The translations under genes were made by a program, and so were the position numbers. From NCBI RefSeq assembly GCF_030463535.1, contig NC_132893.1, forward strand, positions 20,568,027 to 20,632,026: DNA of 64,000 bases, in the 5' to 3' direction. The notes under the pieces were generated by a model, which did no database searches, had not been told where the DNA came from, and saw only the letters and a program-made list of their open reading frames with translations. Source of the DNA: Salminus brasiliensis (lineage: Eukaryota > Chordata > Actinopteri > Characiformes > Bryconidae). Shown in pieces: positions 1-64,000 of this stretch; position 1 is the stretch's first letter, and each line of letters opens with the position of its first letter.

Positions 1-990
1 TGACAAATCAGCCCGGAGAACCAGAAAAGTCTTAAAAACTCTTCAAAGCGATAAACTTTTTAAAGTCATGTCTAGACAAACGTTTTCTCCAAAGGCAAAT
101 TGGTGTTATGAAGAACAACATGATGCACTTCAGTGTCAGCTTTGAAATGTGGGACTTTATAAGTGCCAGGCATTTTGGCTAAACAAGAAAACAGGCTATT
201 GTTAATTATCTTTATAGCTGTAATTGCATGAAAAATAGCCCTGGGGTGTTTTTAACATTTGTCTTCTCGTGATAGGTGATGGTGTTGTTTACGTTTGCTC
301 AGGGTTTACTCTAGGAGCCATCGCTGGGGTTTTTTGTTTTGTTTTTTTCCCGAAGTCTCTCTGCCCTACTGCTCTACTTTAACTCATCCACGGCCTCAGA
401 GCGAAAGTGCATTAATAACACGGGCAAGCAAAAGCGTTCTCCTCTCTGGCGTAAAGGTCACTTTCACACATCCGCCACTGCCTTTAATAAAGACCCCATT
501 AAAGTAGCGGCAGACTTTCATCCCTCCTGCTCTCTGTGTATTGATAATGTGCCAAACTCGCTGATTAAATTTTTTTCTCTTTTTTCAAGAAGGAAAGAGA
601 TTGTGGGGGATGCATTAAAAAAGAACAAGAAAATGAATCTCATTTTCATCAATGAGCTTTGCCACTTCTAAAAAGTATGACTTATTGCAATGGGGAGAAA
701 GAATGAAAGCTCAGAGTGGAGTCAAAGCAATGAGCGTAAGTGTGTATCATTACAGCTCTTGCCGAGATACCTGGGCGTGACGGTCGTGGTCGGTCCTGAC
801 CAAGGAATGGGTATCATCTAACCTGTTTGCAGAGTTTTGGGGACAAAAAGCACAGCACAGCAATAGAGAACTTCTCATCTTGATGTGGGTAAGCTGCCAC
901 TATTCTCTTTCAGTAGCATTTCTTTCTACCCATTCATCACCAGCCCAAAAAATCCTTGCTACTCCCAAACTAAATGAATTACTGTATAGC
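1..990. other. no gene seen
   Basis: Noncoding sequence with normal complexity. AATTATCTTTATAGCTGTAATTGC near 200 looks unlike repeat DNA and could be conserved, but nothing can be shown by eye. Confidence 0.4.
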
Positions 991-999
991 CCTGAACAA

Positions 1000-1460
1000 T
1001 CACAGACGTGAGTTACAGCTATCTGCTGTTGTGCACACAGTATCGACTTCAGAGAGCTCAGCCGTCAAGTCAGTACTACTCTCAATGAATGCATTGTTCA
1101 ACATTTTCTGAACCTGCTTTCTAAAGGGCACACGTCCAGATGGCTGCAAACCAGTCACCAATTTGATGAATGATGGCTTTTCTCCCACACATGGCAGATC
1201 TCCCACAGTGTAGTCCAGTACAAGCTTGTCCACTTGTTGTTGGGGAAACGAAGGCAGCAGGTCCTTTACAAAATGCTGTGAGCTTCATTTGGGTCAATGA
1301 ACTTTGCAGTTGTTACATCGTAGCCGTTAATTAATTACTGTGCTCATCATTAAGCCGCATGAATTCCACAAGACTGCTTCGATGCTTCAATTCAATGTGT
1401 CCTTTTAGGTTTGATGCAGACATGGCTGATGTCTGGTCTTGTTTTTATAGGCCATCATCA
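1000..1460 (-). mobile_element. hAT-type transposase fragment with BED-finger remnant
   Basis: On the - strand, 1435-1330 reads SASNLKGHIELKHRSS, the end of a BED zinc finger. From about 1260 to 1000 it reads LPCVGEKPSFIKLVTGLQPS, typical of hAT transposase. A frameshift and stops separate them. It is a dead element. Confidence 0.65.
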
Positions 1461-1464
1461 TCAT

Positions 1465-2395
1465 TGCAACAAAAGTAAATACACCTATTATATCAGACCA
1501 AGAAAGGGAAAAAAGAAAAAGATAAAATAAAAGGAAAAATGGATAAAATTAATGTTTATTATAAAATAAAATATAAAATATGTTATTTTAATGAAGTCTG
1601 ATCTTATAGTTGTTGTGTAATCAACTCATTTCTAATCTTCAACCTAGTAGAAAAAGTTATTTTCTCTATTACATATATCTCATTAACCAAGTTTATCTAG
1701 TCATCCACTAAGGAAGAATCAGGACACTGCCACCTTACAGTTATAACCTTTTTACTTGTAGTAAAAAAATAATAAAACTAGTAGAATGTCCTATACACAT
1801 TTACCCAGTCCTGTTATACCAGGGTTTACCTTCTCTTAGAACAGTAATATCAAACCTTAAGGGTAATTATATTTTACTGTACTTTAAGTATACTTTGCAG
1901 TACATTATGCAAATGCAACATAATGTACCTGCAACTGCCAGTGGCCAGCTTTCACATCTCTAACATCCTTTCTTACACATTTCCACCTAAATTCCATTTT
2001 CCCTTCATTCACACATTTTAAGCAATACCTCATTTTAAATGGCTAGCTCTCCTTTTGCCATTTTTGTTTTATATATTAGGTCGAACTTCTGTTCCTTACC
2101 GTTAATACCTTATAGATGCTAGATTTAATTCCTTAGTGGGCCTGAGACTTATAAGCACCAATAAATAGCTTAAATATATCATCAATATTGTTAAGTGGAT
2201 AAAAGTCTTAATAGTTTTAATCATGTCGTATCATGTAACAGTAAAAATCTTGTTTTTTTTAAGGCTGTATTTTTTTCCTAGGACAAAAAGTCCTGTACGT
2301 TTTTTTCCCATGATGTTGCAATAAACTATGAAATCCTTTTGTTAACTAAACCCAGAAGGATCTAGCTTATTGGGTGCAAACTCAGTATAATAGGC
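1465..2395. other. AT-rich intergenic, nothing recognised
   Basis: AT-rich with no coding signal or recognised repeat. Confidence 0.5.
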
Positions 2396-2399
2396 ACAC

Positions 2400-2890
2400 C
2401 ATCTGATTCCTCCCAACAGCTCACCCAAATGCTATTCTCTCATCACCATAATCCAAATAATCTTTAGTTTTTAGATATGGACCCTCTATAATATCAGTAT
2501 TTCTAGCCAATTCAGTGTCTCCTAATAAAGCCTGTATATGAGGCATATTTATTATTTCTCTAGATGTGGTAGAGCCGTACCTCCTCTGTCTTTTGGGAGG
2601 TGTACAGTCCGAAATCTTTTTCTTGATTTTCATCCCTGTCAAGTATATCTGGAAATATTATCCCATTCTACAAAAGTATTTTGGCGAATTCTGATAGGAA
2701 GGGCTTGAAATAGATGAAGAGTGGAAGAGAGGAAGTACGTTCATCTTTATGGATTCAACCCTGGAGTCAAGTCCCATCTTTTTCTGTTTCAATGCTTGCA
2801 AACAGAGGTCCAACATTGATCTCTGATAATTGAGAAATTTACCTTTGGGTAAATTGATTCCCAAATATTTTAATGAGTCATTGACTCAAC
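2400..2890 (-). mobile_element. L1-like LINE ORF2 fragment
   Basis: The - strand reads GINLPKGKFLNYQRSMLDL, then SIKMNVLPLFHSSS and KIKKKISDCTPPKR. These follow the order of the region after the reverse transcriptase in L1-type ORF2 proteins. Stops and frame changes show it is dead. Confidence 0.65.
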
Positions 2891-3529
2891 TGAAATGATA
2901 TTTCTGCCTAAGGTGTGTTGGTGGGATATAAATAAAGGTCAGAATCTATACATTTAGCTTGTATCTTGATAATCTAGTTTAAGACCCCACCAGAAGCCTT
3001 CACTCTCCATTTGTATTCAGGTTGTTATCATTTCAGTTTCACTGTAAAAATCCAGTCTTTCAAGCTTATATATTCTCATTTCATCAGACAGGTCATTTGA
3101 TTTCTGTTCCAAATGCTCTGCTTTTAGAATGATGCACAGAGAGGGTAGCAGTAATTCTCCACTAAAGCACTCACTAAATCTCTGTCCACTTGCTTTTGAC
3201 AGGAAAACATTGCAAACCGAAGTCGTTGGCTTTTTGACCTTATAAAATGTTCCAGCTGTGGGATTGCTCTGTCCGAACCAAATCCCCTGCTCAGCTTAAA
3301 GGCTGGATTTTTCTCTCTGTTTGTCTATCAGCTTCCCGATGGCTTGTCAGTCTATCAGTATGCTATAATATTACTCTACTTGTGCAATAATCGCTGTCTG
3401 TTACTTATGGAGCATGGTTCATTTCCACAGACTTTCATTTTGATGCATTTCCCTGTATTTATTCTGTTGCTAGTTGTTTGGAAATTCGGTAAAGTACATG
3501 GTAATTATGTCTTGTGGTAGATACATTCA

Positions 3530-4270
3530 CAAGTCACAAGTCTTTGGGGTACAAAAGTCGAGTTTTGAGTCCCCAGGTTGCAACTGCAAATTGTGTGTTG
3601 TGTCTCTGGGATGCATGTCCTAGTTGAATCTTGAGTTTCTAAAGTGCAAGTCTAAGTTGAGTCTGACTTGAGGCTCGAGTCTCTGTGGAGTCTGAGTTGA
3701 GCCTTAAGTCTTTGAGGTGGGCTTGTGAATTGAGTCTTGAGTCTTTGAGGTGGGCTTGTGAATTGAGTCTTGAGTCTCTGGGGTGGGAGTCCAACTTAAG
3801 TTTTGAATCTCTGGGGTGTAATTACGAGTCAAGTCTAAATTCTCTGGGATGCGATTCTGAGTTAAATCTCAAGTGTCTAGGGCGCAAGTCTGAATCAAGT
3901 CTCACGTATCTGAGCTGCAAGTCAGGTTTTGAGTTTCTGGGGTACAAGTTTGGCTCTAATCTCAAGTATCTAGGGTACGATCCTTGAATTTCAAGTCTCT
4001 GTGAGTCTGAGTCGAGTCTCAAGTCTCTGGGGTGTAAGTATTAGTTGAGTCCCTCGGGTGCAAATCTCAGTCAGGTCTTGAGTCTTTTGGGAGTGAGTCA
4101 GAGTCGAGTCTCAAGTATCTGAAGTATGAGCCTGAGTCGAGTCACAAGTCTCTGCGGTGTAAGATCTAGTCAGGACTGTGGGGTGCAAGGTCTAAGTCAA
4201 GTCCTAAATCAAGTCTTAAATCTCTGGGATTTGATCCTGAGTTGAATATCGAGTCTTTGGAGAGTTCATG
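3530..4270 (+). repeat. 33-bp minisatellite
   Basis: Some 20 imperfect units of about 33 bp, for example GGCTTGTGAATTGAGTCTTG plus AGTCTTTGAGGTG, which repeats exactly at 3719-3784. Being a multiple of three, it keeps one frame open on each strand and yields an 11-residue repeat (SLESLRWACEL). I see no coding signals beyond this. Confidence 0.85.
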
Positions 4271-4279
4271 GTGTGTGGT

Positions 4280-5900
4280 GAAACACTTCTTACTAATTTC
4301 AGACAAATCAGTTGTTTAATTGAGCCATATTCAGTCACATTCAACATATTTCCCCAAAAGAGTGCATAAGCATAGCAAAACATTTGAGGTTAGGTTGAGT
4401 CACTGACCTGAGTCCTGTCCCCACCTCATGCTGGAGAATGCCTTTAAAGTGCTATTGCAAGGCTCAGTTTGTTTATCCTACACACAGGTTTTCGGTACAT
4501 TGCCTTTGGCTGCAATGCTGTGTAAATGCCAGAAGGACACCCTGCAGTAATTATTCAGTTCTCTATAGTCCAATTTGATTACCAGCTGATGGGCAAGTGG
4601 TCAGTATACATGCACCTAAGACCATGGCTGTGGATTTAAAACCCAGTAGCGGTAGATGCTACTGCCCTTGAGGCAAACACTTCATTAAACACAAGTTGCC
4701 CCAGGGAACCCTGTGAATGACTAACCAACTGCTAACCCTGCAAGCGAAAGTGTAAGAACTCCAGTATACACTGAAACAGATATCCTAGAAACACATAAGG
4801 TGTTATTTGTAACATTTTACAGCATTTTCTGCTTAATCTTTATCTCCTGTTTATGTAGCACCCTGCAGTGCTGGAATGCCTAGGCAATTTTTAGAGCTGT
4901 TTTGTATTGTATTTTGTATGGATGAAGTGATGAGCCTAGCATTATTGTCTGAAAGCTTGGGAAAATAACTGAGATGCAGTGGCCTGACTAAAAACACGTA
5001 ATTTAAAAAGTGTTATTAATTAACACATCATTGTACTTGTGAAAGTCAGGAAAAAGCAGAAGATAAGATCATCTAAGGAACATCCGATTTTCGTCTCCTC
5101 ACTAATTTACCACCTATAGAATTGCATTCAACTGACGGCTCGCGCACTGCCTAAATATCTGGCATTAACTGATCCTGTGCTTATTTTAGCTCACTGCAAA
5201 ATGCAAATTCAGCCTACGCCAATGGTCTGGGGAATGCGATTACCTTGAGTCATTTGATTTGCTCTTGGTTTATTTGTGTAATCCATATTCAAGACGCACA
5301 AATAAATTTGTCAGAGCAGCTCAGATGGCTCAAGGCAATCTGCCAGCCGATTGAGGGAACGTAAACTTCTCCTACTTTATATGTTAAGAGTGGTACGTGC
5401 TTCGGGCGTACTGGTACAGGGTGTCGGTGCAGCGTAAACAAATGCACAGCAGGAGCTGCTTTAATGCCATTTAGAGGGAGAAGTGAGTGTGAGCCCCTCG
5501 CAGCTTCCAACAGGCCTCGCTAATGCTCGCTGTGATCCTGCTGTCAAGAAGCATCTATCAGCATAAATCTCATCAAAAGTAGTCCGAGAAAGGTTTGTCT
5601 TTGTCCAAGGAAAACTCGCGGCGCTCCCCTGCTCAATCTCTTGTCACACGGCGTTTAGAGACTGCCAACTGACAGCATGCTCAATGCAATAAAGGAAGAC
5701 AGAAGCGGGCTCATACAATGGCCAACTGGGACTCTGCTGCAATTGTAAAGAAGTTTTTCTGCTCATTTAATATCCATAATAATGACACTTGGTGCCTGTG
5801 GGGCTCTGAAACTTTTAGTGGGATTCAAAAGAAAGGACTGTCAGTTAATCAATGGGGATAAAGAGAACTGCCTGGCTTTCTAATAATGGCTAAAATGTAT
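4280..5900. other. intergenic; 5080-5890 possibly conserved noncoding
   Basis: 4280-5060 is plain. 5080-5890 is more balanced in composition, free of recognised repeats and rich in retained CpGs, with no coherent reading frame (AATTTGTCAGAGCAGCTCAG, GCCAGCCGATTGAGGGAACG). This is a possible enhancer block. Confidence 0.3.
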
Positions 5901-6072
5901 GCGTCTTGGCCTCTCATTCATCTTCTTACCTGCTTCTTCCTGGCCAAGGTTGTGCCAGGTCTGGAGCCTACCTGAAATTGTTGGGCGCAAGGCACGGAAA
6001 ACCCCAGGACAGGGCGGCACACCCATTCATTCAGACCTAGGATGCAATTTAGCACAGCCAGTTCACCTACCT

Positions 6073-6230
6073 TGTGCTTTTGAGTGGTAAAAGGAAACAG
6101 GAACCCCCTGAGGATCCCCATGTGGAAGGCCTCCAAACTCCTCACAGACAACGCCGTAAAGACCACAGTGAGGATCAAGCCCACAGACAGGAGGGCGTTC
6201 AGTGTGAATGGGGAAATGGGAAAGAGCTGT
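6073..6230 (-). CDS. possible internal exon of an unidentified membrane protein
   Basis: The - strand reads FPISPFTLNALLSVGLILTV, then VFTALSVRSLEAFHMGILRG and FLFPFTTQKHK, ending at a good donor (AAG|GTAGGT). The start could be an acceptor at TTTGTACAG. The stretch is more GC-rich than its flanks, with retained CpGs. Against: no partner exon was found, the family is not recognised, and its 5' end overlaps the THAP-like fragment on the other strand. Confidence 0.28.
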
Positions 6231-6345
6231 TGTGCAACTGACTGTACAAACAGATCTAGCATGAATCTGGAGCTTTCCTTTTACAGACTGATGAAACCTA
6301 AAGACAACAAAACTAATAGATTGCTATTAGGAAGTCACTGACTGC
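6217..6345 (+). mobile_element. THAP-domain-like fragment
   Basis: Encodes MGKSCCATDCTNRSS, then LELSFYRL. The Cys-x3-Cys pair with NR and SFYRL is the start of a THAP zinc-binding domain, as found in P-element-like transposases and THAP genes. It stops before the rest of the domain. Confidence 0.5.
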
Positions 6346-7224
6346 TAAAAGAAAAACAATTCCACTGTAGCTGCAAATTCAGCGACATGCTAAGTTCAAG
6401 TAAGAGAGAAAGCCAGTATACCTGGATAAAGCAGTCTACTAAATCAGCCTGAAAACCCTTGACTCTGTGCTCTCAGATATGAGGTTTTGTCTTCTAAAAG
6501 TGTGTGATTTGAGCCTCAGTTAGCCAGACGTCCCTGGCTACATATCGCTGTCCATGGACTGTTGGTTCTTTAATAATTCTAAGTAGGTCTTTAGGATGGA
6601 TCACTGTCAAGTCCAACTGCCTTTAAATTGAGCAGATAATCAATTGTCTTATTTCCGGTTTGGTCGTTTTCACTAATAAACGCAGCCCTGCTGCAGAATG
6701 GTTTACTACTCGGTCCGCCTAAAAGTGGCATGTTCCAGTGGGAATGTGACGTCAATAAATACTGTCTACAGATTAAGACAAGAATACACACACACAAAAA
6801 AAAGTTATTTATTTGACGACAACACACTCCCTCTCATGTTCTATTGCTTTATTCAGTTTATGGTGTTTTTGACCCTGTAAGCAGGCAGCGTGTACCGTCA
6901 GCCACCAGCAGGAGGCCTGGCCAGCACAGTAGGAAGGCTGGTGGAGCAAAAGAACTCCAAGCCCCAGAAGCCCAAGCAGTAATCAACGCTGACCAGACCC
7001 ACCTGTGTGGGTCTATAGTGAAGAAAAGCAAGAGCTAAAAAGAAAGCGGTTAAGTTGTGAACAGCTGAAAAGAAAGAGTTGTAATCAGGGGTGAAAAGGA
7101 AAACTAGAAAAAGAAAATAATTTGAGTTGAAAAAGGTTTAGATTGTCCTTTGTTTGAGTACACACCACTCCTGGTGTTTCCTTTGTTTGTTTTCCCACCT
7201 TCTTTTAAACAGTTTTAATAGTGC

Positions 7225-7350
7225 CACCTCTCACATCTGTGGTGGTGCAGTGGAAATGCACTGGGCACCCATTTCCAGGTTTGGGAGTTTAAGCCCTGCC
7301 ACAGTCTCACCAAGCACCAATCTTGCATTGACTTAAGACATTTACCATTT
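7225..7350 (+). repeat. possible tRNA-derived SINE head
   Basis: GTGGTGCAGTGGAAATGCAC followed by GGGAGTTTAAGCCCTGCC resembles tRNA boxes A and B spaced as in a SINE. No body is recognised. Confidence 0.35.
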
Positions 7351-7424
7351 GTTATACGCACAATAAAATAATACCCCAAAAAAGGGGTAGTATCATTTAA
7401 ATAAATAACTTTTTTTAGACTCTT

Positions 7425-7815
7425 CACTTTTTATTTTTTATTTATTTCTAACTTTACCCCATTTTCTACCCAATATGGAAGACCAATTACCCAATCCCTG
7501 TTCATGTGAACTCCCTCTATCGCTAGCAACACCCCCATCACTAAGAGGACTAGCACATGTCTCCTCTGATGTGAGGTCATCCACTGCATCTAGGTAGTCA
7601 GCTCCGATATAACAGCTAACAGAAGCCTGTGCTGACCAACATCACACTGGGAGTGATGTGGGGAGGAAGTGCCATCAACCCACCCCTGAGAGTGCAAGGC
7701 CAGGTGTGCTCTCTCTGACTGCTGACGGCAAGCAGCACGATCCAGGGTTCAAACCAGTGATCCTTGGATCTTAGTGGCATCACTCTAGTCCACTAAACCA
7801 CTTGGAGCTCCCCCC
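7425..7815 (-). mobile_element. tRNA-derived SINE
   Basis: On the - strand it begins GGGGGAGCTCCAAGTGGTTTAGTGG (box A side), then GGTTTGAACCCTGG (box B). The body ends in CCAATTACCCA-like and CCCATTTTCTACC-like blocks and an AT-rich tail. The same family occurs at 27780. Confidence 0.7.
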
Positions 7816-7829
7816 TCCTCAAGACCAGT

Positions 7830-9540
7830 TGTGACATGAAAGCTGGAGATTAAAGAGATGTGTTTCAAACTGTAAAAATCTGTGCACAGAATATATGATG
7901 ATTTTTTATCCCAAATAGAGGATTCACAACTTATGGTCACCCTAACACAGAAGATGATAAACAGAACGTTAGCTGGCTTGGGGAAAATATGGGAGACAAT
8001 ATTATGAGGACTGGGAGCAAGAAAAGGGGCTGATGGAATGGAATAATCTTTTAACTAATGACAAGCATTCAGCAAATACTGAGCTCACCACTGTAGCCTG
8101 GTTGCCAATGCTGCCACATAGCAGCACAAAAGGAATGCTGCTTCTTCCTCAATCGCCAGAGCACTATTTAACACAGGCCATTTTTAGTTTCTTCGAATGA
8201 GGGCTGTAGTGAAAGAGGCAGAGTTGCAGCTGGCTGCATTTCAACCATTCAACATTTTTTCCTGCCGATCATTTGCAATGTAAAGTACGTGTCTGAGAAA
8301 GAGATTGGTGTACGCAGAACAGAATGCACAGTGGTGAGTAATTAATTGATTCAGGGGCCTGTTGCACATTTAGGGAGTGGAGCACTCTCTTATTGTTCAT
8401 GAGAGCACTGATGTCACTACCAGATTGCCAAGTATGTGTGGTCATCAGATACTACAGCAAGACGCACTCACAAATCAATTTACATGAAACAAGTGGAATA
8501 AGTGACCAGGCTGTACAGGGCCCGGAAAGCAGATGCAGGGACTGTACGCTGGAGTTAACAAAGGAGATCAAAAGGAGGCTTTTTAGATAACATGAACTGG
8601 CTAGAGGCTAGTTCTGTTGCCAAGCCATGATCTGAGTGCAAATAAGCCAAAGCTAGATCATCTTCCCTTCTTCTCCTTCTTCAAAGAAGATCTAGTATAT
8701 AAATAAAACATGGAGAGCCATGCATACTCTAGAGTGGACAAACCATGAAGACAGGAACATTGAGAATGTCTGGTTAGAAGATTTTGCAGATGGCAGAGGT
8801 TTTGCTCTTGTCTTGTATTGCTTTACAGTGTAGCAATGCTGCTGATAAATGCTCGTTTTCCCAAAAGACTCTCATAACAAATTAATTGAGAAGCAGCCTG
8901 GAACTGAAGTCTCTGCTAAATACACTCGTATGGTTCCCTAATTTTTTTTTTTTATATAACAATGTCATAAGGTCATGTTCAGTTGGTTAAATTCATGTTA
9001 GCCCATGTTTGGGCAGTTGGCCTTGACTTAGAACAGACTTTTCCACATGCAGCTGCATACCCATTCAAACTCAGCCCACACTTTCCTGTATACCACAGTG
9101 AAAATCTGACGGATTACACTGTTTAGTTTTTTTTTGCTAAGCTAAGACCCAGATAATGGCATCGTTCTGGACAGAGAGGACTTACTTTTTGCCAAAAACC
9201 CCAAAATTGATGTTTTGCCATTTAATTTAAGGTTAAGCTAACCTCATATTTTTAAAAAGCTGGTAGATTAAACCAGGTTTGTCTTCATTTCCCAGTTTTT
9301 TTATCCACTGGAGGAGCTCTTCTACTGTATGTAGGCATGCAGCATTGGCCAGAAACCTTGTTTTTCTAATGTGAGGTGAGTTGTGAATCTAGACAGTTCT
9401 AAAATGATCAGCCAATCGCTGAGTTCAGTAAAAAACAGTAGGTAATTCAGCATGTGATTTTCTTTGAGTCGATCCAGTAAATTTTCATCCCGTCTGAATA
9501 GGGCTTCATCATTCCCATTTCTCTAATAATGAAGAACTGC
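7830..9540. other. no gene or clear repeat seen
   Basis: Ordinary intergenic sequence. ORFs here are short and lack family features or splice support. Confidence 0.5.
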
Positions 9541-9548
9541 TGGTGTGT

Positions 9549-10230
9549 TGGGTGGTGTTTGAAACGTGTGTGTCCAGAGAATTCAACCCTTCCTCTTTAG
9601 AGAGGCTGCCCAGCTGCTGCAACTCTCTTCTGTCTGGTCTCTCTTTACGCACCATCAGGCCCCTGCAGCTTATCCAGAAAGCAGCGGCACGGGTTGTCTT
9701 CAACGTTTCTAAGTTCAGCCATGTCACTCCACTGCTGCATTCTGTTCACTGGCTTCCTGTAGCTGCTGCCCTCATCAGATTGAAAACTCTGACGCTGGCC
9801 TACAAAGCCAAGAACGGACCAGCTCCTCCGTACTTGATGGCAATGGTCAAAAGCCGATCCGCACCAAGAGCCCTTCCAGCTTCAGTATGGCTCGGCTCGA
9901 CCCGCCATTCCTCAAAATCCACAGAAGACAAGAGTCCAGACTTTTTTCTGTCCTGGCACCAGAATGGTGGAACAAGCTTCTCCTGGGTGTCCGAACAGCA
10001 GAGTCGCTCGCTGTCTTCAAACACAAACTGAAGAGCCACCTCTTCCGAGAATATTTGCGCGAATAGTAGAGTGGTCACCTTACTGACTTGTGTTTAGTAG
10101 TATCTAAACTATCTAAACTTTGAATTTTCCAACTAGCTGAGGTTTTTCTTGAGTAAATAGCAAAGCTCTGGATAAGAGTGTCTGCTAAATGCCTTAAATG
10201 TAAATGTAAATGTAAATGTAAATATGTGCC
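9549..10230 (+). mobile_element. non-LTR retrotransposon, ORF2 C-terminal part and 3' tail
   Basis: Reads CNSLLSGLSLRTIRPLQLIQ, SHVTPLLHSVHWLPVAA and YKAKNGPAPPYLMAMV. After one frameshift near 9890 it continues in another frame as WWNKLLLGVRTAESLAVFK to SHLFREYLRE and a TAG at 10064-10066. This is the end of a fish LINE reverse-transcriptase polyprotein. The 3' tail is TCTGCTAAATGCCTTAAATG with (TGTAAA)n. Confidence 0.85.
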
Positions 10231-10234
10231 ACAG

Positions 10235-11835
10235 ACAGTTATTTTTATTTTAATGTATTTGCCTTGGTCTTACAATGTTTGGTCGGTGTGCATTATGTTC
10301 GTTATGGAACAAAACATGGCACTTCTATAGCATCGCTGAAAGTACCTTTTGTAGCACCTTTATTTTTAAGGGTGTATGATGAGGATCTGAGCTTACATGC
10401 AAAGGAACAAAATCTGTTCCCATGAATTCAAGCCATCACATTTCTCACTTCACTGCCGACATCTACTCAGCAGCTGCTGAGGAAGACAGCAAAAACAGTA
10501 CACATGTTTGAAAGAAAACAAGACAAGACTGTAAATAGTTCTCTATGAAAACTGAACAGAAAAAGAAGCTCCATTAAAGAAACTGGAAAGGACATGTTCT
10601 GAAAATGTCATTACAGAGGGAAATGAGATGACAGAACAGGAAATGGTAAGCGGTTGAAATTGAATGTGTGAACAAAGAGAGCTGATGGGAAAGACTGTCC
10701 ACAACACTTGTAAACACTTCAATTTCAGTACGTCTGATGACAGGAACAACAAAAATAAAGGATTGGAGAAGAGACTAAAGGAGAGGAGGGAGCAAAAAAG
10801 AGTAAGTACAAATTAGTCAGTCCTTTTAGTGTTTTAGGCCTGGCCTTGGTCTACTACTCTATCGTGTGGGGCTGCAAGAGTCTTTTGAAACGTATAGGAT
10901 GTGTCTTTAATGATCTGTTATTAAACACTTTTGATTTAAGGCTCGTTTTAGCTTCTGATGGGTGGGTTTCAAGCAGACTTTGGACTAGAGATTTTTTCCT
11001 GGACCTGGCAACCCTGCTGACTGTAAATACCACCAGTATTCTAACCAGGACTCACACAGGTACACTGCAACAGTTACAGTTAAATACATGCTAATCCATG
11101 TTATACCTGTAGGACACACATACAACTACAATAACATAGTACCACAGAATCACACAGGTGGGTTCTGTCTTACTTTTTTTGACAAGGTGAATTAATGACA
11201 TGCATTAAAAAGAACTGCATGGATTCAGGACTTTAATGGATAAATCACTGATGACTTAAAGTCAAACTGATCCTGATTAATAAATACAATGCTAATACCT
11301 CAAAAAAAATACTAATATGTACAATACCCCAAAACATACTGCAGCCAGGTTACAGCAATTTAGGGTAAAAGCTCTTTGATGTGCTTTACTGTTCCACTTT
11401 ACCCCAAAAAACAGCTGAAGTGAAAGTGAAAACAGTGGCTAACTGTGTTTCAGAGGATATGGCATTTAAATAATGCCTTTATTAAATACAGTGCTAAAAG
11501 GGAGGTATGTAGTAATATAGCTTTTATGAGAGTCCACTTTTGCCTACGTCTTTGCTATTATGTCTGACCTCGACTGAGGTGTGTTTTTGTGCCCAATCTC
11601 TCCCTAGTTACACAAAATACAAAAAGTACTCCTCACACTTCACTGCTAGCTAACCAGCTAAGATACATCCAACTAGCATTTTATATGTTGACTAGATGGT
11701 TAACGTTTGGTTAACGGTGGTTAACATGAGCTGTGTATGTAGGCACATTTATATGGCTGTGAATTTGTTATGGCTGTGAAAGTGTCATGGTCGTGTGAAT
11801 TTGCAGGCGGACATAAGTGTGCAATTTATAAATAT
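10235..11835. other. no gene seen
   Basis: Intergenic. Nothing beyond short chance ORFs. Confidence 0.5.
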
Positions 11836-11839
11836 CAAA

Positions 11840-11845
11840 TGTGTA

Positions 11846-11926
<81 letters not shown>
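11840..11926. repeat. compound (GT)n(AT)n microsatellite
   Basis: About 14 GT units followed by about 29 AT units. Confidence 0.95.
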
Positions 11927-11930
<4 letters not shown>

Positions 11931-11964
11931 TGACCCTTCCTGTTCATGCATACTTTTTTAAAGC

Positions 11965-12250
11965 AATCTTGTATGTTTTGCTAGTGTGGGCCGTGCTCCG
12001 AGATAGAACGGGAGGGTGGACTCAAAATATATTGGCTCGGAGTCCAGATTGGCTTTCCTGTGGTCTGCGTGCAAGACCCAGACCTGAGCCAGACCTCCTC
12101 CCATGTGCTGAGTGGTGGACGAAAGGTAGGAGCCATTTGTTTGACAGTAGTTGGACTGAGAAGCGGGGATACTATATGTAAGGGGCATAAGAGCCTGGAG
12201 AAGAAATTTGGGGAATGGTCCCTCTCCCAAAATTCAGTTATGTCATAGTT
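11965..12250. repeat. interspersed repeat shared with 25790-25930
   Basis: CTAGTGTGGGCCGTGCTCCG, AGATAG, GGAGGGTGGACTCA here match TTAGTGGGGACCATGCTCTG, AGATGG, GGAACGGTGGACTCA at 25880-25925. The second copy lies beside gypsy sequence, so the block may be retroelement-derived. Family not identified. Confidence 0.5.
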
Positions 12251-12826
12251 TCACTTATTAAGTGTCACGCTGATGAAGTGTTACAGTTCGCTTACAGGGC
12301 AGTGCATCTTATATTGGTTAGGCTCGACAAAAACCCAGTGTTATCCTCTACTTTTCTATTAGAATTGCCTGCAGTTCTATTTCTGCCAAAGTACAGAACA
12401 GTAATTCACCATTTTTAATAAATTGCTTTAATTTGTATTAAATGTATTATAATAATATATAATTTAAGCAAGACAATGTCATTCCTGCTTGATAAAGTTT
12501 GAAGTTCAGAGTGTGTGTAAAAATACTGGGGTTAAAAACTTCACTTCAAAATTGTTATGCCACCAGTTGCTACACTTCTTAGACTATTTGATAATCTAAA
12601 TGAAATCTAACTCTAAAATAATTAAGACCCAAGACATAAATGAATGAAGTAGCGCATAATAATCAGAGGGGTTTAATTAGGCTGGAGTGCACAACAGCAG
12701 AGCACCGTTGCTGTGTGTAAAAGGCAAACTGAGCTAAGCCCTGCTACTGCAATTCCTGATACAATCTTCATGAAATCCATTGAACTATTCCGTGAGATAA
12801 ACAGCACTGACTGATAACCTATAAAC

Positions 12827-13019
12827 CAGGGGTCACCAGTCTTATCCACTAAGGGCTAGGGTGTCTGCAGGCTTTTGATTCAATCAAGCTGGAGCACACC
12901 AGCATGGACTCCACTGGTTTAAGCAGTCGCTCTAAATCTAGTTATATAGATTCAAAATCTGGTTCAAATAAAAACCTGCAGCCACAGGAGCCCTTTGTGA
13001 ATAGGATTGGCGACCCCTG
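12827..13019. mobile_element. hAT-like palindromic MITE, 193 bp
   Basis: Terminal inverted repeats CAGGGGTCACCAGTCTTA (left) and CAGGGGTCGCCAATCCTA (right, complemented). CAGGGGT ends are usual for hAT elements. No coding sequence. A clear 8-bp target duplication is not seen (CTATAAAC versus CTCATAAA). Confidence 0.72.
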
Positions 13020-13024
13020 CTCAT

Positions 13025-14060
13025 AAATAGTGACTCATTCATGTGCTCCCATCCTCAATCTTGTGTCCCCACAGGCCGCTCAAGTTCATTCATTTTTTTT
13101 TTTTCTTTTTTGCGCCACAGGCGGTGCTTCCTCTTCTTCTGGTTGAGTTTTTACAAACTTGCAGGTGAGGGCTAAACACTGTCTGCTGATGTTCTAACTA
13201 ATTACATCATCTAAATCATCTTTATCGTCTAAATCATTGCAGTCTTTCAGTAGCCCAGATTATAATCTGTCCCAAAGTAAAAGCCCCTTATCCCAGAGGC
13301 ATGTAGCAGAGTTTGGAAGGTGGAGAGACCTCAGAACATTGAAAGGCATGGAAAAGGGATGAGGATATTGATCTATTCCTGCTGGATAGGTGGGCATTTT
13401 TGCAGTTTCACAGAAATAGCTCAGTATTGTTTTGTCCTATTTGCAAATGTTTGTGATAGATAATCACAAGTGGTTTGCTTAGCAGCAGCAATGGGAGCAA
13501 CAGTTTGCTAACCCACAACTAAGTAGGAGTTCTACTGCTATGATAAGCCATCTCCACTTTGCAAAGCTGATAGATCCCTACATAGTTGAGTCCAAAATGT
13601 CCAAAATACTACCACATTTTTAGATGGGAGTATTGTGGATGATCATTTTTAGCCATAGCTTGTTTGCTGGAGAAATCTGTATGTTTTTTTGCAGTGCAGT
13701 GCAGCCAACTTTGCAACGTATTTTCGTAATTGATGACATCGGTTATATTGACGAATCACCCCAGCCCTTCTGACTGGACGGCATTGACATTGTTTTTGGA
13801 TGAATCTTAACCACCAGTCTCTTATAAACAGTCCAGAACTGGATGGCTGACCATTTACCTGCTTTATGTGTAAAATATTATAGTCTGCATTAAAAATATG
13901 GCATAAAACCTGACAACACCAGAAGTGTGGATTCAGGTGTAGGCCTTAATTTCTCCACACACGCAGGCCATTGCTTTAAAGATGTCTTTAAAGATGTTTT
14001 GGTTCCTGTGTATCTTGTGTGGTATAGGCCATGTGTTGTTGTTGTTGTTTTTGTGCCATG
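13025..14060. other. 5' flank of the copy A relic
   Basis: No coding sequence seen. Only the last 30 nt (CATGCATTTCTTTCTTTCTC) resemble the sequence before the intact cd96 start. Confidence 0.45.
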
Positions 14061-14084
14061 CATTTCTTTCTTTCTCTGTCTGAC

Positions 14085-14131
14085 ATGACTGAGATAGCAG
14101 CCGCTCTTCTGATTTTTACCTGTTGTTCAAG
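14085..14131 (+). pseudogene. cd96 exon 1 relic (copy A)
   Basis: ATGACTGAGATAGCAGCCGC and CTTCTGATTTTT match the cd96 leader exon, with the same donor AAGGTGAGTGA. A 2-nt deletion relative to the intact exon gives 47 instead of 49 nt from the matching ATG, shifting the frame. Homology with cd96 intron 1 continues downstream to about 14400 (AATCAATCTGTTC, AATTCTCCATGAA). No V-domain exon follows. Confidence 0.85.
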
Positions 14132-14861
14132 GTGAGTGAACGTTGAATTGTACTTACTCTTCCCAAGCTTTAATCAATCTGTTCGCGTTTTGCATTTGTG
14201 TATTGACTGAGAAATCAATGCCTTGTGTAATTAAAGTGGTGCGAGCTTTACTTACACTAACACTTTTTATCCCCTCAGGAATTTCTATTAATTCTCCATG
14301 AATGTATCTCTCCTTACGATCTCATCTATATTCTCTTATGAAGACGTAATGGTTGTTTTCAGGCATTGACAATGAGACTAAATTAGTTTACAATATGCTC
14401 AGAAAGCTCTGTGTGTGAAGAGGGTGAACATTATTGTCTGTGGTTTGTTGTGTTAAATTCAGATTCTGCACCTATTTCAGGTCAGATGCAAAAAAAAACA
14501 AAAACAAACATTATATATTATCAAACATGCTTTGTTCCAGCACAAGTGTTATACAAAATGTCATTGACATGCTTTTTGATACACTAGGTTTTTTTTTTTT
14601 TTTTTTTTTTGTATTGTTAATACAAACCGAGGGTTTTATTATTTATAGATTAGTCTGTGTAAGGAGACCAGGTGAGCCAAATAATTGTATCGCAAATATC
14701 TTTCCCACAAAGCAAGAGATGATTGTAAGAAGATCACAATGAGTTTTGAGGCAGCCATTTCTTTAGTTCCTAATGTAAAAAGACCTTCAGTAAGATATAG
14801 CAGACTAGTGCAGTGGTGCACTGTTCTACTGTGCGTGTATCAAAGGTGAAGGTACAGGTGC

Positions 14862-14944
14862 TGTACTATGTACAGTGAAATGTGTCCTCTGCATTTGACC
14901 CATCTGTGGTAGCGAACACACACACACACTAGTGAACTAAGGGC

Positions 14945-14998
<54 letters not shown>

Positions 14999-15127
14999 GT
15001 GGTGGGCAGCCAACTCCAGTGCCCAGGGAGCAGAGAGGGTGAAGGGCAGCTTGCTAAGCCTAGGTATTGAACCCACAACCCTGTCATCAATAGCCCAGAG
15101 CTCTAACTGCTGAGCCACCACTGCCCC
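14862..15127 (-). mobile_element. tRNA-derived SINE with internal CA microsatellite
   Basis: The - strand starts GGGGCAGTGGTGGCTCAGCA, then GTTAGAGCTCTGGGC, with box B GGGTTGTGGGTTCAATACC, then CTCCCTGGGCACTGGAG. It ends with ACAGATGGGTCAAATGCAGA and TTTCACTGT. A (CA)n run at 14948-14996 lies in its body. This is a common fish SINE layout. Confidence 0.8.
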
Positions 15128-15129
15128 AT

Positions 15130-17095
15130 CATACCCCATCAAGAAGCTATGGCACAGTTTGTAACACATGGGCCTTAAATTGAGTCATTAAATACGTATT
15201 TAGTGCTTTTAGGTTTGTAATTAGTTATGAGTATAATCTCACTTTACAATATGAAATACTTGTTGATTAACTTCTTAACCCTCCGAGGCTTATAACACAC
15301 TAAGGACTTCTGTACAAACTTTTGGGGCTAATCTTTGGTAATAGAAGTTTGTAAAAAAAAAACACTTTCGGCCCACTGGCGGTCCATAGGCTTTTTAAAG
15401 GGGTTAGCTCACTTAAAACAATATACCTGGCACTACCTAGAACCCACATTCTAGAAATCTGGATGACAATTCATGCACAATAATCTGCATAACTGTGTCT
15501 GCATATATGTTTATTGAACATTATTACTACAACTAATATATTAATTTGTGTTTCTTAAAATAAAGCATTTATTTATTTCATATAACAGCATTTTTTACCG
15601 CTATGAATAAGAACAAAAAAATGACCTCAAAACTATGTTTAAACACTGTCTCAGGCAGCAGACTACAAACTCATAGCCATTTGAACACTGCTGTTCTGTA
15701 ATGCTGACATTAAACTTCAGGGGTTAATTTCCCGAACCAACTAATTAGGGACGCAAGGAAAGAAGGAGTCAGTTCTACGGGGGGTTTTCCAAAGGACTCT
15801 GCAAACCGAAACTGAACGAATGAACTCAAAAGAACATTTGTTGACTCTTCCCCAAAACGCACCGACCAGTCGAACCTTCAGAACATTCAGTCAAATTCAC
15901 AGTATACCTTTATACCTTTATGTCTGCATAACTGCAAAATCCGATAACTGCAGAACATCAGATTTTGTCAGTAATCCGACCAACATGTTTAGATGCAGTT
16001 GAGTAACCTGTTGATGGGAAAAATCCAGGTCTGCATGGGTCAGGCAATCAGGGTAATCAGAGTTCTGCTTTGCAACCAGCCAATAATTTTACAGAATATG
16101 TTGTGGTGTAAACGTTATGTAAAACCCAAACGTTTTTAACACATCAGATCACAATATGAACAAATACATCATCTAGAAAATGATCTCAGTATCTCCGTCA
16201 CCTCGAAAGTGTGTTGTCGCTTATTTCTGGTACCACGGTCTGTTTTTATTCATGCGCAGACAGAGAAATCTAAGAGAGCTCTGATATTAAAACTATACAT
16301 GAGACATGAGTACATGAACATACATGAGAAATCTGATTACTGAGCTACAATACAACTAATTTCTTAGCATATTTCTTATTCTAGAACTTACTCCGATCTA
16401 AATAATCAGAGTATGCTGTTTGAATAATTTGAATAATCAGATAAGCACATGTATACGCACTCGGTGATGAGGCCCAGAACTCCAGCTGACTGCATGGCTC
16501 GGAGCATGGGCTGGATCAACGTCTAAAAGTCGTAAAGCTGAAGCGAGATTGCTGCTATTTATTTGAACGTCTGTCAGTCATTTCCCTGTTTCCAAACAAA
16601 TCCCTATTCAACAAACACAGCTGCCCGGCTGGCTGCTTTGTTCAAGGTCATCAGCACCTGCATTCTCATTCTTACATAGACGTCCTTCATGTCTGGTCTC
16701 TAAAGCAACGGCTTTAGAAGAACCCCAGCTCAAATCTTTTTAGATAAGAATCTAGAACTAGGTCAGAGACTCCTGATGTAAGCTAAAGTCGAACTTAAAA
16801 AATGGCAGGCTCTTGATCTTCAATGTGAAAAAGCGCTAGATTTAAGCATTTGTTGTTTTATTAGAAATATGTGAACCAGCTTTCTTCCATGTCCATAGAT
16901 ATCCAAAAGTGGTCCTTTCCTGTGGACAAGATTCATCTGTCCCAAGTCCAGGTCATTGTTTAGGTGTTCTCTTGCCCTGCACATCAAGGCTATGCTCCTT
17001 GCACACCTCCCATTAAAATGCAAGTTGCAGTCACCTTCTGACGGTAGATGATGTACTTTGCCCATCAACTTTGGTAAGAGCTACCTGTAGGTCCC
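15130..17095. other. intergenic inside the relic region
   Basis: Apart from the first copy of the 16072 duplication, no element is recognised. No trace of V-domain or D2/D3 exons of copy A was found. Confidence 0.45.
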
Positions 17096-17322
17096 GTGAT
17101 GAGATTTTAGGACTCATCCTGTGGCTTTCAGCTAAGTTCCAATTGTTCTGAGATCTTGGCAACCAGCCAATAATTTCACAGAATATGATGTGGTGTAAAC
17201 ATCATGTAAAACCCAAACATCATGCCACTGATTTTTTTTTAAACACATCAAACCACAATATGACCAAATACATCATCTAGAAAATGTAGAAAATTTAAAT
17301 CCCTCAGTATCTCCATCACCCC
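16072..17322. repeat. direct duplication: 16072-16205 and 17158-17322
   Basis: Both copies read GCAACCAGCCAATAATTTTA/C, ACAGAATATG, TGTGGTGTAAAC, ATGTAAAACCCAAAC and ATACATCATCTAGAAAATG, then CAGTATCTCC.TCACC. They are about 1.1 kb apart. The second copy runs into the Tc1 fragment at 17300. Confidence 0.8.
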
Positions 17323-17520
17323 GGGATTTTTAAATCCCTTCCCAGACTCGTAAACATCTACAAGATGTCTCCTCAGAGAGCTCTCTGGATCTCGCCATGG
17401 TGAGACCACTCGCGGTAACAAGCAAGAGCAAACCAAACTAAATGTCTGAAGTTTAAATAAGACAGGCTCCACTATAATCCTCTGCAGCTGATGTGCTGCA
17501 CCTGATTCTAGTTTGATGCA
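17100..17520 (-). mobile_element. degenerate Tc1/mariner fragment, N-terminal region
   Basis: The - strand reads SSLRRHLVDVYESGKGFK, the helix-turn-helix start of a Tc1 transposase, followed by decayed sequence (EILRDLNF). The body is absent. Confidence 0.65.
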
Positions 17521-17726
17521 TTTGCCTTTTACATATTATTAAACATATAGACATTTATTCGGTTTTACTTGGTTAGTTATGTTACCGCCATCTATCAAAC
17601 ATTATATGTCCACATGTTTAAAAATGTTAAAGAGACTCCTGGCATGTATCTGTCTACACATCAAAACCGAGAACACCAGAGCAGTGCCTGTACCAATGAA
17701 ACATGTCCATAGAAAACAGCCTTTAT

Positions 17727-17989
17727 ATTAACACCACTACTCCCTCTGCTGGAAACATCCCCACATTACGAGCAAACATCACCACTCCATGTCAGTCAAG
17801 AGCAACTCCACCACAAGCTCTCTGCACGCTTCAGCTGAGGAGAGCACACTGTCTGAGGGCTGCTGTCAGTGGAATGCTATATCCAGCCTCGGGTCCACCA
17901 GAGAAGATTTAAGTCATGCTCATCCAAAAGCTAGTACAACCATTTTCACGTCCACTTCTATAAGCAAGTCCATGTTAGGAAAAACATAA
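17727..17989 (+). pseudogene. cd96 stalk-exon relic, 3' half (copy A)
   Basis: Close match to cd96 exon 7 from its ACCACTACTCCCTCTGCTGG onward, including GCTTCAGCTGAG, CACACTGTCTGAGGGCTGCT and TCCACTTCTATAAGCAAGTC. An indel and stops break the frame. The Cys pair codons (17861-17866) are kept. Its 5' half is missing. Confidence 0.87.
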
Positions 17990-18029
17990 ATATACACAAA
18001 ATAAGAAATACCGAGTATATTTGCATTAA

Positions 18030-18520
18030 CTTACACTATACATTCACTATAGATACATTATACATACTCTATACATTCACTATACTTACTCTACACATAC
18101 ACTATACATACACTAAACATTCACTATACTTACTCTATACATTCACTATACATACATTATACATACGCTATACATTCACTATACTTCCTCTATACATTCA
18201 CTATACATACATTATACATACTCTATACATTCACTATACTTACTCTATACATACACTATACTTACTCTACACATACACCATACATTCACTTTACATACAT
18301 TATACATACTCTATACATTCACTATACTTACTCTACACATACACTATACATACATTATACACACACACTATACTTACTATACATCCACTATACTTACTCT
18401 ATACATACACTATACATTCACCATACATACATTATACACACACACTATACTTACTCTACTTACTCTTACTCTACATACACTTTACATACACTATATCCAC
18501 TCTGTACACACAGTATACAT
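18030..18520. repeat. CTATACATA-type minisatellite
   Basis: About 490 bp of ACTATACATACA, TTATACATACTCTATACATT and CACTATACTTACTCTA units with variable order; a higher-order block of roughly 48 bp recurs. Confidence 0.88.
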
Positions 18521-18784
18521 ACAATGTTTCAAATGTACAGGATCAATATATAATCTGTAAAATATTTACATTAGTTTTTACATATAAACATTAGATAGAT
18601 ATGAATTCAAGTGTGAGTGGGGAGAAGTGTTTGGTGGGTGCAGTGTGATTGAGCTGTAGGTCACAGTTCCAGTAAGTAAGTAAGTGTAGGGTGCAGAGTG
18701 TGCTTGTATGGGGTGGAGGTGTGATAAGATCTTGCGTGATGAGGCCGGTGAGTGACAGACTAGATACACTGTTCATTGGTGTGT

Positions 18785-18970
18785 CAGGGAGCTAACCTCC
18801 TCTTCATAAGCTGCTTTATCGTCCATGGAGATCAAGCCCATGATTGTCATGTCGTCAGTGAATTTAATGATGATGTTGAAGCACACAGCCCTGAGGGGCT
18901 TCGGTGTTGAGGATCAGCACGGAGGACGTGATGCTGCCCAGCCTTGCTGTTGGACTTTCAGGAAGTTCAG
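18785..18970 (-). mobile_element. LINE reverse-transcriptase fragment
   Basis: The - strand reads NIIIKFTDDMTIMGLISMDD, then KAAYEEEVSSL. FTDD corresponds to the catalytic F/YADD of a LINE reverse transcriptase. A second degenerate piece of this type is at 20620. Confidence 0.7.
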
Positions 18971-19434
18971 TGTATGCTACCAGTCGCTGTTATGGTGGAG
19001 TTAAGTGGAGTGAACTGCTAAAGAACTAATATTTGAAAGGGTACCAATACATTGTGTGGCATTCCTTAGCATTAGAGTGAGTAGTACTCAGTAATTAACG
19101 CTCAAGCTAACTGATCACAGCAGGGCAAATGAAACTGATTGGATTCACAACCAATAAAGTAAGCGTACATACAGTTCAGCTACCTCCCTTCCCACACACA
19201 TCCCATGCCCATACACCCACTATAACCCCCACACCTTTTGACTTCAGTTGATTTGGAGGTGGGTGGAGAGTGTAAATAAATATACATATATTTATTTATT
19301 TATTTATTTATAAATGGCCAATCAGAGGCCCAGAATTACTCAAGGCCCCTGGCCTTAAGCTTTTGCATTTAATCTCTCATGGTGGCACAAAGAAACCATG
19401 CTGAGCAGGCCCATCTTTTTGGATGAGTTTGGAT

Positions 19435-19585
19435 CAAGATGGCAAGAGGAAAAGATTTAAGTGACTTTGAAAGAGGGTTAATACTGGGGCACGGACAGCA
19501 GGAGCTGTAGTCACAACTGTTCAGTGTTTTAGCGGAGACAGTGACTGAAGTGTAGCAGTCCTCTGCTTTGGCCTATCCAACCACG
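19435..19585 (+). mobile_element. Tc1-like transposase N-terminal fragment
   Basis: ATG at 19439 reads MARGKDLSDFERGLILGHGQ, then QEL and a stop. This is the start of a Tc1-type transposase of a different subfamily from the one at 19810. Confidence 0.6.
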
Positions 19586-19809
19586 TGTCTTTATGTAAAT
19601 TACAAGGCCAAAGACAGCAGGAACAGAGAACAGAGGCTAGGTACATTGCTGGATATCAGGTGAGGATGCTTATTATTTCTAGTAGTGAAACAACAACATA
19701 TCTTGCTAAAAAAAAATCATGGTCAAAGGTATGCATTACACTCACCAAACACTTCATTAGGGACACCTACTGATTTATGCATTAAACTAATCAACATTGA
19801 ATGGCAACT

Positions 19810-20400
19810 GTTGTCACTATGAATTCATGGGTATGTAACTGCATCTCTGCATCTCCGAGTTAAATATCCTTGCTCTAAAGGGACAAATGCATCGAAACCA
19901 TGCCCACAGCATAAGACCACCCACTAAAGGGGTCAATGATTCAAGCCTGTAGCATTCTCTCGTTGCTACAGGTGTTCTCTTCATTAAAGTCAGTACCCCT
20001 TTTTCTCCAGACATATCTTTGCTGGTTGCGGCAGTCTTACTACTATAGTTCTGTTTTCACTTCATCGATCCACAGGACTTCCAAACGTTTCCAAAATGCA
20101 TCAGGTTTGTCCTGACGTTCCTTTGAAATCTTCTGATGCTAAATCCCATGATGAGGACACAGCAGAGGTTCTCATCTGATGATTCTTTCATGAAGGTTAT
20201 ATTTGTGCAGGTATTGCTTCATTGTAGAATAGTGCACCATCACTCCAGCGTCTGATAATATCTTCTAGAAGGTCCTCTGCAGTCAAACAAGGTCTTTGAT
20301 TTGCTTTTCTAACAATATTCTCTCAGAAAGTGTTCTTGGTCCTCCAGATCTCAACATTCCTGTTAACTGCTTTTCCTTAATTCCATAATGAACTGAGGAA
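19810..20400 (-). mobile_element. degenerate Tc1/mariner transposase body
   Basis: The - strand reads LRSGGPRTLSERILLEKQIK, then STMKQYLHKYNLHERIIR, SKERQDKPDAFWKR, WIDEVKTEL and PLVGGLMLWAWF, the order of Tc1 transposase blocks through the first catalytic Asp. Stops break it. Confidence 0.75.
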
Positions 20401-20440
20401 AGGGATGCCTAAAAACACAAAAAAAACTGCCTTCTTGTAC

Positions 20441-21100
20441 TCTTTGCCTTCTTTGTGGGCATATTTTAATTTTGCTCGGCAGCTGGAACTGGTTCTTTAC
20501 AAAGTTTAGCTTATAAGCCCTGCTCTAAAGCAACAAAAGCCATTAAAATGGGGTGGGGTGAGCTGTGGTTCGGTATCATTTTTAAAAACAGGCCCTCAAA
20601 CCGGCCTTTCTGAATCTATGAGGGGTAAATCTTCTGAAAGATGGAAGCCAAAAATTGTTCTGTCTTTCCCGAGACTAGTTTTCCATGGTGAGATACCGAA
20701 CAAATGATGAAAGGGACCCAGATGAGAGTTGTCGAGTGTCCATGAAAATCCTCGGAGATATGGACACCCAGGAACTTGAGCTGGAGAACATGCTTTACCT
20801 TAGACCTGTTGATTTGGACAGGAGAGTGTGTGCAGCTCAGTGTTGAGGGAGAGGCCGTTGGGGCTGCCGGGTGCTGGATCTCCTCCCTGTAGGCTGATTC
20901 ATCATCTTTGCCTGCTTTGTGGGCATATTTTATTTTTCGAAATTGCTTGGCAGCTGGAACTGGATATGCAAAGTTTAGCTGAATAATCCTGCTGTAAATG
21001 CATAAATGCATCTAAATATGCCTGTAAAATTGGGTAGGGAGAGCTGTGGTTCATTTTCATTTAAAGGAATAGGCACTCAAACCAGTCCTTCTGAATAGGG
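20441..21100. repeat. direct repeats 20441-20611 and 20907-21100 flanking a LINE fragment
   Basis: Both copies carry CTTTGCCT.CTTTGTGGGCA, CGGCAGCTGGAACTGG or its close match, AAAGTTTAGCT, GAGCTGTGGTTC and CTCAAACC.G.CCTTCTGAAT. Between them is LINE sequence. Origin unknown. Confidence 0.72.
20620..20905 (-). mobile_element. LINE fragment between direct repeats
   Basis: The - strand reads GKDDESAYREEIQHPAA, then INRSKVKHVLQLKFLGVHIS and EDFHGHS. This matches the region after the reverse-transcriptase core of fish LINEs (FLGVHISEDL). Degenerate. Confidence 0.6.
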
Positions 21101-21469
21101 TGCTGAAAAGGGTGCTGTTAGGGCTTAGTTTGTTTTGTTTTGGCCAAAGTATGTCACACACATTTCATTAAGACCCCATGAAATTGTATAATATGGAACA
21201 GGGATATAAAGCATAAGAACCCTCCTCTAAATGGGACAAGCGTTTAGGCCTGTAGCATTTTCTAGTTCTACACCACACATGCACTTGCACACTTATGGAA
21301 AAAATAAGAATCATCAGATTAAAACACTTTTCTCCACATCTTTCTAAACTCTAACATGTTTTATTAATGTATAAATAGACTATAGATTCAAAAGAACAGC
21401 AAAAAGTCAAAGGCAGATAAATGAATTTCAGTGATACTGATACTGAAATTCAATGTTTTTTTGTCTCAG

Positions 21470-21682
21470 AGCTCTGGATCTTAGCAAAGGTTTTGTCCCC
21501 AGGCAAGTTAAAAGATTTCAACCTGCTCCTTCAATCTTTTTCCTCACTACAGAGAAAGTTTGTCACTGGAAGGCCAGAATGGACGCGTGTCACTTGTCAC
21601 AGCAGTGACCTGATCTGTCAACTCCTCTGGACATCCTTAAACCAACACCTACTCAGAGCAAATGTGCAACTGACCATGGATT
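21470..21682 (+). pseudogene. cd96 Ig D2 exons 3 and 4 relic (copy B)
   Basis: TTTTTTTGTCTCAGAGCTCTGG matches the exon 3 acceptor and start. Soon after, the sequence jumps to the exon 4 acceptor (TCACTACAG) and GTCACTGGAAGGCCAGAATG, ending CTGACCATGGATT|GTGAG. The exon 3 Cys region, the intron and about 18 nt of exon 4 are deleted, so a domain cannot form. Confidence 0.87.
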
Positions 21683-22769
21683 GTGAGGGTCACACAGCAT
21701 CTTACATTAATTTGCTTCACAATCATAGTGAATCAAACTATATGATCAGTAGAAGCTAAAATGTGGTTGGTTTAACCTGGAGAAGAAAAAAAAACACTGA
21801 ATCGTATTTAAAACATACTGAGATTTGTTTAAGTATGCTGTAAATATACTAGCAAATGTAGGTACTTATTTAAAATATGTTACAAATACATTAATATTAT
21901 GCCTTTTTATCAAATGCCTGCATGTAACCTTTGATTAAACGTAAAAAATATAGAATATAGTATTTCTTTATAAATTCATTACTATGAAGCATCATTTTAG
22001 TTAAAAAAATCATTTATGTTAAAACATCTACTACAGTAAATCACTTACAGGACATATGAAATGTAACATAAAATGATACTGTAAATATACTGTAATCCTA
22101 AACATTGTTTCTACCCACAAAAATAAAGTCTGTCGTATGTAACACTGGATCTATCCCACATATTACTCAACTGTTCTGATTTGGGTGAACATTTCTAATC
22201 ATTTTACAGATCTTTGAGTTTAATCAACTTATAATAATGAGTTAATTCAGTTGTCATTGGTAAACGGAAAGTGATTGGTCCATGCAAGTTTAAAAACAGC
22301 ATACAATAAACTGCATTTGTGTTGGATTTACTAATTTCTCCCATATTGAGGTTTCTCAACAAGTCCAGTAACTGGGTCAGCTGTGCTGGGACGGTTATGT
22401 ACGGTGGGTGTGTGTGTGCAATACAACCTATTTGAGTAAAACTCTAATATCTATTTGTATTCATACATTTCTTTCCTTCTCCACTCACCATCAGTGTGAA
22501 GTCATTCCACCCAGGATACCCCCCTCCTATGTGTGCACTTATATGATGTAGCTGCCTTGCATTCATGTTGAAGGCTGTAAGGCTGTGAGGCAAGTTACCA
22601 CTTGCCGCTGGTTGTTCTTAATGTTGTCTGAATGCTACTGTTACCACTAATGCAGAATTATGCCATCAGCATTATGCACCAGTCCAACGGAAGTCTTCAA
22701 ATCCAGACACTGAATCCATTTTGCAGTCCTGGATTTTGTAATCCTTGGTAGGTGTGACTTTGTGACAAA

Positions 22770-22812
22770 TGGCACGAATCTGATGATAACTTACATTACA
22801 TCTGGATTAAGA
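22770..22812 (+). pseudogene. cd96 exon 5 relic (copy B)
   Basis: ATGGCACGAATCTGATGATAACTT followed directly by ACATTACATCTGG matches cd96 exon 5 with the Cys-to-HY segment deleted. Only about 43 nt are left. Confidence 0.7.
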
Positions 22813-22902
22813 TAATATACAATTTAAACTGTGGCCCAGCTTTTTTATGTACATTATCATTATCTGCAGTTATTGTTTACAATATATTCTGCTCCCCCAC
22901 AG

Positions 22903-23028
22903 GGAAATGTGTTGCTATCTGACAGCGCCACTTTTAGCCTGTGCTTAGCAAGCCCTGAACACGTTGGAATGTACCTTATTATGATTGTTCATGCAGAAAA
23001 AACCTTGTGCTCAACAGGATGCATGCAG
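22903..23028 (+). pseudogene. cd96 Ig D3 exon 6 relic (copy B)
   Basis: Acceptor CTCCCCCACAG and donor GCAG|GTGAGTGTG are kept. It encodes GNVLLSDSATFSLC and HVGMYLIMIV, and lacks about 30 nt present in cd96 exon 6. Homology to cd96 intron 6 continues to about 23240 (AAATCCCCTTT). Confidence 0.85.
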
Positions 23029-23239
23029 GTGAGTGTGCAAAGTGTGGTAAACTGATGGCTGTTTACTGCCAGCTCTAGTTACTTCTGTTCACAATTTCCA
23101 TCTTTAAAAAAAATCCCCTTTCACTAATCTCAGCTGCTTGACTCTCTACTATGTTCACGGTCATTGCCACCTACACAGAGAGACACATGCTATATGAAGC
23201 CTGCACTTCCTGTACTTTCTGCAACTGTAGTAGTGCACT

Positions 23240-24445
23240 CTTCTCCAGTGGCTTATGCTGTTCCTTACATACTTGCATTGCTATTCGCTAAATATAATGG
23301 CGCCCTAAAATGGAACACTGTTTTACTGTGGCATACTTGAATGACAGGTTCAGTACATGGAACTGACAGATTGTTAAACAGTGTTTGCTTTTTGCCGAAT
23401 ACCCCAAGTGTTATGTAACAGTCTGACTTGACTAAACCTCAAGATCTGCTCATTCCTAATATAATGCTCTTTTCTTTTGCCTTTGTTTTATCCAATATCC
23501 ATCCTTGCAATGAGAATAATTTTAGAGTAGGTACAGTCAAATGATGGACAAGTTTTAGATTCCTCACAGAAGGCATTATGTTTTTCCTAAGATGTCCTAA
23601 AACTTCATTGAATCCATCTTGCTTTCCACACACTGCATGTTTCCGGTGCCAGAGGAAGCATAGCAGCCCTAGAGCATCACAGAGCCTCTGCATCCACATG
23701 GAAGATGTATAGTTGGGCAGTGGGAATACAACAATCCTCAAAAGACCATGCCTTTCTGAAGTAAGCTGTCCTTACTGGCAGCTCTCACTCAGATACTGAG
23801 TGGTAACCTTTGATAAGATCAGTCAATAATAGCTACAATAGCTACATGATTGGCTATAAAACATCTGTAGTAACCACAAAACCCTATAAAGGACTGGATA
23901 ATCTTAAGGTCTGGAAACTGTTTCCATTAGATTACAGCACAGATCTTTTTCAGGATTCAAGGCTATGCCAGCTTCAGTGAGGCAGTGGTGGAAAAATAAG
24001 TTTTACCATCCTAGTAGCCTTGACATAGTGAGCAACTTGACCGTTTGCCCACAGTTGGGCAGAAGCTTTGGCCTCACTTGCTTGATGGGCGTCAGGTTGG
24101 CAACAATGAAAAATGCCTGCCAACCAGTGGACTATTCAGCAAGTGACGTCAAAGCCTCCACCCAACTCAGGAAGGGCGAAGCGAATTACAAACTTTATCC
24201 CAACTTGTATCACAAAGGATTTGGGCCCATATTTAGCAGAAACGTGTAATATGGTTCTCATATTAGTTGTGTTTCCAAAATAGGTCAGTTTAGTAGGACC
24301 TACCTTATTAACAGTGTGCCTCTTGACCAGGTCCCTTTTTTCCTTCCCTTTTCCTACTTCATAGAAATCAGAATACTTCCATAGACATTTTGAAAATCAA
24401 TTTTGACATTTGGGAATTGATTGGAAATCCTCCACATCTGCATCG
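23240..24445. other. unassigned sequence in the copy B intron
   Basis: Contains a 100-codon open frame on the - strand (23439-23741) and a 94-codon frame on the + strand (23965-24249), neither like any family I know. It may be retroelement debris next to the gypsy fragment. Confidence 0.3.
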
Positions 24446-24449
24446 AGAT

Positions 24450-25040
24450 CTAAGAATCTATCCACATCTGCATCTAAGAATCGATTTTTTCACCTCAACC
24501 CTAATTGTGACGCCAAACTGTTGCTCAGTCGCTCTCAGCCTAGCTGTGTGACAGTGACTAGAAGAGTTACTATCTGTGAGAATGGTGAAATTATCTCTAA
24601 GCTTGTATTCACAAGTTTTCTCCATCACAGCCCCATTGACTGGATGAAGCTCAAGCTTCATTGAACTGAAATCATACATATTGCATTCTGTTGGCCTTAA
24701 TACTAGTAAAGGCAATAGGGCTCACTTTTCCTTCATGCTCTTGGTAGAGCACTGCTCCTAATCCATTATGCTGGCACCCATTTCCAGAATAAAAGGTTTT
24801 TGAAAATTGGTATGAGCCAAAACCTGGGCAGAGGTAAGCCATTACTTTAAATATTGAAACCTATGCTCACATACCTCATTCCATGGTACTAACAGGGAAG
24901 TCTTTCCCTTTTGACAAGGTCTAGCAAGCTTTCCCACCAGATGATGTAATGGTACTGCAAGCTTAGACAACCCACCCACCACACACCCACCCAAGGTAAA
25001 AGGCAAACAGCCCCTCTTAAGTAGCAGAAAACACAATCAT
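24450..25040 (-). mobile_element. Ty3/gypsy retrotransposon pol fragment (RT end and RNase H)
   Basis: The - strand reads GLSKLAVPLHHLVGKLA and LVPWNEVCEHRFQYLK, then NGLGAVLYQEHEGKVSPIAF, RPTECNMYDFSSMKLEL and NFTILTDSNS. This order is the tether region and RNase H of a gypsy polyprotein. Stops and frameshifts show it is dead. Sequence to about 26200 may belong to the same insertion but was not recognised. Confidence 0.75.
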
Positions 25041-26551
25041 TTCTTCATGATCATGAAGGGGGAAATACATGGGTAGTGTTGACACACTGGAGCATCAACC
25101 ATCAATCATGAGCAGTTAGGGTAGTGCAAACCAAATCTCCTCTTCTGGCAAATATACTCAAAGAGTTTAGTTAATACTTGTTCTTTAGTCAACCCCTCCA
25201 TGTCAGGAAAAGAAAGACCCTCAGCAACAGTGGTACATGGGGCCACCTGCAGTGTAGACTCATACGATCATTTGTGCGGTACCTACTATTTGACAAGGTG
25301 GGAGCCATGCATTAGTATTACTGGCATTAAAACAGGGGCATACAAAAGACCCTTCCAAACAATGACCAGAGTCGGAGACAGCAGCAAACCTTCAGAAAGC
25401 TGCAATCCTTTATAGCCCAAAAGCTCCAAAAGAAACTCTGTGGACATATGAACCCTAATATTCCTGGTGTCTTATGACTTTGAAAGATCAGATCAGATTA
25501 TTTAGGTCTTTAAATATCAATATTCATTCACTTAGAATGCACTGTCCAAGAACCACCGTATCTATTTCCATAGCTTGTATAGGGTATCTAACCTATTCAC
25601 CACCCTTTACAACCCCATTTATAATCCTTCTTTTGCAAATGAGAAAAATGTTTAAAAAAGAAAACTCACCATTGTACTTGTGACCATGAATCCAGTGTCA
25701 AGGGTCTATTGCAGTCCCCATTTCTATGCTAAGCACAGGGCAGCTCCCTACTTACTGACCATAAGAGGAAAAAGAAAAATGGACTGAGCCAAAACCTTGT
25801 GTGTGTGGCTCTGCCAATGGGGGAGTTTTCCGGCGGGCTAGTGGAGTTACTACAAGCTGCATGGACATTTGACATTTTGTTAGTGGGGACCATGCTCTGA
25901 GATGGAAGGGGAACGGTGGACTCAGAATTGGCTATGTGGGCTGGCCTATCACATCTAAGACAAATGGGTTGCCCATCACTAGTGCGCCTAACCCCTTAAA
26001 TGACTCATGGCCTTGCGGCAGACCATACATTTTATTACACACTTCTATTACAGAGGAATAGCCCCACCAGTTTGCACAGAAGTCCTGTATGATAGGTCTT
26101 AGTGTGTAATAAGTGTTAGGGGTTAAAGTGGCTACTGCTACATGGAGGAGGAGCTTGGACATGACTAGTAAGAGGTTCCAAATGTTCTGAGGTTCCAAAT
26201 ATCCAGCATCTGTGTTTTTACCATCACCCTCCTACTATCACTGCATCATCATATTTTAACATTTCAACACATTAAATGGGATATTTCACAACAAAGTAAT
26301 TTATCACAAAGTTTGAGCTGAATCTATTGGAATATAAGCAGCTATCTGCGCTCAAAAAGGATGAAGCATGCCAAGTATCTTGAATGTAGTTTCAATGGAA
26401 GGTGTAGTAGGCACAGTGGTCCTCATTTTCAGGGAACAATGATAAATAAACTCTCAAAAGCTCTTCTTTTGATGATGTTTTCACTATTTCTTTATTAGCT
26501 GATTTTACATCTTTGTTGACCAATGCTTATGGAGCTGTCTGTCCATTAAAA

Positions 26552-26800
26552 TCAAGAAAATCAGAGCAGCACCACATTCAATGGCAACCACACCCCAGAT
26601 CACGGATGGCCCAACTCTTAACAACAGCAAAGCCTAGCACTACTGTTACGACATCACAGCCAGGCCATATCAGCTGCATGTCTACTGCTCCCTCTAGTGG
26701 AAAGGTCATCGCATCACATGCAAAGGTGACCTGAGCACCTGCAGTTGAGAGCACTACACTAAAAGCCATCTTCACATGCACTTCCACAAGCTATTCCTCT
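26552..26800 (+). pseudogene. cd96 stalk-exon relic, 5' half plus 3' end (copy B)
   Basis: CAGAGCAGCACCACATTCA, CAGATCACGGATGGC, ACGACATCACAGCCAGGCC and the final CTTCACATGCACTTCCACAAGC align in order with cd96 exon 7, with several stops and a large internal deletion. Because this copy and the one at 17727 share a middle block, they are separate copies. Confidence 0.8.
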
Positions 26801-26829
26801 TTAGTTTTTAAAGATAAAGTGATCATCAT

Positions 26830-27775
26830 CATTGTTGCTCAACAGATCTATTAATATTTTCCACCCATCATGTTAAAAAACGATGACTGTTGAGATTTAC
26901 TGAATGTAGCAGTGTGGTCACTGGTAAGATCACTGCAAGAGCATAAGCAGAGGAGATGAGAACAATCCCAAGGGTAAAAAAAAAGACATACAGAAGCAAA
27001 AGACCTACAGAAGACTTCAAGACCACCTGGATGTTCCACAATGCTTCTAGAAAAATGTCCTAGGGCCATTTATGGCCATATGACCAAGTAGAGGGGTTTT
27101 GGAATTTCATCAATCGCAGTAGCGGCAGGTAGATAGAAGACTGGGCCAAAATGGTTAGATTACTCAGCAAATAGTTCTTGCAGAAAAGTGTCCAGGCTGT
27201 GGCTATTTTTTATGTGTATATCCTTGGTTTGTTACACTGTGCTTTGCTACTGTGAAAACAGGCCATGTTAGCATGTATGAGAATTGTTATGAGTCAAAAA
27301 GTCATTACGTTGTAAATGTGTAGCTCCTAGCATGTCTGAAGGTTGCTAGTACTGACTAAAATGACTGATAAGCTGAGTGAAAACTGTAAATGCAGGACAC
27401 AGACAGTGTTCCTGGGAAGCTTCGTTCCTGTACTGAGACAGAGTTGCTTAATTGGACATCTCATCACTCCGTGAGACATTGCCCCTCATCCTCAATTGCT
27501 GATCGGACTGTTTTTTCTTCCAGTCACTTGCATCCAGTATCACAAGGCTGTGAGTACTGTATGCTTTTGCTCTTGTTCTGAGTGAAGCAGCTATTAAAGT
27601 GTAGAGCCTCACTGCACCCGTGCGTCGAATCAGGCCTGCAACTTTTTATTTATTTTTTCTCAGCGCGGCCTGGTTGTGTGTGCGTGTGCCCTCCGTTAAG
27701 CAAGTACAGTGTTAAAGACTAGTATTAGAAAGTGTGTTCAGAACCCTTTGTTGTACAGCTAGTGAAAAGTTTTAT
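26830..27775. other. nothing recognised
   Basis: No gene. 27400-27640 ends with CTATTAAAGTG and a GC-richer run that could be an LTR piece, but no second end was found. Confidence 0.3.
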
Positions 27776-27779
27776 TTCT

Positions 27780-28155
27780 TTTTAAATTATGATCTGGCCC
27801 ATTTTCTCCCCAATTTGGACTGCCAATTACCCAACGAGTACATACTTTCCCTTCGACACTAGTGAGGGCGGACCAACACACTCCCGCTCTGACGCATGTG
27901 CAGTTCAGCCTCTCATTTTCCAAACTGCTGCCAATGCAACATCACGTGCCTGAAGAGAAGCGCCGCATACCCACCTTAGACACACCATCTCAGACACCAA
28001 CGATGGCCAGCAGCACAGTGAAGCAATGTGGTACAAGAGCACTATCTACCCACCCTGGAGAGGGCAAAGCAAATTGTGCTCTTTCAGGGCCTCTCAAGGC
28101 TGCCGATGGCTAGCAGCATGACCAGAATTCGAACCAGCAATCCTCTGATCATTTT
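27780..28155 (-). mobile_element. tRNA-derived SINE, same family as 7425
   Basis: On the - strand ATTGCTGGTTCGAATTCTGG is a good box B. The body ends in blocks shared with the 7425 copy (GCCCATTTTCTCCCCAATTT, CCAATTACCCA on the + strand). Confidence 0.7.
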
Positions 28156-28159
28156 TTTA

Positions 28160-29090
28160 TAAGACATTTTGTCTGTGCTTAATGACCATGTGGGTTGTAG
28201 GATAAAGTATTAGGAACGCATTGCAGTTTGTTTAAATTTCAGTTTATTAGCACCCAATAAGTCAATATTAATATTTTTCAAAGGACAAATAAAATATTTT
28301 TACATGGTCCATATTGTGGGCCCCCAGGTCCCTGCCTTTAATTCCTAGATGTTTAGGCAGGGTGTTGCACATATAAGCTGGAACCATTACTGGCGGAAGG
28401 GAACAGGTTAAAATATTTAGGTTGCAGGCAGGAGCGGGACAAGTGATGATGAATTTTTGGAGAGCATGGGGTCAGGTTCTGGACTGCAACTGTTACATTT
28501 GCCAGTGATGCTCAATTCAAATAGATCAGGTCTTTTCAAATATGTTGTTTTTTCATATGAGTGGCAGTTCATGCATTATTTGTAATTAGCTGCCATGTTT
28601 GAGTACTGAATAAAAATACCATTAAATCCAGGTTTGAATGAATGTTTCTTGCTGGGACCATTAAATCAGTTTTGAGAGTTGTGAAAGGCTCATGCAAATG
28701 AGGGAGAACAGTGGTAGAAGTGGTAGTGGTATGCATCATGCAAATGCTAAAATACACATGATACATGTTTTTTGCTTTTATTATCACTTTTTTGGATTCT
28801 GGCCCGTTGTGCAGTGCTTAGAGTGTGCAAATTAACAGACTAAATATATCAACCCTACACTGGTGCCGGAGGCAGAATTAACCCTTTGAGATTCCTGCCG
28901 AATGCAGCTACACAGCAAATGTGTCAGTGTTAAATCATTCCCCAACTGATTGACCAGCTTGGGGATGCTGCTCATGCTGGTCAACACAATGGTCGCACCT
29001 TGATAAATGTTTTACCATCAGTCAAGGTCACTGTCAGTCAGTTAATAAATGCATCTCTGAAATAAAAGTTAACTATTTAAATTCATGTAC
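28160..29090. other. nothing recognised
   Basis: Intergenic, no gene or known repeat. Confidence 0.5.
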
Positions 29091-29095
29091 ATCTC

Positions 29096-29978
29096 TGTCA
29101 CGCCCGCGCCGCCGCGCCCGCCCCAGAGGCGGTCCCGGGCCGCGGCTCACAGGAAATAATGAACTATTTGTTAATGTACAATGTCATGTTTATTCATGGA
29201 AGAACTTTTATGTTGAAATGGACTTTCGGGTTGACACCCCTCGTCGCCATTGGTTTCTGGTTTTGTTTGTCATGTGACTGTTCATTGTCTGGTTAATGTG
29301 TTACACCTGTGGGCTGGTGTATTTAAGTAGGCCTAGGGCCAGCTGCTGGTGGCCGAGGATTACCCTTAGTCAAGTCAAGTCAAGTCAAATTTATTTGTAT
29401 AGCGCTTTTTACAACTGTTGTCGTCACAAAGCAGCTTTACATAATTAGTACTTAATAAAGAACAAAGACAGAGAAGAAAGAAGGAATAACATGAAGCGTC
29501 AAAGACCCCCGTGAGCAAGCCAACGGCGACAGTGGCAAGGAAAAACTCCCTCAGAGCTGGAGGAAGAAACCTTGGGAGGAACCAAGGCTCACAAGGGGGA
29601 CCCATCCTCCTCTGGCCAGACTTAGTGCACCACATGCACCCAGGTTATTCTAGTAAGTTCAATGCGCCTGACTAGCGCTACTCTATATATCCTAGTTCAT
29701 AGCTTTCCCAGGCTCGGCTTGGAGGTTTATGTTTCTGAGTAACGGTATTGGCTCAGCCCCGGCAGCCAGCACTGCCCTAGTGCCTCACCAGCCCCAGGTG
29801 TGTTCCTTTTGTTTGTCCAGTATTGTTTGTCACGGTTTTGTTTAGTTCTTCCGTATCCCTTGTTATTGGTGCTGCATTTCTGTTTTGTTTATGGTTTATT
29901 GTTATCAATAAACTCCTGGCTTCGGTCCATCCCCTGCGAGTGTTCTCCCGTCATCGTCAGACCGAGTGGATCATGACA
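29096..29978 (+). mobile_element. solo LTR of a Ty3/gypsy-like element, interrupted
   Basis: Starts TGTCACGCCC and ends GGATCATGACA, flanked by a perfect 5-bp duplication ATCTC (29091-29095 and 29979-29983). It contains a TATA-like GTATTTAAGTAGG (about 29319) and CAATAAACTCCTGG (about 29907), the promoter and poly(A) signals expected in an LTR. A retroposon end at 29366-29641 splits it. A GC-rich start (29101-29145) stands out from the AT-rich flanks. The strand is taken from the TATA and poly(A) order. Confidence 0.8.
29366..29641. mobile_element. retroposon 3'-end repeat nested in the LTR
   Basis: Starts with AGTCA-type units, AGTCAAATTTATTTGTATAGCG, and contains GTGGCAAGGAAAAACTCCCT, GAAACCTTGGGAGGAACCAAG and CCATCCTCCTCTGGCC. 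This is a very abundant fish interspersed repeat. It is younger than the LTR it splits. Confidence 0.75.
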
Positions 29979-30779
29979 ATCTCATGTAACATTACACGTT
30001 TGAAAGCAAGACTACTAAACGTGTCATGTAGCAGCACCAGAGGCCTAAATCATTTAGCTAATGAAGCAATTTTACCTTCTGACTTCAGAGCAATCTGTCT
30101 AATTCCGTTAGCATCAGCTGTTGATGTTCGTTAGTAAGTCTTTTTGCAGTGGGAGTATGCTGGGAGTATAAGATTGCGTTGAAGTTTGAGGATTAAAAGC
30201 TGTGCAAAGTTTGTGTTAATATCTAGAACCTGTTTCACATTACAGTGTAATTACAGTCACTTACATCGTTGTGGTATTTACCATCTTGTTACCCAAAAAT
30301 AATTACCTAGTACTTTAGCGTGTGTACCTCTCACTTACCTGGTTAATACCTTATGGCATTGTAAAAGATAGGGTTCCCAAAAAATACTATAAAATAATGC
30401 AAAAAAGAGAAGGTGACCAAGGTAATGGATATTGTTCTGGGATTTAAAAAAACAGTTCCAACATTAGCCTGATGTATTTAATTACAGATTTACAAAAGAG
30501 TAAAAACAAGAGTTTTCTTTTTAATTACGTTGATTAAATTTGGCTCCTCAGGGCCCCCAGAGTAAATGTACAAAGTATGTCTTATGAATATCTTCCCAAA
30601 GTCTGATAAATTTCCGCTGTATTTCTCTCTGGGTGGTCTTAAATGGGTCAGGCTTACATCAACATAATCCTGACAAAATACTCACATGTCTGAGCAACCT
30701 GGAGAGCTAAAGTTGACTTAGGAAGCTTTAGTATATCTAGTACATCTGAGGTTCATTCACCCAGTTTTGCCAGAATTGC

Positions 30780-31130
30780 CCTGATGCCCATCCAACAGGA
30801 AAAGTAGATAAAGGCCTCACCTAAAGGCCTTCACCTTCCACCACAACAAAGCATTGTTTGAAGGGTGACTGAAGAACTTCTTCTATACAAATTCAAGCTG
30901 ACAACAGTGTCAGCTTCCACTATCTGTTGCCAATTAATGAAAAAAGGGAAGCTATGGTGCAAGACATAGAACAGAAACACAAAAAAGCCAGAGAAAGCCC
31001 TAGTGGGACAGTTTGCCAGCAATGAGTCCGGATCTAAATCCTATAGAACACCAGTAAGAAGATCTGAAACCAGCAGTTGGGAGAAGGCACCCTTCAAATC
31101 TGAGACCCTGTTTACACCTGGTCATCAGTA
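30780..31130 (+). mobile_element. weak Tc1-like relic
   Basis: AATGAGTCCGGATCTAAATCC, then TATAGAACACCAG, encodes [11 protein letters not shown], the Tc1 transposase SPDLNPIE signature. The rest is eroded. Confidence 0.5.
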
Positions 31131-31221
31131 TCCTGATAAGAGTTTAGCCACATGCATTTACACTTTGTGCGTCTCTGCTTAGTCAGACTTAAATCTGACA
31201 GCTGTTTGGGATGGAACATGC

Positions 31222-31790
31222 AAAAAGTCAAGTGGCTTTTATTGTCATTTCAGCTCTGTACAAGTACACAGTGAAATTTTTCCAGAAAGGGTGCCACATG
31301 GAACAAAACGAGAACAAAAAACAATACAGTACAGACAAGAACAATACAATACAATATAGAGGTAATCAGTGTAAGGTGCATATATATTTAACATGTAGGT
31401 AGTGGTAATAAGGTGCATAGAATGTGCATAGACATTTAACAAAGGGGAGAAAGACCCCTATGATCTTTTCAGCTGTCCTCACTATTTGCTGTAGGGTTTT
31501 GCGGTCAGGAAATTGCAATTCCGAAACCAGGCAATGATGCAGCTGCTCAGGATGCTCTCCAAAGTCCCTCTGTAGAACATGGTGAGGATTTGAGAAGGAA
31601 GATGAGCTTTCCTCAGTCAGGGAGTAGAGGCACTGCTTGGCTTTCTTAGCTATGGAGCTTATGTTGAGGGACCACGTAAGGTTCTCTATGATGTGGACGC
31701 CGAGGAACTTTGTGCTCTGGATGATTTCTGCAACAGAGTTTTGGTTGTTGACCGTGTCTTGTAGAGACGGATGTGTTTACACTGCTATAA
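31222..31790 (-). mobile_element. LINE 3' part
   Basis: On the + strand GTCAAGTGGCTTTTATTGTC with GTACACAGTGAAATTTTTCC is the usual 3' end of a fish LINE. 31560-31790 encodes on the - strand the terminal ORF2 region (SLTEESSSSFSNPHHVLQRD). Fragmentary. Confidence 0.65.
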
Positions 31791-31799
31791 TGTGGCTTA

Positions 31800-32510
31800 A
31801 ATGTGTCAGACCACATTTGCACTCTCCACTTTAGCTCAGCCCACAGGTTTTCAATCGGGTTGAGGTCTGGGGACTGAGATGGCCATGGGAAGACCTTGAT
31901 TTTGTGTCTGGTGAATCATTTTTGTGTAGACTTGGCCACATGTTTAGGGTCATTATCTTGCTGAAAGACCCAGTGATGACCCATCTTAAGCTTTTGGACA
32001 GAGGCCAGCAGATTGTGATTTAAAAGGTCCTGGTATTTCAAAGAGTTCATGATGCCATGCACCCTAACAAGGTTCCTGGGGCATCACCGACCCTCCCCTA
32101 TACTTCACAGTGGGCATGAGTCATCTTTTGTGTTACGGCAGACCCCCTTTGCTCCAGAGAGTTTGTTGCTAAAAAAAACTCTATCTTGACCAAAGCACAC
32201 AGCCCCAGTCTAAGTCCCAGTACCGCTTAGCGAACTCCAGACGGTTACGTTTATGCTCCTAAGTGAGAAACGGCTTTTTTTTAATGCATGCTTCCCAAAC
32301 AGCTTGTTGGCATGTAGATAGCACCTGATTGGTTGTTATGGAGACTTTGTGATGGAGAAGTTGTTTTAAGCTTCTGTATAATTCCTCTGACTGCAGATAT
32401 GGGCAAGTGTAGGCAAGTGGCTATTTGCTTGTAGCCATTATGACTTATGACCTGGATAAGAGAAATAGGTCTCTTCATAAGTTTCACATCATATTTATAC
32501 CCCAGGGAAA
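31800..32510 (-). mobile_element. degenerate Tc1-like transposon
   Basis: The - strand at 31985-31810 reads DNDPKHVAKS, then [20 protein letters not shown], the C-terminal catalytic region of a Tc1 transposase. 32281-32487 holds a decayed N-terminal part. It abuts the LINE end. Confidence 0.75.
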
Positions 32511-32834
32511 CAGGAAGTGATAAATTACTAATTAAAGGTTCCTATATACTCTGATCAACTTTATAAACTACAGTCGAAATGATAGAAATGCTTCACTTAC
32601 ATTTCTTTTCTAGGAATTGTTAGAGGTGTCAATAACTGTGGAACAGACATACCCTTTGTCAGTATAAAAGCAGCTCACATAGCTTAGCTTAACAATGGAT
32701 CAAGTTTCGGTTTCAGCTGTGAAGAAAAGACTTGGAGCTGCCGCTTAGGTGGAGTGGAGTGCCGGTAAGAAACTATTGCTAAGCTAACAGAACATGAAAG
32801 GCAGGCTTGCAATGGACCAACTTTTGACTGGTTT

Positions 32835-33020
32835 ACTTTTACATTTAATCGATTTAGCAGAGGCTTTTATCCGGAGCGACTTTTAAAAGTGCTTCACTGT
32901 TTACTCAGAAATAACCTTGGGTAGTTTGTATTGGCTAGGATTCAAAAGCTACCTCTAAGCTTATATGCTTTGAAATTCAGACGTCAGACTACAATACTCT
33001 GCACTACACTAGTAGTCCTC
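32835..33020 (-). repeat. interspersed fish repeat with TTTAGCAGA..CTTTTATCCGGAGCGAC
   Basis: The TTTACATTTAATCGATTTAG end matches, in reverse, the (TGTAAA)n tail of the LINE at 10200. It is followed by GCTTTTATCCGGAGCGACTT, a common fish repeat block. Confidence 0.6.
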
Positions 33021-33024
33021 TTAA

Positions 33025-33870
33025 AGGTACAGTAGTTCACTCTTAAAGGATGGTGTGTCAAGCCGAGCTGTACTTGAAGCTTGAAGGGCTCCTGGTACAA
33101 GTACAGAGGGGGGACTTGATGACTTTCAGCTTTAGTTTAAAGGGTTTAACAAAAAAATATTTAGGAATTACAGCCATTTTTATATAGTCTGACTCAAAAG
33201 TAACTGGACAAAAAAATAAATTCTAAATAAATGATTATTCTTTAAAATCCTATTCGGACGGGATTTACATGGGAAGGTGGAGTAATGTAAGTTTACTACA
33301 GGACATAATGTAAAATTGGTGACAGAAAAAGTTTCAGCTTCGCCTGGATGAATGTATAAGTTTTTAAGTGGATAAAACTTCATCACGCCTAAGTCAACAA
33401 TGGCAGTGGGCTTGGTGGTGATGGTCAAAGTGACAAAGGTATGGAAAAACTGAAGTGGCGTACGCTTTGGTGTGTTAACAGAATCCGTAGATTCAGTAGA
33501 TCCAGTAGATCCAGATACCCTCCCAATAAAAAAAACACTTGTTAATGGCAAGTGTAAAAAGGCCCTTTGTCAGGGAGCCAAAGTCACTCCTACAACATAA
33601 TGAGGTCATGATTGAGTGTGGGCTGCAGCTGTGCCTCAGAAAAAGCCTCGCCAGCTAAGCTAACAAAAAGAAGAGATTTAGGACCCAGGACTACTGGACT
33701 TTTTAACCTGGTAAATGCAGAACAGATATACATACAGTTGTCTTAGATTCAGTAACTCCTATAACTACTTGAAATTGATATGCATGCCTACATACTGTGA
33801 TGTTAGTATCTGGTGTAATATCTGGTTGTTTCAGTTTTGCAGGTTTTAGAACTTGCAGACCTGTTCCTGT
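33025..33870. other. 5' flank of cd96
   Basis: 33180-33600 may be an old repeat. No coding exon joins in frame to cd96. Confidence 0.4.
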
Positions 33871-33876
33871 CTCTCG

Positions 33877-33897
33877 TGTGGTGTTAGCCACTTCCTG
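33877..33897 (+). promoter_or_regulatory. candidate RUNX plus ETS pair upstream of cd96
   Basis: TGTGGT (33877-33882) and CTTCCTG (33891-33897) lie 55-75 nt before the cd96 start codon. RUNX and ETS sites close together are common in T/NK promoters. Short motifs occur by chance, so this is a suggestion only. Confidence 0.3.
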
Positions 33898-33951
33898 CGC
33901 TGCCTGTCATTTTCATTTCTTTCTGCAAAACGAACTATTGCTCTTACAGAC

Positions 33952-34012
33952 ATGGCCTCAGGCATGACCGAGATAGCTGCCACTCTTCTGATTTTTGCAT
34001 GTGTTGTTCAAG
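33952..34012 (+). CDS. cd96: cd96 exon 1: signal peptide
   Basis: ATG followed by a hydrophobic leader (TEIAATLLIFACVVQ) and a strong donor AG|GTGAGTGA; it ends in phase 1. A second in-frame ATG lies four codons on and matches the start kept in the upstream relic at 14085, so either could be used. The upstream ATG gives the longer leader. Confidence 0.88.
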
Positions 34013-37000
34013 GTGAGTGAAATTTGAATTTTACTTATTTAAGCTTCCCGGGCTTCAATCAATCTGTTCTGCACTTCTTTTCTATTGAGTGAGAAATCTA
34101 TGCCTAGTGTGAATAATGTGACGAGTGGCCTGATTACATTAACTTTTTTTCTCTCAAACTTCGGTTAATTCTCCATGAACATATCTCATCAATATTCTGC
34201 TATGAATAGGTAATGATTGTTTGTCAGCCATTAGCTACAAAACTAAATTAGTTTGCAAAGCTAATTAGAACCCCCATGTGCTTCTTAAGTGGATGTTATC
34301 TACAAGTTCTGTAATTATCTCAAGTATGTAACTTACTGACGTGGTACAGAATATCAAAAAGGCTTTAACGTGCATGTCACTTACAGGCACCTGTAGCTGT
34401 AACTCTTTTCTTTAGCAGTTTTTCTTTTGATGTTCTATCTTTCAAACCTAAAGCACTGCAAGACTGTGCAGCATAAAGTGACTAATGCTCTCCAAACTGA
34501 TCAACAGGAACCCAAAGTCTCCAAATAGAACACGAAGAATCACTAAATGCAACAGTAGGCCAGAACATCAGACTGCCCTGCATTGTGGCAGAGAAGCACG
34601 AAAAAATCATCAACCAGATTGAGTGGCATGCAGAGAGAGAAGGACTCAACAAAAAACTTGTGGTGTTTAATCCTCAGTTTTCCACTCATTATAATGTGCC
34701 TGTACAACTGCAGTTGGTGTACAGAACAAGCACAACAAAGATACAAGGCTCCATCTTGCATCTGTACAATGTGACCGAGGAGGACAGTGGAATTTATGTT
34801 TGTGAAATCTCCACCTTTCCTGATGGATCCTTCAAAGTCAGCACAAAAGTGCAATTTACGGGTAAATCCACAATAGATTTGGTTATTTTAATGCTCTGCA
34901 AAACAAAACATAAACTTAAGCCTCTTAAGCCTGTATGTATGTCCATATTTCAATTCTTCTATATATATATTTACTCTCATACTTAAAATTTATTTATTCA
35001 CTGCAAACCTTACATTAGTTTCAAATATGTTACTGAAAAATGTATACAGTAGTTAGTACCAGTAGGTAAAAAAAATACATTTGAATGTAATTCAGTAGAT
35101 ATTTAAATCATACTAACACTTTACCGTAGTTGCACTATAAATTCTAGTAGTAAATGTAAATGTCTTAAATGTACATGTCTTACTACTTTCTGAAAATTCA
35201 TGCTTAACTTCTACAAATTCATTGTGTTTACCAAACAGTTTGTAGTAGTAAGTAATTCATGGCAATGATTAAATAATTCATCATGGTTGATAATTTGTCA
35301 AATAATTCAGAATAGTTACTGAATATTTCATAGTTATTACAAAATTTGTTTATATAGTTTATAAATGTTACATTTTTACTGATTATCTAAATAGTTTGCA
35401 GTAGTTACTGCATATTAGTTCACAGTTGCTGTATAATCTATAGAAATTAATGAATAAAGCATAATATTTACTGATTAGTTCATGGTAGTTCCTAAATATT
35501 TTATTTGAGTTACTGACTACCTCATAGTAGTTACTGAATAATTCATAGTAGTTAATGAATATTTCATAGCATTTACTGATGAACATATGGTATTTACTGA
35601 ACAGTACATCTGAGTTATTGATTACATCAAAGTAGTTACAGAAAATGTCATAGGTTTTACTGAATATTTAATCATAGTTACTGAATAATCTATAGAAATT
35701 AATTTAAAAAATGCATATTTACTGATTCATTTATGATAGTTCCTGAATATTTTATTTGAGTTACTGATTACCTTTTAGCAGTTACTATATAATTCATAGT
35801 AGTTCATTCTTAGCAGCTACTGAATATTTCATCATAATTACTGAGTAATCTACAGCAGTTAATAAATCATAGTAGTAAACAATTCATAGTAGTTACTAAA
35901 TATTTCATAGAATTTACTGATGAACGTATAGAATTAACTGAACAGTACATTTAAGTTATTGATTACATCAAAGTAGTTACTGAATATTTTGTAGTAGTTA
36001 TCTGCCAATACCAGTAAGCAAAGCAAATATCATATTGTTTTCTTCTTCTTTTTTTTGTCTCAGAGCCCTGGGTCTCAGTGAAGGTTGTATCCCCAGATAA
36101 GTCTCTGATAGAGGGGGATGAGGTGAACATCACATGTTTGAGCAATCCTCTAGCTGACAAATACAAGTTATTATCTTTACAGGTGAGCTACAAAGAACAT
36201 CATTCAACGGGCATCAATTTAAACAAACAATCTTCACATTCACACATCTCATTTACATAAAGCGTTGATTAAAGAATCATCCACTGAAGGGTTATTTGAG
36301 GAACCAGTCTGGTTCTTCTATGGCCCAGGATTCCCAGTCCTGGTTCTGGAGTACACCTGTCCTGCATATTTTGGTGTTTACCCTGGCAGGGGTACTCCAG
36401 GACCAGTGCTGGGGACCACTGTTGTATAGCATCTCTCCAAAGAACCCTTTTTGGCAGCTTTTATATCTTTTAATAGTATACCACCAGGCATTATGTGTCC
36501 TCATGAGATCACATGAGCTCATTCAAACCGTTCTTATTCCTCCCTACAGAGCAATTGGTCACTGGAAAGCCAAAGCGGACAGTTCACAATACAAAATGTC
36601 ACTCGTCACAGCAGGGACTTGATTTGTCGGCCCCTCTGGACCTCCTCAAACCAGCACTTACACAGCCTCAGAGAAAATGTGCAACTGACCGTGGACTGTG
36701 AGTGTCACACAGCCAGTGACTTCAATAACATCAGTCTACTCATGCTTCACAATCACAGCCTCTTCTTGTTTCTCCAACAGTTCTTGACAGCATTGACTGT
36801 AACTCCAGCAGCCAGATAGAGGTGGAGACTGGCACGAATCTGACAATAACTTGTGAGGCAAAGTCTTCGAGGTCCTTGCATTACATCTGGATGAAGGTAT
36901 TACATATCTAAAGTGAAATATTATTATAAAAGCTAAACCATATTGCACATTTAGACAGATGCCTGAAACTGATAGAACATTAGTGATTTAAAACAATCTC

Positions 37001-40000
37001 ACATAAAAAATTGTCCTATTTTATATGAAGTCTCCTTAATAGCTGTGTAGATACACATTAACAATCCTTACAACAGTGGTGATGTATTCACTGTTACAGG
37101 TGCATACTCTATATAAACAAAAGTATTGGGACACCTGCTCATTCATTGTTTCTTCTGAAATCCAGGGTATTAAAAAATAAGCTTATTCTACTTTTACCGG
37201 AGTAACTGTCTCAACTCAACTCACCCATCAAGTATTGGATGAGGCATCATCATTCCAGATAACAGTTCCACTGCTCCCAAGCTCAATGCTTGAAGGGGGG
37301 GTTGTTATACCCCTCTAGCCCATGCTTGACATTAGGGAAGGAGCCAAAAAGGTCATGTTCATTTACTCCAGAGAGTCCACAGGTGTCCACAGAGAGGGAC
37401 ACAGGTTACTTTTAAGATCAAATAGGTAAAACAGGGTCATCAGGGTAAATCTTCAGAGAGATTTTTGTTTAATATATAATACAGTCAAAATGTAAAGACG
37501 ATGTTTCTGTGCATGTTGTGCTTAAACCTGTTTAACTCTATCAATATCAGTTACATGTTACCCTTAGTTTGTGCCCTCACATAACAAATATGGCTTAACT
37601 TGGTATCTTAAGGAATTTTCTTGTGGTTGTGTGTTTAGTCTTTGGTGGACAATGGATGATGGAGAGAGTCTAGATTTCTCTAGGTTTCAAAAATCAGACT
37701 GTACAGGGAAGAAGCTATTGTGGAACAGATGCTATAATCAGTGGTGAAACTAGAATATTATGGGCAAAAACAGTCTTATGCAAAAAAAAAACATTAATGT
37801 ACCCCCCACAAAAAATGCACAATGCTCCAAAATTACTTTAAACTTTTTACATTCTTACATTCATACATTATTTACATTTATGTTGACTTTAATTGAAAGT
37901 TAAGAAGGTTGTTTCCTTCTCCTGAAAAGTTTTTCAGATTTTCAGTGCAATTATGCAACAAAAAAAAATGGATGAAGATATAACAAGTGTGGCTGATTAC
38001 TTATCCCACTCCATTTACATATAAATACAGTTGAGCTGCTCACAGAGGCTGGTTTTGCACGGACTGTTCTCAGCCTCTTTAAACCAGGCATTCATTTCTG
38101 CAAGGGTTTCAAAAGACATGTCACTGAGAGACTCCCTTAACAAAGGCAGCAGACACAGCAGCTAGACTGACTGAGCACTGTTTAAACCCTCCAGCAGATG
38201 TACCAGTGCAAAAAGATGATGTGCAAAATATGCTGCGTTATTATTTCACAAAGACTCTTAGCCAGAGTGAAATTAAAATTTTGTACAGAATGCTCTGGTG
38301 ATAAAGAACGGTGTCTCTTCACCTGTGAATTTTCAGTTCCTGTTTTGTCTCTACCTTGTTTATGGCTTTGCTGTTTAACCACATCCTTTAGGTCAAGTTA
38401 AGTGGTTTGGCCTTGTTATTCTTCAGTATGACTTGTATCTGTGGAAATGAAATGTTGACTACACAGACAACATTGAGTGTAGACAGATGACACAACCGTC
38501 TGTACAGAACAATAAACACTATCCAGGTAAGCAATCAGTAAGCTGATTTGTGGATGGACGATGTTAAAAAATCTGTGAACTGTGAACCTTTGGGCAAACA
38601 GCACCCCACAGCAGCATGAATGTTGAGAATTAAAGTGCAGTTGTGCAGTGGTGGTTAAGGGGTAATCAGGCTGGATAAACTATACAATAGGATAGGTGGA
38701 CAATGGATGTTGGAGAGAGTCTAGATTTCTCTATGTGAATGTTGGAGGCAACAGTGTTCAAGAATCTGACTACTACAGGGAAGAAGCTGTTGCGGAACCT
38801 TGTGGCGGTGGAACAGATGATATAGTCAGTGGCGTAACTACGATCTCATGGGCCACAGTGTGAAAACATCACTAGGGCCAAGCAAGCACAGAGTATGACA
38901 CAGTCAAGTACCTGTTGCTAAAATATAGCTTTTTGTTGTTGCAGGTCAAGGTTAGGACTAGGGCCAGGATGAGGGTTAGGACTAAGTTGTGGGTTGAGGT
39001 TAGGGTTAACATTACAGCCAGGTTAATAGTTAAAATTAGGTTTTGTGTTGAGGTTAGGGTTAAGATTAGGGCAAGATTAAGGTTAGGTTTTGGGTAAGGC
39101 TGGGTTAGGTTTTGCTTAATGAAAGCAAAATATCAACAGTAATTCTACTTAATGTAGATTAACGTAATTAAAGTAATTCATCAACAGAAGAGTGTATTCA
39201 GATGCTTCACTGATATGTTGCTGATGTGTTACTGATACACTGTTAATTCACTGGAACTACAAAGGACCACTCCAAATAGTGTTACCAGGCATACATATTT
39301 AAAAATGGCACAGTAGATGAATAAATAATTACCACATGATATTGGAAGTTGTGGAAGATCCGTTTAAAAAAACATAGATCCGGCCCCATGTATTGCCAGT
39401 CTCCTGGGTACCTGAGATGGTCAGTCAGTAGATCCTCTGCAATTTCTCAAATTGTTTAAACACTTCAATGTTTTGTTTCCACAGGGGAATGTTACTGTTG
39501 CGCAAAACGCCACTATCAGCTTGTGGTCAGTGAATCCTGACCACTCTGGGATGTACTCTGTGATCGTCTATGCAAGAAACCATAGCCGTCTCCAGAGGCA
39601 GAGGGATTTTCAAGTGACTGTGCTCAACAGGACGGATGCAGGTGAGTGTGAAAAGCTAAGTGCACTGGCAGAGTGAATCTCTGATAAGGCTATATCCGCT
39701 CTCCTATCAGTTCTTCCCTTTCGTTTCCAAAAAACAAAAATCCCCTTTATCAAACTTAACTGCTTGTCTGTCTGCTGCATCCTAGGTCAGCAGTGTCTGC
39801 AAGCTTGTCTGACCTCACTGTGGTCTGTTCTAAACTTGAAGCAGAGATGTACACTTCCTGCACACCCCGCCTCTGACGCTGAGGCAAGAGACCAAAAAAC
39901 CTCAGCTCAGCTCAAATCTTTTAGAAGCCTCTTAAGTGAAGGGACAAACGGCTATACCGTGACACTCAATTTCTCAGGCTGACAACAGCTTTACCAAAGT

Positions 40001-43000
40001 AAACAGTTGTTTTAACATCTTGCCATGCCTGTGCTTACACTACATGGACAAAAGTATTGGGACTTCTGCTCCTTCATTGTTTCTTCAAGGGTATTAAATC
40101 AAGGGTATTAAAAAAAGAGCTTTTGTTGTCTCTACTGTCCAGGAAAGACTTTCTACTAGATTCTGAAGCACTACTGTGAGGATCTGATTGTATTCAGTGA
40201 CAAGGGCCTTAGTGAGGTCAGGATGTTGAACGATCGCCACCCTACCTCATCCCCAACTCCCCAACTCATGTCAAAAGTATAGGATGGAACACAGTTCTAC
40301 TGTTTCACAGCTCAGTGCTGGGGGGCTTTATACCTCTCTAGTCCACTTCAGGTGTGCCATTAGGCATGGTGTCAATAGGTTCATGTTTATCTGCTCCAGA
40401 GAGTCCCATTCTATTGGCAGTACTTCTCTACAGGCACTAGACAAGCTGTGCGTATGTGTGCATGTTCACATCTGTGTCAGCTATGGGTGCAAGTAGCTGA
40501 ATGCATTCATTTGAAGGGGTGTCCATTAACATTTGGACATACAATAGTCACAAAAGACATATTTCAGAGCAGGTGTGCACTAATATCATGCATCTAGAGG
40601 GGCCAAAAGGTAGAAAGGTAGAAGGGAAGTAACAAAAGTACCTTAAGGGGGAGTTCCAGCACTTTTCTCTGTAACATAGTGGTTAAGTGGTTATTAAACC
40701 AAGTCATGGGGGAAGTGAATAAGGTGTGCATTTAAAAGTCATGTAAGGTCCATAATCAGACTTTAACCCTTTAAAACCTGAATCCTCAAATATTTGATAG
40801 ACATTTCTGTCACGATTTTTTGGCGAGCCGTCAACCATGCATCGTGCAGCTTAATTTAGGGCGTGCCAGTGGGTCTTTGCTATCGTATCGACAGGAAAAG
40901 TACACCTTACACAGAGTGGTCCTTCTTGGATTTTACACACATCAGTGTGACTGCTGGGTTGAGCGCATGTCCTATACTTTTTAGTATTTTCTGCTCTAAC
41001 ACGCCCACTTCAACTCAGGAAAGTGTTGCTCATGTGCTAATTCGTGTTGGGAGCAGCGAAAACACTACAGGGCTATAGGTTAACACACTCTCAAATGCTC
41101 AGGGTTATTTATTATTCATGTGCTGTAAATGTCAATTACAATATGACATCAAAACAGGGGCATCACGCACGCCAAATTTTAGGTAGGGCACAATTAAAGC
41201 GGTGGGTCATGGGGGGGGGGTGTTCACTAGAAAATAAAATAAAATAATGACGCAGTTTTCTGCAATTTGACATTTGATGTCTGCTAACCAGAAATATTCA
41301 GCCCCTTTCACCTGAAAAGGCGTTAGGATTATATGCTTACAACAGGTGTTGTACAGTTTTGTGCTTTTCCTGCTCAAGTACTCCTGACCTGGTAATTGCC
41401 AGGTTTTATAGGGCTGTTAGAGCAGGAAAATCAGCAAACTGTGCTGGACTCCGGCCCTCGCTACCCACCCCTTTCATAGAAGTGAATAAAATATTTTCTA
41501 ACATTAAGTCTTAATAAACAAAGAAAGACTAGTTATTAGTTTTATTTTGTTTGCAAATGCCCATGTGCTTTATTATTTAATCCGCAATCTCACAACGCAC
41601 TTGTTGGAGCATCCTTTTGCCTCAGGAACCTCGTATAAGCAATTTCAGTAAGTGCTGACAAGCTTCTCACACCTCTCTCATGGAATATTTGGCCATTCTT
41701 TTCATGCAAAAGCTTTCAGCTTATGGTTTGGTGGCTTTCGTGCTACAACTGCTTTCCCACTGCAAATCCCACCAAAGACTTTCAATGGGTTCTAAATCCA
41801 GAAACTGGGAAGGCCACACAAGATTTACTCAATAAAAAAAAAAAATTACTAAGGTTCAAGTTGGCCACAGAATGGATAACATTCTTCCTTAAAATGGCTT
41901 GGTGCACTATATGGACAAAGGTATGATAAAGTACAATGATTCCTTTCAATTATCAATAGATTGTTCGACCACCAGAAAATAGTCGTTGGCAGTTGCAGCC
42001 TTACCCCATATAGGGCCCTCCTTTTATTTCTGAATTTTCTGAAAGTTGTTTTGAATGTTTACTTCTAAACGATTTCAGGGACAGTGGAACGGCTGATTTC
42101 TAAGTGTTCTGAGATCTTTTTAAATCCCTTCCCAGACTCCCAAATGCATCTACAACCGTCTTTCTGAAGGCCTCAGGGAGCTCTTGGAATCTTTCCATGG
42201 TAATACCACTCACTTCAACAATCAAGAGAAGTGAGTGGAATGGGTGTCCTAACTTTTCCCCTTACAATAAAATTTTCTCAAAGACTTTTGTTTCAGTGTT
42301 ATTTGTTTGTTTTTATTACTTCCATCTCTATATCTCTATATCATCTCTATATATATATAACTGTTTGCACTTTTTATTCTCAAGTTTAAAAAATGGATTG
42401 ATTACCAACAGAGCGCTGTGTGCTCATGCACCTCCTGTTGCAAACCAGTTTCATCCTTTAACATTTGGAAGACACTAGTAGCATAGAAGAAAAGGGTGTG
42501 TTCATCTGATCATATATAGGATACATATTTAGGAGAATATTTTTAAGACATCATATAAATTAGGGGATGTCCTGATCAGGTTATTTTGCCTTCTGATTTA
42601 ATCTCTTAATATTGAGTATCAGCCGATACTGATCCAATCTGATCTTTGTGTTTGTATAAATAATACAGCCGCACAGTTTAGATCAGATGAGCTGCTGATT
42701 AATATTTACATTATTAATAAAATCACGTTATTTTTAGTAGCGGTTTCTATAATGAGAAATTCTGGACAGGCTGGTTTAGTTTAGTAGAGACTTTTCTAAA
42801 AATGACTGTTTATAGTGTGTTTAATATCTTATAATCCAGTGTGACTCTCCTCTCTGACCAATCAGCTCTATAGCATGTGTGTGTATAAGCATTAGTGTTA
42901 GCCTCCCCTTGGTTCTAAATGCGCTCATCATTACTGGTTTAAAAACCAAGAAAGGCATGCGGTTCTCCTGCTGGTAAAACAGAGGTTTTCAGTGATAGTT

Positions 43001-46000
43001 TTATGAAGTTCTAGATATTACTGCAGACTCTGAAGCCTTTTACTGCCAATAATGTCTGGTAATGGTGCCTTGAGGCCACCAGAAGGTGCTCTGAACACTG
43101 TGGTTAAAACAAACACTAGAAACTGAATTAGGAATAAAATAGCAGATACCAGTCCATTAAAATATGCCTGGCTTCCAAGCTATTGGAGAGATCCCTGATA
43201 TAAAACGATCACAACTGCATATTCTAAAAATAATGGCAGTACAATAAAATACAAATATAAGAAATATAGATATCAAAAATCATGGGCCATGGGAGGCTTG
43301 AATGGGAAAGCCTTTTTTGATATCTGTGTTGATATGATATCAGTGTATGTTCTCTCTCATAAAATCTCATACGTCTGTATCTGTCTTTCCTTCAACACCT
43401 GTCCATCAAACAGAACAACACCTAAGCAGCACCATTACAGTGGAAACAACCTCTCAGATCACAGAGGGCACCACTCTCACAACAGCCGGACCAGGTACTA
43501 CACCGACAGTGACGACACAAGCAGGCCGTGTCAGCAGCACTGCCTTCACCACCTCCACAGCGACGGGCCTGTATGGCAACACCACTACTCCCTCTGCTGG
43601 AAGCATCAGCACATCACAAGCAAACCTCACCACTGCACATGCGAATGTCACTTCAGCTCATCCTGTGGAGAGCAACTCAACCTCGAGCGCCTCTCTGTAC
43701 GCTTCAGCTGAGAGAAGCACACTGTCTGAGGGCTGCTGTCTGTGGCAGAACATTACATCTAGCCCAGGGTCTACCAGAAAAAAGATCATCCATGCTCACA
43801 CAAATGCCAGCACAACCATCTTCACCTCCACTTCCATAAGCAAGTCTACACTGACCACAGAAAAAAATGTGCAAGGTAAAGTGCTGTTTATCTACTCGAC
43901 TTTCTTCTTTTTAGATGGTTACCATTTATTTAACCCTTTGAACCGCAAGAGCCTGGCCCTTGTGCTCACTTTCATAATGACAATATATATTGTTTGCATT
44001 AGAAACAGAATTATTCATAGTAGAAAAAGTTTTTAAAAGCATTAACATTTAGGTATTATGTTAGCTGCTGAGACCGGATTGCAGCACACAAATTGGGTAG
44101 AACACAGTAGCTCTAACATTTACGCCAACACATGAGGTAAATCAAGGTGTTGGGTAAATCAATGGAAACCACTGTCAAACCCATGCTGCTAACTGCTAAC
44201 TTTGCCTTTTTTTTTTTACTTACAAAACACACTAAATGCAGGGTTCTGTGGTTTTAGGCAAGGCAAGTTTATTTGTATAGCACATTTCAAACACAGTAGC
44301 TTTAAATTGCTTTACAGAGACAAGGAAAAGTACAAAACATAAAAACAAGTAAAAGCAAGCAAAAAAGACAAATAAAACATAATAAAATGAATCATTAAAA
44401 AATTCATCAAAATAAAAGGGGACCTAAGGTATAAACCAGCGTTGTGATACTATATATGTTACTATGTTGCTATATGTTAATATATATGCTATGTGTGATA
44501 CTATATATAATCAAACAAACAAACTTTAATCTAAAACAAACGTAGCACCAAAAGTAAGGAAATTTGTGTTTGGATAGATTATTTTTATTATTATTCATTT
44601 TTAGATTATCTTTGTTGTAACAATGCTTCTTGGCAATAAATCGTATACCGCTGAGAAGCCTGTTAATACTTCTTTTCAGTGCTGTCACATTTGTAAGGAA
44701 CATGTATTTGTGGGATGAGCAGCAGAGCTAAGTATGTTGGTTGCGCCCACAAAAAATGTGCCAAATCCTCTCCGCCAATGCCAAACAGCTTATTCTGCCA
44801 TTGACTCGTTTGGTGATTGGTGGACTGGATGATTAAAGTTTGAAGAAACAAGACATATTGGCAATTTAACAATTTATTCATTTAACAAACAGAAGCCTCA
44901 GTAGTGTGTGGAAGAACCATATACAGCCATATCATAAGTCATAAGTCAGCCAACATGCTTGTGTTGGTCACTCTGGCATGAACAGCACGCCCAAGCTGAT
45001 CCCATAAGTGTTTGTTCAATTCCATCCTCTCCACTCCCAAATTCTGGAGGTAGTCTCTGATAAACTCGCTCTGTGGGGGCGAGCGTTGTCATCTTGGAGG
45101 ATAGAGCTCGCTTACAGGGTGATGAAACGTCCTTCTTGGGGTGTCGCCTTCTTGGGACGCTCACTTTACGTCCTGTCTCTGACATTCCCCCGCTAAATGG
45201 AACTTAGAGATGGTACTAGGGATCACTGCCGCAACTTGGTTTTTCGGAACACCAGCTTGAAGTTGCCCTATCACATGGGATGCCCTATACAGATCAGCCA
45301 AACGTGGCATGCCGATTCTTGGAGCAAACACCTACCGAGCACTGTAGCAGGGCCCATGCTCACTGGTGCTGCCAATCAGGTGCCAATCAGGTCAAAACAA
45401 GTGTCAATAGCAACAGCAAAATATGTTCTTTACAAATGTGACACCATTTAAAAGGGAAATTAACTGGCTGGTTAATTGCATCAGCAATGGCCCCCAGGGG
45501 CCGGATAGCATAGCCTAGCAAGAACTGCAGTTAATTATCTTTGATAATAATTCCTGGGTTTTATCGGATAGTGTTGCTGTCCTCTTTGTGTCCTCTTGGT
45601 CAGCTAGTTAGAAGCTAGAAGAGATAATAGTAGGGTCTGGTAGAGTAAGCTTGTAGCCTAGCACCCAGCTAATACCCTCTTACTTCACTGGCTCTCCTCG
45701 TGGCCATATTGTGCGGCCATCTCTCATGGCATTGACAGCCCTTCTCTGGTGGGTAATGTGGATACCTACAGTGTTGGCACGGCAGTCAACGGCTTTGTCC
45801 AACATCACTGCCACTGTGTTTGTGCTGGCTAACAGCCTTGTCCAACATTGCTGCCTTGTTCAACGAAAGTTACCTAACATAGCATTTTGAATTCTGCATG
45901 AATTCACATAAAAAATCCACTTTGCTAGCAAACATCTTTTTAGATCTTTGTGGTCATAACATCCTGGTCATGGCCAGCAATTAGCTTTAGCTAGGTTTAG

Positions 46001-47092
46001 CGTTAGCAAACTGTTGCTACATTTGCTGCTGCTAAGCGAACCCTTTGTGATTTCCTCATCCTCTTCCATGTCTTCTGAGTTCTGAGGTCTCTCCACCGTC
46101 CGAATACCTTACCACACGTCTTCTCCCCTTGCCAGATCTAAGAACTTTCTATTCAGCTTTTGTTGATCAGATCTATTCCTTTATGGCTGTTTCTCAGCCA
46201 TCTCTCCCTGACAAGGGCATGTAGTTCAACACATGGCTAGTTGGCAAGCGCCAGATACACATATATCTCCCCTGTCTCTCCCCTTCCCCCTTCCTGTGCA
46301 GGAGTTGGAACACCCATGTTGCTGATTGACTCGAATGGTACCTTGTGGCTTGACCTGGTCATTTTCTTTGTTTCCCATGTACAGAGTACAAACACTGGAC
46401 TTTTCCCCAGCATGCAAACTGACCAGCGAGCTAGCGAACCATGAGGAAATATTTGATCATTTTTACAAAAAGGGTACTGAACTGAAATCATATATATCTT
46501 TTAATACAGACTTCTCTAATTCATCTATATTTACGCAGAACCACACTTTTAAAAAGCTGCCAAAAAGGGCTGAAACAGTCAGTGTGCTTTTTTTTTAAGA
46601 ACCTCAGCTGAAGGCCACAAGTGGTTCCTCCACTGCATCGTTTCAAAGAACCCTTCATAGCAACTTTATTTTTGAAGTGTATGTGGTAACATGGTGTGAA
46701 TGAACATTAAAGTGTGTTATGGGTGTTTCCTTTCTCCATCAGTAGCTCTTCAGGAGTCCTTTATTACTAACGCATCTAACTTTCTCTTTGCTGCAGAAAA
46801 AAGTGGCAGTAAGACACACGTGGTGCTCGTCATCATCCCTATCCTGCTGTTGCTGGTGCTGATTGGCTTTCTTTACAGGAGATACCGCATCCAAAAAAGG
46901 TGAGAGACATATGAAGGGCCTGTGCGTCATCTCTGTCACTCTCTTCCTTTGGTCTCTAAACCCTTTCCGTCTTTCTGTCTTTCTTTCTGTCTCAGAATGG
47001 ATATGCCTCCCCCATTCAAGCCTCCTCCACCACCGGTGAAGTACACATCAGTGAGACGTCAGGATGTACCTATGACTGACATTTTAATATGA
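33952..47092 (+). CDS. cd96: CD96/TACTILE-like Ig-superfamily receptor, 9 coding exons, 538 aa
   Basis: Seen: nine coding exons, 33952-34012, 34508-34861, 36064-36182, 36550-36697, 36781-36896, 39485-39641, 43414-43875, 46797-46899 and 46996-47092. All introns are GT..AG, the phases agree at every junction, and the total is 1617 nt. Layout: signal peptide (1-20), V-set Ig (about 24-138; C45, W60, C119 in DSGIYVC), Ig D2 (139-227; C163, C204), Ig D3 (228-318; C252, W264, no second canonical Cys), Ser/Thr-rich stalk (319-472), TM helix (about 481-498), short tail. The tail has PPPFKPPPPPVKYTSV, very close to the human CD96 tail as I recall it, and VKYTSV fits the ITIM consensus. Known: CD96 is a T/NK-cell receptor binding CD155 and nectins. 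Inference: this is the fish orthologue. Decayed paralogous exons lie upstream and a TRAT1-like gene downstream. The main doubt is alternative exons, not identity. Confidence 0.92.
34508..34861 (+). CDS. cd96: cd96 exon 2: V-set Ig domain (D1)
   Basis: Phase 1 to phase 1 exon, 354 nt, encoding a whole V-type domain. It has B-strand LPCIV, C-strand IEWH, and DSGIYVCEI at the F strand. In nectin-family receptors the first V domain is the ligand-binding one. Potential N-glycosylation sites NAT and NVT are present. No copy of this exon was found in the upstream relics. Confidence 0.92.
35160..35990. repeat. AT-rich degenerate minisatellite in cd96 intron 2
   Basis: Dozens of imperfect units related to TTCATAGTAGTTACTGAATA run across the intron between D1 and D2, with AATTCATAGTAGTTA and TATTTCATAG recurring. 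Composition is strongly AT-biased. Confidence 0.75.
36064..36182 (+). CDS. cd96: cd96 exon 3: first half of Ig D2
   Basis: Acceptor TTTTTTGTCTCAG, then PWVSVKVVSPDKSL and VNITCLSN, giving the first D2 cysteine (C163). It leaves in phase 0 at CAG|GTGAGC. An intron inside an Ig domain is also seen in D3, so D2 and D3 share a split-exon design that D1 lacks. Confidence 0.88.
36550..36697 (+). CDS. cd96: cd96 exon 4: second half of Ig D2
   Basis: Acceptor CTCCCTACAG. The exon encodes QFTIQNVTRHSRDLICR, supplying the second D2 cysteine (C204), and ends in VQLTVD at donor T|GTGAGTGT, phase 1. A close but deleted copy of exons 3 and 4 lies at 21470-21682. Confidence 0.9.
36781..36896 (+). CDS. cd96: cd96 exon 5: first half of Ig D3
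   Basis: Follows an 83-nt intron ending TTTCTCCAACAG. It encodes an extra Cys (C234), then NLTITCEAK and HYIWMK, the B and C strands of a C2-type domain. It ends in phase 0 at AAG|GTATTA. Confidence 0.88.
37105..37395. mobile_element. non-autonomous DNA transposon copy, partial, in cd96 intron 5
   Basis: Begins near ACAAAAGTATTGGGACACCTG and carries GTTCCACTGCTCC and CTCCAGAGAGTCC. The same blocks occur in the same order in the fuller copy at 40045. The far end is missing. Confidence 0.6.
37640..38865. repeat. pair of direct repeats in cd96 intron 5 (37640-37765 and 38690-38865)
   Basis: Both copies read GGACAATGGATG, then GGAGAGAGTCTAGATTTCTC, ACAGGGAAGAAGCT and AGTGG..AACTA. They resemble fragments of a LINE 3' region. 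Between them is about 900 bp with no recognised element. Confidence 0.6.
38945..39120 (+). repeat. degenerate telomere-like GGTTAG-rich tract
   Basis: About 175 bp of interspersed GGTTAGG, GGTTAGGG and GAGGTTAGGGTTA blocks on the + strand inside cd96 intron 5. It is too degenerate for a recent interstitial telomere, but it is clearly repetitive. Confidence 0.6.
39485..39641 (+). CDS. cd96: cd96 exon 6: second half of Ig D3
   Basis: Acceptor TTGTTTCCACAG, then GNVTVAQNATISLWSV and DHSGMYSVIVYAR. The SGMY motif marks the F strand, but the usual Cys two residues after the Tyr is Ser (S291). It ends QVTVLNRTDA in phase 1 at CAG|GTGAGT. The relic at 22903 reads MYLIMIV in the same place, so the missing Cys is not a sequencing slip. 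Confidence 0.9.
40045..40555. mobile_element. non-autonomous DNA transposon, near full length, in cd96 intron 6
   Basis: Ends are imperfect inverted repeats: TACATGGACAAAAGTATTGG on the left and GTCCATTAACATTTGGACATA on the right (partly complementary). It has no coding capacity, and its internal blocks match the partial copy at 37105. It is a MITE-like element of a type abundant in fish. Confidence 0.65.
41560..42270 (-). mobile_element. degenerate Tc1/mariner transposon in cd96 intron 6
   Basis: On the - strand 42040-42200 reads MERFQELPEAFRKTVVDAFG, the N-terminal DNA-binding start of a Tc1 transposase. The rest (41590-41930) is the decayed body with a poly-A interruption. It is not functional. 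Confidence 0.6.
43414..43875 (+). CDS. cd96: cd96 exon 7: Ser/Thr-rich mucin-like stalk
   Basis: A 462-nt exon, phase 1 to phase 1, encoding 154 residues dominated by Thr, Ser, Ala and Pro with several N-X-T/S sites. This fits the long O-glycosylated stalk of CD96. A vicinal Cys pair sits near its end (EGCCLW, residues 426-427). An internal GGTACT at about 43495 could act as a donor, so shorter isoforms are possible. Two decayed copies lie at 17727 and 26552. Confidence 0.88.
44257..44420. repeat. interspersed repeat with GGCAAGGCAAG end, cd96 intron 7
   Basis: Starts GGCAAGGCAAGTTTATTTGTATAGCACATTTC and runs into an AAAATAAAA-rich tail, a widespread fish retroposon end type. Placement in a named family is not possible by eye. 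Confidence 0.5.
44880..45470 (-). mobile_element. degenerate Tc1/mariner transposon in cd96 intron 7
   Basis: The - strand around 44946-45060 reads NKHLWDQLGRAVHARVTNT, typical of the C-terminal region of a Tc1 transposase. Further transposase-like sequence continues to about 45400, with stops. Confidence 0.65.
45475..46790. other. 3' part of cd96 intron 7, unassigned
   Basis: Several short ORFs on both strands around 46230-46490, but none with a family resemblance or fitting splice phases. Confidence 0.4.
46797..46899 (+). CDS. cd96: cd96 exon 8: transmembrane segment
   Basis: Acceptor TTTGCTGCAG. The exon encodes a short polar linker, a helix of mostly Val, Ile and Leu, then the basic stop-transfer YRRYRIQK. 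It ends in phase 2 at AAG|GTGAGAG. An alternative acceptor about 50 nt upstream is possible, but it would not keep the frame without the tail changing. Confidence 0.9.
46996..47092 (+). CDS. cd96: cd96 exon 9: proline-rich, ITIM-like cytoplasmic tail and stop
   Basis: Acceptor TTTCTGTCTCAG. The exon reads RMDMPPPFKPPPPPVKYT, then a stop at TGA 47090-47092. The proline block and following Tyr are the strongest evidence for CD96 identity. I see no YxxM motif. Confidence 0.93.
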
Positions 47093-47277
47093 CAACAAAA
47101 CAGAGTAGCTGTATACAATGAGGATTTCTGAAGACGTTTTTCTTCCGTTAGCAAGCTGTTCATTTATATCCAGCTTTTATATGTGATTTTTCTATAAGCT
47201 CTATATGTTTCCGTTTGTATTGTGTGTAAAATGTCTGTTTCTGTTATAATAGAAATATGATTTTTTACATGAATATG

Positions 47278-47283
47278 ATTAAA
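47278..47283 (+). terminator. candidate poly(A) signal of cd96 (ATTAAA)
   Basis: ATTAAA variant hexamer 186 nt after the cd96 stop. No AATAAA was noticed between the stop and this site. Position is the only support. Confidence 0.4.
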
Positions 47284-48379
47284 CATGAACTGTGTCACAC
47301 CCTGAAGACAGAGCACTCCCACACATTGTCTGGGTTTTAACATTTGGCCCAGCAGTATATAAAAGGTCAAATGGGCAACAGCATAGAACAAGGATTTCTA
47401 GTGGTTATAACTTTAGCACTTTAGCAGCTAATCCTCATGCCGTGCAGTACAATGGTGAACAGCAAACACCTTTTAACACTGAAGGACGAATAACATTTGT
47501 AACATTAGCTAGCTATAAGGCTTTCATGACAACTGACATAAACCCACATAAACTATTAAATTATTAATATATAAATTATTAAAGGCCAGTTTTGGGAGGA
47601 TAGCTCTAAAAATGGACTCTATTACAGATTACTGTTTAATAATGTAATTGTAATGTAAACAATTTATAGTTTATTATATAATTATAAACTATATAATGTA
47701 ATTTATTATATAATAAAGTAACATAATCGGATTACTGTCAGTGACTTTCTGTAGTGCTTGCTTTTTTAAGCTATATATTTGAATAAAAAATATGAACGCA
47801 GAAAATTCACATGAAACCACCCAGTGTTTACACCAAATCGGGGCCTAATACCAGGTGTAAACGGGGCCTAAGAGCTTACACCAGCATAACCTCCATGTTC
47901 ATTTAAAGTGGTCTAACATGGTTCATACTGGTCTTGTTTGTTTTTCCAGCAGGGCAACATTAAGTGGCTGCTGGCTTGTGTATTAGATTATGTAGAAAAC
48001 GAATAAAAACTCCAAATGGAGTATTTGAGGATATACACAATTAAGCTTACAGGTTACTAAACTACTAAACACAGATACACACATGCACACTCCTTTAGTG
48101 ACAGAAAGAAAGATTTAGACAACAGCGTGTCCAGCAGTGCTAGCTCATCTACATGGATTCAATGGCTATTTTCTTACCTTTAAATGCTTCTTTAAATTCG
48201 AGCTGAGAGAATATTTAAGGCTGGAAGGCCATTTTTACACTGGACGGTGATATTCCTTTCCTTTTTGCTTTTAAAAATGAAGTTCTTTTGAAATTTCCAT
48301 TGGTGAATACATTAAACAGAACATCAGTTACTTTTCCACAGGATTACAGGATTACAGCCATCTTTTTGTATTCTGATTA

Positions 48380-49480
48380 CAACACTGTTCTCGAGCTACT
48401 TTGACTGATAAACACTTTTTAAGTTTGCTTCGCACAAGGAGGATATGCATATGTGAGCCATGCCTCGCCTAAAAAGAGTTTTCAGAAGATCTACGATCAT
48501 AAATTGTTGATTTACATAAAGCTGAAAAGGGTTACAAAGTGATTTTAAAGACTTTAGACAATTTGGGACTGTGTCTACTCTGCCACAAAGTGGACACCCA
48601 GTCAAAATGACCCCAAGAGCACAACGGAGACTCATCAATGAGGTAAAGAAACAACCCCAAGTGACGGCCAAAGATTTAAAGATGTCATTGGCACAGGCCA
48701 ACATCTATGTCTACAGTCCGTAAAACCTTAAACAAGCAAGATGTCTATGACAGGACACTGCTGCTTACTAGGACATTGATGCACACCTAAAGTTTGTGAA
48801 AGAGCACATTGACACTCACATTGGCACAAGAGCACATTGACACTTATAGAGGCAACATCATGATTTGGGCCTGCTTTGCTGCATCAGGAACTGTCTGGCT
48901 TACAATAATTGTGGGAAAGATTCCCAAAAAATTCCCAAGTGTATCAAAAAAAGTTCACAGGATAATGTAAGAGTGTCTGTACGTCAGCTGAAACTCTGTA
49001 GAAGTTGGGTGATGCAACAGGACAATGACCCCAAAAACGGAGCAAGCCCACAACAGTACGGCTTATAAAAAACAAAATCTGCCTTTTGGAGTGGCCAAGT
49101 CAGAGCCCAGATCTCAACTCTATAGAAATGCTATGGATTGACTTAAAGAGAGATGTACACATAAAGCTCCCAAGGAACTAAAGCAGCGATGTGCTGGTCT
49201 GATCCACAGCTACAGGAAGTGCCTGGTTGAGGTCATTGCTGCCAAGGGGGGACAACCAGCTATTCATTTCAAGGGTTCACTTAAGTTTTCCACTACCACA
49301 TTGAATGTTGAGTGAGTGTGTTAAATTAAGACCTGCAAGATCATATATTTTTGTGTGTCAGTATTTTAGGCACACTATATTCGCCAATACGCTTGACTTG
49401 AGGATGAGGATCAGATCACATTTTATGACAAATTAATAAAGAACGGGTTCACACACTTTTTCTTGCCACTGTAACTACTA
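48380..49480 (+). mobile_element. degenerate Tc1/mariner transposon
   Basis: Reads MTPRAQRRLINEVKKQPQVT, then FVKEHIDTHIG, QQDNDPKNGA and [15 protein letters not shown] in order along the + strand, with frameshifts. It is about 1.1 kb, near the full length for the family. Confidence 0.8.
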
Positions 49481-49899
49481 AGCTCCACAATTCTTCTGAT
49501 AATGGGAATGAAGGAAACCTCTGCACCTAACAACTGGGGTTACACACAGGGCCCAGCCCATTCCCTTCTCCTTACTCTGCTCACCTGCTACATCCCAAGC
49601 ACCAGGTATCCGGTCAGGTAGGCATTCACCCTTCCTAAGTTACTGTGGCCAACTTTCGTTATACATTAACTACACGAAACTGACAAGATTACCTACACCG
49701 AACAATGAAGGCTGCTGTGGCGGTCTATGATCTGATCAGCAACATTTTAACATTAAGTGAATTAATACATGAACAATAGAAGATCCTACACCCAACAATT
49801 AACATTGCTGTGTGAACATGAGATGATCACGCTATATGTTGTTAGCATGGTAACTGTATGCCCAGTGCATTGCTCAAACTTGCTTCTCCTAACCACACA

Positions 49900-50060
49900 A
49901 CTATTACTTATACGACAGTCAGCCATAACATTAAAACCTCTAAAAGGTGAAGTGAATAATGATCTGGTTACAATGGCACTTGGCAAGTGCTGGAGTATAC
50001 ATATTGTTGGGCACTTTGAGTCACAAGGACCAATTTACCACCATACAGAATAATCAGGTA
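49900..50060. repeat. interspersed repeat of DNA-transposon type
   Basis: ACAGTCAGCCATAACATTAA, AGGTGAAGTGAATAA and GGTTACAATGGCACTTGGCA form a block common in fish genomes as part of a Tc1-like element. Short and partial. Confidence 0.45.
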
Positions 50061-52762
50061 AATTTGACAATCATGGAAGGTGTCCCAAATTTTGGCCGTT
50101 TCTCCACAATTAGATTCCAAGATTATGCTTTGGTCACTGGCGTGAATTCTACTGTCTTTCCACCTCTAAGTAGTCTTCTCACAGTCCAGTCAGGGCTGCC
50201 CAGTTTAAATGGTAAGTACTGTATAAAACACTATGAATATTTACAACTCCTACAACATCCTGTAGTGTGGGAGGAACGGCGGTTCTCTTGTATAAAACAC
50301 CATGTAGACATCATGAAGGACTGTCCAAGCTGAATTCTGTTTTTCCGCAGCCAACTAGCACAGTGCTCTGTGTCTTGCTGTCATCTGTCAAGTTTGTCTT
50401 GATGTATCATCCAGTTTCTTTAGGAGAAATTATGTCAAGTCTCAGGTTCTAATAGACAGGACCATGAGTCAGGACTTGGTGCTTGGTGACCATATTTTGA
50501 AAGCGTGTGGTGAGCAGTGTAAGAGCAGTGTAAGCTGGCACATGGATGACAACATCAAGCACATGTAGAAACCAGAACCTAGGCAACCAAACAACACCTG
50601 GGAGAAAGTCACTCTGCCTAACAAGCAAATATGTGTTTTAGGTTCAAATGAAACCCCCAGGAATGTTGTTGATGGTGTGTCCCTTTGTGGCAAGAAAGGG
50701 CATGTTTCCATGCATGAGGGGCTGAATGGTCAGGGTCTCTTCATTGCAAAGTTACATACTTCGTCATAGTGATGTAGTGAAGTGCACCGCCACTGGTAGC
50801 TTGGGAAGACACAAACCTCACTTACCTCAAAGGCAGTATGCGGTTGTATGGTTACAAGCACTCAAGGATTGGCTTCTCAGTCCTCTCACATAATTTATAT
50901 CACAGCCAGAGAATCTGAATAAAAACAATAGTGTTTATGTAACAAGGTTGCTGCTAAAATCAGTATAACAATCACACATAGCTGCTGAGCCTGACACCAG
51001 ACAAACTTGCACTACAAAATGGTCACTGTAAAAGATACAGTAAATACACTGTAGTGGTCTGTTGTAGTAGGTAAGGCGTTTTACTGTAATTTTACAGCAG
51101 CAGAATACGCAACAATAAACAAGTTCACAAAATGCACTACAGGGATCAGCCTTGCTATAATTAATATTTTATTATTATTTATATAATACATAACACACTG
51201 GGCTTTGCCTACAGTTTGGAAGTGCAATTTGCGCCTTGAGCCACCACTAAAGAACACGTTTTACCCGTGCATTTCTGGAGAAGCTCTGGAGAGAAGGGGG
51301 TTAATTAACACTACAGGATTTTACAAGAATATGACTCTGGTTACTCAATTTTACACAGTTCTTGCAAGCAGCGTAAGAACTGCGTCCTGCTGAGCTGTAT
51401 GCAGAGGTCAGAGTTGCAATGATTGAGATGCTATTCTTTCTTTTACAAGTAAGTGGAGCATCACATCAATGTAACATAATGTTCTATTAAAACAGGTAAA
51501 CATGTACATTTGACCAAAAGGTCTAGTCAACAAAGTTTTTGTTGTAATCAAGATGAGATTCTGGACTATGGTGTAAAAAAAGTCCCCAGTGTATAAATTA
51601 AATGTACACTTAATTTTTGTGTTGTATTATATGTGAACCCCAGATTCTATATCTCACTGTGGTTAAACATGACCAAGTGAGTTAATCCAGTCAGTTTCTA
51701 TAGTTGTATGACCATTACACTGTTAAAAAACAACAGTTACAGTTACAGTTATTCAAAAACATATGAAATATTCTATATTCTATAAATACATTTTTAAATA
51801 TTTTTTAAAAACCACATTGACCTTGTTTTTTGCCATTCACCCACATATCTGCATTAACAGAAATGTGCCAGAAAAAATATTGGATTTCAGCATTTGCCCA
51901 GAATTCCCAAACTGGTGTATCTCTACTGCTTGTAGCTCAGAATGCTGAATGCCCCATGTTAGCCAGAGCAAACATTTAACACAGAAAGGAAATCATTTAA
52001 CACACAGTGGCAGGTCAATTCCGCCATCCCCCTGGATTGTCCAAGAACTCGTGGTATAGGAAGATACTGAGCAGGCCTGGGAACAGCAGAGGACTAAACT
52101 GGCTGAAAATAAACTGAATGAAGCACACCAGAAGCCCAGACTCGCTGCTAATGTCAGCCCTGAAACCTCAGGTCACACCTCAGATAGCAACGGCCGACGA
52201 AAAAAAAACACCCAAGCAAACCACATCAGATAGAGTGACCAACAGAGACAGCGAGCTTCCCTTCCGCGACAGGTCAGCTGAGCATCGTATAGGTTCACAG
52301 AATTTAACCAACAAAACAATGAAGAAGCCTTGCCCTGCCTGTCTGGTATTTCCCCATGCATGAATAGCAGCATCACTAGTAATAACACCCTGGTCATATG
52401 GCCACTTTCCCACAGATTGTACAATGGCGACAACGACAGAAGAGTCTTCCACAAATCTGCCATGAAAGCTTATTAAATGACCTAACGTAAGCAAGTGCTC
52501 TGGTGTATTCCTTCTATTGTGACATCACAGATATTTCTACTGTGACATCATAATCGCTCAAATAATAATAGAAAAACAAGAAAGTACCGCGATTGTAAGT
52601 AAATGATGCCTCATCACCATGACAACTCATTTATTTTTTTGACACAAAAACCAAACAAGCCAAATTTTTCTTGATTGGTTTCTGAGGTTAGGGTTAGGTT
52701 TTGCTGCCCAAAAAATGAAAACACGAACATGCAGACTTTGTAGTAACATTTATGAACTATTA

Positions 52763-52802
52763 ACAGGTGTGTGTGTGTGTGTGTGTGTGCATATGTGTGT
52801 GT
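52763..52802. repeat. (GT)n microsatellite
   Basis: Imperfect GT run with a CATA interruption. Confidence 0.9.
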
Positions 52803-53752
52803 TTATTCATACATGAGACCAAGAGAGGCAAAAAGAAAGTGGATGTGCTAGTGCTTACACTAGCCTGTGTGTATTGTTAGAGAATGTGTGACAGTGTTTA
52901 GTGCTTTGTGGTTCAGTAACTAAAAGAGCAGATACAAGCTTACCCAGAAGGACGTTTCCTGCCCTCACCCCTGTGGTCGGAAATGGAAAATTCAAAAGTT
53001 AAAAAAAATAAAAAAAAGATTCTCTCAAGCTCCACATGGTGCATACATCCTGCGAACCCAACTAGGAAGGAATACATTATCAAAGCACTGGCGCATTTCT
53101 ATGTGCTAGGGATATATGGAAATCCATACTAGGTTAGGGTTCATTGCACACAATAACACAACATAGAGGGCCATGTTCCAATTTGTGTTGCGAAGGGTGC
53201 GGCAGAATGGGGATATCTATATCGAACAACAACTTGACAAGAAGCATTCAGGCTTCCAGATGGAAGGCTGCATGGAGTGCAAGTGTAGGGCTAGGCCAAG
53301 CCTATGTCAAGTCAATAAACATGTATTTTTCTGAGGAAAATAAACATGACTGCTTCCTGCAGCCCCCAAAACACACCTGAACCGTCAATGTAAAAAGTGT
53401 ATTCAAATCTACATTTAGTAAAAATACAGCGAATATAGCCGACTAAGCCTTCAGGGTTTTTTTTTGTATTTTAGTGTAAATCACAAGCAATTAAAGTCAA
53501 AAGAATATATTTTTTTAAATTGTTGATGCAATATCAGCAAAACACTGAGGTCTAGTATATTATTTCTTTTTTATTATTATTTTTCTATGTAAAATAAAGA
53601 AAGGTTGAAGTTTGAAACCTGTCAAACTGCAGCTCATTAGACTAAAAGAGTCTCATTGTGTCTTTAGGTGACGTGAACGTTTGCATTAGGTATCCGCCTG
53701 ATTTCCTGTTTGTAACCGAAAAAGACACAAGACAGTAAAAATAGAAGCAGAT

Positions 53753-53821
53753 ATGGTGCACCTCGTGAAGAACATGCGTAGATGCTGCTTAGGCTTCTTT
53801 AAGAACGGACAGCTGAAATAA
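53753..53821 (+). promoter_or_regulatory. upstream ORF in the trat1 leader, 22 codons
   Basis: ATG 53753 to TAA 53821 encodes a short basic peptide (MVHLVKNMRRCCLGFF..), ending 12 nt before the proposed trat1 start. If the leader is transcribed this far, it could reduce initiation at the main ATG. A TTCCTG (ETS-like) motif at 53703 lies just upstream. Confidence 0.35.
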
Positions 53822-53833
53822 GGACAGTCAAAA

Positions 53834-53843
53834 ATGAATGAAG
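53834..53843 (+). CDS. trat1: trat1 exon 1: start codon, 10 coding nt
   Basis: ATGAATGAAG|GTACGTTG. Only three codons and one base are coding. Chosen because it joins in phase 1 to the TM exon and an upstream ATG leads to a closed short ORF. A start within exon 2 cannot be used, as no Met precedes the TM helix there. Confidence 0.7.
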
Positions 53844-56800
53844 GTACGTTGTGATTATTTTCATTAAAAACAGTTTTCTGTTAAGCTTTCTCTACTTGAA
53901 ACTACTGATATTGAGTTTACAGAGTAAACAATGTATATCTCAATGTAGCATTGTACTCATTGTACGGAGATTTCTCTATGAGCATCTGTTCATTGTTCAA
54001 GAAATGGAATTAATAACAGTAAAACATTTTTATTAAAATCAATCAGATCAATAAGTGGAAATCAGATTAGAAGTGTAGCCTGGTGTAGCCTAGTGAGTGC
54101 CAAAGCAAGCCTGACCTGCTACGAAATTCTGTCAGTCTGTTTTGGTGAAAATAATACTTAATACTTAAGTTCGCGCAAACAACTTAGCTGTTTGTGCAGC
54201 ATTTAATTTTTTACTTTTACTCTTATTATGGTATTAGTTATTTTTATAACGCAATGCCAGTAGTATTTAAAATAACTTCTAGGAAACTGTAAAATGAATT
54301 TTTTGATCATTAATATAAAATTGGCCCTGTGCATTACTGTGTTTTGTCATTAATACTGTATGACTTTTAACTGAGCCTTAAACACTTATAATTATTATAT
54401 TACTTCCTGCCCAGTTGCACTTTACATTTAACAATGCAATTCTCTACATTGCACACCAACTGTTAATTATATTATGTTAATTATATTATGTTAATTATAC
54501 AGTTATAGTATATTGTGTATATTTAGTGTTTATATGTTTATATATATATATATTTGCTCATATCTTTGTAACAATACTATAAAAATCTATATGTATATAT
54601 GTTTCATCTTTATTTTATATATTATATTTATTCTATTTTTTGTTTCATGTGAGTGGGTAGTTATCAAAGCATTTCACTGCTGGTTGCACTGCATAAGACT
54701 ATGTTTGGGACAAATAAACTTAAAAAAAAAAACTTTGTTTTGATAACTTTTCTATCTTTTTTAGCATCTTGCCAAGGAGCTTACGTAGGTCTGTCTCTGA
54801 CATCCCTAGCATTGGTAATATCTGTATCTTTAAACATACTACTGTATTCATTGAGAAGAAAAGAAAGGCAGAACAGAGGTATGTTTTATACCAGTTTATA
54901 ATTATGGATATGAATACAATGAACATTTAGTTATTAGAGATTTTAAAATAACTTACATAGTAAGATGATCAATGTTGAATAGAACTTCAGACATTTTCCG
55001 TGCTGTATATTGATAGCTATTATCTTACATTTTTGGGTACCAGGTGCTGCTGATTGCTTATACAAATGGTGATGCTGAGAAGAGTTTAATGAAAACACTT
55101 TTAACTAAAATGGAAATTTGTAACATGTTGGATTTTTTTTTAAATGCCAAACTATACACAAATCCATTTATTCAATATTTATATATTTCTTATAGATGTG
55201 GAGGAGCCACTGTATCGAGATTCTATTCCTGATGACAGGTAGAATTGCCTCATTTCTCTGTGAGATCATTTGGGAATTGGTGTGGCATGTGCTCTGGTGA
55301 TGAATGACTGCAAATGGAATAGACAGCACCAGTTCTAATCCTAAAAATAATGAATATCACATAAAAAGTATAATATTATTTTCAACTATCACAGGTTTGA
55401 GGAAGACGGACAGCTCAATCAAGACAATCCTATTTATGGAAATATCTGCATGGATGGAGGAGGTAAATTTAGCTGTTTCTGAAATTCAAGTATTCTATTT
55501 TATATAGTACTGATCAAGAAAAACCTAACATTTTTTTTTAAAACTTCTTTATTTTTAAAACTGACATTTCACTATGTTAATGTTGTGTAATATAGTATTT
55601 TCTAACTAAATACATTTCTTAATACAAATACAATTTTACCATTTTTTCTACTACTGTTTTTTTGGTACAGGACATTTCAGGGAGACCGAATATGTGTGCG
55701 AACCTAAGACAAACCAAAACGCAAGGCAAGATGAACAGGTATGGTCTTCTCATTAATAATATGCAATTATGCTGATAACAGTCTCACACAACCATGAAAA
55801 GTATTTCTTTTCTAAACCATCCTGAAAATATCTGCCGAAAGAGATCAGATGTTTGAGGACATGATGTATTTTGAGACAGACTCTGAATCTGAACATTGTT
55901 GTACACAAAAGCAAATGGTTCAGTGTAAAGATAATTTCAAAATTATGTTGATATTGGTTGCTTGATTGATTTTTGCTTACAATATTTCAGATGATTAAAT
56001 CTGACTGATATGGTCAAGTGATATTTTCTAATTTATTTATTTAACTCCAGAAAAGCAGAAGATTTATATTTAGCTACTGCACAAAGTTGTTTAAATTTCA
56101 CCGCATTTGGAACTCTCCAGAATTAGTGCAAATTCAGGTCGATTTTATCTTTAAAAATATTATACATTTGCATGTATCGACATTAGAAGCTATGCACAAA
56201 ATATACTGAATATTGGAATCGACCTAGATTCCCTATATCGTTACGTTCCTGGTTCAAAAGGTTAGACAGTCTTCAAAATGCTGCCCTGAGAACTCTTAAC
56301 GTGAACATTGTTTTAGCTTTAAATAGTTTTTGGACTCTTACTATGTTTTTTTTTTTTTTTTTGGACTAGAAGTCAGGTAACTATTTTAAGCCATCCATCC
56401 CACGCATTTTAAATAAATCGGCCACACACAGAGAAATGCTGAGGCTCTTCGATTTCACACCGCTGCTGTGGTATTGTGCTCTTAGACCACCATGCAGCAA
56501 CAACAAAAAAAAAGGCCTGAGGAAACAGACATAAGAGTAGCTCATAAAGCCATAATGTTTGGACATGTGTAATGCTAGTGTTGTGCTTTAGAGCTTTTTC
56601 ACTTTTTTTTTACACCAGATTTTTATAGTTATTTAATGTTTTATTATGCTAAAGGTTCATGACCTTCAAAACCGTTTAAAATTTATTGGTATAAAATCTA
56701 TTACTAATGGTATAAAATGCATTACCATATAATAATAAAATAAAAATCTGTAAAGTTTCACAAGTACATGTTTTCATGTGACAACAATTAATAAATAATG

Positions 56801-57694
56801 TAATTGTAATCAGTAATCAATATTTTCACTATATGAAAACTAATATGTATGAAATAGGAAGAACGTTAGGAGTTGGAAGTTAAAGTAAATTTAGGGAGAG
56901 TGGAAAACTAATTTGGGCGTAAATGCAACACAGGCTTTTAATGTAGTTAAACCGATTTAAGTAGAACATGCTTTTCTTCAGATGTTTGTTTGTTTTACAC
57001 TAAAAACACCCCCTAGATCAGTTTATTCATCATACAGGTGCATTTAACATAGCATCTCTTTGAAGTGTATAAATAACTCTGTGAGAGCTAGCCAGACTAA
57101 TGTACAGGCTCCATATGGTGGGTGAGTTTTACCACAGTGTTAAAACAAAGCCTCCCAAAGTAAACAGCCCATATTCCCCTCATATACATTCGAGGCAGTT
57201 TATTTATTTATTTTTTTATGGTTTTAAGCAGATATTTATCATGAACACACTACAGATAAACTACCCTTCTGAGACTAGCTGTTCCACTTTATGGTCAAAG
57301 ATAAATTTGATACATCCATTTTTTACTAATCATATTTATTTTGATGCAGATATTTTACATGTTTAGGTAAGAAAGCTTGTCTGTTTACAATTTTGCATCA
57401 ATGCACTAGACTTTTTAGTATGTGTTACAATAAGCCCCTCACTTTGTTGTTATTAAGCCCAGTTATCAAATGCTTAAAATTAAATCTATCACTTTAAAGT
57501 GTAAGTATAATTTAACAAGTACATGCTTTAAATAATTTAGATATAAAATATAATCAAGCTATCAGAACAAAAACATTTGGCTCTTAAGTCCTATTAAAGT
57601 TTTGGATTTAGGTTTTAAGTTTTTAGAATGGTTCTTTTTCTAGGACAGAATGAGTTACTAGTTATTAAATAATCAATTAATAACTAGTGTTGAG

Positions 57695-57752
<58 letters not shown>

Positions 57753-60366
57753 ACACTAGTTATTAATTGATTATTTCAGTGGTACTATAAGTTCCAAAAT
57801 GTACTTTTATCTTGCCCAGGCCAAGGACTTGTAACTTCCTGTTAGTGATCATGATTGACTACAGCTGGTAGCTTCTCTGTGCTTACATAAAAAGGGTTTG
57901 GCCATTGCACAGTACAATGGGAAAAGTCCAAGTAGCTCAGTTCCAGGGAAGACAACCCAAAGGCAACTGTCCTCAACTAAGATGAAATTGCTATGAACTG
58001 GCATCTGCTGGAAAACTAATGTCACTCTTTACAGTAAAGAATTTTCCATTGCCATGGACTAACTGGCTGCCATTCACAAAATAAGCCATTGTTTTTGAAG
58101 CTTTATGGACAAAGAAAAAATTGTGTTATAAGATAAGACAAAGATGGAGTTGTTTGGTCACAGTGACCAACAGAGTAAGGTGGGGCATTCAAACACAAGA
58201 ATGCTGTTAAACAAGGTGGTGGTAGCAAACTGTTGTTATGTCAGTGGGTGTAATGAAGAAAAAGGACTACTTTAGAATTCTTCAGCATAACCACAAACCT
58301 AACAGGGCAGATCAACAGAATAGATAAAGCACTTACAGTGAGCTTTTAAAATGACTTTCCCAAAGTCCTGACCACAACTCTATCAAAAATATGTGGGCTG
58401 TGCTTAAAGGTCTGGTCTTCTTAAAGGTTGATCTTTGAAAAAGAATAGTTAAATAAATCACTGAAAGCTCAATATTGCCATGACACTCATGTCCAAGATG
58501 AGTGCATGTAAACTTTCAAACAGAATTTTGACTGCTGTTCTTGCAAGATCAAAAACTTTTTCCAACTGCGTTCTAGAAACTTATCACAGCCAGATTAACA
58601 GTAAGCAATTTCAATTAGCGAGTGGGCTTAATGTGTCAGTGTCTCGTTTTGAGCTATTGAGCTATAAAGCCCCTGTCTAATGGTTTGAAATTTTTAATCA
58701 TGTATTATAATACTAAATATTGTGCTATAGAATAAGCATTTACACAATGCTATAGAATAAGCATTTACATAATGTTATATTTAATATACATTTGTGTATG
58801 AACACAAAATTGCTAGCTGCAGCCCGTTCAGAACTATGATGGCTGTGTCAGATCACAGAATAACTGGCAGTGGTATCACTTATCTAAAATGCTAGTAAAC
58901 CCTGTAATGGTCGGCCTAGAGTGAGATCTGTTGCCTAAAGTTTTTTAAAGAAATAAACAACATGGAAAGTTAAGCATGCAATTTTCTGGCAGCATGAAGC
59001 TGGTAGTGCTCCCTAATACAGCGCCGCACTTACATTCTGCTTCCTGTAAGTTCTAAACCATTTAGGCAGCCGTGTTTGTTTGGTGTTATAAATCACCATG
59101 TTCTGAGTTTAAAGGCAGAAATGTTCTTCTGAGGTTCTGTGATAAAATGGTTACATTTCCTGAAGCATGGCTGACAAAACAGAATATTTCCACTCTGTTT
59201 TAGCAAATATCTGAGATTAAACTAGCACACGGAGCTTAAACAAGCAACAGTGTGGCTGGTATGACTGGCAAAATGATGCTGAAAAACCAGGTGTTGGTGT
59301 TTTAGTTACATGCTGTTTGCTGGAGTATGCAGGTCAGATCAACTCGTGGAATTAAAGCTGACTGTTGCATGCCAATAACGGTGGATGTTCTTTTCTGTAA
59401 ATATATTTTTCAGCTCTTTATTACCTTTAGTACTTCTTACTTTTTTAATTTATCCCCTACCCTATTTATTGTTTAGTGTCATTTTCCTTTAGTTTAAGAC
59501 TGTGTTCTGTGTTTTTTGTTACTTGTCATACGTGTTGCTCTCACCAAGACAAATTCCTTGTATGTGTAACATACTTGGTGAAATAAAGAGATTCTGATTC
59601 TGATTCTGGTAGTGCCGCAGTACCAATTTAGAGTCGACATTACTGCGGACTTGCACTTCATGCAAGGAGAAACGACCTCAGCTTACCTAAGATTACATCT
59701 CCTCTCTGCAGCACACATACTTGTTAGCTTTGTAGTCTTCAGGCTGTCAGTACCATTAAATGTCTCTTCGAGGCAAACAAGAGGCAGCCTTGGTATATGC
59801 GCGTTGCAACAAGGTCAGTCAGTCAGTTAACCAGCCAGTACGTAAATGTAATTGGCTCTTCCAAAAATTTGTATCAAACTTGTACATTATGTACAGATTC
59901 TTTAAAAAACGTTAAACCGGTTAAAACATTTTCTAGAATTGTAATTTTACCTTTGCAAAAGGTAACCATTTTTTCCCCCGTCCAGGACGACTCAGCCGAC
60001 ATCTCCTATGCATCTCTGGACTTAAGTGTGGCTCAGAAGCGTAAGAAGAAAAGGAAGTACCAGCAGAAACAGAGCCATACGCATCAGGTCCAGACTCATC
60101 CTCAACCCATGGCCCAGCAAAGCTGCCCGGAGGCAGGCTCAGACTGCGAGGGGGCCCTGCCATCCCGCTCCAGCAGTCTTATGGTGTCCCGCAACAGCAT
60201 CTACCTCAACAGCCATCAAGTAGCACTGGAGACAGAGGAGCTAGAAAGGGAACGGGAGAGGGAAAGAAAAAGCAATCGTGCAAGAGAGATTGAGATAAGG
60301 AATATGTATGGTGACTACAATCACGGCCTTGGACAATCAGAGCCAAGGCATGAGCAAGACGACTAG
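53834..60366 (+). CDS. trat1: TRAT1/TRIM-like T-cell receptor-associated transmembrane adaptor, 6 coding exons, 227 aa
   Basis: Seen: coding exons 53834-53843, 54765-54878, 55196-55238, 55395-55462, 55671-55738 and 59986-60366, with consistent phases and 684 nt in total. The protein has an ectodomain of about 10 residues with one Cys (C6), a TM helix (about 11-31), a basic stop (RRKERQ), then a long tail with NPIYGN (Y70), ETEYVC (Y86), ISYASLDLSV (Y109) followed by a KRKKKRK block, NSIYLN (Y174) and MYGDY (Y209, Y212). Known: human TRAT1 is a 186-aa disulfide-linked dimer that associates with the TCR complex. As I recall it, it shares PIYGN and YASLD.SV plus a basic block in the same order. 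Inference: orthologue. Odd: the human YxxM (PI3-kinase p85) motif has no counterpart here, and the C-terminus is longer and highly charged. Other transmembrane adaptors (LAX, LIME) fit less well. Confidence 0.88.
54330..54732 (+). mobile_element. LINE-type 3' end in trat1 intron 1
   Basis: Runs to CATTTCACTGCTGGTTGCAC, GGGACAAATAAACTTAAAA and a poly-A tail ending about 30 nt before exon 2. The layout and ending are those of a fish retroposon 3' UTR. Small ATTATGTTAATT units at 54462-54500 lie inside. Confidence 0.45.
54765..54878 (+). CDS. trat1: trat1 exon 2: transmembrane segment
   Basis: Acceptor TCTATCTTTTTTAG. Encodes ASCQGAYVGLSLTSLALV and the rest of the helix, then SLRRKERQNR. It ends in phase 1 at AGAG|GTATG. 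The LALVIS stretch followed by a short basic cluster matches my recollection of TRAT1. Confidence 0.87.
55196..55238 (+). CDS. trat1: trat1 exon 3
   Basis: A 43-nt exon with acceptor ATTTCTTATAG, encoding DVEEPLYRDSIPDD and ending in phase 2 at ACAG|GTAGAA. It is acidic, with one Tyr (Y48). Confidence 0.8.
55395..55462 (+). CDS. trat1: trat1 exon 4: NPIYGN motif
   Basis: Acceptor CAACTATCACAG; encodes FEEDGQLNQDNPIYGN, then ICMDGG. YGN is a YxN Grb2-type SH2 site. Donor GGAG|GTAAAT, phase 1. Confidence 0.87.
55671..55738 (+). CDS. trat1: trat1 exon 5
   Basis: Acceptor TTTTTTTGGTACAG; encodes HFRETEYVCEPKTNQ, then NARQDEQ. It ends in phase 0 at CAG|GTATGG. The Tyr here (YVCE) lies where human TRAT1 has its YxxM motif. 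Confidence 0.82.
55740..57660. other. 5' part of trat1 intron 5
   Basis: AT-rich, with no coding exon that fits phase 0 and no recognised element. Confidence 0.5.
57667..57776. repeat. long perfect inverted repeat around an AT microsatellite, trat1 intron 5
   Basis: Left arm 57667-57693 and right arm 57750-57776 are exact reverse complements over 27 nt (core AACTAGTGTTGA / TCAACACTAGTT). They are separated by about 56 nt of mostly (TA)n, itself self-complementary. The whole can fold into a hairpin or cruciform. Confidence 0.9.
57830..58530 (+). mobile_element. degenerate Tc1/mariner transposon in trat1 intron 5
   Basis: Contains blocks typical of decayed Tc1 elements, such as ATTCTTCAGCATAACCACAAACC and GGTGGTGGTAGCAAACTG. 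No open transposase remains. The orientation is judged from these blocks and is not certain. Confidence 0.45.
59400..59610 (+). mobile_element. non-LTR retrotransposon 3' end with (ATTCTG)n tail, trat1 intron 5
   Basis: Ends CTTGTATGTGTAACATACTTGG, AATAAAGAG, then three ATTCTG units. A short-unit tail after AATAAAG is typical of fish LINE/SINE 3' ends. Confidence 0.6.
59986..60366 (+). CDS. trat1: trat1 exon 6: YASL motif, basic block, charged C-terminus, stop
   Basis: Acceptor TTTTTCCCCCGTCCAG, phase 0, 381 nt, stop TAG at 60364-60366. It starts DDSADISYASLDLSV followed by KRKKKRK and a Gln/His-rich stretch. It then has a Ser-rich segment (SRSSSLMVSRNSIYLN), an Arg/Glu helix (ELERERERERKSNRA) and MYGDYNHG. 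Codon use is clearly coding and richer in GC than the flanks. Confidence 0.9.
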   Translation, partial: DDSADISYASLDLSVAQKRKKKRKYQQKQSHTHQVQTHPQPMAQQSCPEAGSDCEGALPSRSSSLMVSRNSIYLNSHQVALETEELERERERERKSNRAREIEIRNMYGDYNHGLGQSEPRHEQDD

Positions 60367-60539
60367 AGACCAAAGAAAATGTCAAACGTCTGAAAGTGCA
60401 AAGTAATTTCCTTGTGTTCAGAAGTCCTACCGTTCAAATGCTTGGAATCACTTTATGTTATTTGCTAATTTACTCACATTTTTACAGCTTCTTACTATTT
60501 ATTCATAATTCTTCTCATTCAGAGTAGTCTTTAGACTAG

Positions 60540-61430
60540 CATTTTAAGAAGTAGAACCTTTTGCTGCAATAAGGCACTTCCACAGTTTGCACTTTCAGTC
60601 TGGTGGTGTAAGTTTTACTGGCATTCTAAATTGTCTGGGGGCAATTTTGCACACATTGGTTTCTGGCAGGTTGGCAAGTTAGTTGGTGAACTACAATTTT
60701 CAAATAGTGCAAATCTGTTGTTCACGTTGTTTGGAGGATGCTTGTGGATCACAGTTTTCAAATATTCTGATGATTTAGCCATTTTTGCCATTGACATCCA
60801 CATTGAGGTTGTTCAACCACTCCTGTGGGACTACTGTGTTGAAGATGGAAACATGTTGTCTTACAGTATCTCCCTGTATTTTGCACCATCCCTTCTTCAA
60901 TTTTAAGATGCTCAGTTCCTTACACCATGATGCTGCCACCCCCATGCTTCACTTTTAAGATGGTAGTTGTTCAGGAATGGGCAGTGTTAGGTTTGCAACG
61001 CACACAGTGTTTTGAATTTGGCCCAAAAGGTCCATTTTGGTCTCCTATGCCCATCTAACTTTCAGGAAGACTCCACACATGCTTTGATGCTTTAATTTCT
61101 TGCCATCCTCCCATACTTGTATGCAGAGCTGTTAATATCATTGACTACTGCATCTTCACTCCAGATATTGTGGGCCTCTTTGAGGTAGTCCCTGTCTTGT
61201 TCTGATGATCAGTTGCTCAGATATCCAACCCTTGGATATTATTAATCAGAATGCTCTTTGGTCATTGTCACATCTTTTTCTTCAGATTCACAGTCTGAAC
61301 AATGGTACTCGAATGGTGCAAATCTGAAACAGCACAAATAGAGAGATAAGTCTCATTTGTAATCCAGGCAATGGCTTTTAAGGGGGTTGGTCACGTTTGC
61401 AAGGCACTGTCTCCCATATGTAACTAGATA
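60540..61430 (-). mobile_element. degenerate Tc1-like transposon downstream of trat1
   Basis: On the - strand, near 60920-60960, GTGAAGCATGGGGGTGGCAG encodes VKHGGGS followed by IMV, the transposase core found in Tc1 elements. The rest is decayed with stops. It begins about 170 nt after the trat1 stop, so the trat1 3' UTR may run into it. Confidence 0.5.
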
Positions 61431-61434
61431 AACG

Positions 61435-63575
61435 TGTAAAGTTGCACAGGACTACTGTATTGCAATCACTTCACAATTTAAATCACACATTTATCCACTC
61501 TATAATGGTTTTACATAATTGAATACGTTGATTCCAAACATTTGAACGATAATTGTAACAATGTAAACCCACTGTAATGGGTTTCTGCAATCCTTTTAAT
61601 GCCTCTCCATTTAACTTTGAGTGATCTCTGTCATCAGCTTGCGCAATACTGCACAGCAAACGACAACTGGAGGATATTGTGCAAGGCCAAGATAGCAGTA
61701 TTGTCTACTGACGTCACTTTGTGGAAATCACCTTTGTAAGTGTGTTTTTCAGAAACAAACTGATCACAGGTACAAAATGAATGTCAACAAAAAAATGAAT
61801 TAATATAATCTGGAGGAAAATATTCCAGTCACTATAGTTTGTAGCTATTCGACTCTTATGATAAACAATCACTCAGGATAAACAAGTAAACTCTGCTTGT
61901 GTCAGTAGTGGTTCATCCATGGCTTTGCCCAAAGAACCTTCAGTAGCACCTTCATTCATATGCCTGTAGAGCAACCATCCATCACCCTGAACACTTAATG
62001 AGACCTTACCACTAAAGGGCTTTAGTGGAACAGAGCCCTGATCTCAGAAAACAATGAAAGGATTGATGCAACCCTACACCATCAATAATGACATATTAAC
62101 AAGGTGTTTTGCCATCAGTCTTTGTGAGACGTTGGCCTGTGGAAAAATACTTTAAGCCTACACTGAAGATATGTATTTAAGAATATGCCATGCAATTATT
62201 CCTAGATGTTTCTTGAATGTGTTCCAAGTTTGTTAATAACCGTGTTTGCAAGTGTAGAATGAACGAGTCTACCTTTATGTTTAAATGTTTAATTTAATCA
62301 ACATTTACGTTCCATTTACAAAGCATTTATATGTAAATTACTTGCATTGTTTACAAGCCTGTCATGCGTGTTAGCAATCGCTGTCTGTGTTTAGTTTATT
62401 TAATAACTGAATTAAACCTAAAAGTAACTTTTTATTGTGTTTTATTTCAGAGTATTGGTTTTTGATGCTGTTACTGCTCTTGAATATGAATCATTGCAAT
62501 ACCAGATCCATTACTAATTCTATATCATTAGCATATCAATGGTGAAAGGAGGTCAGCCTCATTAAAAATTAAAAATGAACAGTCTATGCTCGCAAGACTT
62601 TGTCACCTTTCAAATCGTTCATGATGACACTCATATTGGGACCTTCCTGTATAACCTACTTATAGCCTACAGTTAGACAAAAAAAGATGTGGTAAATGTC
62701 TTCGATGAAGGCCCCTAATCAACAGCCGGAATCAGTCAGCTCTACACTGAAGAAACAAAAGAATCTTGACTTCACAAAAGCTTTCCAGAGGTTGGCCTAA
62801 AAAAAGCCAGAGCAACAAGATGACTTAAGCTTCTTCAAGATATTTTTGTTGGACTATATCTAAACTATATCTATCATACCAAATTCTTCTGCCAACTTAT
62901 CAAACCTTATCATAATGATACTGCATACGTTTATATTAATTTAATATATTAATATATTAATTTATATTAATATATTAAATTAATATTTAGAATTTATAAT
63001 TATACATGTTTTACCACCAACAGGAATTCATTCAAATCAACTCCCTGTTCCTACACTCACTGTCCATTATATCAGCTCCACTTGACCATACAGGAGCACT
63101 TTGTAGTTCAGTACGTACAGACTGCAGTTCATCTGTTTCTCTGCATACTTTGTTAGTCTTCTTTCACCTTGTACTTTAATGGTCAGGACCCCACGTGACC
63201 ACCACAGTGCAGGTCTTATTTAGGTGGTGGGTCATTCTCAGCACTGCAGCAACACTGTCATGATGGTGGAGTGTTAGTGGTGTGTGTTGCATTGGTGGTA
63301 CGAGTGGATCAAACACAGCAGTGCTGCTTGAGTTTTTAAACACCTCAGCATCACTGCTGGACTGAGAATCAGAAATATCCAGCCATCAATGTCCTGTGGG
63401 CAGCGTCCTTTACTGATTACGTAAGGATGAAGGACCAGAGGATGACCAACACAAACTGTGCAGCAACAGATAAGCTTCACTCTATGACTTTACATGTACG
63501 AGGTGGACTAGCTAGGTAGAAGTGTCTACTAGAGTGGACAGTGAGTGGATACAGGGGACACAACTAAATAAGTCC
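61435..63575. other. 3' flank, nothing recognised
   Basis: AT-rich intergenic sequence with a palindromic TTAATATATTAA cluster near 62940-62985. No gene seen. Confidence 0.5.
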
Positions 63576-63577
63576 TG

Positions 63578-63580
<3 letters not shown>

Positions 63581-63615
<35 letters not shown>

Positions 63616-63636
63616 TGCTGGGTAATACAATGTAAT

Positions 63637-63704
<68 letters not shown>

Positions 63705-63725
63705 TGCTGGGTAATACAATGTAAT

Positions 63726-63786
<61 letters not shown>
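63581..63786. repeat. duplicated AT/AG microsatellite complex
   Basis: (AT)n runs separated by two copies of AGTGCTGGGTAATACAATGT plus AATATCAT (at 63615 and 63703), ending in (AG)n at 63759-63786. Confidence 0.92.
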
Positions 63787-63790
<4 letters not shown>

Positions 63791-64000
63791 CAAGGAGACA
63801 TTATTGTCATTCGCATCACATGGGGTAGAACAAAATTGAGATCTCAAGGTCCCTGTTACACCCAAATAGCAGTAAATTGAATGACCAAAATAAAAAAAAT
63901 AATAATAATAATAACAATAAATTTAGAATATAAGAAAGTTAGACATAAATAGGAAAGTGAGGAAGCAAAGAAATAAAAAGTAGCAGCAATCTAAGCACAA
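63787..64000 (-). mobile_element. LINE-type 3' end, runs off the window
   Basis: GGATTCAAGGAGACATTATTG and TCATTCGCATCACATGGGGT resemble the 3' end blocks of fish LINEs (compare GTCAAGTGGCTTTTATTGTC at 31227). It is followed by an A-rich AATAATAATAA stretch. Confidence 0.45.

Follow-up and report, generated by a model that had tools for sequence, protein, structure and literature searches.

The locus and its neighbours

Within the window, by which we mean the whole 64-kb stretch of Salminus brasiliensis DNA analysed here, nine exons between positions 33952 and 47092 (+) join in phase into 1617 nt encoding 538 aa with one terminal stop, and all eight introns have a GT donor and an AG acceptor. 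The preliminary description of this DNA had proposed a nine-exon, 538-aa reading, which the coordinates, the GT-AG borders and the single terminal stop bear out. In order, the protein has a signal peptide, three Ig-like domains, a Ser/Thr-rich stalk, a transmembrane segment and a tail some 40 residues long; the CD96-type layout, with a V-set domain as the first of three Ig-like domains and then a long Ser/Thr-rich stalk, is present. All exons lie on the + strand. The start codon and signal peptide are in exon 1 (33952–34012) and the V-set Ig domain 1 is in exon 2 (34508–34861). Ig domain 2 is divided between exon 3 (36064–36182, first half) and exon 4 (36550–36697, second half), as Ig domain 3 is between exon 5 (36781–36896, first half) and exon 6 (39485–39641, second half, without the canonical second cysteine). 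Exon 7 (43414–43875) encodes the stalk (154 aa, 45% S/T/P with only 5 Pro), which includes the last cysteine of the protein, residue 427. Exon 8 (46797–46899) encodes the transmembrane segment, which has no cysteine, and exon 9 (46996–47092) encodes a tail with PPPFKPPPPPVKYTSV followed by the stop. The whole protein matches the V-set profile at 2e-17; against the Pfam Ig_3 cut-off of 30 bits, domain 2 alone falls below (17.3 bits) and domain 3 lies above (34.6 bits).

Decayed copies of parts of this gene are found upstream, also on the + strand. They comprise a relic of exon 1 and the following intron (14084–14175, with a 2-base gap in the coding part), a frameshifted first copy of part of exon 7 (17719–17970), a relic in which exons 3 and 4 are collapsed together and the first Cys of domain 2 is deleted (21456–21698), a relic of exon 5 that has an internal deletion and has lost its donor (22770–22811), a relic of exon 6 (22897–23042), and a second copy of exon 7 with a stop and a frameshift (26539–26791). 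Six splice borders of the intact gene are echoed in these copies: the exon 1 donor, which is common to the relic at 14084–14175, the exon 3 acceptor, and both acceptor and donor of exons 4 and 6. An extra exon within intron 5 was considered because Ig domain 3 is short. It was rejected, since in the decayed copy the remnant of exon 5 stops at 22811 with the exon 6 acceptor near 22902, and the short Ig domain 3 is therefore taken as real.

The downstream neighbour, outside the receptor gene, is TRAT1 (53834–60366, +; six exons, 227 aa). It has 34% identity over 121 columns (E 6e-10) to a human TRAT1 sequence not taken from a database record, and matches Pfam SIT at 2.3e-5 with 25.3 bits, slightly under the cut-off of 27.6. 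The TRAT1 transmembrane exon alone matches SIT weakly (0.075). Human TRAT1 and CD96 both lie in band 3q13. Beyond TRAT1, in a 264-kb region, are TIMM10B and ILK, which presumably differ from the neighbours of human CD96; with queries likewise not taken from a record, TAGLN3 and GUCA1C had no match in the same region. On the left flank, frames of 110 codons or more were read by eye, and none could be named. None of ten open frames of the window exceeded a Pfam cut-off; one of them has a piece of a DDE_3 transposase near the cut-off (28.2 vs 28.6 bits). Elsewhere in the genome, nectin-3-like loci are on contigs other than that of the receptor gene. A separate CD226 is found at C1:71894317-71894541 (2.3e-19), with the top three PDB rows all CD226 and AX6G intact. 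The receptor gene is therefore not the sole CD226-like gene of Salminus brasiliensis. The possibility that it is this genome's CD226 was rejected, as CD226 on C1 is clear and the V exon of the window has no such clear match.

The V domain and the ligand face

In a comparison of the V exon with PDB entries, the top 12 rows are CD226 and nectins, the best being CD226 (1.8e-10), and the CD96 entry 6arq_A is 36th among the best 60 (8.4e-5). Identity of the V domain is 19.3% to human CD96 (6arq) and 17.5% to a second CD96 entry (7s13), against 20.7–26.9% to ten CD226, nectin, TIGIT and PVR domains (nectin-3 26.9%, CD226 24–25%, TIGIT 22.6%). On these figures the V domain appears about equally distant from CD96 and from the ten others, and by itself it does not show CD96 identity. 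The V-only phylogeny that the preliminary description had suggested was no more selective. Just one of ten inner branches is well supported in a tree of 13 domains, and the fish V domain has the longest end branch (5.02). It did not group with CD96, and none of the five groupings tested was rejected (p-AU 0.217–0.362), so the tree favours none of them.

The FG-loop key of the V domain is kept as TFPDG, which fits (L/T)YP or TFP, and the C'C'' lock AX6G is replaced by VX6S (VVFNPQFS). The lock columns have Ala in 12 of 12 and Gly in 11 of 12 of the compared V domains, where the fish has Val and Ser. With the key kept and the lock lost, a gene that is CD96 by descent may not be an ordinary nectin-like binder and may have a different partner, or may form one side of an otherwise reciprocal contact. 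We regard this as a possible reading, though the less probable one. The CD226 of 6isa, presumably mouse, likewise has no lock Gly, yet the same sequence is together with a PVR sequence in PDB entry 6isc. An AlphaFold2 prediction for the V exon alone was too poor to judge the contact (mean pLDDT 47.6, pTM 0.35) and was not used. Furthermore, AX6G, the lock of the nectin group, is described as less well conserved than the key (PMC5966540).

The tail

The tail exon translates as MDMPPPFKPPPPPVKYTSVRRQDVPMTDILI. Both human and mouse CD96 have RPPPFKPPPPPIK and the ITIM IXYXXI, as given in PMC5966540, and 11 of the 12 residues of PPPFKPPPPPIK match the human/mouse string given there. VKYTSV overlaps the proline core and is the ITIM IXYXXI with V for I at both ends. 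It also fits the wider ITIM consensus, [SIVL]xYxx[IVL]. If YT, which we take to come next in the human protein, is added, the core match becomes 13 of 14.

The transmembrane segment and tail together align with those of human CD96, a query not wholly taken from a database record, with a local score of 109; 1000 shuffles gave a mean of 26.3 (sd 5.0) and a maximum of 50. Our argument against chance likeness is this shuffle test and not the genome-wide count of a pattern. The 64-kb window has a single match to a degenerate codon pattern for PPPFKPPP, and none of 100 shuffles has any; the PPPFKPPPP pattern matches once in the 1,066,335,885-base genome (1 forward, 0 reverse). As the reversed-pattern control of PPPFKPPPP likewise has one genome match (0 forward, 1 reverse), the single match was dropped as an argument against chance. 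The pattern serves to say that a second copy was found neither in the whole genome nor among the 27 loci examined, and not that one match per genome is improbable.

By the motif names of PMC5966540, the fish tail has a class II proline site as well as an ITIM. It lacks YXXM, and its first proline site (class I, RPPPFKP) has no arginine; nor was the transmembrane cysteine of CX8RK found in the protein. The CX8RK cysteine is present in human and mouse CD96 and has been proposed to serve in kinase association (PMC5966540); CX8RK is not a definition of the CD96 family. YXXM is also missing from mouse and some primate CD96 according to the same source, and is therefore not defining for CD96. The conserved part is a core of about 14 residues, in which a putative SH3-type proline site leads directly into an ITIM.

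The preliminary description had held that the tail is nearly the same as that of human CD96 and the ectodomain far more diverged. The first is correct for the short core (11 of 12 residues, score 109 vs at most 50) and the second agrees with a V domain 19% identical to human CD96. It had gone on to suggest that what stayed constant was the signalling module rather than the ligand face, which is too broad on both sides. Of the module, two elements remain (class II proline site, ITIM) and three are missing (the transmembrane cysteine, the class I arginine and YXXM); on the ligand face, the key TFP is retained and the lock has changed from AX6G to VX6S. With a single fish gene to compare with mammals, a constrained tail cannot be distinguished from an ectodomain that diverged under relaxed or adaptive selection. 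That the tail is conserved better than the ectodomain is already in print for human versus mouse CD96 (PMC5966540).

Probable CD96 identity and comparison with known receptors

We propose that the gene is very probably orthologous to CD96 (T-cell surface protein tactile), which is a type I receptor and belongs to the nectin/CD155 receptor group. This identity, which the preliminary description had given as CD96-like, is based on the tail, the architecture of three Ig domains and a stalk, the adjacent TRAT1 and the presence of CD226 elsewhere. Alternatively, the gene could be a nectin-receptor paralogue outside CD96, for example TIGIT-, PVRIG-, CD226- or nectin-derived, with a tail that resembles CD96 by chance or convergence. 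The V domain would allow this: its identity is higher to nectin-3 and CD226 than to CD96, its best PDB rows are CD226 and nectins, the V exon has a weak match to Pfam Ig_PVRIG (16.4 bits vs a cut-off of 31.5), and the V tree rejects none of five groupings. Such a paralogue would nevertheless also have three Ig-like domains and a long stalk, would adjoin TRAT1 in a genome with a clear CD226 elsewhere, and would have acquired a tail core identical at 11 of 12 positions to the human/mouse string, far above shuffles, and we consider it very unlikely. It is scarcely credible that the gene is not a working one but just another decaying member of the array, as, despite the decayed copies upstream and the missing second cysteine of Ig domain 3, its nine exons form one continuous open frame and keep every splice signal, its tail core is intact, and it has none of the frameshifts, stop, deletions or lost donor of the relics.

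A fish CD96 orthologue that shares a putative SH3-ITIM cassette with mammals is the best explanation as a whole, and one that we hold with considerable confidence. The receptor would sit on T or NK-like cells, where the stalk would raise the V domain above the glycocalyx and the FG-loop key, TFP, would let it dock on a nectin-like partner. The class II SH3 site PPPPVK would recruit a Src-family kinase, the kinase would phosphorylate the adjoining tyrosine in VKYTSV, and the phosphorylated ITIM would then bind an SH2 phosphatase. For this SH3-then-ITIM order of events we see about an even chance. The predicted cassette is the part of the tail common to this fish and mammals. CX8RK, the class I site RPPPFKP and YXXM are not shared, and the routes that use them are therefore either not ancestral or lost in this fish. 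We also speculate, while thinking it rather improbable, that the 14-residue SH3 dock and ITIM may be the ancestral selected unit of CD96, kept from fish to mammals while the ligand face lost half of its lock-and-key, so that the same signalling would serve a different or one-sided partner, and that turnover of the array may mark a fast ectodomain.

Whether CD96 is inhibitory or activating is disputed, and the use of its signalling motifs is unclear (PMC12412668, PMC5966540). A distant orthologue that keeps the class II site and the ITIM but not the transmembrane cysteine, the class I site or YXXM reduces the number of motifs that are likely to be ancient and indispensable, and the fish tail is a natural variant for testing CD96 motifs. 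If the CD96 identity is true, CD96 and CD226 were already separate before the fish-tetrapod split.

CD96 in mammals and the cd96 name in other fishes are already known. cd96 is among T-cell genes in Atlantic salmon and Nile tilapia (PMC8763012, PMC7593592, PMC8415484, PMC8818700); the likeness to the gene described here is one of name, taken from gene and marker lists. Among the literature matches listed, which cover few subscription journals, no characterised fish CD96 was found. Human and mouse CD96 resemble the fish protein in having three Ig domains, a long O-glycan-prone stalk, a transmembrane segment and a short tail with a proline core and an ITIM (PMC5966540). They differ in that the fish V domain is 19% identical to human, its lock is changed, its domain 3 has no second cysteine, and the transmembrane cysteine, the class I proline site and YXXM are missing. 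CD226 (DNAM-1) belongs to the same receptor group and is the best PDB row for the fish V domain; it has two Ig domains and another tail. TIGIT has one Ig domain, no long stalk and an ITIM tail. Its V domain, 22.6% identical to that of the fish, has the YP form of the key (PMC5966540).

Gene model and family membership

The preliminary description placed an intact nine-exon CD96-like receptor gene at 33952..47092, and this model, on the forward strand, was borne out, its nine exons spanning exactly those coordinates. Every intron has GT/AG borders, and the exon phases join (0-1, 1-1, 1-0, 0-1, 1-0, 0-1, 1-1, 1-2, 2-0) to give a product of 538 aa with one terminal stop. The protein begins with a signal peptide, followed by a V-set domain (Pfam 2e-17 in the whole protein, 1.2e-11 when its exon is searched by itself) and by two more Ig-like domains, both spread across two exons. 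A stalk of 154 residues (27 Ser, 38 Thr, 5 Pro) comes next, then a hydrophobic 19-mer (residues 481-499) and the tail, whose exon reads MDMPPPFKPPPPPVKYTSVRRQDVPMTDILI. It contains 17 N-glycosylation sequons. Domain 3 passes Pfam Ig_3, while domain 2 alone does not; domain 3 (exon 39485-39641) lacks the canonical second cysteine.

The V domain sequence alone does not say whether this gene is CD96. Its best PDB rows are CD226 (1.8e-10), nectin-3, nectin-4 and nectin-1, and CD96 (6arq_A) ranks 36 among the best 60 (E 8.4e-5). In a V-domain tree, grouping with CD96 (p-AU 0.283), CD226 (0.362), nectin-3 (0.253), TIGIT (0.309) or nectin-4 (0.217) is in each case compatible with the data. Identity is 19.3% to human CD96, 17.5% to 7s13 CD96 and 20.7-26.9% to the ten other domains compared. 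Two motifs of the ligand face, the FG-loop key and the C'C'' lock AX6G, are described in section 5 of PMC5966540, with the lock as the less conserved. In a 13-domain alignment the fish key is TFPDG and the lock reads VVFNPQFS; the lock Ala is present in 12/12 other V domains and the Gly in 11/12, the exception being 6isa CD226 with Asn.

The V exon matches three other sites in the genome at E <= 0.001. One, on contig C1, is a plain CD226, read by eye as a V frame and then a second Ig-like frame, and the top three PDB rows for its V domain are three CD226 chains (2.3e-19 to 2.9e-19). The second is nectin-3-like (3.1e-29), and the third resembles it by eye. The separate CD226 gene (stretches L002, C1:71892817-71896041, and L025-L027) has an intact AX6G lock and the key TFPQG. 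On the same strand, further along, a frame contains RRRRRRREEY, resembling the basic start of the CD226 tail, and frames ahead of the gene look like rotatin by eye.

The CD96 identity of the window gene rests on tail, architecture and locus, which support its placement as a new fish member of a known family. Downstream, at 53834-60366, lies a six-exon TRAT1 gene (227 aa), the last exon ~4.2 kb beyond the others. Its product is 34% identical over 121 columns to human TRAT1, reaches 25.3 bits with Pfam SIT (cut-off 27.6) and carries the tyrosine motifs NPIYGNI and ISYASLDLSV. TIMM10B and ILK come after TRAT1; neither is known to be a CD96 neighbour in mammals, and the linkage claim therefore extends to TRAT1 and no further.

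Decayed copies upstream

The same strand carries, upstream of the intact gene, relics resembling exon 1 (14084-14175), exon 7 (17719-17970), exons 3-4 (21456-21698), exon 5 (22770-22811), exon 6 (22897-23042) and again exon 7 (26539-26791), their aligned stretches being 70-92% identical. They have suffered frameshifts, deletions, a stop and the loss of a donor, and across 14084-26791 they were not found to include a V, TM or tail exon. That exon 7 occurs twice among the relics implies either two decayed copies or else a partial duplication. Of the intact gene's splice borders, six are visible in the relics: the exon 1 donor, the exon 3 acceptor, and the acceptor and donor of both exon 4 and exon 6. 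The exon 5 and exon 6 relics also lie close together, which argues that the third Ig domain, compact and without its second cysteine, has been modelled in full. An open frame across the exon 6 relic (22828-23055) likewise lacks this cysteine.

The first exon 7 relic is followed closely by a long, open, low-complexity run of IHYTYSIH-like repeats (17935-18594), probably a tandem DNA repeat. A transposase fragment lies on the minus strand at 31649-31915 (Pfam DDE_3, 28.2 bits, just below the cut-off of 28.6). A leucine-rich-repeat frame, open for 427 codons, lies on the minus strand in the final 1.3 kb of stretch L020 and runs off that stretch.

The tail and its likeness to mammalian CD96

The near-identity of the tail to human CD96 claimed initially was upheld at its core. 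RPPPFKPPPPPIK and the ITIM IXYXXI are printed as common to human and mouse CD96 in PMC5966540, and PPPFKPPPPPIK of the fish tail matches the printed human/mouse string at 11/12 residues. A local alignment of the fish TM and tail with human CD96 scores 109, against a maximum of 50 in 1000 shuffles of the fish stretch; past the core the two sequences align weakly. A codon pattern encoding PPPFKPPP matches once in the window and in 0/100 shuffles. The PPPFKPPPP pattern matches once in the 1.07-Gb genome, as does its reversed control, so this search says only that no second copy was found.

The motifs listed in PMC5966540 are a cysteine in the TM segment accompanied by basic residues (CX8RK), a proline tandem and an ITIM, with YXXM in human and not in mouse. 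The fish protein retains the class II proline site PPPPVK and the ITIM VKYTSV. Its last cysteine (residue 427) falls in the stalk, and the TM cysteine is thus missing; Met replaces the arginine that makes the first human proline site class I, and YXXM is absent. The shared unit is therefore one short cassette, and the conserved signalling module proposed in the preliminary description holds for the class II site and ITIM but not for the TM cysteine, class I arginine or YXXM.

By analogy with the family, the V domain, raised by the stalk, would meet a nectin-like partner through its key; a Src-family kinase might dock by SH3 onto PPPPVK and phosphorylate the adjoining tyrosine, and an SH2 phosphatase could then bind the phosphorylated tail and damp activation. 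Since the use of these motifs in mammals is stated as unclear in PMC5966540 and PMC12412668, this SH3-then-ITIM mechanism is a proposal; what the analysis establishes is the sequence, the motifs and their resemblance to those of mammals.

Two fishes, Atlantic salmon (PMC8763012, PMC7593592, PMC8415484) and Nile tilapia (PMC8818700), already have an annotated cd96, which is listed there among T-cell genes; in the literature searched, none of the matches listed was found to characterise CD96 from a fish. Between human and mouse CD96, better conservation of the TM/cytoplasmic part (80%) than of the ectodomain (54%) is already reported (PMC5966540). The suggestion that the tail has been selectively conserved from fish to mammals is partly supported, what is shared being the short cassette and not the whole tail, and the new fish member gives a useful dissection of which CD96 tail motifs are likely old.
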